From contig CAIPEB010000777.1 of the NCBI GenBank assembly GCA_903863885.1, positions 1-52,519 of the forward strand: 52,519 nucleotides of DNA, in the 5' to 3' direction. Both the position numbers and the translations under genes were made by a program. The stretch is from an uncultured Planctomycetaceae bacterium (lineage in GTDB: Bacteria > Planctomycetota > Planctomycetia > Pirellulales > Pirellulaceae). Below are positions 1 through 52,519 of the stretch, piece by piece; position 1 is the stretch's first letter; every line of letters starts with the position of its first letter. Under the pieces are notes generated by a model. It searched no databases and was not told the DNA's origin. It was given only the letters and a program-made list of their open reading frames with translations.

Positions 1-266
1 AGGTAGCGGTTCCCACTGTTTTTCAATTTCGCCCACCCTGCCGGAAGGCAGCCGCATCCAAATCGCTTCTGGCGTATACTGTGGACGCGTTTCCGATTTC
101 TATCGTAGACGCAGCATGACGGAAGAGCCTTTCTTTCGGGAGAGAGCGTTTCTTTCGGGATATCGGGTCGCGGGCATAGTCTGAAAGTGCAGTCTTTCAT
201 CAGTGAGGCCGCATATCGGCCGAGTGGCCCATGAAACCTCCACTACCCGTGCAGAAAAATGACACC

Positions 267-1787
267 ATGGAACGCCGAGAGTTATTGATTTCGACCGGAG
301 CCGCCTTGCTGAGCCTGTCAGCCGGTCCGTTCCGACAAGCTGCCGCAGCCGAGGCTGAAGCACATGGCGGAAAGACCTATTACATTGATCCCGTAGCGGG
401 CGACGACGCGGCCGACGGTTTGACACCTTCCCGGGCATGGAAGACCTATGCGTCCCGCGGCTTCAGCGCGGGCGACACCGTGCTGTTCAAACGTGGCAGC
501 ATTTTCCGCGACGTGCTGCATACCCGCAATGGCACCGACCAGGCACCGATCACCTACAGCGCGTACGGCGAGGGCGACAAGCCCGCCTTCTTGGGATCCG
601 TGCCTGCGAACGAGCCTGAGCATTGGATTCAGGAGCGGCCGTCCGTGTGGCGCTACACAGAAACGTTTCCCAGCGAAGTGTGCAATCTGGTGTTCAACAA
701 CGGCGAATCCTGCGGCATCCTCCGCTGGCGGATGGAGGATCTGCAACAGCCGGGGGACTGGCACTATACCGGGATCGGCATGCATTCCGCCGACGGCGGC
801 CAAGGCGATCGGAACGGCGTCCTGTACCTCTTCTCCGCCGCCAATCCTGGCGCGGCGTATGCCAGCCTCGAGTGTGTACTGTGGGGCGCGCGAAGGATGG
901 CCGAAGGCTCTCACGTCATCCTGGAAGGGCTGAGTTTCCGAAATTCCGGAGTACACGGCTACGCTCAGGTCGGCGCGCGGAACGTCGTCATTCGCAACTG
1001 CGAGTTCCGGTTCATCGGCGGCGCGGTTTGGAGCCTGAAACGTCGTGTGCGTTTCGGGAACGCGATCGAGTTCTGGGACGGAGCCGCCGACTGTACCGTC
1101 GAACGCTGTCTGTTCGACAACATCTACGACTCAGCCGTGACGCACCAGGGTGGCGGGACACGGAATATCCCCGAGCGGCTTCATTTCCGCGACAACCTGT
1201 TCATCGACTGCGGATTGTGCGCCTACGAACACCGCGAGCCCGCCAAGGAGGTCTATTTCGAGTACAACACGTGCATTCGCTCCGGCGGCGGATTCAGCAT
1301 GCAGGGCACGTCGCCGCCTCGGCCGTCCGACCCCTATCCGCAGCCGGTCGGATACCATGTCTTTGTCTTCTACATCGATCCCGGTACGCAGCCGGGTCCG
1401 GCGTACATCCGCCACAATCTGTTCTACGAGAGCCATGGCGCGGCGATCAGCGCCATCATTGATCCGGTCGACAATCCAAAATTTGTCATCGACCACAATT
1501 GTTATTGGCAGACGACGGGGGAGCTGTTGATGCAGTTCACTCGGTTGCGGGAGGGAAAGACGACCACGGAAGCAATCCAGGCATTTCTCTCCACTGGAGA
1601 GCCCTGGCCCCTGGATGTGTGGCGTTCCTTTCCGCCGTCGGAATTCCCCCGCTTTCAGGCTGAAAGCGGCCAGGACCGACACAGTCGGGTGATGCGGCCG
1701 TTGTTTGTCGACGAGGCTGGGGGCGATTACCGGCAGCGTGCCGACTCGCCGTGCTCGGACGCCGGGATGCGTAGCGAAACACGATAG
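267..1787 (+). CDS. Secreted right-handed beta-helix protein (pectate-lyase-like fold)
   Basis: A 506-residue exported protein. The start at 267 is preferred over an in-frame ATG at 231 because the protein then opens with MERRELLISTG, a Tat-like twin-arginine stretch, followed by a hydrophobic segment and an alanine-rich cleavage region near residue 30. The mature part begins with KTYYIDPVAGDDAADG, typical of secreted parallel beta-helix proteins related to polysaccharide lyases and epimerases. The later region has many short Asn/Cys-rich turns (NVVIRNCEF, DCTVERCLFDN, YIRHNLFYES) expected of beta-helix coils. The substrate cannot be read from the sequence; a role in polysaccharide breakdown is inferred. 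It is followed by a long gap containing an RNA-like element and a terminator. Confidence 0.8.
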   Translation: MERRELLISTGAALLSLSAGPFRQAAAAEAEAHGGKTYYIDPVAGDDAADGLTPSRAWKTYASRGFSAGDTVLFKRGSIFRDVLHTRNGTDQAPITYSAYGEGDKPAFLGSVPANEPEHWIQERPSVWRYTETFPSEVCNLVFNNGESCGILRWRMEDLQQPGDWHYTGIGMHSADGGQGDRNGVLYLFSAANPGAAYASLECVLWGARRMAEGSHVILEGLSFRNSGVHGYAQVGARNVVIRNCEFRFIGGAVWSLKRRVRFGNAIEFWDGAADCTVERCLFDNIYDSAVTHQGGGTRNIPERLHFRDNLFIDCGLCAYEHREPAKEVYFEYNTCIRSGGGFSMQGTSPPRPSDPYPQPVGYHVFVFYIDPGTQPGPAYIRHNLFYESHGAAISAIIDPVDNPKFVIDHNCYWQTTGELLMQFTRLREGKTTTEAIQAFLSTGEPWPLDVWRSFPPSEFPRFQAESGQDRHSRVMRPLFVDEAGGDYRQRADSPCSDAGMRSETR

Positions 1788-1960
1788 AATCATTCGTACT
1801 CAACTGTGACTCTCTCCGCGCGCTGAATGCGAAGAAGAGCCGCAGCGTCAGCATCGACAGGACGGTGGAAACCGATCGGATGGATGGCACACCAAGGTTG
1901 ATACACCCAGATTGGATTACCGATGATTTTCGTCCGTCAGTACATCGAGAGGGGGCAAGG

Positions 1961-2041
1961 TCTGGCCGAATTCCGAGGCCCGTTTCGAGTCTTCGCGGCC
2001 GCCTCCATTTTTGGCACCGGAGTCACCCGGTGCCTTTTTTT
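1961..2041 (+). ncRNA. Candidate small RNA element, copy 1 of 3
   Basis: The core at 1966-2007 shares a block with 22121-22163 and 30967-31009. Common parts are CCGTTTC, then three variable bases, TCTTCG or TCTGCG, and GGCCGCCTCCA. A rho-independent terminator follows within 6 bases. All three copies lie between genes, on the plus strand, directly before a hairpin. The conserved CCTCC can pair with Shine-Dalgarno sequences, so a regulatory RNA is possible. This is inference; no Rfam family could be assigned. Confidence 0.45.
2013..2041 (+). terminator. Rho-independent terminator
   Basis: GGCACCGG and CCGGTGCC form a perfect 8-bp stem around a 6-base loop, followed by seven T residues. It could end transcription of the RNA-like element or of the beta-helix gene upstream. 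Confidence 0.85.
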
Positions 2042-2163
2042 GTCGACCAGCGTTAGAAGATGACGTTTCACGAGGACTTCCGTCGCGACTTTCTGCAGCG
2101 TCATCGTACTGTGCAGCGACAGTCGGCCCCCCTGGAGGCAGCCAAAACCACTCGAAATGCTGA

Positions 2164-2184
2164 CGAGGCGGTGACACCGCCTCG
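2164..2184. promoter_or_regulatory. Perfect palindrome upstream of the HzsA-related gene
   Basis: CGAGGCGGTG-A-CACCGCCTCG is a 10-bp inverted repeat around one base, about 150 bases before the next start. It may be an operator. It could also fold as a hairpin, but no T-run follows, so a terminator is less likely. Confidence 0.4.
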
Positions 2185-2334
2185 TTCAGTCTCGTGACCG
2201 CGTGACTCCCTCCACATTTTCCTTGGCCGGTCGCGTATCATGCTTGTTAAGGTGTTGTGCGGCTTATCATCGTGCCGACTCCTGCCAGGGAACAGAAAGG
2301 CATGCAGGCCGCGACCGCCGCAAGGGAGAAAGCG

Positions 2335-5064
2335 ATGAAGTCGGTATTAATTCTGGGGGCGGTGCTGAATCTAGTCAGCCTTCAAGCGGGCGCGGCGGAA
2401 ACGGTCGGCGGGCCATCCGCTCCTGTCCAGTCGAACATCGCGCCCCCCGCGAGTTCGACGGCGGAACGCCGCGCACCGGCGCAGGCCGACAACGGCAGCG
2501 GAAGTCCCATGACGCTGCGTGCGGCGATTGGCGACTTGATCAACGACTTCGGGCCGAAATATCCAGCGGGATTGGAGTATCTGCGTCGACTGGACGCGAT
2601 CGAGCGGCAGATGGCGTCGGGATCGGACTCGGCGCAAGCGGCCTTTGCGGCGTTGCAGCGCGAAGCGCTGGTCGCCAACCCGATGGTTCGCGATACGCCG
2701 ATCCTGTTCGTAACGCGCGAACAGTACCAGCCGGACCATCACAACACGGAGACGATTTTCCATACCGGCGAACCGAACAACGGAAGCTACCGGCCAGGAG
2801 GCCCGCTGAAGGTCTTGGACCCAGTCACAGGTCAGACTTTCGTACTGCTTGATCCCGGTCGGGAAGGTTTGATTCGCGACCCGGAAGTGCATTTCGACGG
2901 ACGAAAAATCGTCTTTGCGATGCGCAGGGCGCGCGATGAAAACTACTCGATCTACGAATTGAAAGTCGATCCGCAAAACGGCTGGGCAACTGTGCCCGAC
3001 GGTCTGCGGCGGCTGACGAACGAGCGCGACGCGACGGATATCGATCCCGTCTATCTGCCCGACGGGTCGGTAATTTTCTCGAGTACGCGGGAGCCGAAAT
3101 ACTGCCACTGCAACATGCACATCATGGCGAACCTGCATCGCATGGACGGTGACGGCGCGAACATCCACCAGATCGGTAAAAGCACCTTGTTCGAGGGACA
3201 CGCCAGCTTAATGCCGGACGGACGCGTTCTGTATTACCGCTGGGAATACGTCGACCGCAATTTCGGCGATGCGCAGGGGCTGTGGACCGTGAATCCGGAC
3301 GGGACCGGTCATGCGATCTGCTGGGCAAATAATCTGGCCAGTCCGCCCGCCGTATTCGACGGCCGCGCAATCCCCGGCACAGAAGCGATTGTTTGCACCT
3401 TCGGTTCCTGCCATGACCGCCCGTGGGGTGCGATGGCGATCGTAGACCGGAGCAGGGGACTGGACAGTGAGGAAGCGGTTGTGCGGATCTGGCCCGTGGA
3501 GGCCCGCTCGCTGGTCCAGAATGTGGAAGCCTTCATCTGTGACCACTTCGTGCCGTTGAGGGCTCGCTATGAGGATCCTTTTCCGCTGGTGGATCCGCGA
3601 ACCGGGAAAGGCGGCAAGTACTTCCTCGTGTCAAGAAACGTCAATTCCCTGCCTCCCGATAAACCCATCCGGTATTCGGCCGATCTGAATGAACTGGTGA
3701 TGGGGCTCTATCTGGTTGACGTGTTCGGCAATGAAGTGTTGCTGCACCGCGAAACGACGGGCTGTTTCGACCCGATGCCGTTGGCCGCCTCTCCGCGTCC
3801 GCCGGTGCTTCCCTCGCGGCGAGATTACGAGAGCCGCATGGGTCGAATGTATGTTGCCGACGTATATCAGGGAACGCATATGCAAGGGGTTCGGCGCGGG
3901 GACGTAGCAAGCCTGCGCGTCGTAGAGTCAGTCGAGAAACGGGTTTGGACCGACCCGCTGTGGCGCTGTGCTCAGTTCGCTAAAGGAACATACATTGGCG
4001 ATACGCTGAACCGCCCGGCCGTTTCCTGGGCCGGGTTCGAGGTAAAGCGCATTCTCGGAACCGTACCGGTCGAGGCGGACGGCTCGGCAAGTTTCGAGGT
4101 GCCCGCCGAACGGTTCGTCTATTTCCAGTTGCTCGACCGCGACGGCATGATGATCTCCACCATGCGTTCCGGCACGCAGGTTCAGCCGGGCGAGACGCAC
4201 GCCTGCATTGGCTGCCATGACCAACGCCTTGCGATCCAGACACCGTCGGGAAGTCCGCTGGCGCTGCAGCGTCAGCCCAGTCAACTGACCGGCTGGCACG
4301 GGGATACCCGCTCGTTCAACTACCTGGAGGAGATCCAGCCCATCTGGAACCAGCATTGCGTGTGCTGCCATGATTTCGGCCAGCAGTCGGAGGCCCGACT
4401 CGTGTTGGCCGGCGACAAGGAATTGGTGTTCAACGCCTCTTACGTCGAGTTGTTCCAGAATTGGGGACGGGAAGACGCGTGGCTCAACACGGTCGGCCTG
4501 GGACTAGCGCCGATCAAACCCGCCAACTCCGCCGGGGCACATCGCAGCCGCTTGGTCGAACTGCTGCGGCGCGGCCACTATGACGTCTGCCTGTCACCCG
4601 AGGAGATGAACCGGATCGTCACGTGGATCGACCTTGGCGGCCCGTACTATCCGGACTATGCCTGTGCCCATCCGACGAATGTGGCTGGCCGCGCACCGCT
4701 TTCAATCGCCCAGTTGCACCGACTGGAAAAGCTGACCGGACTGCCGTTGAGTGACGATCAGGGTAATCCAGGCTTCGCAGGACATCGGCTCTGGTTGTCG
4801 TTCGACCGGCCGGACTTGAGTCCTTGTTTGTCGAAACTCGAGAAGTCCGGCGAGGCCTATCGCGAGGCTCTGGCGATCATCCAGGCCGGACAGGCCGAGT
4901 TGCGGCAGACCCCGGAAGCTGACATGCCCCATTTTCGTCCATGCGAAGAGCATCAGATTCGGGAAGCGAAATACCAGGCCCTGCGCGAGCGTGAAGCCGG
5001 ACGCCGCCAAGCCATGGCCGAAGGCCGCAAAGCCTACGATGCCGGCATTTCGCCACGCGAGTGA
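2335..5064 (+). CDS. HzsA-related secreted multihaem protein with TolB-like propeller
   Basis: A 909-residue protein resembling the family of planctomycete proteins related to the hydrazine synthase alpha subunit. The start at 2335 follows AAGGGAGAAAGCG and gives a good signal peptide (MKSVLILGAVLNLVSLQAGA); the frame stays open upstream to 2257. The middle has TolB/WD40-like blades such as DIDPVYLPDGSVIFSST. Two CxxCH sites, C624-IG-C627-H628 and C675-VC-C678-H679, predict covalently bound c-type haems, so it should act outside the cytoplasm. The family is widespread in planctomycetes that do not make hydrazine, and there are no hzsB/C genes nearby, so hydrazine synthesis is not implied. The neighbouring SGNH hydrolase gene follows on the same strand and may be co-transcribed. 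Confidence 0.85.
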   Translation: MKSVLILGAVLNLVSLQAGAAETVGGPSAPVQSNIAPPASSTAERRAPAQADNGSGSPMTLRAAIGDLINDFGPKYPAGLEYLRRLDAIERQMASGSDSAQAAFAALQREALVANPMVRDTPILFVTREQYQPDHHNTETIFHTGEPNNGSYRPGGPLKVLDPVTGQTFVLLDPGREGLIRDPEVHFDGRKIVFAMRRARDENYSIYELKVDPQNGWATVPDGLRRLTNERDATDIDPVYLPDGSVIFSSTREPKYCHCNMHIMANLHRMDGDGANIHQIGKSTLFEGHASLMPDGRVLYYRWEYVDRNFGDAQGLWTVNPDGTGHAICWANNLASPPAVFDGRAIPGTEAIVCTFGSCHDRPWGAMAIVDRSRGLDSEEAVVRIWPVEARSLVQNVEAFICDHFVPLRARYEDPFPLVDPRTGKGGKYFLVSRNVNSLPPDKPIRYSADLNELVMGLYLVDVFGNEVLLHRETTGCFDPMPLAASPRPPVLPSRRDYESRMGRMYVADVYQGTHMQGVRRGDVASLRVVESVEKRVWTDPLWRCAQFAKGTYIGDTLNRPAVSWAGFEVKRILGTVPVEADGSASFEVPAERFVYFQLLDRDGMMISTMRSGTQVQPGETHACIGCHDQRLAIQTPSGSPLALQRQPSQLTGWHGDTRSFNYLEEIQPIWNQHCVCCHDFGQQSEARLVLAGDKELVFNASYVELFQNWGREDAWLNTVGLGLAPIKPANSAGAHRSRLVELLRRGHYDVCLSPEEMNRIVTWIDLGGPYYPDYACAHPTNVAGRAPLSIAQLHRLEKLTGLPLSDDQGNPGFAGHRLWLSFDRPDLSPCLSKLEKSGEAYREALAIIQAGQAELRQTPEADMPHFRPCEEHQIREAKYQALREREAGRRQAMAEGRKAYDAGISPRE

Positions 5065-5163
5065 ATGGGAGACCGAGTGGCCGCGGCACGCCAGGCGCGT
5101 ATCGGCGGTGTCCAGCCCCATCCGCTCTCCTTTTCGACCGCGTCAGGGGAGGCAAGACAACAC

Positions 5164-6450
5164 ATGCCACGGCACCGCTTGATTTTCGGCCTATTCTTGC
5201 TGACGACGGTCCTGAGGGCACGGATGGCAGATGCCGCGCCGGATGCGTTTCCTCCCGCGTGCGCATTCCCGGACGGGTCTCGGCCCCCTGCGCTGCGCGC
5301 CACTCTCGAAAAACTGACGGCCGGCCAACCGGTGACCGTGGTATGCCTGGGTGACAGTGTGACTGGCGTCTATTACCACACCGGCGGACGACGCGCCTAT
5401 CCCGAGATGCTTGAACTGGCGCTGCGAGCTGCGTGCGAGCAAGCCCGTGTACGCGTCCTGAATGCCGGCATCAGCGGCCACAAGTCAGCGGACGGCCTGA
5501 AGCGTTTGCAATCCGACGTCCTCGACCACCATCCCGACCTGGTGACCGTGATGTTCGGACTGAATGATCTGACGGCTTTGCCGCTTGCGGATTTTCGTGC
5601 GAACCTGACGGAAATCGCGCAGCGATGTCGTGCGGCAGATGCCGCTGTTATCTTGTGTACGCCGAACTCCGTCATCGATACGCCCGGCCGGCCGATCCCC
5701 AAACTCGTCGAGTACTGCCAGGCGGTGCAGGAAGTGGCCGCCAAACAGCAGATTCCAGTGTGTGACGTGTACGGTGCGTTCGAGACGGTTCGCACCCGCA
5801 ACCCGTTGGCATGGCGACTGCTATTGAGCGACGAGATACACCCCAACATGGACGGCCATAAGCTCACAGCGGAGACGTTGTGCCGTACGATCACGGGTCG
5901 CGACGTATCGCTGCGCGAGGTGGGGCCACCACAACCTCTGCTCCCCAAGATGCAGGCCATGGTCAAGGCTGGCCGGCCCGTGCGTGTGCTGGCCATGGAG
6001 CCGCTGGACTTGCTGGTCGCCCCGGCGATCCGGGCCGTGCTGCCAGCGGCCGTGGTCGAAGTGCAACCCTGGCCCACGGCCGGTCAGACGCTGGCTCAGA
6101 TCGAGGCCGCCGCACAACGGGTGCGACAAGCGCCGCCGGATCTTGTCGTGATCGCCATCCCGGCCAGCGTGACGCCCGCCGACCAGTCTCCTTCAGAGGA
6201 ATCGATTCGCACACACAGTTGGATCCTGAATTGGTCGCTCAGCTTTGGCCGGCAGGAGTGGGACGTGGTTGTCGTCGCCCCCTCGGTCTTTTCGCCAGAT
6301 CCGACACCCGCAGAACAGGCGGCGGATGCTTTCTCGCGAAAGATGGGACATGCCCAGGACCTGCCTGTTGTCGCTCGCCAACCGGGTGACAGTTCGCCTC
6401 CGGCATGCATCCTCGAGGCTTGGTTTCGCACGCAGTGCGCCTTCCCGTAG
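5164..6450 (+). CDS. Secreted SGNH/GDSL hydrolase
   Basis: A 428-residue esterase-like protein. The start at 5164 follows AGGGGAGG and opens a signal peptide (MPRHRLIFGLFLLTTVL). All SGNH blocks are visible: block I CLGDSVTG with Ser65, block II NAGISGHKS with Gly, block III FGLNDL with Asn134, and block V SDEIHP with Asp223 and His226. Expected activity is hydrolysis of acyl esters, for example acetyl groups on polysaccharides. The C-terminal 180 residues after the SGNH domain form a second, partly degenerate domain (VRVLAMEPLDLLVAPAIR) of unknown role. It lies 100 bases after the HzsA-related gene on the same strand. Confidence 0.85.
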   Translation: MPRHRLIFGLFLLTTVLRARMADAAPDAFPPACAFPDGSRPPALRATLEKLTAGQPVTVVCLGDSVTGVYYHTGGRRAYPEMLELALRAACEQARVRVLNAGISGHKSADGLKRLQSDVLDHHPDLVTVMFGLNDLTALPLADFRANLTEIAQRCRAADAAVILCTPNSVIDTPGRPIPKLVEYCQAVQEVAAKQQIPVCDVYGAFETVRTRNPLAWRLLLSDEIHPNMDGHKLTAETLCRTITGRDVSLREVGPPQPLLPKMQAMVKAGRPVRVLAMEPLDLLVAPAIRAVLPAAVVEVQPWPTAGQTLAQIEAAAQRVRQAPPDLVVIAIPASVTPADQSPSEESIRTHSWILNWSLSFGRQEWDVVVVAPSVFSPDPTPAEQAADAFSRKMGHAQDLPVVARQPGDSSPPACILEAWFRTQCAFP

Positions 6451-6935
6451 TGCGAATCGCCCGAGTCGTGTACATCCTGCATTGCCGAATCCCTGATCTC
6501 GCCAAATAAGAAGGGAATCGGAACCCGGAGCGAAGCGGGCGAACTTGGCGGTCCATTTCCTGGTGACTGCGCCGGCCGTGTTCGTCGGGTCGGCGGTGTA
6601 TGGCGTCTTCACCCTGCCCGCCCTGAAACGAGTCTTCCAGGAGCGTCTCAGACCAAGGCGTGAGAAGGCCGACAAAGGAGGCCGCTGCCAGAGACTTGCA
6701 CGGTGCGATTTCGGTTCACGTTGAGGCCCGATTATATCGCAGTGGTGTTGAGGGTTCGCACGATCGTGCTAAAGTGCCAGAGTTTCCGGCTCAGCTTAAC
6801 ACAGTCCCGCGTCTTCGACCCTGAAGCAAACGAAGGCTGTTGCGTTTTCGTTGTTCTCGCCATGGAGAGCTGGCCGGTTGGTCCAATGGCTGCAGCCAAC
6901 GCAGACATCCTGAAACCAAGGGGGCGTGAAACAAC
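6451..6935. other. Intergenic region, mostly empty, with one gene remnant
   Basis: The first part carries a coding-like remnant described separately (6497-6724). The rest up to the next start shows no gene, tRNA or clear terminator. The last 20 bases hold a purine-rich ribosome binding site (AAGGGGGCG) for the 6936 gene. Confidence 0.5.
6497..6724 (+). pseudogene. Possible C-terminal remnant of a membrane protein
   Basis: An open frame that starts directly after a stop codon and has no good start. It reads NLAVHFLVTAPAVFVGSAVY followed by a Lys/Arg-rich tail, which looks like one membrane segment and a cytoplasmic end. I do not recognise the family. It may be the tail of a deleted gene, or chance. 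Confidence 0.25.
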
Positions 6936-7655
6936 ATGGACGCCAGCGAGAATCGCCGACGACGGCACACATCGCTCATCGCGCTCGTGCTCGGCAGCAT
7001 CCTGACATCGATCCCGCCGTTCTGCGAACCGCCGGCGGTCGGTGGCGAGGCAGACACCACGCCGCGTGCGAAATCCGTGAGGATCGTTTACCTGGTTTCC
7101 GCCGACAAAACCGTGCGTGAAGACTACCGTAAAGGCATCGAGACGGCCGCAAAGGATCTGCAATCCTGGTACGCAAAGCAACTCGGCGGCCCGACGTTTC
7201 GGTTGAACGAACCAGTTGTCGAGGTTGTGAAATCCGACAAGAAAGCGGATTGGTTCTACGGCCACCCTAACGGCGACAACAAGGACGACTGGGGCTTCAA
7301 CGACGAGGCGGCTCAAGCGGAGTATGCGGTCAATTTCCACCGGGTCTGCTTCGCCCATCCCGCCGTGCGAGCCATTACATGGTGGGACTTGGGCGACCAA
7401 GGGTCGTTTATTCCAGGTGGCGGGATGCTGCGAGAGGATCTATCGCCCAAGCCGGTCTACGAGCAATTAAAGCGACTGATCCACGAGGAGTGGAACACCA
7501 GGGCGTCGGGCACCACGGATGGCGAGGGGCGATTCAGCTTTCGGGGGTTCCTGGGAACTTACAAGGTAGTCGCCGCCATTCAGGGCAAGACAATCGAAAA
7601 GCAGTTCCACCTGGAAAAAGGAAGGGCGAACGAGATGACGGTCTCGCTGCCCTGA
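6936..7655 (+). CDS. Chimeric ORF: zincin N-terminus fused to a GH10 xylanase tail
   Basis: 239 residues in two parts of different origin. Residues 1-122 match the N-terminus of the zincin encoded at 32125-33144 almost residue for residue (for example VYLVSADKTVRED, AAKDLQSWYA, DNKDDWGFN). At about residue 123 the match stops abruptly. From there it reads as the C-terminal end of a glycoside hydrolase family 10 protein: AITWWDLGDQGSF, SPKPVYEQLKRLIHEEW, then a small beta-domain (FSFRGFLGTYKV). The zincin HExxH site and the GH10 catalytic glutamates are both absent, so the product is probably inactive as either enzyme. A signal-like hydrophobic stretch (SLIALVLGSIL) is kept. Start at 6936 follows AAGGGGGCG. 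It may be a relic of recombination or a misassembly. Confidence 0.7.
   Translation: MDASENRRRRHTSLIALVLGSILTSIPPFCEPPAVGGEADTTPRAKSVRIVYLVSADKTVREDYRKGIETAAKDLQSWYAKQLGGPTFRLNEPVVEVVKSDKKADWFYGHPNGDNKDDWGFNDEAAQAEYAVNFHRVCFAHPAVRAITWWDLGDQGSFIPGGGMLREDLSPKPVYEQLKRLIHEEWNTRASGTTDGEGRFSFRGFLGTYKVVAAIQGKTIEKQFHLEKGRANEMTVSLP
7071..7300 (+). repeat. Diverged duplicate of 32261-32490
   Basis: DNA alignment by eye shows roughly 85 percent identity with 32261-32490, ending sharply after GACTGGGGCTTCAAC in both copies. The preceding leader regions (6936-7070 and 32125-32260) are similar but more diverged. This marks the duplicated zincin N-terminus and the chimera junction. Confidence 0.75.
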
Positions 7656-7665
7656 TCCCACGCCT

Positions 7666-8046
7666 ATGCGAAGTTACTTGAAGACTCTTGTGGTTGGCGG
7701 ACTCCTGTCGCTTCCCTTCGTGGGGTTTGGGGCAGGCTTCATCGTCATGGGCGTGGATGCCACATTCCACGGATGGGCGTCGTTGGGCAAGCCCAAGCAC
7801 GATTGGTCCGGGCCATCTCGTCGGACTAATGACATCACCCGCCTGTATGGCCCTGGTGTGATTCTCGCCGGCGCTTCGCTGTGCGTTGGCGGTCTGCTCG
7901 TGATCCCGTCAGGGTTGATCCGAGACCATGGAATGGGACGCCAACACTGGCCGAAAGTCGTGCTGCTTTGGCGACTGGTCGGAGTCGGCACGGCAGTCGG
8001 CTTCGTTGTGTCGATACTTGCCTCGATCACCAACGTCCTTTGGTGA
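7666..8046 (+). CDS. Small membrane protein of unknown function
   Basis: 126 residues starting 11 bases after the preceding stop. Three hydrophobic segments are visible: about residues 7-28 (LVVGGLLSLPFVGFGAGFIV), 62-82 (YGPGVILAGASLCVGGLLVI) and 99-120 (LLWRLVGVGTAVGFVVSILA). No motif was recognised. It sits between the two chimeric ORFs, so it may have arrived with the same rearrangement. Confidence 0.6.
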   Translation: MRSYLKTLVVGGLLSLPFVGFGAGFIVMGVDATFHGWASLGKPKHDWSGPSRRTNDITRLYGPGVILAGASLCVGGLLVIPSGLIRDHGMGRQHWPKVVLLWRLVGVGTAVGFVVSILASITNVLW

Positions 8047-8114
8047 GGCTGAAACGTGATCCTGCAAATACCGAAATCACCGGCGCAATCGGCCCGGAAC
8101 CAAGAAAGCAGACA

Positions 8115-9524
8115 ATGACTCCAATCCGATTCGTGCTTGTGCTCACGGCGATCTTGGCGATGTTCGTTCATTTCGTCGAGGTGCTCTACGACAACTACAC
8201 GGCTGAGAAAGGACTCACGGCCGACTGGGGTTTCAGTTGCCTTATCACGGGCACCGAGAAGTCGATCCTGTTCGACACCGGGGCCAAGGCAGACGTTCTC
8301 CTCCAGAACATGGCGAAGATGCACGTCAGCCCCGGCGCTGCCGAAGCCGCCGTCATCTCGCACAACCACGGCGACCATGCGAGCGGGCTCGTCTCGGTGC
8401 TTGAGAAGAACGGCAAGATGACAGTCCATCTGCCGCCCTCCTGTCCCGAAACGACAGTCCAGCCAGTGGAGAAGCTCGGGGCAAAGGTCGTCACTGTCAC
8501 CAAGCCGGTAGAGATCTGCCGGGGAGCGTTCGTGAGCGTCAAGGCCTACACCAACCCGGTTGGCGAAACGCCGATCTCCATGGGCGACCCCTTCGTGCTC
8601 CAGCACGGCGGCAGGTATTACCTCTTCGGCACGAACGCCTCCAACGAGGGTTTCAAGTGCTTGGAGTCCGGCGACCTCGTACATTGGACGCCGAAGGGAT
8701 GGGCCTACCAGGAGACGGAGGACTCCTGGGCCAAATCGCACTACTGGGCTCCCGAGGTCAAGGAATACCGGGGCAAGTTCTATATGACCTACAGTGCCAT
8801 GCCGAAGAAGGCCGAGACGCCCAGGCTGCTCATCGCACTGGCCGTCGGCGACAAACCCGAGGGGCCGTACAAGGATCTCCATGCCCCATGGTTCGACTTC
8901 GGCTACTCGGCCATCGACGGACACATCTTCGTGGATGACGACGGCAAGCCGTACCTCTACTTCAGCCGGAACGGCGTCGAGGACGGCTACAGCTTCGGGA
9001 TCATCTATGGTGCGGCCCTGGCGGACGACCTATCGAAACCAGTCGGCGAGGCGGTGAAACTGATGGAGGCGGACCAACCGTGGGAGAAAGTTCGCTACGC
9101 CGAGAACCGTTGCAACGAAGGGGCCTTCGTGCTGAAACGCAAGGGGCGGTACTACATGACGTATTCGGCCAATCACACCGGATTCCCGCATTACGGCATC
9201 GGCTACGCCACGGCCGACAAACCGCTCGGGCCGTGGGTGAAGGCCAGCGAAAACCCGATTGCGGCGACCAATCCGGAGACTGGCGTGTCGGGGCCGGGAC
9301 ATAGCTGCATCACCCGATCTCCCGATGGAAAAGAGTTGTTCATTGTCTACCACACGCACGCCGATCCCAAGAAGACTTCCGGCGAGCGGGTGGTGAACAT
9401 CGACCGGCTGCAATTCGATGATGACGGGAAACTCAAGATCAAGGGGCCGACCCGCAACTCCCAGCCGATGCCGTCCGGTGCCGCTGACATCCCGCCCGAC
9501 GAAAGCGGCATTACGACACACTGA
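8115..9524 (+). CDS. Chimeric ORF: truncated metallo-beta-lactamase fold fused to GH43 glycosidase
   Basis: 469 residues from the ATG at 8115; the frame is open further upstream without a better start. Residues 1-137 are the N-terminal half of a secreted metallo-beta-lactamase-fold hydrolase: hydrophobic leader, SILFDTGAKAD, and the HxHxDH site H83-N-H85-G-D87-H88. The remaining metal ligands of that fold are missing. From about residue 145 a complete five-bladed GH43 domain follows: GDPFV (Asp158, general base), APEV, AIDGH (Asp268, pKa modulator), CNEGAF (Glu335, general acid). GH43 enzymes are arabinofuranosidases and xylosidases acting by inversion. The GH43 part could be active; the hydrolase part should not be. 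Such a fusion is unusual and pairs with the chimera two genes upstream. Confidence 0.75.
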   Translation: MTPIRFVLVLTAILAMFVHFVEVLYDNYTAEKGLTADWGFSCLITGTEKSILFDTGAKADVLLQNMAKMHVSPGAAEAAVISHNHGDHASGLVSVLEKNGKMTVHLPPSCPETTVQPVEKLGAKVVTVTKPVEICRGAFVSVKAYTNPVGETPISMGDPFVLQHGGRYYLFGTNASNEGFKCLESGDLVHWTPKGWAYQETEDSWAKSHYWAPEVKEYRGKFYMTYSAMPKKAETPRLLIALAVGDKPEGPYKDLHAPWFDFGYSAIDGHIFVDDDGKPYLYFSRNGVEDGYSFGIIYGAALADDLSKPVGEAVKLMEADQPWEKVRYAENRCNEGAFVLKRKGRYYMTYSANHTGFPHYGIGYATADKPLGPWVKASENPIAATNPETGVSGPGHSCITRSPDGKELFIVYHTHADPKKTSGERVVNIDRLQFDDDGKLKIKGPTRNSQPMPSGAADIPPDESGITTH

Positions 9525-9605
9525 GCAGTCTCCTTCGGACCAGCACCCATGACCAACGACCAGTCCGCCAAATGGAAACTCCGGCCTCGGAGGCGACTGC
9601 GATCT

Positions 9606-10145
9606 TCACTCGTTGGTCTCCTTCTTTTCAGTCTGCGTGGCGACTCTTCCGCCACGATTTCCACGCCCATGGCCACCCTGACCGCCTTGGCGGTTGCGGC
9701 GACAGCGGCCTCGACCGCCCGCCGCTGCGGCCCCCGCCTCCTGCGCCCGGTGAAAGCTCTTGCTTTGGCACGAAGGGCAACTTCCCGGCCGAGCGGTGCC
9801 AAACGGAACCTCCCACACGTGCCCACAATCAGCGCACTCGAATGCTCTTGTCTCAGCCATTTCTACTTGTCCTCCTTCGATTCGTAAGACCGTCCCCTCG
9901 ACCAACGCTTGGGCGACCTTCTTGCGGGCCGCTTCCACAATCCGACCGAAGGTCTGCCGGGACACTCCCATCCGCTCCGCAGCCTGCTCCTGGTAGAGCC
10001 CTTCGTAGTCAGCCAGCCGCAATGATTCGAACTCATCAACGGTGAGGACCGTCTCTTTGAGATCCCGACCGGGAATTCGGGCAGGCTTGAAGACGGAGTT
10101 GGCCGGAAGGGCACCGATTCGACGGCATCGTTGGGGGCGGGGCAT
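9606..10145 (-). CDS. DUF134 DNA-binding protein with zinc ribbon and Gly/Arg-rich tail
   Basis: 179 residues. The N-terminus MPRPQRCRRI and the block LTVDEFESLRLADYEGLYQ are typical of the DUF134 family, followed by a helix-turn-helix (AAERMGVSRQTFGRIVEAAR) at about residues 55-76. A zinc ribbon CADCGH...CPSCQS lies near residues 103-128. The last 50 residues are rich in Gly, Arg and Gln (GGRGRCRRNRQGGQGGHGRG), a disordered nucleic-acid-binding type of tail. DUF134 genes often sit beside NifX/NifB-like iron-molybdenum cofactor genes; none is present here. It is convergent with the GH43 chimera. Confidence 0.85.
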   Translation of the reverse strand: MPRPQRCRRIGALPANSVFKPARIPGRDLKETVLTVDEFESLRLADYEGLYQEQAAERMGVSRQTFGRIVEAARKKVAQALVEGTVLRIEGGQVEMAETRAFECADCGHVWEVPFGTARPGSCPSCQSKSFHRAQEAGAAAAGGRGRCRRNRQGGQGGHGRGNRGGRVATQTEKKETNE

Positions 10146-10195
10146 TGACAGCGTTCCTTGTAGCCTGTGTAGTTATGGGCATATGCTCGAAATGA

Positions 10196-10540
10196 ATCAA
10201 GGGAACTGGAGGCAGGGGCCTGACTGCCAGTACCAGTAGATACGTGGGGACCACCGATGAAGGTGGCGTTACGCGGTTGGCAAATGACGTGGGACACATT
10301 CTGGGAAGTGCGTTTGACGGACGCGCCCCGATCCTCGCCCGTGCCCAGGCGTTCGCCCGAGAAGGCGACCTTTATGCCCTGTTCCTCATGACCATGCACG
10401 ACTTCGTTAAGGATCGGCTGTTGGAGGTCGTTCATGACGTCCGCAACTGCATTCCTTCGCAAACGCAGGTCGTCGTGAACATAGGCGACTTTCGTGCGGC
10501 TCAGGCAAAGGAACTTCAGGCGGCGGGCGTGCGGGGGGAT
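10196..10540 (+). pseudogene. Unrecognised coding-like remnant
   Basis: An open plus-strand frame runs from a stop at 10193-10195 through this region, with natural composition (ARAQAFAREGDLYALFLMTM, VVVNIGDFRAAQAKELQAAG). It has no clear start; GTG at 10244 is the first possibility. After about 10540 it loses protein-like character and overlaps the next real gene. It looks like an internal piece of a larger alpha/beta protein. No family was recognised, and the minus strand in the same region is an alternative. Confidence 0.3.
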
Positions 10541-10602
10541 AGATCCGCCTGGATGGGAACTTCTATTCGGCGCAACGGAGAAAAGAGGAAAGGACAACCA
10601 GA

Positions 10603-11091
10603 ATGGCCGAACAGGACGTTGGATTCACAGCCCAAAGGAGGACCCTGATTGCTGCGCAACACCTGCTGGCTCCACCCGACAAGGTGTTTCCACTTCTCTG
10701 TCCGACACGGGAGTACGACTGGATCGAGCGGTGGAAGTGCCGCATGATCCACTCCGAGTCAGGCTTTGCGGAACCGGACTGCGTCTTCGTTACCGACTTC
10801 CCGAACGAAGGCGAAGACGTGTGGATCGTCAGCGTCTACCGGCCGAACGAGGAAATCCAGTTCGTGCGGTTCAACGGACGGCGGGTGATTCGCTACAGCA
10901 TCACCCTGACCGACAACGGCGACGGCACAACTTCGGCCCAGTGGAAACAGGTCATCACCGGATTGAAGGAGGAGGGCAACGGACTGCTGGAAGGACTGAC
11001 AAACGAAGTGTACCGGCAGAGGATCTCCATCCTGGAGCGGCTGCTCAACCACTACCTGACTACCGGCGAAATGCTCAGGGGTGGCGTATGA
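10603..11091 (+). CDS. SRPBCC-fold (START-like) protein
   Basis: 162 residues, start after AGAGGAAAGGACAACCAGA. The opening strand and helix (APPDKVFPLLCPTREYDWIE) and the pattern of alternating strands (VWIVSVYRP, IQFVRFNGRRVIRYSITL) followed by a long C-terminal helix (GLTNEVYRQRISILERLLNH) fit the SRPBCC helix-grip fold that binds hydrophobic ligands. The ligand is unknown. Its stop overlaps the next start as ATGA, so the two genes are translationally coupled. Confidence 0.75.
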   Translation: MAEQDVGFTAQRRTLIAAQHLLAPPDKVFPLLCPTREYDWIERWKCRMIHSESGFAEPDCVFVTDFPNEGEDVWIVSVYRPNEEIQFVRFNGRRVIRYSITLTDNGDGTTSAQWKQVITGLKEEGNGLLEGLTNEVYRQRISILERLLNHYLTTGEMLRGGV

Positions 11092-12062
11092 ACGTCAGTC
11101 ATGCCACGACCGGCGACGCCCAGGACATCCTTGCCCTCCAGCATCTCGCTTACCAGACGGAGGCCGCAAGGTATGACGACGATACCCTTCCACCACTGCT
11201 GGAACACCTGGCGGACCTGCTTGCCCGGTTTGGAGATCGGCGTTTCCTCAAGGCAGTCGAGGCCGACCAGATCATCGGTTCGGTGAGGGGCTATCAGGAG
11301 GGCGACACCTGCTTCGTCGAGCGGCTGATTGTCCACCCCGATTGCCGACGCCAGGGTATCGGCACGACCCTGCTCACCGAGATCGAGTCCCTCTTTCCCA
11401 CGGCTCGCCGTTTCGAGCTATTCACGGGCACGAAGAGCGAAAGCAACATCCGACTGTACGAGCGGCTCGGCTATCGGGCATTCCGCCACGAGCCGGTCAA
11501 CGAGATGGTCACGCTGGTTTTCATGGAGAAGGTCGTGCCTCGCCTTACGATCCGGCTGAATCGGCTGGAACTTATCGCTGCCACCAAGGAACTGCTTGAG
11601 GCTGAAGAGGACTTGGAGCGGCTCGGCGAATACCTGCGCGCCGATGTTCCGGCGAACTGGCCCACTCCGCTGTATGACAATGACGCTCGGCAGCATTTCC
11701 TGCGTGTCGTGAGCGAGAACCCTGATGCGGTCGGATGGACGGCATGGTACATCCTTCTGCTCGATGACACGGAAAAAAGGACTTTGGTTGGCGCTGTCGG
11801 TGCCTGTGGCCTGCCCGATGGTGACGGCAAGATCGTGATCGGCTACTCGCTCCTCGACCAGTTCCACGGCCAAGGGTACGCCACCGAAGCCCTGCGTGGC
11901 TTCCTCAATTGGGCCAAGCGGGAGCCTCTTCTGCGAAAGGTAGTGGCAGACACCTTTCCGCACCTCACGCCGTCGATCCGGGTGCTGGAGAAGAACGGCT
12001 TCATACGCTCTGGGGTCGGAACAGAGGAAGGCTCGATCCAATTCCAGTTGTGGGTGCGATGA
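11088..12062 (+). CDS. Tandem GNAT acetyltransferase
   Basis: 324 residues made of two GNAT domains. Domain 1 (about 1-147) has the acetyl-CoA loop CRRQGIGT after FVERLIVHPD and ends with the usual YERLGYRAF. Domain 2 (about 150-324) is of the RimJ/RimL type: VIGYSLLDQFHGQGYATEAL and SIRVLEKNGFIRSG. Each would transfer acetyl from acetyl-CoA to an amine; the substrates are unknown. The start overlaps the SRPBCC stop by four bases (ATGA). The frame is open upstream to 10494, but that part is a shadow of the SRPBCC gene. Confidence 0.85.
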   Translation: MNVSHATTGDAQDILALQHLAYQTEAARYDDDTLPPLLEHLADLLARFGDRRFLKAVEADQIIGSVRGYQEGDTCFVERLIVHPDCRRQGIGTTLLTEIESLFPTARRFELFTGTKSESNIRLYERLGYRAFRHEPVNEMVTLVFMEKVVPRLTIRLNRLELIAATKELLEAEEDLERLGEYLRADVPANWPTPLYDNDARQHFLRVVSENPDAVGWTAWYILLLDDTEKRTLVGAVGACGLPDGDGKIVIGYSLLDQFHGQGYATEALRGFLNWAKREPLLRKVVADTFPHLTPSIRVLEKNGFIRSGVGTEEGSIQFQLWVR

Positions 12063-12395
12063 AAGTAAGCGTACACGACTGCCATGCTTGGCGCAGTCGG
12101 CGCGGCTCAATTTTCGAGTGTAGGGTTGGTCGAACCAACTTCGGCACGCGGCAACTTGCACTCGGTGTACTGTGAGAGACTTCGGCGGGAGCATGTGGAG
12201 CGGGTATACGGGCCCAGCGACTTTCGCCGAGTACGCTCGGGCACCAGTGAACGGCTTCGAGTATCGCGACCGGCATGGATCACCGTGAGCAGGAAGACGT
12301 GTTTCGCTGGACTTCGCAGGCAAGTGCGCGTGCTTGTTGGCTCGGTATCGGCACTCGGAACCTGCGTCACGCGTGCCGCCTGTGGCGATTGGTCG
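12063..12395. other. Intergenic region, no gene seen
   Basis: No convincing coding frame on either strand. It contains a perfect dyad GTTGGT-CGA-ACCAAC at 12125-12139, of unknown role. It borders the recombinase-associated debris and may be former mobile DNA. Confidence 0.4.
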
Positions 12396-12775
12396 TCAGT
12401 CCCATCGCTGTTCCGACCAGATCGGCGGCAGCTTCCTGCCGAGCCTGGCGAGTCTGATTCCCTTGGATTCAATCCCGTCGAGGATGGCCTCGACGATTTC
12501 CGGTGTGAGCGACGTTAGCCTCAGAATACGACTCACATCGGTGCGGTCGACACCATTGGCTGTCGCGAGTTCTTCGAGACCGTTGAACCAACCGGATTCG
12601 AGTCGCTCCTGCCAGTGATACGCTTTGGCACGGCGGAAAGCCGTGCGACGGTCGCTTGGCGGTCAGGTCTGGTCCGACGCTCCTCACCTCCGTGTGTGAG
12701 CACAATGTGTCGGCCATTGCGGCGGGGCAAAGTGACGGGAATCTGGACCACGACCGCGTTGTCTTCTCGGCAAAC
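12396..12775 (-). pseudogene. Frameshifted recombinase-associated HTH protein
   Basis: On the minus strand the segment VVVQIPVTLPRRNGRH (about 12700-12760) is in one frame. Its natural continuation is in another: RRAKAYHWQERLESG, ELATANGVDRTDVSRILRLT and PEIVEAILDGI, ending at a TGA at 12396. Both parts belong to one small family commonly found next to serine site-specific recombinases of phage-like elements, with a ParB-like helix-turn-helix. A single-base indel in about 12625-12660 would separate the frames. No intact recombinase was found upstream (12776-13170), so this is the remains of an element. Confidence 0.65.
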
Positions 12776-12835
12776 GGTCAGTCCCGGGTCTTTCTGTTGA
12801 TTGTCTTCGACGGCGCAACTCGACTTGGCATCATC

Positions 12836-13123
12836 ATGACCTTCTTGACTTCGCTTCGAACACGTTTCCGCAAATCTACGCTCGACGCACTCGTCGACGA
12901 AGCTGCACGGTGGACCCGCCAGGGCCGCTCGATCTTCGAGGCGGAACTTAAGGCGATGCTCGACAAAGCAGGCACGTCGGAATGCCAACCCGAACCTGCG
13001 CCAAGCGGCTGGTCGCCGCCCCCCATCAACTCTCCGTCAACTGCCCGCAGTCGCACGGTGCATTTTCGCCTTCGCGAAAACGGACCGATACACAGTGAAT
13101 GGTGCAGCCGAACTTCGAGTTGA
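12836..13123 (+). CDS. Possible small protein, uncertain
   Basis: A 95-codon plus-strand ORF beginning MTFLTSLRTRFRKSTLDALV and continuing with DEAARWTRQGRSIFEAELKA, which would form amphipathic helices. The second half (Pro- and Ser-rich) is less protein-like. The opposite strand here would be upstream of the recombinase-associated pseudogene and could equally be decayed coding DNA. No family was recognised; it may be spurious. Confidence 0.2.
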   Translation: MTFLTSLRTRFRKSTLDALVDEAARWTRQGRSIFEAELKAMLDKAGTSECQPEPAPSGWSPPPINSPSTARSRTVHFRLRENGPIHSEWCSRTSS

Positions 13124-13170
13124 TTCCACACGCGAAACATGTTGTTGCGCCCGCAGCCATCTGCGATTGA

Positions 13171-13929
13171 TCAGATGGCCCTTCCCAAATAGAACACGTA
13201 TCCGCAGCTGTCGCCGCACTCTTTCCACAGGTCAATTTCCTGCTGCATGCTGTCGGCAAATGCCTGGGCTTCCGCATTCTCCAGGTGCGTCGCTCGGAAA
13301 GGAGCAAGCTCCTCTTGAACTGGTCCGTAGAAGTCCTTCCAATCCTCGGACGGCAGCACGAAATGGCCAATCGGCTCGAAGCCCGCCGCACGAAATGTCG
13401 TCAGGTTGTCTTCGATGTTGCTCATGGCGGGGTATTCGGCCTCCCAGAAGTCCACGGCTTTCCCATGTGGAGCCTCGCGCAGCCAGGAAGCCTCCGAAAC
13501 GGCAATGAACCCACCTGCCCGCAGGAGCCGTCGCCAACGCTTCAGACCTTTCTCGAATCCGACGTTGTAAATCGCCCCTTCCGCCCAAACCAGATCGAAG
13601 GAACCGTCTGGAAAAGGTGGATCAGCCATGTCGGCTTCGACGGTTCTGATCCTCTCCGTCAGCCCTTCCGTGGCAGCCTGGGCTTCAAGTTGATTGAGGA
13701 AGGGTCGGCAAATCTCGACCGCCGTGACGTGGCCCCTGGTGGCCCTCGCCAGGACGAGCGATGCCACCCCGGCACCGCATCCGAAATCGACGATGCGGGG
13801 CGTGGGCGGCAGGCCGTCGAGCATTGACAGGGCCTTGAGCGTGGATCCCTCGCTGCCCGGCCCCTTTCGCAGCACACGCTCGTAGAACGAGAAAGTTAAC
13901 GCCAATTCTGGACTCGGTTCGTCTGACAT
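13171..13929 (-). CDS. Class I SAM-dependent methyltransferase
   Basis: 252 residues. The start at 13929 is chosen because AGAGAGG lies 6 bases before it; a longer in-frame ATG at 13986 has no such site. Motif I is RIVDFGCGAGVASLVLAR, followed by the acidic motif II region (VTAVEICRPFL), motif post-II (TVEADMADPPF) and DLVWAEGAIYNVGFEKGLKR as motif IV region. These fit the Rossmann-fold methyltransferases of the UbiE/methyltransferase-11 type. The substrate is not readable. It is isolated, flanked by mobile-element debris on both sides. Confidence 0.85.
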   Translation of the reverse strand: MSDEPSPELALTFSFYERVLRKGPGSEGSTLKALSMLDGLPPTPRIVDFGCGAGVASLVLARATRGHVTAVEICRPFLNQLEAQAATEGLTERIRTVEADMADPPFPDGSFDLVWAEGAIYNVGFEKGLKRWRRLLRAGGFIAVSEASWLREAPHGKAVDFWEAEYPAMSNIEDNLTTFRAAGFEPIGHFVLPSEDWKDFYGPVQEELAPFRATHLENAEAQAFADSMQQEIDLWKECGDSCGYVFYLGRAI

Positions 13930-14030
13930 GGTTAACCTCTCTGGGGCACAGTCACCCTGAACTCCCGGTAAGAACTCGATGCCCAACCATTCTCGCAGCA
14001 GAACAACCGGGGCTGCCCGGGTCGGATGCG

Positions 14031-14350
14031 ATGGCCAGTGAATCGATTGACCCGTCGGTCATCCGTGTCGATACGACGGTCATGGAGACGGACATTCACT
14101 GGCCGACAGATTCTTCGCTGCTGTGGGATACGTGGCGTATTGCGTCCCGCCTTCTGCAGCGTGCTCGCGATCTCAACGACGCCTGCCGTCCGCATCGATT
14201 TCACGATCGAAATGCAAAACGTCTGCATCGGTTCATCACCCGCTACATGGCAAGCCCCCTCGGGGTCTCGCAAGCGAACGGTCAAGAGCACGATGCGAAC
14301 ATTGATCCAATGCGAAGACAAGATTGCGGGAATCGTCGACGCTTTCGTGA
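14031..14350 (+). pseudogene. Transposase fragment, ISNCY/IS1182-like, frameshifted
   Basis: The plus frame at 14031 reads IRVDTTVMETDIHWPTDSSL, then LWDTWRIASRLLQRARDL and RFHDRNAKRLHRFITRYM. This is the DTTVVE..HYPTDSSLLWD region of ISNCY/IS1182-type transposases. Near 14260 the homology moves to the next frame (SRKRTVKSTMRTLIQCEDKI, AGIVDAF), so there is a frameshift. Both ends of the transposase are missing and no terminal inverted repeats were found. Homology may begin slightly earlier, at about 13980. The family assignment is from memory of the motif. Confidence 0.65.
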
Positions 14351-14395
14351 TATCCTGCAAAAAACACTCGTCGCCACAACTCCAGGGCATCGTGC

Positions 14396-14546
14396 TTCGC
14401 CGGAGGGCCTCCGTATCGTCGGCCCCGTCGCCGGGAACGACGCCGAACGCCTCTTTGAGGTTGATGACGACCGGTTTCGCGAACGCGGGGCACGAGGCGT
14501 CCGCGAGAAGAAGGAGCATACAGAGCTGAACACGGATGCTGTTCAT
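14396..14546 (-). pseudogene. 5' stub of a secreted beta-helix (pectate lyase superfamily) gene
   Basis: From an ATG at 14546 the minus strand encodes a signal peptide (MNSIRVQLCMLLLLADASC) and VVINLKEAFGVVPGDGADDT, the N-terminal motif of pectate-lyase-superfamily proteins (normally 400-600 residues). After about 50 residues (EALRR) the homology ends close to the transposase fragment on the opposite strand. The gene was therefore probably cut by an insertion or deletion linked to that element. Confidence 0.65.
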
Positions 14547-14658
14547 GACTACCTCGTCCCCTCGTCCACGCAGACGCCGTGCAGGGCCGGCCTCAGCGTC
14601 TTCCCGGCCTTCAGGCGTTTGTGGCATATGGCCGTTTGCTGCTTCGGGGGGTGTCCAA

Positions 14659-16485
14659 CTAGTTGCGATACTTCAGCCACGCATATAGCGTCTTCCGGGA
14701 AACTCCCAGTTGTCTGGCAGCCTGAGCTCGATTTCCGTTGCACGATTGCACGGCCTGCTCTGCTGCCATGTTCTGGCACCTCTTCGTATCGCCGCGTCCC
14801 CGTTGATGCAGGACGTCGGAGAGAGTGTCCGCGATCGGTCGTGGATCGATTGCCGCAGGGAGCGGCCCCGGGTCAGGACGCCCAACCAGGTTGTTCAGAG
14901 CACCAGGGAGAAAGTGTCGGCCCTCAAGCAACGACGCATTTTCGCGAATCGCTGCTTCACGCAGAACGGCCTCCAATTCACGGACGTTTCCTGGCCACCG
15001 GTGCTGGCTTAACTTGCCCATGAAGCGAGCGCTGATCTCGAACGTGCGTACGCCTTCGTCGACCTGCAAACGCCCCAAGATATCTCTTACGAGCAAAGGC
15101 AAGTCCTCTCGACGGTCGCGAAGCGGAGGGACGCGCAGGGTGATTTGACTGAGGCGGTAAAAGAGATCTTCGCGAAATCGCCCAGCGGCCACTTCATCCC
15201 GGAGCGAACGATTGGATGCGGCGAGAATCCGAACGTCAACCGGAATCGGCGCATCGGCTCCGACCGGAGTAATCTCCTGTTGTTGGATAGCACGCAGAAG
15301 TGCGACCTGTCCCCGGGGGCTCAGATCGACGATCTCGTCCAGGAAGAGTGTTCCCTTGCTGGCGAGTTCGAATTTTCCGCGGCGTCGACGATCGGCGCTG
15401 GTGAAGGCCCCTTTCTCATGGCCAAAGAGCTCGCTCTCGAGGAGCGAATCGGGAATGGCTCCGCAATTGAGGGTAATCATGGGATGGCCGCTGCGCCGGC
15501 TCAGATGGTGAATCTGCGCGGCGACGAGCTCCTTGCCGGTCCCGGTCTCTCCCTCGATACAGACGCTGATGTTTTGCGGGGCGACGCGGCGGATCAGGTC
15601 GTAGACCTCGCACATCGCAGGGGTTCGTCCGATGAGCGGACCAAATCCCTGCGACTGTCGTTCGTGGTCGACCGTCGTAAGAGATCCCCGAAATCGACGG
15701 ATCGTTGAAGTGATCGCAGCCTCGACCGGGAGACGTTCGAAGACCGATCCCCCGGCGAACCCCCTGACGTCCGTCTGGCGGATGAGGATCTGCAGATCTT
15801 CGGATGTCGTGACCGGACCACCGAACGCGAGACACAACGGGGGTCTCGAACTCGAGTTGGCCAGCGCCAGCATTTCGTTGAGCCGAGCCACGGACTGCTG
15901 AATCCGGTCGCGACGTTCACGGACATCATCGAATTCGCGGGTTAGTCCCAGGTTGAGTATCAGCCCGTCGACGCCGGCCTCGAGAAACTGGCGCACTTCC
16001 TGCGGGCTCAGGGCGAATCCAAATGTGGCCAATCCCACTGCCCTCGCCCAGCCGAGCATGGCGACTTCCGCGGCAGTCCCTGCCCCTGCCGATTCGAGGC
16101 ACTCGCGAAACCCTCCGTCCACGAAGCCAACGGCCGGCCAGTTGACTACTCCTTCGACGCCCCAGCCTCTCCACCGCTCTAAACACGCGCGCACGTCTTT
16201 TTCCGCGTCGACCGCGTATAGCCCGGCGACAACCGGTGTGTCGCGACGCTGTGGCAACAGATGCTCCCTCAGGAGTTGCTCGGTCTGCCGATTCGCATTC
16301 CCGAAAGGCAGGAACGCCGCAAGCGAGCCGACTCCATAAGTGCGGTAAACCCCGGCGTTGAGCGCCAGCAACAGGTCGGCGCCGGCTTCGATCGCGCAAC
16401 GGGCCACAAGTCCCGATCCCGCAACAACCGCCACGATTGGGCGGCGATCCGATTTCGAATCGATGAGGTAACGCAGCGTAGGCAT
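14659..16485 (-). CDS. Sigma-54-dependent regulator with N-terminal TIM-barrel sensor (PF09370-like)
   Basis: 608 residues. Residues 1-270 form a TIM barrel of the TIM-br_sig_trns / PEP-hydrolase-like family. They are clearly homologous to the enzyme encoded divergently at 16688: FLPFGNAN, TPVVAGLYAVD, NWPAVGFVDGGFR and GGSVFERLP correspond to [32 protein letters not shown] and GASSLERLP. Residues 281-515 are the AAA+ domain: Walker A GETGTGKE (312-319), Walker B GTLFLDE (378-384), and the sigma-54 contact loop, here GAFTSA (359-364) instead of GAFTGA. The C-terminal Fis-type helix-turn-helix is GNRAQAARQLGVSRKTLYAW. It should bind upstream sites and activate sigma-54 promoters on sensing a ligand related to the partner enzyme's substrate. 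Gene order and the predicted promoter support control of the 16688 gene. Confidence 0.92.
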   Translation of the reverse strand: MPTLRYLIDSKSDRRPIVAVVAGSGLVARCAIEAGADLLLALNAGVYRTYGVGSLAAFLPFGNANRQTEQLLREHLLPQRRDTPVVAGLYAVDAEKDVRACLERWRGWGVEGVVNWPAVGFVDGGFRECLESAGAGTAAEVAMLGWARAVGLATFGFALSPQEVRQFLEAGVDGLILNLGLTREFDDVRERRDRIQQSVARLNEMLALANSSSRPPLCLAFGGPVTTSEDLQILIRQTDVRGFAGGSVFERLPVEAAITSTIRRFRGSLTTVDHERQSQGFGPLIGRTPAMCEVYDLIRRVAPQNISVCIEGETGTGKELVAAQIHHLSRRSGHPMITLNCGAIPDSLLESELFGHEKGAFTSADRRRRGKFELASKGTLFLDEIVDLSPRGQVALLRAIQQQEITPVGADAPIPVDVRILAASNRSLRDEVAAGRFREDLFYRLSQITLRVPPLRDRREDLPLLVRDILGRLQVDEGVRTFEISARFMGKLSQHRWPGNVRELEAVLREAAIRENASLLEGRHFLPGALNNLVGRPDPGPLPAAIDPRPIADTLSDVLHQRGRGDTKRCQNMAAEQAVQSCNGNRAQAARQLGVSRKTLYAWLKYRN

Positions 16486-16527
16486 TCTTGAAACCTGGAC
16501 CGAGTGGCTCTCTAAAGTACTGATGAT

Positions 16528-16546
16528 GCGCTACCCACGTAAGCGC
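16528..16546. promoter_or_regulatory. Inverted repeat, candidate activator site 1
   Basis: GCGCT and AGCGC flank nine bases. It lies about 100 bases before the predicted sigma-54 promoter, a usual distance for an enhancer-binding protein site. Role inferred from position. Confidence 0.4.
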
Positions 16547-16552
16547 CTCTCA

Positions 16553-16567
16553 GGTTACAGGGTAACC
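16553..16567. promoter_or_regulatory. Perfect palindrome, candidate activator site 2
   Basis: GGTTAC-AGG-GTAACC is a perfect 6+3+6 dyad 64 bases before the -24 element at 16631. It is a good candidate for the Fis-type helix-turn-helix of the divergent regulator, which it may also autoregulate. Confidence 0.5.
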
Positions 16568-16630
16568 ACATGAAGTCAATCGGCTCATTTATTGTCCGCA
16601 TTTTCAAGCGGTTTCGCGAAGTGCCACAAC

Positions 16631-16646
16631 CGGCCCGGCATTTGCT
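16631..16646 (+). promoter_or_regulatory. Predicted sigma-54 promoter (-24/-12)
   Basis: CGGCCCGGCATTTGCT has GG (16632-16633) and GC (16644-16645) exactly ten bases apart and matches TGGCACGN4TTGCW at all but two of the defined positions. Transcription would start near 16656, about 30 bases before the ATG at 16688. Confidence 0.65.
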
Positions 16647-16687
16647 ACCGCAGGTCGGTACACCCAGTCACCTTTCGGGAGGTATCC

Positions 16688-17533
16688 ATGCGACAGCAAC
16701 GCGAAACCATCCTGGCGCGTCTGAACGAGAAGATCTCCCGCAGGCAGCCGATCATCGGCGGCGGAGCTGGAACAGGCATCAGCGCGAAGTGTGAGGAGGC
16801 GGGGGGGATTGACCTGATCGTGATCTACAACTCCGGCAGGTACCGCATGGCTGGCCGCGGCTCGCTTTCTGGATTACTGCCTTTCGGAAACGCCAACGAC
16901 GTTGTGAAGGAGATGGCGCGGGAAGTACTGACGACGGTGAAGCAGACGCCGGTCATCGCCGGTGTGTGCGGTGTCGATCCCTTCATGTTGCGTGATTTCT
17001 TCCTGCGTGAACTGATGGAACTGGGATTCTCGGGGATTCAGAACTTCCCGACCGTCGGCCTGATCGACGGCACATTCCGCGCGAATCTCGAAGAGACTGG
17101 CATGGGTTTCGGCCTGGAAGTTGATTGCATCGCCGCCGCTCATCGACTGGGGATGCTGACCACCCCCTACGTGTTTGATGAAGCGCAGGCCACGGCCATG
17201 GCCCAGGCCGGTGCCGACATTCTGGTTGCTCACATGGGACTGACGACCGGCGGGTCGATCGGTGCAGTAACCGCCACCTCAATGGAACAATGCGCGCGAC
17301 GGGTGACGGCGATTGCCGATGCCGGACGACGCGTGCGTGAAGATATCATCATCCTGTGCCACGGCGGTCCTATCGCCATGCCGGCCGATGCGCAGTTCAT
17401 GTTGGACCATTGCGATATTCACGGGTTCTACGGCGCGAGTTCCCTGGAACGGTTGCCAACGGAAACGGCGATTCAGAAGCAGGTCGCTCAGTATGTGGGA
17501 CTGAAGGTACCAGATCGTCGCATGCAATCGTAG
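16688..17533 (+). CDS. PEP-hydrolase-like TIM-barrel enzyme (PF09370 family)
   Basis: 281 residues; the start follows CGGGAGG by six bases. The protein is almost entirely the TIM-barrel domain: [70 protein letters not shown] and [18 protein letters not shown]. Annotated relatives are called phosphoenolpyruvate hydrolase family proteins, though the reaction is poorly established. They are usually encoded next to a Tm-1-like (UPF0261) protein; no such gene is present here. The divergent gene encodes a sigma-54 activator whose sensor domain is a paralogue of this enzyme, and a -24/-12 promoter lies just upstream. Confidence 0.88.
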
Positions 17534-17669
17534 GAACCCGACACCCCACACCATCCGACGAAAACTGGTCTTGGCGGCAAAACGAAGAAACGCAACAGCG
17601 GACGCTGGACGGGAGTTGCCCTTGGCGGGGAGCTTCCGAGAGATTCGCACTTTCTGACGAGGCATAATC

Positions 17670-18551
17670 ATGCGGTGCTTTCGAGGTCAAGACGGGGGCA
17701 AGTCCATTCAACAGACGGGACAACCAACTGCCCGGCTGGCAGCACTGATTCTCGGGTTGTGTTGTGCGGCGACGCATGCGACGGAGCCTGCACACACCGC
17801 CGCGGATGCCGGAAGCAACGACCGGGTAAGAGTGTTGTTGATCGGGCACCAACCGGACCATCCGCCGGGTACACACCTGTATCTGGAAGAGTGCGAGTTG
17901 CTGGCGAAATGCCTGCGCCAAACACCCAACGTGGAAGCGATCGTATCAGACGGATGGCCGAAAGATGCCGCCCAACTGCAGGATGTGGATGCCATTGTGC
18001 TGTACTCAAGTCCCGGCGCGGACTTGCTGTTGCAGGGAGAGCATGCTGCGACCGTTCAGAGAATGCTCAAGGAGGGAATCGGACTGGTGGCTTTGCATTG
18101 GGCAACGGGCGTTCAAGGCCAGGAGGAATCCGAACTGGGCAAACGCTATCTCCGGGAACTTGGAGGCCTGTTCTGTTTCGCCTTTTCTGGATTGGATACT
18201 TCTGAGTCGAAAGTTGAGCAACTGCAACCGGATCATCCGGTGTGCCGCGGCTGGAAGGACTTCGTGTTGACCGACGAGTTTTACCTCAATATGAAATTAT
18301 TGCCCGAGGCGAAACCGCTGTTGAAGGTCTCAGTGAAAGGCAAGGATCACGTCGTCAGCTGGTCCTACGAACGACCTGACAGTCACGGGGGCCGTTCCTA
18401 CGGCAACGTGCTGGGGCATTTTCACGAGTTGTTTCAGCAGGAACCGTTCCGTCGCATGTTGGTCAACGGGATTCTCTGGGCGGCACGTTGCGAGGTACCG
18501 GAACAAGGAGCCCCATGTGCGTTGACCGCGGGTGATGTGAAAGCGAAATGA
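17670..18551 (+). CDS. Secreted ThuA-like domain protein
   Basis: 293 residues with a hydrophobic leader (LAALILGLCCAATHATE) after an unusually long polar N-terminus. The ThuA-like, glutamine-amidotransferase-type fold is suggested by VRVLLIGHQPDHPPG, DAIVLYSSPG, GIGLVALHWATG, FVLTDEFYL and GGRSYGNVLGHFHEL. GAGG lies ten bases before the start. In planctomycetes ThuA proteins are often encoded with Gfo/Idh/MocA oxidoreductases, as here, and are thought to act in sugar or glycan metabolism. The exact reaction is unknown. Confidence 0.85.
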   Translation: MRCFRGQDGGKSIQQTGQPTARLAALILGLCCAATHATEPAHTAADAGSNDRVRVLLIGHQPDHPPGTHLYLEECELLAKCLRQTPNVEAIVSDGWPKDAAQLQDVDAIVLYSSPGADLLLQGEHAATVQRMLKEGIGLVALHWATGVQGQEESELGKRYLRELGGLFCFAFSGLDTSESKVEQLQPDHPVCRGWKDFVLTDEFYLNMKLLPEAKPLLKVSVKGKDHVVSWSYERPDSHGGRSYGNVLGHFHELFQQEPFRRMLVNGILWAARCEVPEQGAPCALTAGDVKAK

Positions 18552-18618
18552 TCCGTTGGTGATTCTCAGCAACGGGCTCTTGTGTCCTGCTTCGAACGAT
18601 TCCAGAAGAAGGTGCACG

Positions 18619-19899
18619 ATGTCACGGCAGCGATATAACCGGCGACGATTCCTGGCCACGAGCGGTCTGGCGGCGGTCGGCCTCGGATTGCCGGCCCTGA
18701 TTCCCGGCACGGCCATTGGGTTGGGGCGCACGGCGCCCAACGATCGAATACGTGTCGGCTTTATCGGAGTGGGCTGGAAAGGTCTGCAGGGTTGCTTCGG
18801 ATCTTTGGTGCACTCGTTCCTGGCCAATCCCAGTTGCCAGGCCGTGGCCGTTTGCGACGTCAACCAGCAGTTCCTGGACGTGGCGAAGAGAACTGTGGAC
18901 AAGGCGCAAGGAAACCGGGACTGCTCCACGTATCGGGACTTTCGGGAGTTACTTGAGTCCGACGACGTCGATGCCGTGGCGATCGCCACGCCCGATCACT
19001 GGCACGCCGTGCAGGCCATATGGGCTTGCCGCAAGGGAAAGGACGTGTATTGCGAGAAGCCGCTCTCGCTGACCGTTCGCGAAGCACGGGCCATGGTCGA
19101 GGCGGCTCGTCGCTTCGGCCGAGTGTTTCAGACGGGCAGCCAAAGTCGTTCGTATGCTCCGATTCGCCGGGCGTGCGAGTTGATTCGCCAGGGTGCCATC
19201 GGAGAGTTGAAGGCGGTACACGTGAACTGCGGGGGTCCCAGCATGCCCTGCAATCTGCCGGGTGAAGCGACTCCAGAGCACATTGACTGGGATTTGTGGC
19301 TGGGACCGGCAGCTTGGCGTCCTTTCCATCCTTCGCTGGCGGACAAGAACTTCCGGCCTTATCGGGAATATTCCGGAGGCGGCATGACCGACTGGGGTTG
19401 TCATCATTTCGATCTGGGGCAGTGGGCGATGGGAATGGACAACAGCGGTCCGGTTGAGATACTGCCGCCTGATGGCAAAGAGGTTCCGTGGCTGACCTTC
19501 CGCTACGCTGACGGCAAGATCATGACGCACAATTCGCCCCAGTCGGAAGGCGGCGTGGTGTTCGTCGGCAGCGAAGGCAAAGTCGCCGGTCACGGGATGT
19601 CGACACGCTGGAGGACCGAGCCGGGCGGGATCTGGCAATTGCCGCCGGGGCCGGCCAACCCCATCGAGGGTGCCAAAGCTCACAGCGACAATTTCTTGGA
19701 GTGCGTGCATTCGCGCCGCAAACCGAACGCGGATGTCGAAATCGGCTGCCGCACGGTTACGGTCTGCCATCTCGGCAACATCGCATATTGGTTGAACCGG
19801 CCGATCAAGTGGGATCCGGTGGCTGAAGAGATCGTCGGCGACGACGATGCGGCCCGTTGGCTGGACCGTTCGAGACGTGAACCGTTCAATAACCTGTGA
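18619..19899 (+). CDS. Tat-exported Gfo/Idh/MocA oxidoreductase
   Basis: 426 residues. The start at 18619 follows AGAAGAAGG and opens a Tat signal (NRRRFLATSGLAAVGLGLPA). The NAD(P)-binding motif is VGFIGVGWKG, and the family lysine is in DVYCEKPLSLTV. GGGMTDWGCHHFDLGQW is the conserved C-terminal-domain motif of the planctomycete secreted branch. The cofactor would be bound before export in folded form. The gene lies between ThuA and a HEAT-repeat protein, and its stop overlaps a possible GTG start of the latter. Confidence 0.92.
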   Translation: MSRQRYNRRRFLATSGLAAVGLGLPALIPGTAIGLGRTAPNDRIRVGFIGVGWKGLQGCFGSLVHSFLANPSCQAVAVCDVNQQFLDVAKRTVDKAQGNRDCSTYRDFRELLESDDVDAVAIATPDHWHAVQAIWACRKGKDVYCEKPLSLTVREARAMVEAARRFGRVFQTGSQSRSYAPIRRACELIRQGAIGELKAVHVNCGGPSMPCNLPGEATPEHIDWDLWLGPAAWRPFHPSLADKNFRPYREYSGGGMTDWGCHHFDLGQWAMGMDNSGPVEILPPDGKEVPWLTFRYADGKIMTHNSPQSEGGVVFVGSEGKVAGHGMSTRWRTEPGGIWQLPPGPANPIEGAKAHSDNFLECVHSRRKPNADVEIGCRTVTVCHLGNIAYWLNRPIKWDPVAEEIVGDDDAARWLDRSRREPFNNL

Positions 19900-19916
19900 G
19901 TAACGAGGGGTATGCC

Positions 19917-22010
19917 GTGTTCCGCGTTGGTCGAGCTAGTTGTGACGGTGTGATCGGTGCGTGCCTCATGCTATTCGCGTGTCCGTTGGCATCTGCCCGA
20001 GCGGCGCAAGCCGACCCGGCAGCGCTCGACGCGGCTTTTGCCACGCTGAGCACCTACGAATGGGGACCTCAGCGTGACGCTCTGCTGCCGATCGATCAGG
20101 CGGCGGCACGCTGCCATGCGGATCCCGCAACGCGTGAAGTGCTCCAAACGCGGCTCATCCAGGTGCTGGAATCAAACACCAGTCTGGCAGCAAGAGGCTA
20201 CGTTTGCGAAGTCCTGGCGGCCATCGGCACCGCGCGTGCCGTGCCGGCGCTGGCGAACCTCTTGAGGGACGCCAAAGCGTCACATCTCGGTCGCCGGGCG
20301 CTCGAAGCGATCGCCGATCCCGCGGCGGCACAAGCACTGCGAGAGGCGTTGCCGCAACTCCCCGACAACTTGAAGGTGGGAGTGATCCAGACACTCGGAA
20401 ATATCCGAGATGGCAGCGCCGTTGATTTGCTGGCACCCCTGCTGGAAAGCGAAGATGCGAACGTGGCGCGAGCGGCGGCGAACGGCCTGGGGAAGATCGG
20501 TGGAGAGCAAGCCAGCAAAGCGGTGCTGGAATACTATCGGAAAGCAACCGTTGAATCGCGTCAGTTGGCGGCCGACGCCTGCCTGGACATTGCTCGACGG
20601 CAACTGGCAGCGAATCAATCGGACGCGGCTGCTGCAACGTATCAACTGCTGGAGGACAGCCCGCAGCCTCATGTGCAGTGGGCGGCTTTCCTGGGACTGA
20701 TCGCCACTCAGCCCGCACAAGCTCAGCAGCGATTGCTGAAGGCGCTGAGCAATCCGGCGGAGTCAGGTGACCGGAGACTCCGGATGGTAGGACAACTGCT
20801 GCGCGAAACCGTCAACGACGAAAATGCAGCGTCATTTGCGGAGTCAATCGGCAGGCTTCCTGTTGCCGGCCAGGTAGTGCTGTTGGATGCGCTCAGCTCG
20901 CTCGCCTCTCCCGCAATACGAACTGCCGCGTTGCCGTATCTCAAGAGCGACGATCTGACGCTGCGATTGACTGCGGAGAAGGCGCTTGCTTTGTGCGGAC
21001 GTTTTGAGGATGTGCCTACACTGGCCAACATTGCAGCCACGACCCGGAACGATGAGGAGCGTCAGACTACGATGCGGACACTCCAGGAACTGCCGGGGCC
21101 GGAGGTTGATCAGAAGTTGCTGACACTCGTGCCTGATGTGACTCCCTCGCTGCAACTGGTGTTGATTCGTACGATTGCCAACCGGCGGATACGCGATGCT
21201 GGACCGACGCTCATGGAACTGGCGCGCAGCAACGATCAGCGTGTGCGGCTGGATGCGTATCGAGCGCTGCAAACCGTCGCGGATCCGTCATTAGTGGAGC
21301 CTCTGGTCGAGCTGTTGGCGAGAACGTCGGGCGCCGAAGAACGTGAAGCAGCGGACCGTGCCGTGTGGCGAAGCTGCCTCAGGATCGACGACCCGGCCCA
21401 ACGTGCGGATCGGATATTGGCCCGGCTGAACGACGCGAGTGATTCCGAGCAAGTGGCCCTCTTGCCGGTCCTGGGACGCGTTGGCGGGGCCAAGGCACTG
21501 GCCGCGGTGCAGCAGGCAATCAAGAGCCCTTCACCGGCAGTCCGCGAGGCGGGCATCCGAGCCCTGACAAACTGGCCGGATGCCACGGTGGCCGATCAGC
21601 TGTGGGAAATCGCGACGCAGGACCGGGATGCCGCTCACGTCATTTGGGCCCTTCGTGCCTTCGCGCGGGTACTCCCTCAGCTGGCTCGCGAACAGCCAGA
21701 CCAGGTCGCCTCGCGGTTGCAGACTGCCATGAGCGTGGCCGAGCGTGAAGAGGACAAGCGATTGATCCTGTCCCGCCTGCCTGCGGTACGGTCGGAGGTG
21801 GCTTTGACGCTGGCGCTGTCCTGCTTGAAGCAGGCAGAATTGCGATCGGATGCGATTGAGGTGGCGGCGGAATTGGGAGAAGCCATGAAGGACACGCATC
21901 CGAAGGCGGCGCGGGCCGCGCTGGAGACGATCCGACCTCTAACTGATAATTCCGATCTGGTCATGCACGTTGACAAGATCTTGTGGAACATGCAGTTGAA
22001 GGGCAATTAG
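19917..22010 (+). CDS. Secreted HEAT-repeat protein
   Basis: About 697 residues. The GTG at 19917 is preferred because GAGGGG lies seven bases upstream; an alternative GTG at 19896 overlaps the oxidoreductase stop. A signal peptide (VIGACLMLFACPLASARAAQ) is followed by a solenoid of HEAT repeats about 31 residues long: AVPALANLLRDAKASHLGRR, AVDLLAPLLESEDANVARAA, GPTLMELARSNDQRVRLDAY, ALAAVQQAIKSPSPAVREAG. It probably works as a periplasmic protein-binding scaffold, perhaps for the ThuA/oxidoreductase neighbours. No catalytic domain is visible. Confidence 0.88.
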   Translation: MFRVGRASCDGVIGACLMLFACPLASARAAQADPAALDAAFATLSTYEWGPQRDALLPIDQAAARCHADPATREVLQTRLIQVLESNTSLAARGYVCEVLAAIGTARAVPALANLLRDAKASHLGRRALEAIADPAAAQALREALPQLPDNLKVGVIQTLGNIRDGSAVDLLAPLLESEDANVARAAANGLGKIGGEQASKAVLEYYRKATVESRQLAADACLDIARRQLAANQSDAAAATYQLLEDSPQPHVQWAAFLGLIATQPAQAQQRLLKALSNPAESGDRRLRMVGQLLRETVNDENAASFAESIGRLPVAGQVVLLDALSSLASPAIRTAALPYLKSDDLTLRLTAEKALALCGRFEDVPTLANIAATTRNDEERQTTMRTLQELPGPEVDQKLLTLVPDVTPSLQLVLIRTIANRRIRDAGPTLMELARSNDQRVRLDAYRALQTVADPSLVEPLVELLARTSGAEEREAADRAVWRSCLRIDDPAQRADRILARLNDASDSEQVALLPVLGRVGGAKALAAVQQAIKSPSPAVREAGIRALTNWPDATVADQLWEIATQDRDAAHVIWALRAFARVLPQLAREQPDQVASRLQTAMSVAEREEDKRLILSRLPAVRSEVALTLALSCLKQAELRSDAIEVAAELGEAMKDTHPKAARAALETIRPLTDNSDLVMHVDKILWNMQLKGN

Positions 22011-22559
22011 ACGAGACCGTGAAGTCAAATCCGTCGGGCAGCAGGTAATGGCTGGCGGGAGGGTTGGGGCCGCGAGTGAAATCCGCCGGAAGATCGGCGG
22101 CGACTCGAGACGAATGAAGGCCGAATACCGAGCCCCGTTTCACGTCTGCGTGGCCGCCTCCACTTTCAGCCCCTCTGCGGTTCGTCGCAAGGCGGCCTTT
22201 CTGTTGAACAAATTCCACAACCATAGCCGGGACATTTCTCATGATGAACGGCCCGTGGCCAATTAGCCCTCGGCGCGAATTGGGTTCCGGGCGGTTGGAA
22301 GGTAGCCAGGTCTTAGCCCGATGCTCGAATAGACCGAGGACACAAACGCCGCTCTGACGACGGTGAGCGTGTGCGTCGGCTCATCGCTGGAAGAAGGACT
22401 CGAGTCGCGGCAGATGCCGATCTTCGGGAGGTCGAGCAGCGATTCCTGAGAATCGAATCTCAATGGCGGAATAACGAGACGCTTTGCCGCAAGATCGGCC
22501 GTCCCCTCGAATGGACATATAAGCGTCTCGCTGCAATCGCTGCACGGCAGATGGGCGTG
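22011..22559. other. Intergenic region with RNA-like element copy 2
   Basis: About 550 bases between the HEAT-repeat gene and a convergent gene. The RNA-like element and its hairpin occupy 22121-22205. The remainder (22206-22559) has only short overlapping frames with no recognisable product. Confidence 0.5.
22121..22205 (+). ncRNA. Candidate small RNA element, copy 2 of 3
   Basis: Shares CCGAATNCCGAG, CCCGTTTC, TCTGCG and GGCCGCCTCCA with copy 1 over about 43 bases. Here GGCCGCCT (22152-22159) pairs perfectly with AGGCGGCC (22190-22197), giving a hairpin followed by TTTCTGTT, so part of the conserved core itself forms the terminator-like stem. Confidence 0.45.
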
Positions 22560-23654
22560 TTACCGCATCACCACGTCGTACACGTCGTCCGGGTAGAGTC
22601 CGTTCACTCCTTTGCATTCGATCTGAAGCGGCTTGCCCAACACTTTGCCGTCCAGCAGTACCCGCACCTCGACAGCCACCGGATACACTTCCCACGGCGC
22701 ATCCTTGAGCGGCAGGAGATAGAACCCCATGTTGCTGGACCGCACGGAAGCAACCAGCTTCCCTTCGGCAGTGCGAAGTTGGACCTCGATGTCCTCGATG
22801 GAGCGGGATCTACCCGCGGAGTCGATGATCTTCGGTGGCCAACCGTTGTTCTCCCTGAACCAGATCTGCCCACCGTCCGGTCGTACCAACCGAATGCCGA
22901 CATGGTGGTTCTCGGGTCGAGGGTAGATCCTCACGTCGTCGAACCACGCTTGGCTGGTACTTTCTTCGGCATCTGCTGATCCTTGGCTGCCATGCAGTTT
23001 CACTTCAGTGTGGATCGTCCGCAACGGCAGGCCGACGGGGTCGCAGATCCGCTGCCAGCCTTCGGCCGCCTTCACGCTCAACTCCGTCAAGTTCGTGTCG
23101 CCGTTCAGGGTAAGGCGGCACAGGAAACCCCGACCCGCTGGGTGCGGCAAATCGAGGAACTGGTCCTGATGACCGTTCTCCCCAACCGGCAGAGCGGCCA
23201 TCGGGGAAAAGCGGGCCTTTTCGCCGAGATCCACCATGTCGATCTCGACCCAATGGTCTGGGCTCCGTACCCCATCGCCCCCGCAGAGGTGAAGGGCTAG
23301 CCGGTGTGGCGATGATCCCTTCGAGCGGATATCCAATTCGCCGACCAAGACCACGTCCCTGTACTTGGCGGTCGTGAGTCCCCACAGTCCGTTGTGCCCG
23401 ATCGGGCCACGTGCGGTCAGGTTCAATCGACCGTTGTCTTGTCGAACCGTAGTACGGTCGGGATGCTCCTGCCATACCCGCCACTTGGCTCGGTCCAAGT
23501 CCTGGGCATCGAAGTCTTCAGCCAGGATCGCACCACGCTCAACCAAGCGGATGGACGCAGCGGCGGTAACCGGAGGAGCCTTGGCGGGCTCAGGCTCGCC
23601 GCCGGTCGGGAGCAAGGATCGAAATGCGGTGAGAATGGCGAAGAGGATGTTCAT
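22560..23654 (-). CDS. Secreted protein of unknown function, possible jelly-roll domain
   Basis: 364 residues from the ATG at 23654, which gives a hydrophobic leader (MNILFAILTAFRSLLPTGG). The middle (LAEDFDAQDLDRAKWRVWQE, GHNGLWGLTTAKYRDVVLVG, WFDDVRIYPRP) resembles the beta-sandwich domains of planctomycete secreted proteins related to glucanase/LamG folds. The C-terminus has a second all-beta segment (VEVRVLLDGKVLGKPLQIEC). No catalytic residues could be assigned. It is divergent from the FAD oxidoreductase across about 120 bases, so the pair may share control. Confidence 0.65.
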   Translation of the reverse strand: MNILFAILTAFRSLLPTGGEPEPAKAPPVTAAASIRLVERGAILAEDFDAQDLDRAKWRVWQEHPDRTTVRQDNGRLNLTARGPIGHNGLWGLTTAKYRDVVLVGELDIRSKGSSPHRLALHLCGGDGVRSPDHWVEIDMVDLGEKARFSPMAALPVGENGHQDQFLDLPHPAGRGFLCRLTLNGDTNLTELSVKAAEGWQRICDPVGLPLRTIHTEVKLHGSQGSADAEESTSQAWFDDVRIYPRPENHHVGIRLVRPDGGQIWFRENNGWPPKIIDSAGRSRSIEDIEVQLRTAEGKLVASVRSSNMGFYLLPLKDAPWEVYPVAVEVRVLLDGKVLGKPLQIECKGVNGLYPDDVYDVVMR

Positions 23655-23773
23655 AATCTTTCCGCTGGGGTTCGAGCATTCCGCCATCGTGCTTGCTGGC
23701 GCAACGTGGCACCACTATTCTGGAGACGGCAAAATCGGTGGTCAATGCGCACGCCTGGCCCCAGAGTAACCGG

Positions 23774-25531
23774 ATGCAGCATCTCGCCTTCCTGCTCATC
23801 ACGCTGACTTCATCGTCAACCTTAGCCGCTGAGGTATTGGTGGAGGCCGAGGGCTTCAGTGACCACGGCGGCTGGGTGCTCGATCCACAGTTCCTCGACG
23901 TGATGGGATCGCCGTATCTCCTGGCTCACGGCCTTGGGAAACTCGTGAACAACGCCGTCACCGAAGTCGAGTTCCCCGAAATCGGAAAGTACCGTCTCTG
24001 GGTGCGGACCAAGGACTGGGTGCCGTCTCACCATCCGGGCCGTTTCAGGGTGATCGTCAATAATCTGGAACTTCCGGCCACGTTCGGGAACCAAGGGCAA
24101 GCCTGGATCTGGCAGGACGGAGGCACGGTCGAGGTCGGCAAGAAGCGGGTGAAGGTCGAACTCAAAGACCTCACCGGATTCGACGGCCGATGTGATGCCC
24201 TGTTCTTCACCGCGGATATGGAGTTCGTTCCCCCGAAAGACCCTGATGAGAAGATGGCTGCGTGGCGCCGAAGACTGCTCGGGCTGCCCGAGATACCGCC
24301 TTCGGCTGGACGTTTCGACGTGGTGGTTGTGGGCGGCGGGATCGCTGGCTGTTCGGCGGCGCTCACGGCGGCACGATTGGGCCTTCAAGTGGCGTTCGTT
24401 CAGAACCGTTCCGTCCTCGGCGGCAACGCCAGCCCGGAGGTCGGCATCACCGTGCGAGGACAGAACCGCTCGATCGTGAGCGAAGTCGCCAGTCCCGACC
24501 GCGAAAATGTCACCCGGGCGGATAAGAACATCCACCTCTATCTCGGCTGGCACGCCTTTCGGGCACAGATGAAGGGGGGCCGCATCGAAAGCGTCGATGC
24601 GAAGAACACGGCTACCAACAAGGAACAGCGGTTTGCGGCCCCGGTCTTCATCGACTGCACGGGCACCGGGTCAGTGGGTTTCCTGGCTGGTGCCGAATAC
24701 CGGATGGGGCGGGAGGCAAAGTCCGAGTTCAACGAGAACCTCGCCCCGGAAAGTGCAGACAAACTGCACCACGGCAACACCGTAGTCTTCTCGACTCGCC
24801 GAGCCGAGCGTCCCACGTCGTTCCCTGATGTGCCTTGGGCCACGGCGGTGTCCATGGACTACGCCGACCTCGGGGGACAAGTTACCCATGATCACGACAA
24901 CGAAGGCGGGCTGACGCACTTCTGGGAATACGGCCAGCGGCTCGACCCGTTCCAGGACGCCGAGGAGATCCGAGACCATCTCTTCCAAGCCATCTACGGA
25001 ACGTTCGCTACGGCGAAGCGGATGCACCCCGAGAAGTTCGCCAACCTGGAACTGGAACGGGTCGGTCATGTTCCGGCGGGCGGCGAGTCTCGACGCCTGC
25101 TGGGCGACTACGTCCTGACGGAGAATGATATCCGCTCGGGCAAGGTCTTCCCTGACGCCGCAGCTTTGTGCAGCGGACACTTCTGCCTGCACTACCCTGG
25201 CGACAAGTATGACTTCCGCCTCGGCGACTGGAAGTTCGTGCCGGTTCCGCTTTTCACCGTGCCCCTTCGGTGCCTCTACTCGAAGAACGTCGAGAACCTG
25301 CTGATGGCCGGGAAGCACATCAGTGTCACACACGTCGCCGGTTCAGCCACGAAGATGATGCTCAACGGAGGCCAGACCGGCGTGGCCACCGGAGCGACCG
25401 CGTTCCTCTGCAGGAAGCACCAGTCCACGCCTCGTGACGTGGACCAGCGTCACATAAAGGAGCTTCACGAAATTCTGCTGGAGCAAGGTCCGTACAAGGA
25501 TTCGCTCAAGCCCGGGTCGGCGACAAGGTGA
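23774..25531 (+). CDS. Secreted FAD-dependent oxidoreductase with N-terminal jelly-roll domain
   Basis: 585 residues from the ATG at 23774, with a signal peptide (HLAFLLITLTSSSTLAAE). Residues 20-150 form a beta-sandwich like a carbohydrate-binding domain (VLVEAEGFSDHGGWVLDPQF). The dinucleotide-binding motif is FDVVVVGGGIAGCSAALTAA, near residue 184, followed by SVLGGNASPEVG. The end has the FAD-family motif NLLMAGKHISVTHVAGSAT. Such proteins (FAD-dependent oxidoreductase family) are common in planctomycetes, with unknown substrates. An upstream open frame to 23693 lacks a better start. Confidence 0.88.
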   Translation: MQHLAFLLITLTSSSTLAAEVLVEAEGFSDHGGWVLDPQFLDVMGSPYLLAHGLGKLVNNAVTEVEFPEIGKYRLWVRTKDWVPSHHPGRFRVIVNNLELPATFGNQGQAWIWQDGGTVEVGKKRVKVELKDLTGFDGRCDALFFTADMEFVPPKDPDEKMAAWRRRLLGLPEIPPSAGRFDVVVVGGGIAGCSAALTAARLGLQVAFVQNRSVLGGNASPEVGITVRGQNRSIVSEVASPDRENVTRADKNIHLYLGWHAFRAQMKGGRIESVDAKNTATNKEQRFAAPVFIDCTGTGSVGFLAGAEYRMGREAKSEFNENLAPESADKLHHGNTVVFSTRRAERPTSFPDVPWATAVSMDYADLGGQVTHDHDNEGGLTHFWEYGQRLDPFQDAEEIRDHLFQAIYGTFATAKRMHPEKFANLELERVGHVPAGGESRRLLGDYVLTENDIRSGKVFPDAAALCSGHFCLHYPGDKYDFRLGDWKFVPVPLFTVPLRCLYSKNVENLLMAGKHISVTHVAGSATKMMLNGGQTGVATGATAFLCRKHQSTPRDVDQRHIKELHEILLEQGPYKDSLKPGSATR

Positions 25532-25659
25532 GCGAGACGGACTGGGCCAAGTGGCGCAGCGATCGAGTGCGGTATTCCTGCGTCAGATCGACGCCGGCTT
25601 CGATCAAGAATCCGCTCAGTGCAGCGGCGTCCTGGAGACAGCCCACAAACTCGTCTGGA

Positions 25660-25824
25660 TCAAGCGTGCCGATGAAGCTGCCGTGCTTCTTTGACAGTCT
25701 GCTGAAGCCGGTAAGTGCCTTCTTCAGAGCCGAGCAGCTCGACGTACCAGTAGACCGCCTACGTTTCACGCCGAGCGTGGCCGGCGATTAGCTGCAACTC
25801 GGCGTCGGTCATCCCCTGCTTTTT
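25660..25824 (-). pseudogene. Tyrosine recombinase (integrase) C-terminal remnant
   Basis: The minus strand reads QGMTDAELQLIAGHARRET, the GH-A/S-R catalytic region of phage-type integrases. An in-frame TAG (25759-25761) follows, then AVYWYVELLGSEEGTY, where the tyrosine nucleophile segment belongs, and a stop at 25660. Only this tail remains. Further downstream on the minus strand (25532-25659) the frame DPDEFVGCLQDAAALSGFL looks protein-like but was not recognised. The remnant overlaps the last codons of the neighbouring large gene in another frame. Confidence 0.6.
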
Positions 25825-28800
25825 ATTCCGATGTGTTTGGACCGGTTTTCTGGCGGATGAGCACCGATCGCTGAGCCGCGTCGAAACGGAACTCGCCGAC
25901 TTTCGCGACCCAGGCCGCGTCGCTCACGGGAGATGACCGGACGATCTGGAACGGCCTCACGGCCGCCTTGTCCGACGTCCGTCCGTCGGCGACTTTTTGC
26001 GCGGCCAGATGCTCCGCTTCGCTGGCCGACAAGGCACGGCCATACAGTCTCACATCGCGGATCTTTCCGGAGAAGTAGTCCACCTCGCCAACGCCGATCC
26101 GCAACGGACTTCTCGACGTGAGATCGTATGCGGCCGGATCAAAGTTGGACGATTCGGCAACGAGTTGTCCGTCGACGAATAGCTCCAGTCTGTCTCCGCG
26201 GCGGACGGCCACCAGATGATGCCAGCCGGGGCCGAGGTCGCGATCGTACGACGCGCAGCGTCCCGCTTCCATGCTCCACACCGTGCCGCGGAAATCGCAC
26301 GGCGCGTCGAGCCGCGAACTAGTGCAACTCCCCAGGCTGGCGAACTGCTTGCCCTGGAAGGTCGTCAGACTGGTCACGCGAGCCCATTCGTTCGAGTCCT
26401 TGAACTCGTAACCGGCCGGTTCGAGAAACCGGCGTACCGACATCCACGCCGCGCTGCCCGGCTCTGGCGGCGCGGCGGGGCGCCGCACACGCCGCTGGGG
26501 CTCGGTTTTCGTTGCTGCGGCCTGGACCGGTGTGCCAGTCGCCGCAGTCGGGTCGAAGCGAAACACCTCGGCCCGCGGGATGGTGCCGCCGTAGAGTTGG
26601 CCGTTGTAAACGGACAGCGCGTTGATCTCCAACGCATCGCCCAAACGCCCCAGATCGGTCCAGTTCCCGTCGGCCTCCAACCGGCACACATGCCCCTCCG
26701 GCCAGGTCGTTGCGTGCAAACGCCCGCGATAGACTTCGAGGGCATGAACCTGATTGCAGTGATCTTCGCGGCCTTGCGGGTTGCCGATCAGCGACCACTC
26801 CTGTCCATCGAAGGCCCAAACGCCCGCGGGGTTTAAGACACCCGCGTATAACTTGCCATCATGGATACCCAACGGATGCGCGTAATTGGGAAACCTGCCG
26901 CACTCTTTCCACTGCCGCTCGCCGGCATACACGTAACACCGACCGTCCTCCGCGGACACATAGAGTCGGCCGCGATACGAAGCGAGGCCGAACAGGCGCC
27001 GACATTGGCCCGGCTGTCCGCAGTCTTCCCACGATTTGCCGCCGGCATAACGATACACGCAGCAGAAGTCGTCCAGGGGCTCTTTGATACCCACGCGTGT
27101 CCAGTCATAGGTCCACGTTCCGACATACAGACTCCCGTTGTGAACGACCATCGGCCCCACACCATGCGTTCGCCGGTCGCCGGTGCGTCCGCAGTCCTCC
27201 CATTGCTGTCCGCCGGCATAGCGGAAAACGTGGCACCAATCCTCGGACTTCTCCGCGTCCGTAATGGCCGCGTACAGATGTCCGTCGAACACGGTCAACG
27301 AATTGCTCACGTAGTTGCTCGTCGCACTCGGACGGCCGCAGTCCTCCCACGCCGGCTCTTGCGCGTTGTCAATACTGAAGTAAACGTGCCGATCGTCGCC
27401 GTGCGAACTGTATCCGCCGGCAGTCGACTTCAACGTGAGATTCACGCCGCGTCGCGTGGCCGCATCGTATTGCGACACAACATCACCGAACACATCATCG
27501 ATCTCTTTCTCAGTGTGGACCCACGCGGCGAACGAGAAGTCCCGCGAGCCCAGCTGCAGCGTGCGATGGGCCGGGATCTCGATAAAGGCGCTCCGCCCAT
27601 CAAAAGTACCGTCTTCCAACTTCACACCGTGATTGATTCCGTGCAGCCCGTTGCCCGAGTGATCGCGGCAGTCACCGCGCAAAGGCCAGTGGCCAATCAG
27701 GCCCGAAACGGATGTTTCGGACACTGTCGCGGGAGACGACTTGCTATCCGGCTCTGGGCCCGGTGCTGGAGGCGGCGGCGGTCCCGCGTCCAACTCCTTC
27801 AGCAACTCGCGCAGCCGCGTGAGCGCGTACGGCGAGCCGTATGGCACTTTTAAACGCCCGGCAGAGGACTCCTCGATGAGATAGATGCCCAATACGGCGC
27901 CGCCGCGCAGCTGTTGGATCAACCCAAGTTTGCCCGCGACGTATCTGCGGATCTCTGCCAACTGCGCATCGACTTCTTCGTTCGCGGCTCCACCGGGTCG
28001 CAGAATCACACGAAACGCAGCCTCCAACTGCGGGTCATCAGGCCTTTGCGCCGCTGCCGGCCGAGGCCGCGGCTCTACCGATGTCTTGGCTGCTTCAACC
28101 GCGGGAATCGCGGCTACGAACTGAACGGCCGAATCGGGCCGGTCGACCGTCAGGGTTTGGGCTGCGAGCGGGCCATCGTAGGGATGCACCTCGATACGCG
28201 TGGCAGCGCAGCCAAGCTGTTCGACTTTGTGCCGCGACAGGGGCGCGGGGCGAGTGCGGCCCTGGACCCACAGGTCGATGCCAACCGCCCGCAAGGGACT
28301 CGTGCCGTCTTCGCAGTTGCCCGGCGCGATCATGGCCCGCGAGTTATCTAAATCGGCCAGGTCCACGATCTGGGTGTAGAAGTTGCCGGGCTGCGACCAA
28401 ATCGTGCCCGTGTCGAGACACGTGAGAGGCGGAGAGACGATATCGAGTGACGGATCGATCTTCGGCATCTGCAGGGGCGCCATGCCGTGATAGGGGATCG
28501 TGATCGTCCGCCCGCCGCCCGCCGGAGCGGCCGGTTGGAGACGATCTGTCCAGTCGTCCGCGACTCCGGCCCCTCGTCCGCGGCCTGTCGTGCCTTGCGC
28601 GGACGCCTGCAGCCACTTCTTCAGGTAGGTCCTTTCACGTTCGCCGGCTGGTGTCGCGCTGTTTTCGCCGAAACCGGCGGCCAGATGCCGCGCCAGGTTA
28701 GTGACTCCGCCCATACCAGCGCCGTAGACATCGTTCAGCCCCGCTCCGCGATAGGGCGTCAGGACGTTTCGCAGTGCGGCCAGCGCCGGATAGTCCGCCT

Positions 28801-30520
28801 GCGTCTCAGTTCGCAGGTCCCAGCCGCGTACCGCGCCGATCAAACGCTTCACGGCGACGTCCTCGACTTGATCTTCGTCGGCCACCTTGATCGCGATCGG
28901 CAGGAGCGAGGTGAGCAGCGGATTAACCGAGTCGCGATGCACGAGTGCCTCGAAGTCCTCGACACCGTACTTGTGTGTGCCGGTGAGCAACTGCTGAAGC
29001 CGCCACGATCGTCCGGTGTGTCCATTGCCGCCGGTACCCAGTCCGAGGTCGTACGGGTACCAGGTGCCGACCGGCATGTTGTTGGCATGGCTGATGAAGC
29101 CTTGTTCGGGATTGAGCATGTGGGGCAGTTCATCGAGCGGGATGCGGCCGCTGATCTCCTCCCGACCTGTCCAGCCCTCTTGCGCCATTCGCGGCGAGCG
29201 AACGGTGTGCGGGCGATGCACGAGCGTGTGATAACCCAAGTTGTTTTGGTCATCGGCGTAGACGATGTGCAGGCCCGGGTCATAGTAGTATTCCATCGCC
29301 GCGCGAAATTCGGTCCAGTTGCTGGCCGTCATGAACGCGAGCATTGCCCGCACCGTCGTCCCGCACTGCACGGTCTGAGGGTCGTGCAACACGTGGGCTT
29401 CGCCGGAACGGTTGGTTTTGAGCAGCGAGTTGAACACGACACCGTGCCGGGTTCCGAGCACTTCCTGCACGATCTCCGGACCGTCTTTCACGCGAATGCG
29501 TTCCAGCCGACGCGTGAACGGTTCGGCCTTTCCCTCGAACAGGTAGCCTTGGCCGTCGTCAGTGAGCTTCTCGACAAAAACCACTTGTGATCCGGCACCC
29601 AGCGCCGACGCACCCCACGCGATGTGGCGATTGAATCCGATGAACAGGCCCGGGCAACCGGGCACACCCAGACCGCGGGCGTCGATTGGCCCGGCAGCCA
29701 AATGAAACTCATGGAAAAACGGAGGCGAGTTCAGCGGCAGCTGCGGATCGCTTTCCAGCAACGGCTTGCCGGTCTTCGAGCGCGCGCCGCTTACGGCCCA
29801 AGCGTGGCTCATTTTCGGACCTTCGTTCGGCGTGCCCTGCAGAAGGAACCCGGACATCCTCGGTCGGGTCTTCAGTCGCCGGTAGGCCTCCGCGTCCTTC
29901 GCCATCTCCGCTTCCGATACAATGGCCGCAGCGTCCTCCACCGCCATGTGGAACTGTTTCTCCGCCGCGACCTCGCCCACCTGAGCGACGAGTTCCTGGA
30001 AGCGGTGGTACTGCGTGACCGCCTGATCGCTGAACGGCGAGCCAAGCGCCAGGACGGCCCGCGCGGCCAATAGACAGTCGGCGGGCGTCCAGGGTTCCGG
30101 CGCGGCCCCCAATGGCTGAAACCGGCTCGCGACGGCTTCGTGATGCGCCGATGTCCAGGCATTGACCCCCGCAGCGTACGACGCCAGCCAGCTCTGCATT
30201 TCGGACGGCAGCTTTGTCAGGGCTTCCTGACTCCAGACCGTGTAGCCCGCAATCCGCGATTCGCGGTCGGCCTGCACCCATTCCGCTCCGAAGGCCTCCG
30301 CCAATCGCCCAGCTCCTTTTCGCCGCGCCAGCTCCATTTGCACGCGACGATCTTCGGCGCACGCATATCCGAGTGCGAAGAAGCCGGCCTCCGTAGTCTC
30401 AGCGAAAATGTGGGGCACGCCCCAGGGATCTCGTAGAACTTCGGCAGCGTGTGCCGCACTGTCGCGAGTTGACAGACTGGTCAAAGCGATCAGAACGACG
30501 ATGCTCAACTGGCGAGTCAT
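25823..30520 (-). CDS. Giant penicillin-acylase-family protein with LamG and inserted beta-propeller
   Basis: 1565 residues, start after AGAGAGG. A signal peptide is followed by a penicillin-acylase-type Ntn-hydrolase domain (about 27-790): DPWGVPHIFAET, GYACAEDRRVQMELARRKGA, and the likely autocleavage nucleophile Ser238 in KMSHAWAVSGARSKTGKPLL (SNNW in relatives). Later come GLFIGFNRHIAWG and GFISHANNMPVG. Residues 790-940 are a linker with a Pro-rich stretch. A LamG half begins at about 940 (GLIGHWPLRGDCRDHSGNGL). At about 1060-1325 come six or seven propeller-like blades, each with a tyrosine-rich strand and WEDCG or similar. A second LamG half follows at about 1400-1530 (GWHHLVAVRRGDRLELFVDG). 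Expected role: extracellular amide hydrolysis, such as acyl-homoserine lactones or amidated glycans; the substrate is unknown. Confidence 0.85.
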   Translation of the reverse strand: MTRQLSIVVLIALTSLSTRDSAAHAAEVLRDPWGVPHIFAETTEAGFFALGYACAEDRRVQMELARRKGAGRLAEAFGAEWVQADRESRIAGYTVWSQEALTKLPSEMQSWLASYAAGVNAWTSAHHEAVASRFQPLGAAPEPWTPADCLLAARAVLALGSPFSDQAVTQYHRFQELVAQVGEVAAEKQFHMAVEDAAAIVSEAEMAKDAEAYRRLKTRPRMSGFLLQGTPNEGPKMSHAWAVSGARSKTGKPLLESDPQLPLNSPPFFHEFHLAAGPIDARGLGVPGCPGLFIGFNRHIAWGASALGAGSQVVFVEKLTDDGQGYLFEGKAEPFTRRLERIRVKDGPEIVQEVLGTRHGVVFNSLLKTNRSGEAHVLHDPQTVQCGTTVRAMLAFMTASNWTEFRAAMEYYYDPGLHIVYADDQNNLGYHTLVHRPHTVRSPRMAQEGWTGREEISGRIPLDELPHMLNPEQGFISHANNMPVGTWYPYDLGLGTGGNGHTGRSWRLQQLLTGTHKYGVEDFEALVHRDSVNPLLTSLLPIAIKVADEDQVEDVAVKRLIGAVRGWDLRTETQADYPALAALRNVLTPYRGAGLNDVYGAGMGGVTNLARHLAAGFGENSATPAGERERTYLKKWLQASAQGTTGRGRGAGVADDWTDRLQPAAPAGGGRTITIPYHGMAPLQMPKIDPSLDIVSPPLTCLDTGTIWSQPGNFYTQIVDLADLDNSRAMIAPGNCEDGTSPLRAVGIDLWVQGRTRPAPLSRHKVEQLGCAATRIEVHPYDGPLAAQTLTVDRPDSAVQFVAAIPAVEAAKTSVEPRPRPAAAQRPDDPQLEAAFRVILRPGGAANEEVDAQLAEIRRYVAGKLGLIQQLRGGAVLGIYLIEESSAGRLKVPYGSPYALTRLRELLKELDAGPPPPPAPGPEPDSKSSPATVSETSVSGLIGHWPLRGDCRDHSGNGLHGINHGVKLEDGTFDGRSAFIEIPAHRTLQLGSRDFSFAAWVHTEKEIDDVFGDVVSQYDAATRRGVNLTLKSTAGGYSSHGDDRHVYFSIDNAQEPAWEDCGRPSATSNYVSNSLTVFDGHLYAAITDAEKSEDWCHVFRYAGGQQWEDCGRTGDRRTHGVGPMVVHNGSLYVGTWTYDWTRVGIKEPLDDFCCVYRYAGGKSWEDCGQPGQCRRLFGLASYRGRLYVSAEDGRCYVYAGERQWKECGRFPNYAHPLGIHDGKLYAGVLNPAGVWAFDGQEWSLIGNPQGREDHCNQVHALEVYRGRLHATTWPEGHVCRLEADGNWTDLGRLGDALEINALSVYNGQLYGGTIPRAEVFRFDPTAATGTPVQAAATKTEPQRRVRRPAAPPEPGSAAWMSVRRFLEPAGYEFKDSNEWARVTSLTTFQGKQFASLGSCTSSRLDAPCDFRGTVWSMEAGRCASYDRDLGPGWHHLVAVRRGDRLELFVDGQLVAESSNFDPAAYDLTSRSPLRIGVGEVDYFSGKIRDVRLYGRALSASEAEHLAAQKVADGRTSDKAAVRPFQIVRSSPVSDAAWVAKVGEFRFDAAQRSVLIRQKTGPNTSE

Positions 30521-31110
30521 TCGTGATTCCTCTCTGAGGCAACAGGATTTCCTGATTCAGGGCTCGGCTCCGGTTTCGGTGCGGCCGGAGTGATCAAGTG
30601 GCGGAGCCAACGTCGTAGAACAGCGAACCGATCCTGATCCACGATTGCACCTGACCCACGATCGCGCGGAGTTCGACATACATGCGATGGTGTGGTGGTT
30701 GGCAAACAGTGTGCGTTGCAATTCGACGAACTCGCCTCGCAGCTTCTGCGCTCGTGGCTCGTCGAGTTCATACTCGGTGTGCAACTCCGCAATTTAACGT
30801 TGCCGCCATTTTGTCGTTACCACGCAGTCTGCGCAAAGGGATGGAGAGCTCCCCTAGCGCAGTTTGCCATCCGGCAGGGGGCAACGCCCGACAAGGACTC
30901 GGCACGACCTGTGATACCTCGAAGATGCCCGGTCAGGCTGGGCCGTGCTTTCCCGCGATCTTGCGTGCCCCAATCCGATTCCCGTTTCGGATCTTCGCGG
31001 CCGCCTCCAGTTGATCGGGTTCCGCACCCCGTCTCGTACGAAACAGGGCCCACCAGCAACCACTGGCAGGCCCTGCTCATTTAAGTGCACGTTCAGCGGG
31101 ATCGACGCGA
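30521..31110. other. Intergenic region with RNA-like element copy 3
   Basis: About 590 bases between the acylase and cupin genes. Minus-strand 30557-30784 gives a coding-like piece (HTEYELDEPRAQKLRGEF) that I cannot place. The RNA-like element is at 30961-31080. Nothing else was recognised. Confidence 0.4.
30961..31080 (+). ncRNA. Candidate small RNA element, copy 3 of 3
   Basis: The core at 30967-31009 contains CCGATTCCCGTTTC, TCTTCGCGGCCGCCTCCA, nearly identical to copy 1. Further on AGGGCC (31045-31050) pairs with GGCCCT (31069-31074), with an inner CCAG/CTGG stem, followed by GCTCATTT. The hairpin lies farther from the core than in copies 1 and 2. Confidence 0.45.
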
Positions 31111-31602
31111 TTACTGCTGCGGGAGACGGATTTCGATCCCGTAGCGGGGTGCAACAGCCAGCAACTTGTCGATCTCGGCCATTGACGGTGGCGGGGCCTG
31201 TTCCCCGAACGCAACCGGCCGGCCTACCTCGAGAAACATCTTGTCCAAACCCGCAGGAGCAACCGAGATGATCATGCGGGCCGGATGGTCCGTGCAGTTC
31301 TTGAAGCTGTGCAGGCTCCCGACCGGCATATTGGCGAAAGTACCAGCCCTAGCCACGACTCGCTCATCGCCGACCTGAAACGTGATCTCGCCCTCCAAGA
31401 CGAAGAACGACTCCTCTTCATAGCTGTGTATGTGCGGCGGGGGGCCGCCGCCGGGACGGACGACAGCCTCGAACATGGCGTAGCGCCCGTCCGTTTCATC
31501 GCCGGTCGCCAGGAAACGGTAGACATCACCAACGACGGCGACGGTCTTGCCTTCGTTCGGTTCCCGAATTGTTGGCGGATGCGACATCGATGTCATTTTC
31601 AA
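31111..31602 (-). CDS. Cupin-domain protein
   Basis: 163 residues. Cupin motif 1 is PPPHIHSYEEESFFVLEGE (His57, His59, Glu63/Glu64) and motif 2 is NMPVGSLHSFKN (His98), the usual metal-binding set. Start codons at 31602, 31593 and 31587 are all possible and no strong ribosome binding site separates them. Single-domain cupins may be dioxygenases, isomerases or sugar-binding proteins; the substrate is unknown. It has no operon partner. Confidence 0.85.
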   Translation of the reverse strand: MKMTSMSHPPTIREPNEGKTVAVVGDVYRFLATGDETDGRYAMFEAVVRPGGGPPPHIHSYEEESFFVLEGEITFQVGDERVVARAGTFANMPVGSLHSFKNCTDHPARMIISVAPAGLDKMFLEVGRPVAFGEQAPPPSMAEIDKLLAVAPRYGIEIRLPQQ

Positions 31603-32124
31603 CGGCCGTTAATACTGCTGTCAGTTGTCTTCGAGTACGGTCACGCTGCATTCTTTGTTGCCCGCGACACCCGGACAAATTGCTCGAAAGGAAAAATGCG
31701 AGATACACCGAGGAATACGCCAGTCTCAAAGCAGGCGTCGAAGGTGAAAGCGATGCCGATGCACCGCCGCTTCGGTTGGCCGTTTCCCGGAAAACGTCCG
31801 AGTCCGCTCATGCGCCCATTGTCGCCAGCCAGGCGTCGTCCACTTTGATGGACGATCGTTGCCCCTTGCGTTCGAGGATGATTTCCCCCGTGACCGCCTT
31901 CACTCCGTTGCCTTTCCGGTCGCGGATTCTCAGGATTGGGCGGTCGCGATCATTTCTCGCCGTCAAGCAGCGGTGTTCGTGCAACCGCGGAGAATCGCAC
32001 GACGATATACTGGCGATTCGGATACCAGACATGACCTCGACGCTATTCTGAATATCGCGGTGGAAGTGGCTTCACGAAATCGCCGGAACGCTCCGGCGTC
32101 AAATCACACACGGGAATAACCAAC
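31603..32124. other. Intergenic region, possible small gene remnant
   Basis: About 520 bases. On the minus strand 31808-31930 reads AVTGEIILERKGQRSSIKVD followed by DAWLATMGA and a stop, which looks like the end of a small protein. The start would be upstream (to 32032) but that part is doubtful. The plus strand has no better frame. The ribosome binding site for the 32125 gene (GGGAATAACCAAC) is weak. Confidence 0.35.
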
Positions 32125-33144
32125 ATGAACGACAGCCTGAGCGGCCCGCGACGGCACACCTTGCTCATTACCGCCATGCTCTGCAGCAGCCTGGCATCGG
32201 TCGTGCCGGTTTGCGAACAAGTCACAACGGGTGCTGAGTCCGTCGTCCCGCCGCGTCCGAAATCCGTGCGGATCGTCTACCTGGTTTCCGCGGACAGAAC
32301 CGTGCGGGAGGACTTCAGCAAGGGCATCGAGACGGCCGCTAAGGACCTGCAGTCCTGGTACGCCAGGCAACTCGGCGGCCCTACGTTCCGGCTGAACGAA
32401 CCAATCGTCGAGGTTGTGAAATCCGACAAGAACGCCGATTGGTTCTACAGTCATCCCAATGGCGACAACAAGGACGACTGGGGCTTCAACAACGGCCTTG
32501 CCGAGGCGCAACGACTGGTGGGCACTCGACACTTCGACGGGCAGTACATTTGGGTCATCTACTCGGACGGCCCAGGCAACAAAGGTCGGGGGGGCGATGG
32601 CGTGACGGTCCTGCCTGAAGATGACCTCCTCGGTCTCGTCGGGCAGCACCCCGAGCAGAAGGAAGTGAAGCGCTGGATCGCAGGACTCGGACACGAACTG
32701 GGCCACGCTTTTGGCCTGCCCCACCCGCGCGATACCGAGAAAGATGCAGATGCCATCATGTGGACGGGGATTTACGGCAAGTACCCCAACCACACCTACC
32801 TCACCGCCGAAGACAAGGCGATCCTGCGACGCAGTCCGTTCTTCTTTCGTCCCGACGGCGAGCCTGTTGCCAAGCCAGCCAGGGCTATCGAGAAGTACAT
32901 TTACGAAGGAGGTTCGTTCACGAGGTATGAGACGGACGGAGTGTCTGAATGGGTGGAGTCCAAGGCGGACGAGACCGCCCGATATCGCTTTGCCGAGGCG
33001 GGACGGGACCGGCAGTGGATTCGCCTGTTTGACGCCGGCCGAGGCATGACACTGCGTCTGCCGGTCGATGGCGGCACGTGCTCGTGGTCGTCCGACGATG
33101 GAAAGAACTGGAACGCCCTCTATCAAATCACCAAAGCGCAGTGA
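32125..33144 (+). CDS. Secreted zincin metalloprotease (HExxHxxGxxH)
   Basis: 339 residues with a signal-like leader (LLITAMLCSSLASVVPVC). The catalytic site is HELGHAFGLPH (His190, Glu191, His194, His200), a metzincin-type zinc site. The upstream part (SVRIVYLVSADRTVREDF) starts the fold with the usual beta strand. The C-terminus has a possible sandwich domain (GMTLRLPVDGGTCSWSSDDG). It should cleave extracellular proteins or glycoproteins. The N-terminal 122 residues are duplicated in the chimera at 6936; this copy is complete and appears functional. Confidence 0.85.
   Translation: MNDSLSGPRRHTLLITAMLCSSLASVVPVCEQVTTGAESVVPPRPKSVRIVYLVSADRTVREDFSKGIETAAKDLQSWYARQLGGPTFRLNEPIVEVVKSDKNADWFYSHPNGDNKDDWGFNNGLAEAQRLVGTRHFDGQYIWVIYSDGPGNKGRGGDGVTVLPEDDLLGLVGQHPEQKEVKRWIAGLGHELGHAFGLPHPRDTEKDADAIMWTGIYGKYPNHTYLTAEDKAILRRSPFFFRPDGEPVAKPARAIEKYIYEGGSFTRYETDGVSEWVESKADETARYRFAEAGRDRQWIRLFDAGRGMTLRLPVDGGTCSWSSDDGKNWNALYQITKAQ
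32261..32490 (+). repeat. Diverged duplicate of 7071-7300
   Basis: Second copy of the duplicated zincin N-terminus, about 85 percent identical by eye. The two copies diverge abruptly after the codons for DWGFN. Confidence 0.75.
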
Positions 33145-33257
33145 GATCCGGCTCAATCATCTGCCCGACTTCGGAATTCCTGATTCCGAGCGTCACCGGC
33201 AATATCCCGGAAAAACTGAGACGCGGTGGCCGAAACGAAGCTCGCTTGCCAACCAAA

Positions 33258-33282
33258 TGAAAGAGCCCGGCTGATTCGGGTT
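33258..33282 (-). terminator. Probable terminator of uvsE
   Basis: On the minus strand AACCCG and CGGGCT form a short stem around AATCAGC, followed by CTTTCATTT. The hairpin overlaps the uvsE stop codon by two bases. It is weaker than the rRNA terminator. Confidence 0.45.
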
Positions 33283-34183
33283 ACTTCTTCTTTTTCGCGA
33301 GTGCATCCTGCAACCGCTTGATCGCGACTTCCTTGGCCTTGGCCTCGACTTCGACCGTGAGGTCCAGTCCTCGCCAGCAGGCGGGGAAGTCCTTGATGTC
33401 GATAAAGTCATGATGGCGATGAGGCTGCGGCCCCTTCCAGCCTTCCAAGGGGCTGGAAATGTGGAAGAGCGGCTCACCGGCCCACGTCGCACAAGCTCGA
33501 CGAGTTGCCTCCTCGACGCTCAGTCCATCCGGATTGCAGCGATGATGGTGAACATCGTAGACCAGTGGGACCCCCGCCGACTCGCAGAAAGGAATCAAGT
33601 CAGCCGGGCTGTAACTCTTCTCGTCGTTCTCGAGAGTCAGCCGGTTGCGGATACGATCCGACAATTGATCGAGCACGCGTCTTAACCTCTCCAGCGCCGA
33701 CGTCTTGTCGCCGTAGGCTCCGCCGGCGTGGATGTTGAGCACGTCGGCCCCGACCCATTCGGCCACCTCGGCCTGGTAGTCAAGCTCGGCGATCGAGCAT
33801 CTCACCACATCCTCCCGCGGCGAATTCAGCACAACGAACTGATCCGGGTGAAAAGTCGTGCGCAGATTGTTTGCCCGGGCGAATTTGCCGCATTGGCAAA
33901 ACTCTTCCACGATGTGCCGCCCGTCGGGCAGGTCGCCCGCCCCGTAGCCAACTTCGGGATGAGTCTTCAGCGGGAGGATCTGGCTGTTGATGCGAAAGCA
34001 ACCGATGCCGTGGCCCGCGCAATATCGCAATGCCTCCTGCAGTGCTCTGGCATTTTCCAGACACAATTCGGACAACCTGGCCAGTTGCTCAGCGCGTCCC
34101 AGCCTCTTCATCGCCGCGGCGGTAGTGACGCGGAACTTGATCGGCTCATCACGAAAAATACAGCACAGCCCCAGACGAATCAT
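33281..34183 (-). CDS. uvsE: UV DNA damage endonuclease UvsE
   Basis: 300 residues, the usual length. The TIM-barrel UVDE motifs are clear: MIRLGLCCIFRDEPIKFR, CFRINSQILPLKTHPEVGY, LRTTFHPDQFVVLNSPREDV, LNIHAGGAYGDK, LTLENDEKSYSPADLI and VYDVHHHRCNPDGL. These include the metal-binding His, Glu and Asp residues. The enzyme nicks DNA 5' of cyclobutane dimers, 6-4 photoproducts and abasic sites, starting alternative excision repair in the cytoplasm. It is monocistronic, ends in a Lys-rich tail (ALAKKKK) and is followed by a hairpin. Confidence 0.96.
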   Translation of the reverse strand: MIRLGLCCIFRDEPIKFRVTTAAAMKRLGRAEQLARLSELCLENARALQEALRYCAGHGIGCFRINSQILPLKTHPEVGYGAGDLPDGRHIVEEFCQCGKFARANNLRTTFHPDQFVVLNSPREDVVRCSIAELDYQAEVAEWVGADVLNIHAGGAYGDKTSALERLRRVLDQLSDRIRNRLTLENDEKSYSPADLIPFCESAGVPLVYDVHHHRCNPDGLSVEEATRRACATWAGEPLFHISSPLEGWKGPQPHRHHDFIDIKDFPACWRGLDLTVEVEAKAKEVAIKRLQDALAKKKK

Positions 34184-34420
34184 GGTATTCCATTATGCAA
34201 GAAGAACTGCGGAAGATGGGTCGGTCGATACAGTGGCAAAACGCGACCGCCTCGCGGATGATGTAGCTTAGCACAACGCTCGACTCGAAACGCTTGGAGC
34301 GAGTTCCGTGGCATGGAGTCGAACGGAACCGAATCAAGTGAATCGACTACGCCCGAAGAAAACACTCCGAGAAACTTGAACCATTCAAGCCGACACATCG
34401 CGGATCGGGAAACAGGCATC

Positions 34421-35308
34421 ATGAAACAGACGCAAATCGGACGCCGTGCAATCCTCCAAGGCAGCGTGCTCCTGCTGTCGTCGGGGCTTGCCGCATCCCG
34501 AGAGGTTCGGGGAAGTGCCGAGCAGACGCCAAGCTTGCGACTCGGACTCGTCACGGATATTCACCATGCGGACAAACCGACTGCGGGAACTCGTTTCTAC
34601 CGGGATTCCTTGGGAAAACTGGAAGAGGCTCGCGACTTCTTCGTTCGGGAAAAACTGCCGTGCGTCATCGAATTGGGTGACACCATCGACTCAGCCAACA
34701 CCCTGGCCGCCGAGCAGGATTACCTGCGCCAGTTCTGGAAAACATTCGCTGCCTCAGGTATCGACCGCCGATGCGTTCTCGGAAACCACTGCGTCTCCGC
34801 ACTCACGAAGGCGGAGTTCCTTGAGATCACGCAGCAGGCAAAGACGTTTGATTCCTTTGACCTTGGCGGATTTCACTTTGTCCTGCTCGACGCCTGCTAC
34901 CGCAAGGACGGTGCGGACTACGGCAGAAACAACTTCGAGTGGACGGACGCCAACATCCCGCCACACGAACTCGACTGGCTGCGATCCGACCTCGATCGCA
35001 CGATGAACAAGACCATTGTGCTCGTCCACCAGCGACTCGACGTCCCCCCTCCGTACGGTATTCAGAATGCGGCGGAGGTTCGCAAGATATTGCAGGATTC
35101 GGGCAAAGTACTCGCCGTGCTTCAAGGCCACTATCATCCGGGCGACTACCGAGAACAAAACGGCATCCCGTATTTCACTCTCTCGGCAATGATCGAGGGC
35201 AGCGGTCCTGACAACAGCGCCTATGCGGTGCTCGAGGTCTTCCCCGATGATTCGATCAGGCTGCTGGGCTTTCGAAAACAGAAGGGTTTCGAACACCGGC
35301 GTGCCTGA
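34421..35308 (+). CDS. Exported metallophosphoesterase
   Basis: 295 residues. The ATG at 34421 gives a Tat-like leader (GRRAILQGSVLLLSSGLAAS); the longer frame from 34313 has no signal. Calcineurin-like motifs are DIHH (Asp46, His48), ELGDTID (Asp87), LGNHC (Asn122, His123; Cys replaces the usual Asp or Glu), VLVHQRLD and LQGHYHPGDY. Two metal ions would be bound. It probably hydrolyses a phosphomonoester or phosphodiester outside the cytoplasm; the substrate is unknown. Confidence 0.88.
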   Translation: MKQTQIGRRAILQGSVLLLSSGLAASREVRGSAEQTPSLRLGLVTDIHHADKPTAGTRFYRDSLGKLEEARDFFVREKLPCVIELGDTIDSANTLAAEQDYLRQFWKTFAASGIDRRCVLGNHCVSALTKAEFLEITQQAKTFDSFDLGGFHFVLLDACYRKDGADYGRNNFEWTDANIPPHELDWLRSDLDRTMNKTIVLVHQRLDVPPPYGIQNAAEVRKILQDSGKVLAVLQGHYHPGDYREQNGIPYFTLSAMIEGSGPDNSAYAVLEVFPDDSIRLLGFRKQKGFEHRRA

Positions 35309-35450
35309 ACAAACCGGACAGTGCCGGCAAGGACGATGAAAATCAAGTCGCAGCCCCAACAAGCCCGTGCTATACATAATTGATCGCAAGCACGTCGCAT
35401 CCAACTCCAATTGACCGAAGTCCGAGTCAATCACTCTGAGGAGTCGCACC

Positions 35451-36335
35451 GTGAAGGAAAAAGAGTTTCTCGAGCCGTTTCTCGTGCCCCCCGGAAAGAA
35501 AGTTTCGCTGAAGAAGGACTACCCGCCTGGATTCACCGCCGACTACATCACCAAGGCCGACGCGAAGCAGCGTCTCCAGGACGGCATTCAGAAACTGGCG
35601 GATTACCAGGAGAAACTGTATGCCCAGGACACTTACTCTTTGCTGATCATCTTCCAGGCACTTGACGCGGCGGGGAAAGACGGAACGATCAAGCACGTGA
35701 TGTCAGGCCTGAATCCGCAGGGGTGCGACGTATCGAGCTTCAAAGCGCCCTCGACGGAAGAACTGGATCACGACTATCTGTGGAGGTGTTTCAAAAAACT
35801 GCCGGAACGGGGCCGCATCGGCATTTTCAACCGGTCGTACTACGAGGAAGTGCTCGTCGCCCGCGTCCACCCCGAGATTCTCGACAGGCAGCAGTTGCCG
35901 CCGTCTGCGCGCGAAGGCAACATCTGGAAGCGGCGATTCGAGCACATCAACAACTTTGAGAAATACCTCGTCGAAAACGGGATCGTCGTACTGAAGTTTT
36001 ACCTGAACGTATCGAAGGAAGAGCAGAAGAAACGATTCCTGGAACGGATTGACAAGCCGGAAAAGAACTGGAAATTTTCGGCGGCGGACGTCCGGGAAAG
36101 GGCCTGCTGGGACAAGTACATGAATGCCTACGAGGAGGTTTTCGAGCACACCAGCACCGAGTGGGCGCCCTGGCACATCATCCCTGCCGACCACAAGTGG
36201 TTTACCCGGTTGGCCGTTGCCGGAGTCGTCTACTTCGCGCTCAACCGGCTGAATCTTGCCTTTCCCACGCTGAGCGACGATCGAATGCAGCAATTGGTCG
36301 AGGCCCGCAAGATCCTGGAGGCGGAGGACGAGTGA
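35451..36335 (+). CDS. ppk2: Polyphosphate kinase 2 family protein
   Basis: 294 residues starting with GTG after CTGAGGAG. The Walker A region is ALDAAGKDGT (residues 70-79), followed by VMSGLNPQGCDVSSFKAPS and Walker B/lid FNRSYYEEVLVARVHP (126-141). NVSKEEQKKRFLERIDKPEK and WAPWHIIPADHKWFTRLAVA complete the PPK2 pattern. The single domain and length fit the class that transfers phosphate between polyphosphate and nucleotides (AMP, ADP or GDP). It is a cytoplasmic enzyme for energy and nucleotide balance under stress. Substrate class cannot be fixed from this sequence. Confidence 0.93.
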   Translation: MKEKEFLEPFLVPPGKKVSLKKDYPPGFTADYITKADAKQRLQDGIQKLADYQEKLYAQDTYSLLIIFQALDAAGKDGTIKHVMSGLNPQGCDVSSFKAPSTEELDHDYLWRCFKKLPERGRIGIFNRSYYEEVLVARVHPEILDRQQLPPSAREGNIWKRRFEHINNFEKYLVENGIVVLKFYLNVSKEEQKKRFLERIDKPEKNWKFSAADVRERACWDKYMNAYEEVFEHTSTEWAPWHIIPADHKWFTRLAVAGVVYFALNRLNLAFPTLSDDRMQQLVEARKILEAEDE

Positions 36336-36490
36336 ACCGAAGTGACGGCCCCCTTGGACGGATCTTGATCGTCTCTTAGATTGCAGCAGTCGACAACGCG
36401 CTGGTACTCACGACGCCTTTCGTCCAGGCCGTTGCCGGATCGGTCCGGCGGCTGATTCCTCTCAGATAATCTCTCGATTTACGGTGCACT

Positions 36491-37339
36491 ATGAGTTACG
36501 GTCCGTCTCACTCGGTTGAAACCGTCGAAGCGTCCGTTGAACTGGCCGAAGGGTGGCATTGCACACATTGCTTCTACCGGTTCGACCGTGCCATCCTGTC
36601 GAAACTGGATCGGGAACAGATCGAGTCGGGCCGTGCCGAGATTGAGGCGGCGCTGGCCCCGGAAGGACCTCATGCGATCACCCGCATGCAGACTTTTGTT
36701 GTCAGCGGCCACAAAGCCGACTTCGGCACCGTGCTGCTCGATCCCAACCCGCTGAAGATCGACACCGTGCATCAGCGGCTGATGTCGAGCGGTCTTGGAC
36801 CGGCGATCGTCCCGACTTATTCATTCGTATCGATTACCGAAGTGTCCGAATATGTGCCCACAGTGGAGCAGTACGCCGACCGTCTGGCAAACGGCGGCGA
36901 GGACCGCAACAGTCCGGCGTTCCAGGCAAAGGTACGTGCCTACGCGGCCCGGGAACCGATGATGCGCAAGGCACGACTGACGCCGGAACTGCCCGCCTGG
37001 CCCGCCCTGTGTTTCTACCCGATGAACAAGAAACGAGAGGTCGGCGAAAACTGGTTCGTGCTGCCTTTTGCCAAACGAAATGAACTGATGGCCGAACATG
37101 CCCGCAGCGGAATCGAATTCGCCGGCAAAGTGTCTCAGTTGATCACCGTCGGGGTGGGACTGGAGGACTGGGAATGGGGCGTAACCCTGTGGGCCAGAAA
37201 CCCGCAGTTCCTCAAGGATATCGTCTACCGCATGCGATTTGACGAAGCCAGCGCACGGTATGCTGAATTCGGCCCCTTCTACACGGGCTACGTGATGTCC
37301 GCTCGCGAAATGCTCGACCACTGCCGAGTGGGTGCCTGA
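36491..37339 (+). CDS. hemQ: Coproheme decarboxylase (HemQ/ChdC), chlorite-dismutase family
   Basis: 282 residues. EGWHCTHCFYRFDRA is the N-terminal strand. In the C-terminal half LCFYPMNKKREVGENWFVLP holds the catalytic tyrosine and lysine region, LMAEHARSG the proximal haem His, and LEDWEWGVTLWA and MRFDEASARYAEFGPFYTGY are diagnostic of HemQ. HemQ converts coproheme to haem b with peroxide in the coproporphyrin-dependent pathway. Planctomycetes are known to carry HemQ. Haem made here would serve c-type proteins such as the HzsA-related protein; that link is inference. The two cysteines in the WHCTHC segment are uncommon. Confidence 0.92.
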   Translation: MSYGPSHSVETVEASVELAEGWHCTHCFYRFDRAILSKLDREQIESGRAEIEAALAPEGPHAITRMQTFVVSGHKADFGTVLLDPNPLKIDTVHQRLMSSGLGPAIVPTYSFVSITEVSEYVPTVEQYADRLANGGEDRNSPAFQAKVRAYAAREPMMRKARLTPELPAWPALCFYPMNKKREVGENWFVLPFAKRNELMAEHARSGIEFAGKVSQLITVGVGLEDWEWGVTLWARNPQFLKDIVYRMRFDEASARYAEFGPFYTGYVMSAREMLDHCRVGA

Positions 37340-37428
37340 CCGGCGTATTGTCCGGGGCTCCATTCGATCGATTGTATCTGCCGAAACCCCTTGGCGATCA
37401 TCATTAACTCGATCCCGCCGAGAACACG

Positions 37429-37944
37429 ATGGCACGTCGATTCCCACGCGGACCGATACTCGACGGCGAAAGCCCATTCCGCGACGCGAGCGGAAACAAC
37501 CCCTTCGCCGACTCCAATGCGACGCCGTCCGTGCCCGGCCAGGATGTATATGCTTCGCCCCTTTCAGGGCAGGCGGCGACTCGAGAAGCGGGCAACTACG
37601 ATGCCATCCTGACAAGCCGATCCGGGCTGGCATTGGGGCTCGGCATTCCCGGCCTGATTCTGTCAACGGTCGCAGCCTTCGGAACGATCGCGGGAATCAC
37701 ATCGGGACGCGACGTGGGTGGAGGCTTGAGCCTCGGGATACCCATCGCACTACTGGCGCTTGCCCTGGCAATTCCCGGATGGATCGTTGCGCAAAGTGAC
37801 TGTCGAGCCATGCGGGCCGGTGCAATGCAGACAACACATCGCCGCGGAACTCGAGCAGGTTACGCATGCAGCGTGATCGCGATGTTCGTGGCCGCTGCAC
37901 TGCTCCTCGCCCTCCCGGTACTCGTCGTTTTTTCGCTCCTTTGA
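37429..37944 (+). CDS. Membrane protein of unknown function
   Basis: 171 residues. A polar, Pro/Asn/Ser-rich N-terminus (about 60 residues) is followed by three hydrophobic segments: about 66-89 (GLALGLGIPGLILSTVAAFG), 97-120 (GGLSLGIPIALLALALAIPG) and 144-168 (YACSVIAMFVAAALLLALPV). The arrangement is like DUF4190-type small inner-membrane proteins, but homology is not established. It follows hemQ by 90 bases on the same strand. Confidence 0.65.
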   Translation: MARRFPRGPILDGESPFRDASGNNPFADSNATPSVPGQDVYASPLSGQAATREAGNYDAILTSRSGLALGLGIPGLILSTVAAFGTIAGITSGRDVGGGLSLGIPIALLALALAIPGWIVAQSDCRAMRAGAMQTTHRRGTRAGYACSVIAMFVAAALLLALPVLVVFSLL

Positions 37945-37977
37945 CCGCAAGGCGAGATCCGTCTGCAATCGCCTGAC

Positions 37978-38817
37978 CTACGGCTTAGGAACAGCCGCTT
38001 TGGGGACCCCGGCATCAGACGCCGGCCCCTTCGCTGCCTCGAGCTTTGGAATCAGGACCAGACGGACCTTGGTCCCCGAAGGCGGAATGTGCTCCGCAAA
38101 CGCCGTGAAAACCAGATCGGAATTCTCCTGGCTGCTCTTGACCGGCACGTCGAGCGTTGCCGACGGAAAATTCGATACGCAGATCAAGTCCCCCGCGTCT
38201 CCCATGTAGTACTCTTTCCCGACGGTTTCGTCTCTCCAGAAGCCGCTGCCGGCAAAAACCCAAGGCTGCGACATCGGCTTTCCGGACTTCAATTCCTTGA
38301 CCCATTCCTGCGCCCGGACCTTCTGCTGCCGGCCGGCCGCATCGATCCACAGCACCCAGATTTCGACTTCCGGACCGGATGCCGCCTTATAGGTTGGCTC
38401 AAATTGGACGGGATGGCCCGGAATCGCTCCGACGGCCAGCAATCCGGTATGAACCAGCTGTGCCGTCGCGTTCACCGCCACGACGGCTTCGTGCTCCTTG
38501 GTGTTCTTGGGACAGGCAAACATCTCCAGCACACCGTCGCGCAAGGCAACGACCCCGTCCACGACCACCAACTTGCGTTTCAAATCGACCCAGACTTCAC
38601 CAGCCGGCGACAACCTCTTCAGCGACTCGGGCACGGGCCCCAATTCGCGGATGGCTGCGTTTTTCTCCTCGGGTTTCCCGGTTTCCGCGATTGCCGGGCG
38701 AACGCACAAAGTCGCCAGAAATACAAAACACCAGTGCGCAACGCACCCGCCGCCCCCTGTGCGACTGCGGCAGTTCCAAAGACGGTTGAGCGCCAACGGG
38801 ATAAACGGTCGCAACAT
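37978..38817 (-). CDS. Secreted YdjY-domain protein
   Basis: 279 residues from the ATG at 38817; an open frame extends upstream to 38913 without a signal. The leader is HWCFVFLATLCVRPAIAE. The YdjY pattern follows: GEVWVDLKRKLVVVDGVVAL, LEMFACPKNTKEHEAVVAVN, AQLVHTGLLAVGAIPGHPVQ, YYMGDAGDLICVSNFPSATL. A long insertion lies in the middle, and the end is Ala/Pro/Lys-rich. YdjY proteins are thought to be ferredoxin-associated or periplasmic; function is unsettled. It is divergent from the 602-residue unknown. Confidence 0.82.
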   Translation of the reverse strand: MLRPFIPLALNRLWNCRSRTGGGGCVAHWCFVFLATLCVRPAIAETGKPEEKNAAIRELGPVPESLKRLSPAGEVWVDLKRKLVVVDGVVALRDGVLEMFACPKNTKEHEAVVAVNATAQLVHTGLLAVGAIPGHPVQFEPTYKAASGPEVEIWVLWIDAAGRQQKVRAQEWVKELKSGKPMSQPWVFAGSGFWRDETVGKEYYMGDAGDLICVSNFPSATLDVPVKSSQENSDLVFTAFAEHIPPSGTKVRLVLIPKLEAAKGPASDAGVPKAAVPKP

Positions 38818-38987
38818 GAGATATCCCCATCCGCAGGGCTGCAAAGTGGCATTCCGCTTGCTACGATACGCGGCTTCGGAACAGTGGGAAAGGGGTGAGC
38901 GACCGGACCGCAAGAGGTGATTCGGTCAGTGCCTGTCGAACGACAATCACAGCGGCCGGTTTCTTAGCAACGCGACGAGAGTAAAGA

Positions 38988-40796
38988 ATGTCTGGGAAGT
39001 CGAAACAAACTCGCAATCCGATTACAAGCCAAACTGCGAATCAATCGAGGAGCCGACGCCCTCAAACCACGTCGAAATCCGGGAAACCGAAAGACCCGCT
39101 GCGCGATTGGGATGCGTGGGTCGCAGAGATCACGAAGCCTCCAAGACAACCCCTGGCCAACGCTGAGTTCGCTCTAACGGCGGACAATTCTCCGCTGCTG
39201 TGGGGAGTTGCTGCGGATTCAATACCCGGCAAGAGCGGCAGACTCGTAGAACAACTGCACTCGTTATCCGCGCATCATGAAGCTTGGAACGGGCAGACGA
39301 TTCCGAAGGTCGAGTCATGGCTTGACTCATGCCAACAACTGCAGCCCACGCTCGCCAACTCGATCGCCTGCCTTGCGTGGAGTCACGCCCTGCCGGCCCT
39401 GGCGAGCCTTCTGCCGGAAGTCACGTGGCGCAGACTGCTCGACCAATTGGCCTCGATCGCCGGTGAATCGTCCGCAATATCATGCAACGAAAATCCTGTT
39501 GAAGCCCAGTTGCTCGGCGGAGAATTGCCCCTGACGCTTGGCTGCCTCTTCCCCGAGCTGCCCCAATGCCGCCGACTTTGGAAATCAGGCGCCGCGAGCC
39601 TCTGCACTGCCATCCGTGAACAACTCGATGGCGAAGGCATGCCGCGCAGCGACCAGCTGCAATCCGCCCGTCTGCTGCTCGCGTGCTGGACGCGGTGCCG
39701 CATTCTGGAGCGATGCGCGGGTCAAAACGCCTTCACCGCCAGCGCCCGCAGACAGTACGTGTGGATGGTTCGGCAATCGCTCCGCCTCACTCGCCCGGAC
39801 GGCACCGCCTGCCTCTGGCATGGATCAGGCCTGCCATGGCCCGACGCCCTTTTGCAGTCGGCACTCGAATTTGCCCAGGATCCGGCCTGCAACGCGATGG
39901 CCCGCGTCCTGTCGCCCGAACAGAAGAAACCGACTCGCGTCTCAGTTTCGGACCTGCCGGCCCCGTCAGTGGAGTCCGAGTGGTCGCAGATCGCGATTCT
40001 GCGCAGCCAATGGTCACGCCCCGCAAGCCAGTTCACCGTGGCTTACTCGGGACAAACGGTGCAGTGCGAACTGAACGTCCACGGCCAGAACGTATGGAGC
40101 GGCCCATGGACTTCGACAGTTTCATTGAACGATCGCGACCTTGCACTGGCATCAGACTGGCAACAGGTCTGCTGGTCCGCCGACGAAGACGGCGACTACC
40201 TGGAACTGCAGGCAGAACTGGCTGAAGGCGGAACGGTCCAGCGTCAAATGTTCCTCGCACGAGAAGACAGTTTTCTTTTGTTGGCCGAGGCATACCTCGG
40301 CAAGGAGCCGGACGCAATTCGCTATCGCAGTTGCCTGCCTGTCGCATCGGGCCTCTCTTTCGCATCCGAACGCGAAACGCACGAAGGATTGCTGCAGGGT
40401 CGGCGACGAATTGCGAGGGTATTGCCACTGGCCTTGCCTGAATGGCGTGCGGCCGGGAATGCCGGATCGTTGGAATTCGCCAACCAGGCGCTGCAATGGA
40501 GATTCTCAAAGACTGGACGACACATGTTCGTGCCCGTGTTTCTGGATCTGGATCCAAAACGACTCGTATCGCCGATGACCTGGCGTCACCTCACGGTCGC
40601 CGAACGGCTCGTAATCCAGAACAGCGATACGGCCGTGGGCTATCGCGTGCAGGTGGGTGATCGGCATTGGCTGGTCTACCGAGCCCTGGATCATGTCGGA
40701 AACCGGACCGTTTTGGGGCAGAATTACAGTTCCGAGTTCGTCGTGGCCCGAATCCCGCGCGAAGGCGAAGCCAAAAAGCTGATCGAGGTTGAATAG
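38988..40796 (+). CDS. Large protein of unknown function, helical then beta-rich
   Basis: 602 residues, start after ACGAGAG. The first 40 residues are basic and Ser/Thr-rich, with no signal peptide. Residues 60-310 are helical (SIACLAWSHALPALASLLPE, QSARLLLACWTRCRILERCA), possibly an alpha/alpha toroid. Residues 330-600 are beta-rich (SQFTVAYSGQTVQCELNVHG, GYRVQVGDRHWLVYRALDHV). This order recalls heparinase-II-type lyases, but no catalytic Tyr/His set could be assigned. Its stop overlaps the GTG of yggS by one base (TAGTG), and yggU follows, so the three are probably one operon. Confidence 0.7.
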   Translation: MSGKSKQTRNPITSQTANQSRSRRPQTTSKSGKPKDPLRDWDAWVAEITKPPRQPLANAEFALTADNSPLLWGVAADSIPGKSGRLVEQLHSLSAHHEAWNGQTIPKVESWLDSCQQLQPTLANSIACLAWSHALPALASLLPEVTWRRLLDQLASIAGESSAISCNENPVEAQLLGGELPLTLGCLFPELPQCRRLWKSGAASLCTAIREQLDGEGMPRSDQLQSARLLLACWTRCRILERCAGQNAFTASARRQYVWMVRQSLRLTRPDGTACLWHGSGLPWPDALLQSALEFAQDPACNAMARVLSPEQKKPTRVSVSDLPAPSVESEWSQIAILRSQWSRPASQFTVAYSGQTVQCELNVHGQNVWSGPWTSTVSLNDRDLALASDWQQVCWSADEDGDYLELQAELAEGGTVQRQMFLAREDSFLLLAEAYLGKEPDAIRYRSCLPVASGLSFASERETHEGLLQGRRRIARVLPLALPEWRAAGNAGSLEFANQALQWRFSKTGRHMFVPVFLDLDPKRLVSPMTWRHLTVAERLVIQNSDTAVGYRVQVGDRHWLVYRALDHVGNRTVLGQNYSSEFVVARIPREGEAKKLIEVE

Positions 40797-41488
40797 TGTC
40801 GCAAAGCCTGTCGATCATCCGCGATAATCTCGCTCGAGTGCGGGAACGCATCGACCAATCCGCGAGGCGTTGCGGTCGAACCGGGAGCGATGTCTGCCTC
40901 GTCGCGGTCACTAAGTATGTGTCAAACGACGTTGCAGCCGCAGTCGTGTCCGCAGGATGCGGTGATCTGGGCGAGAGCCGCCCGCAGGAATTGTGGCAGA
41001 AGCACGAAGCCCTTTCGGCTCTTGATGTCCGCTGGCATTTCATCGGACACCTGCAGCGCAACAAGGTCCGGCGCACGCTCCCCATGGTCGGCCTATTGCA
41101 TTCCGCCGACAGCATGCGACTGATAGAAGAGTTGAACCAGGAGTGCGTCCGATTGCAGAGACGCCTGCCCGTGCTGCTGGAAGTCAACATCTCCGGCGAA
41201 CAGGCAAAACACGGCTTCTCCCCGGACGAACTGGAAAACACATTACCTTCGATCGCTGAGTTGTCGAATATCGAAGTGCGAGGCCTGATGGCCATGGCCG
41301 GACTCGAAGGCGATCTGGATGACGCGCGACGCGAGTTTCGCGCCGTCCGCGTGCTGCGAGACCGGCTGTCCAAGGTGACCCCGCTCAAGGAACTCTCGAT
41401 GGGGATGAGCGGCGATTTTGAAGTCGCCATCGAAGAGGGCGCCACGATCGTGCGAGTCGGCTCGGCCTTGTTCGAGGGACTGCCATGA
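40796..41488 (+). CDS. yggS: YggS family pyridoxal-phosphate homeostasis protein
   Basis: 230 residues starting with GTG that overlaps the upstream stop. LVAVTKYV carries the PLP-binding Lys40. DLGESRPQELWQK, WHFIGHLQRNKVR, VLLEVNISGEQAKHGF, VRGLMAMAG and LSMGMSGDFEVAIEEGATIV are all hallmark segments of the fold-III barrel. YggS/PLPBP buffers PLP and affects amino-acid metabolism. Its stop overlaps the yggU start as ATGA, a gene order found in many bacteria. Confidence 0.95.
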   Translation: MSQSLSIIRDNLARVRERIDQSARRCGRTGSDVCLVAVTKYVSNDVAAAVVSAGCGDLGESRPQELWQKHEALSALDVRWHFIGHLQRNKVRRTLPMVGLLHSADSMRLIEELNQECVRLQRRLPVLLEVNISGEQAKHGFSPDELENTLPSIAELSNIEVRGLMAMAGLEGDLDDARREFRAVRVLRDRLSKVTPLKELSMGMSGDFEVAIEEGATIVRVGSALFEGLP

Positions 41489-41787
41489 TCGCGTTGGAGT
41501 CTCACGCGGAGGGCGTGGTGCTGCCCGTTAGAGCACATCCCGGCGCACGCGCAAATTCCATTCGAGGTGAACAGAACGGAGCTCTGAAGGTCGCCGTAAC
41601 GCAGGCGCCGGAGAAGGGCAAAGCGAACAAGGCAATCATAGAATTGCTCGCCAAACAACTGCGACTCCGCAAATCGCAACTGGAATTGCTCTCGGGCGAG
41701 ACGTCGGGAGCCAAACGCATTCTCGTTCGGGGGCTCTCTGCGGATGATCTGCGGGACCGCATTCGCACCGCCACATCAGACCCCTGA
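41485..41787 (+). CDS. yggU: DUF167 / YggU family protein
   Basis: 100 residues, start overlapping the yggS stop (ATGA). VVLPVRAHPGARANSIRGEQ and QAPEKGKANKAIIELLAKQL are the two conserved blocks of the DUF167 family, followed by LELLSGETSGAKRILVRG. The family is small, cytoplasmic and of unknown function. Confidence 0.93.
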   Translation: MIALESHAEGVVLPVRAHPGARANSIRGEQNGALKVAVTQAPEKGKANKAIIELLAKQLRLRKSQLELLSGETSGAKRILVRGLSADDLRDRIRTATSDP

Positions 41788-41813
41788 GCGGAAGTCCGGA
41801 CCCGCCTTAGCTC

Positions 41814-42695
41814 TCATGCGGTGCGTCGGAGAAACTCCCGCAAAATAGGCACGATTCTCTCGTGCGCATCCTCGATCACGTAATGTCCTGCGTCCTCAAA
41901 CCGATGCACTTCGGCTCCGGAGAAAACCGAATGCAGCATTTCGAGGCATTGCGGTCGGAAACACCAGTCCTGCATTCCCCAAATCAACTGGATCGGACGA
42001 TCCGCAAGCACCGGCAGCTGCCGATACAGACTGTCGAGCACCCGCCACGTCCGATGCCTGCGGGTCAGAGGTATGTCTTTCACGAACCCGTCAATCGCTA
42101 CTCGATGCCCCCACGAATCGTAAGGAGCCAGCAACCCGGCTTTCACTGCGGGCGTCATTCGTTCGGGCTTGCTTGTTGCCATGCTCAGTGCTGCACGCGC
42201 AAACAGATTCAGACATCTCAGGGCGAATGCTCCGAGCAGCGGTGTTCGGCAAACGAGGATTCTCAGCGGAACAAACGGGGGCGGAAAGGCCCCGGTATTG
42301 AAAAGCACGATCCGGTCGAACCGATCCGGACGTTGAACGGCCGCCCCAAGGCCGATCGCGCCTCCCCAATCATGCGCCAGCAACGTGATTCCGCGAAGAT
42401 CCAGTGCTTCCACAAGTTGAACTAGATTGGCCGTGTGCTGCTCGAGCGTGTATTGATAGGACTGCGGCTTGTCGCTCAACCCGCACCCGATATGGTCGGG
42501 CACGATGGCGCGGTGAGTGTCGCGCAGCCCAACCACGAGATTCCTCCAGTAGAAGGACCATGTGGGATTACCGTGCACCATCAAGAGCGGGCGCCCGCTG
42601 CCTTCGTCAAGAAAATGGTAGCGCTGCGTTCCCAACTGGATCTCGTGAGAGCGGAACGGATACAACTCGCGCCATTCAGGGCTGTTGGCGGGCAT
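41814..42695 (-). CDS. Alpha/beta hydrolase, haloalkane-dehalogenase or OleB-like
   Basis: 293 residues. The oxyanion-hole segment is HGNPTWSFYWRNLV (41-54) and the nucleophile elbow LAHDWGGAIG places Asp109 where serine hydrolases have Ser. The base is His271 in DAGHYV, and the third acid probably lies in IWGMQDWCF. An Asp nucleophile with HGNPTWS is typical of haloalkane dehalogenases and the related OleB beta-lactone decarboxylases of olefin synthesis. No OleA, OleC or OleD gene is in the window, so the choice between the two is open. Convergent with yggU. Confidence 0.85.
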   Translation of the reverse strand: MPANSPEWRELYPFRSHEIQLGTQRYHFLDEGSGRPLLMVHGNPTWSFYWRNLVVGLRDTHRAIVPDHIGCGLSDKPQSYQYTLEQHTANLVQLVEALDLRGITLLAHDWGGAIGLGAAVQRPDRFDRIVLFNTGAFPPPFVPLRILVCRTPLLGAFALRCLNLFARAALSMATSKPERMTPAVKAGLLAPYDSWGHRVAIDGFVKDIPLTRRHRTWRVLDSLYRQLPVLADRPIQLIWGMQDWCFRPQCLEMLHSVFSGAEVHRFEDAGHYVIEDAHERIVPILREFLRRTA

Positions 42696-42792
42696 GTCTC
42701 GTCACCAGGCGATTCTTGTTTTGCGGAGGGAAAGCGATTCACGGAATTGGGGCCGACAATCGCGGCGGAAATGCCGTCCGCGTCTGACCCGT

Positions 42793-44334
42793 TCAGTCGG
42801 CGGTAGCTGAATCGACCAGTTTCTGCCAGAAGTCGCGAGCCGCTCGGTGATACTCGATGACCTCTTTCTTCTGCTCCGCATCGTCGATGCGAATACGGCG
42901 AGCGCGCTCGTGCACCCAATCCAGGAAGAACTGCGCGGATCTCCGGCTGATGCGGGGTTGTTGTCCAATCTCGACATAATAAGGGCCCGTTGACGCGAAA
43001 CGATAGGTCTTTGCATTTTCGGTTACGGCCCGAATCAGCATCCAACCGCTCTCCTTGAACACCACTTTAGGCAATCGCCCGCCCTGTTCCTTGAACTCGG
43101 ACAACCGGACCGATTGTTCGACTCGGCCGTTGCGAATGATCTCGAGATACTCGATCTTTTCGCGAGTGGCCAACTGCAATGCGGCCTGCAATTCCACGGT
43201 TCCGCCGGGGTCGGCGGTGAACACATGCCCCGGCACCTGCTCATTGACAAGGGGCCGCAGCAGGGGCCCGTTGGTCACAACGACCTTACCCTGGCGCAGG
43301 CCGTCCCACCATTTCTCGTACGTCAATTCGGGACCGCAGAAGACGTAGACGCGATTGTAGCCGACGGGATTCGGCAATACGCCCGAAGCGCTTCCGGCCG
43401 AAGGCGGGATGCGAATACCGCAGTTCAGCAATTCATAGTAGATACGCTCCGACCACCGCCCGCATCCCTGAGGCCCCGCAAAGTCCGCGAGGTCGCGAGG
43501 CTTTCCCCAGGCCTCGTTATCCAATCCGCCGCTTCGCCAAAGGTGATTGTTGGCCAAACCGATTGAATCCACCTTGCCGCCGGCGATCCACACGGGAACA
43601 TCCCACCAGAAAGGCTTTTCGATATCGACGTGAATACCCGCATGCTCACGGGCCAGTTCCAGAAAGTGCGACGGGGATGGATACTCGCGTGTGGATTTTG
43701 CCAGGGGCAGGGGCGAGGCCAGATTGAAATACAGCAGTGCCCCACCCTCCCGTTCGTCTTCCCCCGCCAGCAGATGATAGAAACGGTCCTTGTCAAAGCG
43801 GACCAGCGGCTCGGGGGGAACCGGCGTATCCGCCCACGCGTTCTGGTCGTTCCACCACGTGATCAGCGGGGCTACGTGCAGATCTTCGGCCCGCATCAGC
43901 AATTCGATGTCTTTCGGGGATCGATGCACGTGCAGATCGCCGCTCCACCACCCTTCGCTCTTCATATCCACAAAGCGTTCCATCTCGACCGCGTGCGTAT
44001 CGTCGGCGCCCGACTTGATCTCGAAGTTGCCTCGGCGAATCTTGTACTCGGGGCCGCGTTCGATTTCAAACGTGTAGTTTCCCGGCCGCAATTCGAGCGT
44101 CGTTGTCCCGTCAAATACGAAATGGTCCTTCCAACCCGGCAGACCGGGAGGCAGGACCGGCTTGCCCGCCTTGTCGAGCAGATGCATCCGCACGGGCAGC
44201 GATTCGTTCGTGGACTGGTCTACCGCCGCGACGTGCAGCACGCCCTTGGTCCCCGCCGCCGCCGGAAAAGACGCTATGCAGGTGGAGGCTAGTATCAGCG
44301 CGCCAGCCAGACGGAAGTCGAGCAGCGTGTTCAT
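42793..44334 (-). CDS. Secreted CehA/McbA-type metallohydrolase (PHP fold)
   Basis: 513 residues from the ATG at 44334, which gives a signal peptide (LAGALILASTCIASFPAAAG). The open frame runs on to 45624 but that part is antisense to dnaJ-like DNA. WWSGDLHVHRSP (Asp133, His135, His137) is the first PHP metal-binding motif; GEDEREGGALLYFNL and SIGLANNHLWRSGG are later family blocks. An N-terminal beta domain (KGVLHVAAVDQSTNESLPVR) precedes the catalytic one. CehA relatives hydrolyse carbamate and phosphoester bonds; the natural substrate here is unknown. Confidence 0.85.
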   Translation of the reverse strand: MNTLLDFRLAGALILASTCIASFPAAAGTKGVLHVAAVDQSTNESLPVRMHLLDKAGKPVLPPGLPGWKDHFVFDGTTTLELRPGNYTFEIERGPEYKIRRGNFEIKSGADDTHAVEMERFVDMKSEGWWSGDLHVHRSPKDIELLMRAEDLHVAPLITWWNDQNAWADTPVPPEPLVRFDKDRFYHLLAGEDEREGGALLYFNLASPLPLAKSTREYPSPSHFLELAREHAGIHVDIEKPFWWDVPVWIAGGKVDSIGLANNHLWRSGGLDNEAWGKPRDLADFAGPQGCGRWSERIYYELLNCGIRIPPSAGSASGVLPNPVGYNRVYVFCGPELTYEKWWDGLRQGKVVVTNGPLLRPLVNEQVPGHVFTADPGGTVELQAALQLATREKIEYLEIIRNGRVEQSVRLSEFKEQGGRLPKVVFKESGWMLIRAVTENAKTYRFASTGPYYVEIGQQPRISRRSAQFFLDWVHERARRIRIDDAEQKKEVIEYHRAARDFWQKLVDSATAD

Positions 44335-44637
44335 CTGTGATCCTGGAAGATGGGCCTGATTTTTCGGGTATGGACTCAAAAGGAAGTTTAGCATGGACCG
44401 CTTCCGGCATGCAGGATCCAGCGCCGCCGGAAACTGCCGCTCCCGAAGGCGGTCCGAGGTCGCTTGAAGGTACGTTGCCCTGGCCCGTAGAATATTCACA
44501 CGACGACTTGCACTCCCGTTTGCGGGCCGCGTCGCCGTTGCGCATCGAGCCGGAAATCGAGTGCAGAAGCCGCGCCGGGAAGCAACTCCCGGAGAACCAG
44601 TCAGCGAACCGGTAAGCAACAGCAACTGAAAGATCCG
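44335..44637. other. Divergent intergenic region
   Basis: 303 bases between the CehA-like gene and the dnaJ-like gene. The plus strand has a coding-like open frame that ends at 44615, but no start or family could be supported. Promoters for both genes should lie here; none stands out. Confidence 0.4.
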
Positions 44638-45600
44638 ATGGAAGAGGACTATTACAAGATCCTTGGCGTGAAACGCAGCGCGTCCGAGGCGGAAATCCAG
44701 AAGGCCTATCGGGCACTGGCTCGAAAATACCACCCGGACGTCAACCCCGACGACAAGAGCGCCAAGAAGAAATTCCAGAACATCCAAAAAGCCTACGACG
44801 TGCTGAAAGACCCGCAGAAGCGGGAAATGTACGATCGTTACGGCAGTTCGTTTGAGTCCATGGGGACCGGCCCGAATCCAGCAGGGCCCGCCTGGAGAAC
44901 TCAAGGTACGGGCGGAGCTGAAGATATCGATTTCAGCCAGTTCTTTGGCGGCGGCGGAGCCCCGAGCGGATTCGAGAGTTTTGGCGATTTTTTCCGGCAG
45001 TTCGGCGGAACGCCCCAGGGCCGACAGTCCCGACAATCCCGCCGGCGAGGCACCCCCGGCAACGACCTGCAGCACGAACTGCAGGTGCCGTTCGAAACCT
45101 CGATCACCGGCGGCGAAGCACAACTCAGCGTTCGGCGAGGCAGCGGCAAAGTCGAGAAAATCAGCGTGAAGATTCCAGAGGGGATCGAGGACGGCAAGAC
45201 CATCCGACTTCGCGGGCAAGGCGAGGCGGGCGCAGGAGCCAGTCCGCCCGGCGACCTTCTCATCAAGATCCGAGTCGAACCGCACCCCTTTTTTTCCCGG
45301 CGCGGCAACGATCTCGAAGTCATACTCCCCGTGTCGCTGGCCGAAGCCGCACTCGGTGCTAAGGTCGATGTGCCAACTCCGAAAGGCGTCATTTCGCTCA
45401 AAATCCCGCCGGCCACATCCAGCGGCAAGCGTCTGCGAATCAAAGGCCACGGCGTCGCACAGCGAGGCTCCGAGCGTGGGGATCTTTATGCCATCGTGCA
45501 GATCGTGCTGCCCGATACCATCGATGCGGCAGGCAGTGATCTGATTCGCGATTTCGAAAAGCGTCATCCGCTGAATCCTCGAGCTGAACTCCGATGGTGA
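44638..45600 (+). CDS. DnaJ-like co-chaperone without zinc finger (type II, CbpA-like)
   Basis: 320 residues. The J-domain is at the N-terminus ([20 protein letters not shown]) with HPD at 32-34. A Gly/Phe-rich region ([20 protein letters not shown]) follows, then directly the substrate-binding C-terminal domains ([40 protein letters not shown]). The four CxxCxGxG zinc repeats of DnaJ are absent. It would stimulate DnaK ATPase and deliver clients. Its stop overlaps the start of the next small gene. Confidence 0.93.
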
Positions 45601-45950
45601 GCGTCTGCGCAGACATTCAGACAAGCATCTTCACAAGCACGGCATGGCTGGCCGGCAACTGGCCGGCACTTGCGGAGCAAGGACGCCGACTAATCGAACG
45701 ACTCGACCCGGCAATGCGTGCCCGTGTACTGGCAGCCCTGACGGGACTTGTAATCCTCGGCCTGGGAATGATGGCACTTGCATGGCTTGGAGCCCGGATG
45801 ACACGCCGCTACATGACAAGACTCGACAGCAGGCAAACCGGCCGCTCAACGCCCTCACTCCAAGATGACTGGGCAAGAACGCGACTCTTTCGGGACGACT
45901 TGCGTGATTCCGGGGATTCGCGCCATCATCCCCATTCAGATCCGGATTAG
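45594..45950 (+). CDS. Small single-pass membrane protein, unknown
   Basis: 118 residues, start overlapping the dnaJ-like stop by seven bases. One hydrophobic helix at about 46-68 ([20 protein letters not shown]) and a basic, His-rich C-terminal tail. No family was recognised. Its position suggests co-transcription with the co-chaperone and possibly rnpA. Confidence 0.6.
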
Positions 45951-46008
45951 ATCAGTCGGACTGTTGGCCTCCCATCGATAAACACGTTTTTCCGCACACG
46001 GGCTTTCC

Positions 46009-46371
46009 ATGCACCCCCAACGACTTCGCCCCGAAGACCGATTGCGGAGTCCGCTGGAATTCGACCGGGTGTTCGCAAGCAAAGCGTACGCGGCAGATGA
46101 TGTGCTGGTGGCTCACGCGTGTGCAAACGGACTGGCGCGATCTCGAATCGGCCTGTCCGTTTCGCGAAAGTTCGGCAACGCCGTTGTGCGCAACCGATGG
46201 AAACGGCATGTGCGAGAGGCGTTTCGCAGACAGCGATCGCAGATCCCAGCGGGACTTGACTTGGCCATTCGCCCAAGGCGCGGAGCCGAACTCGACTTTC
46301 AGGCAGTACGGCAATCCCTTCCCCGGCTGGCACGCAAATTGGCGAAAGCTCTCAAGGTCGCCCCAAAATGA
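46009..46371 (+). CDS. rnpA: Ribonuclease P protein component
   Basis: 120 residues. RLRSPLEFDRVFASK and the signature RIGLSVSRKFGNAVVRNRWK followed by RHVREAFR identify RnpA, the basic protein that helps the RNase P RNA cut 5' leaders from pre-tRNA. The stop overlaps the yidD start (ATGA). The usual upstream neighbour rpmH (L34) and downstream yidC are not in this window. Confidence 0.96.
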   Translation: MHPQRLRPEDRLRSPLEFDRVFASKAYAADDVLVAHACANGLARSRIGLSVSRKFGNAVVRNRWKRHVREAFRRQRSQIPAGLDLAIRPRRGAELDFQAVRQSLPRLARKLAKALKVAPK

Positions 46372-46607
46372 GAATCCTGCGATGGCTTGCCCTCGACCTG
46401 CCGGCTGGAATGCTGATCTTTATGGTTCGCTGTTACCAGGTCGTGCTGAGTCCGTTCTTTGGGCGGCAATGTCGCTTCTATCCCACTTGCAGCAACTATT
46501 TTCTTGGGGCAGTGAAAAAGTATGGCCCGTGGAAAGGCAGCCTGAAAGGTCTGTGGCGTATTTGCCGCTGCCATCCATTCAACCCCGGCGGTATTGATCC
46601 CCCGTAG
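46368..46607 (+). CDS. yidD: Membrane protein insertion efficiency factor YidD
   Basis: 79 residues with the family core YQVVLSPFFGRQCRFYPTCS, NYFLGAVKKYGPWKGSLKGL and RICRCHPFNPGGIDPP. It begins with an amphipathic membrane-binding helix. It overlaps rnpA, the normal arrangement. It assists YidC-dependent insertion at the inner membrane. Confidence 0.96.
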   Translation: MRILRWLALDLPAGMLIFMVRCYQVVLSPFFGRQCRFYPTCSNYFLGAVKKYGPWKGSLKGLWRICRCHPFNPGGIDPP

Positions 46608-46724
46608 CATCTCGTCAAATTCGCCGCGAACCAGACGGCTGCATTGCATCGATCACACGAACGTGCTCTGCTCCGCAGCGCCCGCTGCGCATCGAACCGA
46701 TATTCACGATCTCCGGTCAGACCA

Positions 46725-49529
46725 ATGCGGCGAGCCAAGAAAAGCAACCTTCTGGAAGCAGCTGTCAAGCAAGTCCGGCGACTGCGAGACGAGACTCTGC
46801 GCGATCTGCAGCATCCGACCCAGGCAGCGAAGCAAGATCTGGCCTCCGCTGTCCGACTGCTCACAGACCGCGCCTCGACCGACGAACAATTCGCCGATCT
46901 TTACGCTCAGTCGCTGGTCAGCGGTGCGATCGCTCTGCATCTTCTCAAGCTGCCCTCGGCCAATTGGAGCATTTCGAGGATCGCAAACCTCGCTGGACCG
47001 ATATTGAGCGAGATCGTCGAACGATGCCCAGCTGTCCTGGATGAGATGCGATGCGACGGATACTGCACAGAACCGGAAAGCTCATCCCCCGAAAAAACGC
47101 ACTTTGATGGCGACGACCTTGCTTTAGGAATCTACGAAAGCCTCCTGCATGCGATGCACGGTCGCGATCGACTGAAATACGGCGTCTTCTACACTCCTCG
47201 CGTGCTGGCCCGCTTCGTCATCACCAAAGTCGATGAGGTCTTGCGCCAACAGTTCGCGCTCGAGAACGGCCTGGCCGATCTTGCATCTTGGGGCGACATG
47301 CAGGAGCGGTTCCCGCAAATGATCCCCTCCCAGGACACCCAAAAAGACGCGCCGTGGATTCGAATTCTCGACCCGGCAACCGGGACCGGCGTCTTCCTCA
47401 CCGAAGCGATTCGGTTGATCCACGAAACGCTCGTAAAGGAATGGAACAAATGCGGGCTCGGCGTTGAAGCAATACGGCGTTCCTGGAGCCGCTACGTTTC
47501 CTTGCGGTTGCTGCCCCGGATTGCAGGGGTCGAGTTGCTCATGCCGGCATGCATCGTTACCGTTTTTCGAATCGCTCACTTGCTGGAAGAAACGGGGTGC
47601 GCAAGCGAGGACTGCGGTCCGCTGCAAATTGCCGCGGCGGATACACTTCAAGGACCAGAAACCAGTGAATCGTGTTCAAACGCGTCCGAGGTTGTGGCCG
47701 GAGCAATCCAAACTGCCCGGCGATTGCGCTACGACTTCCGCCCGACCGTGATTCTGGGCAATCCGCCATTCTCGGGCGTTTCGCACAACCGCAGCCAATG
47801 GATCAATCGTCTGCTGCGGGAACCCCATGGCCCTGATGGCGGCTATTTTCAGGTGGATGGAAAACCCCTGGGGGAACGTAAGCACTGGTTGCAGGACGAC
47901 TATGTGAAGTTCATCCGTTACGGGCAGTGGTGCATCGAACAGAACGACTGCGGGATTCTGGCGTTCATCACCAACCGAGGTTATCTGGACAACGCTTCAT
48001 TCCGCGGCATGCGACAACAACTGCTCAGGACTTTCCCAAAAGTCTCGATCCTTGATCTTCATGGCAGTTCCAAAAATCACCTGAATCACGCAAAAAACCC
48101 ACCGGACGGGAACATCTTCCCAATCGCGACGGGGGTCGCGGTCGGACTGTTCAGCAGGCCCCCGTATCGCGACGATTCCACTACACGCTATTCCGAACTC
48201 CACGGCTCACGCGCCGAGAAACTGAGCCGCCTGGGAAGTCAGGAAGCATTGAGCGAAGCGGGTATTTCCCCGCAGTCTCCCTTCTACCTGCTGCGTCCGA
48301 GTCGAATCCTCCACTGCCCGGCGTATGATGCCGGGGTTCGACTCGATCAAGCGATGCCCGTTTTTTCCACGGCGGCAGTCACCGCTCGAGACCGTTTCCT
48401 GGTCGGTTTCTCCCGGCAGGAAGTCCTCGACCGAATGCAGATTTTCCGCGATCTGCGAATACCGGACGACGAGATTCGACGCCGTTTCTTCACGCGAGGC
48501 CGCTCGCCGAAATATATGCCAGGCGACACTCGCGGTTGGAAACTGACGGATGCACGCTGCCGGGTTGCCGAAGATCCGCAATGGGATCAGCATGTCATCG
48601 AATGCTGGTACCGCCCCTTCGATCGCCGGTGGATCTACTGGGCGGACTGGATGATCGACTGGCCGCGTACAGCAGTGATGCACCACCTGAAAGCCGCAGG
48701 AAATCTGGCACTCATCACTCGACGGCAGATGCTGAGTTCCAGGCCGTGCAACTTCTTCTGGGTTTCGGACACGGTTGTAATCGACGGCATAATCCGCTCG
48801 GACAATCGGGGAACGGAGGCCGTATTTCCGCTCCGCCTGCGCCGGAACCCCACAACTGGACCTCACCCTTCGACCGACTCACCGAATTTCGCCCCGCCTT
48901 TCGTTGCGGCGATTGAGTCTTCCACCGGATGTCGGTTCGAAAACCGGTCTCCCCAAGATGCTCCGCCGGAGAACTTACCGAAGACGATCTGCGCGGATGA
49001 CCTCGCCGGCTATATTTACGGCCTTTTTAATTCCGAAAACTATCGCGATTACTACGCGGAAAACCTCCGCGTCGATTTTCCGAGAATCCTCATCCCGGGC
49101 TCGGAAATGCTATTTCGAAATATCTCAGAACTCGGGAAACAACTCTTCGACTTGCATCTGTCACGCTCGTTGGGGACTTCTCACCGCACTCCTGCACCAA
49201 ATCAATTGGAAATTCCGGAGTCGCCGGCATTTCAACTGAAAAATGCAGACCCACACTGGAAATCGGAACAAATCTGCGCGGCTAACCAAGTTGTGATCTC
49301 CGACGTGCCTCGAGAAGTCTGGGACTATTCCGTGGGGTCCCATCACGTCTGCCGGAAATGGCTTCGAGACCGCGCCCACTTGCCTCAGAAGTCGATCACG
49401 CTTTGGGAATACCGAGAAGTCCTGGAACGTATCGACGGGACCCGGAGACTGTCGCAGAAGATCGATGCGGCCATTGCGGCCTGCGGGGGATGGCCGAGTG
49501 CATTCAACATGTCGGCAAAGCAGGCATAA
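46725..49529 (+). CDS. Type ISP / IIG-like N6-adenine DNA methyltransferase, stand-alone
   Basis: 934 residues from the ATG at 46725; the frame extends to 46644 without better support. Helical N-terminus with FADLYAQSLVSGAIALHLLK. Motif I LDPATGTGVFL (Asp216) and motif IV ILGNPPFSGVS (Asn346-Pro-Pro-Phe) define a gamma-class adenine methyltransferase; KYGVFYTPRVLARFVITKVD is the usual pre-motif-I segment. The C-terminal half (about 550-930: ECWYRPFDRRWIYW, VISDVPREVWDYSVGSHHVC, LWEYREVLERIDGT) matches the target-recognition end of type ISP enzymes. The Mrr-type nuclease and helicase domains that precede this in LlaGI/LlaBIII are missing, and no nuclease gene is adjacent. It could be an orphan methyltransferase, a defence remnant or a split system. 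Confidence 0.85.
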   Translation: MRRAKKSNLLEAAVKQVRRLRDETLRDLQHPTQAAKQDLASAVRLLTDRASTDEQFADLYAQSLVSGAIALHLLKLPSANWSISRIANLAGPILSEIVERCPAVLDEMRCDGYCTEPESSSPEKTHFDGDDLALGIYESLLHAMHGRDRLKYGVFYTPRVLARFVITKVDEVLRQQFALENGLADLASWGDMQERFPQMIPSQDTQKDAPWIRILDPATGTGVFLTEAIRLIHETLVKEWNKCGLGVEAIRRSWSRYVSLRLLPRIAGVELLMPACIVTVFRIAHLLEETGCASEDCGPLQIAAADTLQGPETSESCSNASEVVAGAIQTARRLRYDFRPTVILGNPPFSGVSHNRSQWINRLLREPHGPDGGYFQVDGKPLGERKHWLQDDYVKFIRYGQWCIEQNDCGILAFITNRGYLDNASFRGMRQQLLRTFPKVSILDLHGSSKNHLNHAKNPPDGNIFPIATGVAVGLFSRPPYRDDSTTRYSELHGSRAEKLSRLGSQEALSEAGISPQSPFYLLRPSRILHCPAYDAGVRLDQAMPVFSTAAVTARDRFLVGFSRQEVLDRMQIFRDLRIPDDEIRRRFFTRGRSPKYMPGDTRGWKLTDARCRVAEDPQWDQHVIECWYRPFDRRWIYWADWMIDWPRTAVMHHLKAAGNLALITRRQMLSSRPCNFFWVSDTVVIDGIIRSDNRGTEAVFPLRLRRNPTTGPHPSTDSPNFAPPFVAAIESSTGCRFENRSPQDAPPENLPKTICADDLAGYIYGLFNSENYRDYYAENLRVDFPRILIPGSEMLFRNISELGKQLFDLHLSRSLGTSHRTPAPNQLEIPESPAFQLKNADPHWKSEQICAANQVVISDVPREVWDYSVGSHHVCRKWLRDRAHLPQKSITLWEYREVLERIDGTRRLSQKIDAAIAACGGWPSAFNMSAKQA

Positions 49530-49656
49530 TCCGCAAACTTTCCGCAAACCTCCAATTCAGCTCAACCGCTACCCTCGCCACGGCCGAAATAAGTGAGGCC
49601 AAAATCTCATCTTGAAGCGGTGTGTTGTCCACGACCTCATCGAGGTGCTAGCAGCA

Positions 49657-51018
49657 ATGTCAAGCTTACGCAGCTTTGCGACAGGGATTTGTTTCGCCGC
49701 AGCAGTGCTGGAATGGGTGAACTCCGCCGAAGGAGCCGAGTTGCGACGGGTTCCTCCTCAATATCGAGCAGTTCGCAGGGCGGCAGCGGAAGAAACCGTC
49801 CTGGCACCTAAGCCAACAGCACCTCGTTCTCGCCCAGAAGCCGCGACGGCGCCTGCCGAATCGGCAACGGAACCGTTGCCGGCGATTGCGACTGAGGGGA
49901 CAGTGATCCCGAACGGCTTTGACGAGGGGATGATGTTTGGTGAATTCGCCGGCCCGCCGATAATGGGATGCGATCCATGTCCCGTGATTCCCACGCGTTG
50001 GGCCAGTTTCGAATACCTTCTGTGGTGGCGGACCGGCCAGAGCCTGCCGCCGTTGGTTACATCCAGTCCAGACGGCACTGCGCAGGAAGAAGCCGGGGTA
50101 TTGGGATTTGATACAACCCAGGTGCTGTATGGCGGATCCACGGATGGAGGCGACGTTCGTCCGGGCGGGCGCATCATCCTCGGTGTCGCACTCGATCCAA
50201 TGGCCTGTCACGCCATCGAAGGCCGATTCTTCATTCTCGGCGACTCAAGCATTTCCTACAGCAACGCATCCGCAGACTCGCCAATCCTGGCGAGACCGTT
50301 CCTCGATGATTCCAACGACTCCCAAGCGTCTCTGCTTCTGGCTTTCCCGGATTTCACCACCAACGGTACAGTCACGGTGCAGGGTGACTCCGAAGTGCTG
50401 GGCGGCAGCGTGCTTTACCGCCTGCTCGCCAACCGGGCGGGTGCCAGTTCCCTTCAGATCCTGGGGGGCTATGAATTTGCGCGGATTAACGAGAGCCTCT
50501 CGATTTCAAACGGCACAGAATCGCTGACCGAGCCGATTCCGGGAACAACTTTCGACGTGCGCGATGACTTCGCCGCGAACAATGAATTTCATGGCGGCTC
50601 GATCGGCCTGGCGTTTCTACACGACGCCCCGCGATGGAATCTCGAGTTGTTCGGTAAAGTGGCGTTTGGAAACATGAACCAAGTTGTCAATATATCCGGC
50701 CAATCGGTCATCACTACCCCATCGCCGGACTCGTCGACGGAGACGCTGCCCTTTGGTTTGCTCGCGCAAGGCGCGAACCTCGGCCAAACCTCGCGGAATC
50801 AATTCACCGTGGCTCCCGAATTCGGAATAAACCTGAATTGGCACCTTACTCAACTGTGGAACCTAAAGGCCGGCTACTCATTCCTGTACTGGAACCACGT
50901 GGCTCAAGCCGCAAGCCAGATCGACCCCGAACTCCGCGTGCCAACTCAGCAGTTCGCGATCACCGATGGAGGTTATTCCCTGCACGGAATCAACTTCGGG
51001 GCTGAACTCCGTTTCTAA
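49657..51018 (+). CDS. BBP7 family outer-membrane beta-barrel protein
   Basis: 453 residues. The ATG at 49657 follows GAGG; a TTG at 49612 is in the same frame. A signal peptide (FATGICFAAAVLEWVNSAEG) and a Pro/Ala-rich linker are followed by WASFEYLLWWRTGQSLPPLV, the diagnostic BBP7 N-terminal strand, then alternating amphipathic strands (GGRIILGVALDPMACHAIEG, LWNLKAGYSFLYWNHVAQAA) and a C-terminal aromatic residue (GINFGAELRF), as in outer-membrane barrels. BBP7 proteins are expanded in planctomycetes; their function is unknown. Confidence 0.9.
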   Translation: MSSLRSFATGICFAAAVLEWVNSAEGAELRRVPPQYRAVRRAAAEETVLAPKPTAPRSRPEAATAPAESATEPLPAIATEGTVIPNGFDEGMMFGEFAGPPIMGCDPCPVIPTRWASFEYLLWWRTGQSLPPLVTSSPDGTAQEEAGVLGFDTTQVLYGGSTDGGDVRPGGRIILGVALDPMACHAIEGRFFILGDSSISYSNASADSPILARPFLDDSNDSQASLLLAFPDFTTNGTVTVQGDSEVLGGSVLYRLLANRAGASSLQILGGYEFARINESLSISNGTESLTEPIPGTTFDVRDDFAANNEFHGGSIGLAFLHDAPRWNLELFGKVAFGNMNQVVNISGQSVITTPSPDSSTETLPFGLLAQGANLGQTSRNQFTVAPEFGINLNWHLTQLWNLKAGYSFLYWNHVAQAASQIDPELRVPTQQFAITDGGYSLHGINFGAELRF

Positions 51019-51025
51019 ACGGAGG

Positions 51026-51922
51026 TTACAGCGGTGCTTTACCCTCGAGTGACCTGCGGAATTCCGCTTCGAGTTGCCGAAATGAAACCAGCGAAAAAGT
51101 TCGCATCTCAGCCAGAGGCTTCAGGGTTCTCGAAAACGCTATCGGCGTACCCTGAGGGATCTTCACCACGGCAAAAGCATCGGCCGCCGGTATTCCGAGC
51201 GTGAAGCGATCGCGTCGTACATCAAAAACGCGATCCTCCTGCAAATTTGGCGGCAGCAACTGAAAACAGTTTTCCGCTGTGACACAACGTCCGTCACTGA
51301 GAATATCCAAGAGCCAGGCGACAGATGCCAGCCGGCCACTCGCTGGTGAGACAACCATGCCGTGCCGAACGATCATCCACCGATGTTCGCCACGATAAAG
51401 AACCAGCGCTCCGTATTCACAAACGACCATGGAATCGCTCTTAGCGACCTGAACAAAAGAGTCGCGAAGGCCTTCCTCATTGCGACGCAGAACCTCATTT
51501 CCAAGAAACCCAAGATTCGCACCCAGCGCGTCACACGTTTCGTAGGAAATCACCGTGTTCCTGCCGTTGATTCTGGCTCCCAGCCCCCACCCGACTTTCT
51601 CCAACCGGTATTCTCCTCCGCCATTCGCAGAACTCCCGGCAACCACGTTGGCGGCCATCGAAAACGTCAACGCCGAACCGAGATTCTTAACAACCGACGA
51701 AACTTGCTCTGAATCACCGTGCCCCAAACGCGGAAAGGCGGCGACAATCAGATGCGACCACCCCGTCGGAGGTCCCTTCCCAATAACTGTCCCAGGAGCA
51801 ATTCGCCCGAGCGGCCGAACCTGAACATCGATGTTCCCAGTCGGCGAATCGCCGGCAGCGAGCACGGACGCGAACCACAGGGCGACCCAGACGGGAACGC
51901 AGCGGCAGCAGGCTCGCCGCAC
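51026..51922 (-). CDS. Secreted protein of unknown function downstream of the rRNA operon
   Basis: About 298 residues. The open frame runs back to 52123, but that covers the 5S rRNA and the terminator, so the start must be within it; GTG at 51922 gives a good signal peptide (RRACCRCVPVWVALWFASVL). No strong ribosome binding site was seen, so the start is uncertain. The body is alpha/beta (GTVIGKGPPTGWSHLIVAAF, VVCEYGALVLYRGEHRWMIV). No family was recognised. It ends seven bases from the stop of the convergent BBP7 gene. Confidence 0.6.
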   Translation of the reverse strand: MRRACCRCVPVWVALWFASVLAAGDSPTGNIDVQVRPLGRIAPGTVIGKGPPTGWSHLIVAAFPRLGHGDSEQVSSVVKNLGSALTFSMAANVVAGSSANGGGEYRLEKVGWGLGARINGRNTVISYETCDALGANLGFLGNEVLRRNEEGLRDSFVQVAKSDSMVVCEYGALVLYRGEHRWMIVRHGMVVSPASGRLASVAWLLDILSDGRCVTAENCFQLLPPNLQEDRVFDVRRDRFTLGIPAADAFAVVKIPQGTPIAFSRTLKPLAEMRTFSLVSFRQLEAEFRRSLEGKAPL

Positions 51923-51984
51923 GTGGCACGCGAACAGCAACTTAGCCGAGCGAAAGAAAAGACCGGCCAGTTGCAGAGGCCAAC

Positions 51985-52020
51985 AAAAAAACCTCCGAAT
52001 CAGAGACTCGGAGGCTTTTT
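51985..52020 (-). terminator. rRNA operon terminator (bidirectional)
   Basis: CCTCCGA (51992-51998) pairs with TCGGAGG (52008-52014). On the minus strand seven T residues follow; on the plus strand TTTTT follows at 52016-52020. It lies 13 bases beyond the 3' end of 5S rRNA. Confidence 0.9.
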
Positions 52021-52032
52021 GTGATTTAAAAA

Positions 52033-52142
52033 TCCCGGCGATACCTACTTTCACGCTGGTAGGCACTATCATCGGCTCGCAGTGCTTAACTACTGTGTTC
52101 GAGATGGGAACAGGTGTTTCCACTACGATATGGTCGCCGGGA
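52033..52142 (-). rRNA. rrf: 5S ribosomal RNA
   Basis: About 110 bases. The minus strand begins TCCCGGCGACC and ends GGTATCGCCGGGA, which pair as helix I. Between them lies the conserved loop segment CCATCTCGAACACAG. A protein reading through this region is spurious. Confidence 0.95.
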
Positions 52143-52147
52143 AAAGC

Positions 52148-52173
52148 GACGCGTGGCGATCAGACCACGCGTC
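52148..52173 (-). other. Perfect hairpin in the 23S-5S spacer
   Basis: GACGCGTGG and CCACGCGTC form a nine-pair stem around eight bases. It lies between 23S and 5S and may be a processing stem for RNase III-type cleavage. Role inferred from position. Confidence 0.5.
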
Positions 52174-52228
52174 ACTGAGTTGTATTTGGTAGTTGGAATC
52201 TCAGCGGACTAGCAAGAGCGTTGAATAT

Positions 52229-52519
52229 AAGTGGCCAAGCATTCGCCCGTTAGTACCAGTTAGCTATAACCCATTACTGAGCTTACACATCTGGCCTATC
52301 AACCTGGTAGTCTTCCAGGGGGCTTTCGCGTTAAACGCTTACGAAACCTCATCTCGGGGCGAGCTTCACGCTTAGATGCTTTCAGCGTTTATCATTTCCC
52401 GACTTAGCTACTCTGCGGTGCCCTTGGCAGGACAGCAGACACACCAGAGGTCAGTTCACCCCGGTCCTCTCGTACTAGGGGCAAATCTTCTCAAGAATCA
52501 ACGCCTGCAGTAGATAGGA
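52229..52519 (-). rRNA. rrl: 23S ribosomal RNA, 3' end (partial)
   Basis: The minus strand ends with GGTACTAACGGGCGAATGC, the conserved 3' region of 23S rRNA, and contains the AGTACGAGAGGACCGG loop (sarcin-ricin) sequence upstream. The gene continues beyond the window. The exact 3' end is estimated. The spacer to 5S is short (about 90 bases) and holds no tRNA. Confidence 0.93.

Follow-up and report, generated by a model that had tools for sequence, protein, structure and literature searches.

Gene content of the locus

The window, that is, the whole stretch of DNA analyzed (52,519 nucleotides), is an entire contig (C777) of an 11.0-Mb assembly in 789 contigs, with a completeness of 96.26 and a contamination of 2.57. 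The open reading frame (ORF) at 6936 to 7655 (+) encodes 239 amino acids and is open in translation, with no stops or frameshifts. Sequence comparison confirmed that it is an in-frame join of codons 1 to 122 of a metzincin-type protease gene to the 3'-terminal 117 codons of a GH10 xylanase gene. The next enzyme gene, 8115 to 9524 (+), encodes 469 amino acids and is a second in-frame join, in which an MBL-fold front is followed by a complete GH43 domain. An earlier, sequence-only reading of this DNA had recognized the first chimera and overlooked its neighbor, which has a PF00753 front and a PF04616 back. An intact zincin paralogue is found on the same contig, 25 kb from the first fusion. The features discussed below are the following.

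6936 to 7301 (+): zincin front (codons 1 to 122), which includes the export region and the beginning of the protease domain; sharp end at 7301
7302 to 7655 (+): GH10 xylanase tail with the barrel end (approximately codons 123 to 178) and a small C-terminal domain (approximately codons 186 to 238)
7666 to 8046 (+): ORF of 126 amino acids between the fusions, of no known family (no Pfam or NCBIfam match)
8115 to 8525 (+): MBL-fold front, PF00753 positions 8 to 88 of 196; the last clearly shared motif ends at 8525
8547 to 9524 (+): complete GH43 domain, PF04616 positions 1 to 287 of 288 (E value, 2.4e-60)
32125 to 33144 (+): intact zincin paralogue of 339 amino acids with HELGHAFGLPH in its translation; Matrixin match below the cutoff (E value, 0.00024)

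Elsewhere in the window, a gene at 2257 to 5064 (+) encodes 935 amino acids with a hydrazine synthase alpha middle domain (E value, 2.4e-29) and weak PD40 propeller repeats; relatives of it lie beside a GH10 gene on contig C217 of genome G023. At 14659 to 16485 (-), a PEP-hydrolase-like domain is fused to a sigma-54 activator with a helix-turn-helix end, and a complete PEP-hydrolase-like gene at 16592 to 17533 (+) is divergent from it; the two are possibly a regulator and its target. The product of 25823 to 30520 (-), of 1,565 amino acids, contains a penicillin amidase domain (residues 26 to 767) and, near its end, a laminin-G-like domain (residues 1432 to 1501). In the 961-amino-acid product of the gene at 46644 to 49529 (+), residues 570 to 916 form a Type ISP C-terminal specificity domain, before which no Pfam match was found at an E value of 0.001.

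The zincin front and the first join

A blastn alignment of the fused ORF with the intact zincin region spans 6929, 7 nucleotides before the ATG, to 7305 at 312 of 383 identical positions (81%). In the folded-domain part, 198 of the 225 nucleotides ending at 7301 (88%) are the same as in the paralogue, slightly above the roughly 85% previously estimated. Identity falls abruptly at the join, from 108 of 120 nucleotides up to base 7301, the last base of codon 122, to 33 of 120 in the 120 nucleotides that follow, and the sequence beyond is GH10. The earlier claim of an in-frame zincin/GH10 chimera with its reading frame kept through the join was thus borne out. It had also placed both the end of the zincin match and the start of GH10 sequence at DWGFN; the break in the match stands and is sharp at 7301, but the GH10 part begins at codon 123, well before the ITWWD quoted as its start.

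The 30-nucleotide exact run ending at 7301 is common to both zincin copies. By our reading, the two parents could share 0 to 4 nucleotides, at most about 4, at the first join, and a join with so few shared bases fits illegitimate recombination. Base composition by codon position is similar on both sides. The kept frame was considered as a sign of selection and dropped; it says little by itself, since the GH10 tail can be read through without a stop in two frames of three. A 20-nucleotide stretch of zincin sequence just before the join (7280 to 7299) is 85% alike to one at the start of the MBL part (8216 to 8235), and both encode DWGF; this likeness is probably due to chance.

In the intact paralogue, HELGHAFGLPH is what we take to be the metzincin motif HExxHxxGxxH. 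A check of the translation of ORF 6936-7655 found no such zinc motif, and all metzincin sequence past DWGFN is gone. The N-terminus of the product is hydrophobic, which makes its export plausible.

The GH10 tail

From codon 123, the sequence DEAAQAEYAVNFHRVCFAHPAVRAITWWD aligns without gaps with the six closest intact GH10 genes, which match the tail at 58 to 67% identity, namely L007 of G023 and L066 to L070 of G353, G404, G273, G161, and G285. Among solved structures, the best match to residues 2 to 102 of the 117 given is the beta-xylanase 8b73 (E value, 6.7e-15), and Pfam PF00331 covers its positions 249 to 308 of 311 with an E value of 0.037 and 13.7 bits against a cutoff of 22.1. GH10 matches in the genome searches start at codons 115 to 120 and end at codons 236 to 238, and the DNA match to G023 begins at base 7302; the GH10 part thus begins directly at the join. 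The sequence-only reading was right to assign the tail to the GH10 C-terminus and missed the small domain after the barrel, which gives a weak, below-cutoff CarboxypepD_reg match and is also present in intact members of this GH10 group.

The WEVVNE and HITEY stretches of intact L007, whose VVNE and ITEY are presumably the GH10 catalytic stretches, precede the join point, and the fused gene has neither. Its barrel lacks the front, so that a complete barrel with both catalytic glutamates is absent. The loss of both active sites, as had been proposed, holds: HELGHAFGLPH and the VVNE/ITEY stretches all fall outside the fused parts.

A complete GH10 gene was to be sought elsewhere in the genome or in relatives. 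The six intact genes above provide it in relatives, at the stated identity over the tail. No intact parent was found in the genome itself, where the family search gave four distant GH10 matches (on C98, C240, C555, and C11), none with this tail; the one on C11 was rejected as a parent, being a diverged GH10-like protein with an end of its own. With the complete GH10 of G023 as the query, the own-genome search recovered the fused tail, the four distant GH10s again, and two matches on C614, seven in all. The latter two cover the region before the barrel at 39% and 32%, in frames of 1,437 and 1,399 amino acids, and were not counted as the missing GH10 front.

The second fusion and the ORF between

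The second join lies somewhere between approximately 8526 and 8546. An MBL gene on C203 of the same genome matches codons 7 to 140 of the second fusion at 48%, and a GH43 gene of G023 matches codons 141 to 454 at 80%. The GH43 part contains the complete domain with three acidic residues, and the stretches MGDPF, AIDGH, and NEGAF, in which the catalytic acidic residues presumably fall, are identical in the G023 gene. In the MBL-fold part, HNHGDH is present and PF00753 is matched only over positions 8 to 88 of 196, short of the full domain and its complete set of metal ligands. The GH43 domain of the G023 gene is preceded by approximately 300 residues of a different type, SGNH-like in our view. 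Comparison of the GH43 part with G023 gave a dN of 0.143 and a dS of approximately 1.55, as would be expected of a maintained enzyme. With the domain intact and the stretches that contain the acidic residues preserved, the second product probably retains GH43 activity with a borrowed N-terminus.

The 126-amino-acid ORF between the fusions had no match at an E value of 0.001 in 60 relatives except itself and none in the 19 gene neighborhoods described below. Six weak matches among 396 genomes (E values, 0.006 to 0.0097) we take to be chance.

Distribution and gene neighborhoods

In 396 genomes of the order, at least 131 match the first fused protein and at least 177 the second at an E value of ≤0.001, with the best 7 and best 4 candidates per genome scored, respectively. 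Among the matches listed, no alignment extends over both parts of the second protein and none spans the first join; the search for the same junction in other genomes, as had been proposed, therefore did not recover it there. Three matches that extended appreciably upstream of the first join are GH10 or align from codon 124. One, in G415 (codons 52 to 217), proved on retrieval to be a GH10 with a weak left extension (27.7% identity over 191 columns), L089 of G326 is likewise GH10, and the alignment of L090 of G342 began at codon 124 when searched again. A scan of genome contigs with the first fused protein gave four loci, all of them GH10 genes of Lachnospiraceae. Outside the genome itself, zincin relatives among the matches listed from the 396 genomes were found in G003, G269, and G396. 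The panel of 60 genomes holds none of the same genus, and the fusion could be shared by close relatives beyond the sample.

Twenty-two proteins of the window served as queries (E value, 1e-4) against 19 neighborhoods of genes for zincin, GH10, MBL, and GH43 proteins; the matches listed, which do not include those of gfo18556 and s54_14662, are to the two fusions and the zincin, and two of the four parents never occurred in one stretch. Neither a zincin beside a GH10 gene nor an MBL beside a GH43 gene was seen in any relative's stretch, in these 19 neighborhoods or in a comparison of eight stretches. One of the eight, C217 of G023 (not among the 19), contains a weaker GH10 relative (40%), two relatives of the 2257 to 5064 gene (28 to 30%), a relative of the GFO/IDH/MocA gene present in the window, and no zincin. 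We take this likeness to be common families met again.

Integrity of the assembly

Searching the assembly with the zincin returned the gene itself, the fused front, and one short match on C614 (codons 183 to 225, around the zinc motif). The back half of the zincin was not found elsewhere in this 96%-complete assembly, nor was a GH10 front of this subfamily. An MBL query returned a full-length match on C203, both halves on C204, and the fused front, and no leftover MBL back half was found in the assembly. A DNA search with 6450 to 9650, in which 40 of 59 candidates were scored, gave 11 matches, and among these no repeat bridges either join. A false join of intact genes would leave the other halves behind; since these were not found and no bridging repeat was seen, misassembly of intact genes behind the two joins appears unlikely. 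The similar base composition by codon position on the two sides of the first join also speaks for its being real.

Age and constraint

Over the folded part (75 codons), the two zincin copies show 20 synonymous and 7 nonsynonymous differences (dS, 0.58; dN, 0.041; ratio, 0.07); over the N-terminal 46 codons, the ratio is 0.98. Comparison with three outgroups placed the seven nonsynonymous changes on both copies, with some unplaced. Had the fused copy been unconstrained for its whole branch (approximately half of dS), we estimate that approximately 50 nonsynonymous changes would be expected (0.29 × 176 sites), against at most approximately 5 that can be placed on it. Either the fusion came late on the branch that began with the duplication, or constraint on the zincin part persisted.

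The tail was aligned with 30 GH10 relatives, the weaker-match loci L012, L013, L015, L016, and L018 to L020 being left out. A one-branch model with 6 of the 31 tail sequences gave an omega of 0.023 on the fused tail versus 0.09 elsewhere (twice the log-likelihood gain, 4.4), with the branch length saturated at 12, and we use this result only to say that omega is not raised on the fused tail. At residues conserved to 90%, the tail differs at 3 of 34 positions. One of these is a gap common to close relatives; the other two are specific to the fused tail, in which H replaces Y at residue 135 and F replaces W at residue 158, whereas the nearest relatives keep Y and W. L007, L066, and L067 have one change each besides the shared gap. 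The two changes may be read as a slight sign of relaxation. Structure models were poor, with a mean pLDDT of 49.2 for the first fused protein (six-row alignment) and 40.3 for P0003 (single sequence), and they support neither claiming nor denying that the product folds.

Origin of the fusions

The reading we favor, with moderate confidence, is that ORF 6936-7655 is a real composite gene private to its lineage. Illegitimate recombination involving little or no microhomology would have linked the front of a zincin copy, from approximately the start codon to codon 122, to a GH10 xylanase gene cut in its middle, the remainder of both parents being lost at the site. The two fusions lie side by side, which suggests that both arose while a hydrolase cluster was being rearranged in a single phase, for example, by one block replacement; alternatively, this phase may have consisted of two partial duplications that each recruited a 3' part where they landed. 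The first product would have neither protease nor xylanase activity, being probably catalytically dead and at most an exported remnant protein, and the second would be a GH43 enzyme. The sharp join at 7301, the lack of any listed match spanning the joins, the missing leftover halves, and the similar style of join next door speak for this reading. Two points speak against it: no stretch compared from a relative has the parents of either fusion side by side, so that the ancestral gene order is not reconstructed, and the zincin part is under strong purifying selection, which a dead by-product would show only after a recent fusion. The joins do not call for foreign DNA, which likewise favors their being real: the zincin paralogue shares their contig, and the GH43 gene closest to the second fusion comes from a genome of the same family. 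The composite could have formed in two ways. In one, which is close to partial duplication with recruitment, only the front of the zincin gene was copied, and it inserted into a GH10 gene and acquired the GH10 3' end; in the other, the zincin gene was copied whole, and a deletion or block replacement later truncated the copy. Homology to the paralogue is confined to the interval from 7 nucleotides upstream of the ATG to the join, although the DNA farther upstream could have diverged, and the stretches compared contained no prefusion locus.

That the joins are artefacts of a fragmented assembly is an idea to which the 789 contigs and the occurrence of two unusual joins no more than 2.6 kb apart lend some color. 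Against it are the missing zincin back, GH10 front, and MBL back, the lack of a repeat across either join, and the fact that both joins are in frame; moreover, a wrong path through the 30-nucleotide exact run at 7301 would only swap which zincin copy carries the GH10 tail. We consider such an origin very improbable. An ordinary fused pseudogene, formed when one deletion joined adjacent zincin and GH10 genes, with the second fusion as a separate accident, would be the simplest single step and would agree with the loss of both active sites and the two changed conserved tail positions. Such a pair occurs in none of the 19 neighborhoods, however, and stops and frameshifts are absent while dN/dS is low in the zincin part. 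This account, which we judge unlikely, overlaps the favored one; what sets it apart is chiefly the event invoked and the view that the second fusion is unrelated.

The low ratio of 0.07 over 75 zincin codons at a dS of 0.58 is also what a selected new protein would leave, one made, exported, and used since the zincin duplication, for example, in a noncatalytic binding or structural role that relies on the small C-terminal domain. The omega of the tail that is not raised and the open frame without stops would agree, as would the start of homology only 7 nucleotides upstream of the ATG, which is the pattern that copying of the front alone would give. We regard this as improbable to the same degree as the pseudogene: two folded domains are interrupted at the join, conserved Y and W residues of the tail are altered, the ratio in the export region is near 1, and recent fusion of an intact copy would give the same signals, while the poor structure model (pLDDT, 49) decides nothing. 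A broader conjecture would have one process giving exported or zinc-hydrolase fronts to polysaccharide-degrading backs, with both genes in use, the second as a working GH43 and the first as a noncatalytic exported protein under selection since the zincin duplication; we think this decidedly unlikely.

Comparison with known systems

The first 122 residues of the fused gene resemble the metzincin-type protease at 32125 to 33144 and its relatives in G003, G269, and G396, with 68 of 75 residues identical to the window paralogue in the folded part, but the fused gene is without HExxHxxGxxH and everything after DWGFN. Its last 117 residues resemble GH10 xylanases with a small C-terminal domain (8b73 and the intact genes of G353, G404, and G023), from which it differs in having neither the barrel front nor the two catalytic stretches. 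Judged by its sequence, it is neither a GH10 xylanase nor a metzincin but a composite gene, a kind already known; both fused genes consist of nonoverlapping parts that match different families. A literature search found no published account of this zincin/GH10 fusion, which is no proof of its being unpublished. Both parental families are known, the join can be placed within a few bases, the paralogue is 25 kb away, and a second fusion adjoins, so that it becomes testable here whether such hybrids are a by-product or raw material. If the gene is only a remnant, it is a warning for annotation, as homology would lead ORF 6936-7655 to be labeled as one of the two parental enzymes, xylanase or protease, and neither label can be right.

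One study reported 320 composite gene families exclusive to haloarchaea (Meheust et al. 2018, PMC5992828). The prokaryotic composite genes described there are similar in that their parts come from different families and the combination is limited to one lineage. They differ in being gene families, whereas here there is one genome, the cuts lie inside folded domains, and two such genes adjoin. In partial duplication with recruitment, the derived copy holds part of the parent and completes its frame with other sequence (Katju 2012, PMC3449122), and so does the first fusion. The terms, which include chimeric duplicates, were made for eukaryotic duplicates with introns. As described there, the recruited sequence lacks matches in the remainder of the genome; in the present case, the recruited part is a C-terminal segment from a known enzyme family whose parent gene was not found in the genome. 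The combination of cuts within folded domains, a sharp join with a parent paralogue 25 kb away, and two fusions within 2.6 kb strikes us as uncommon.
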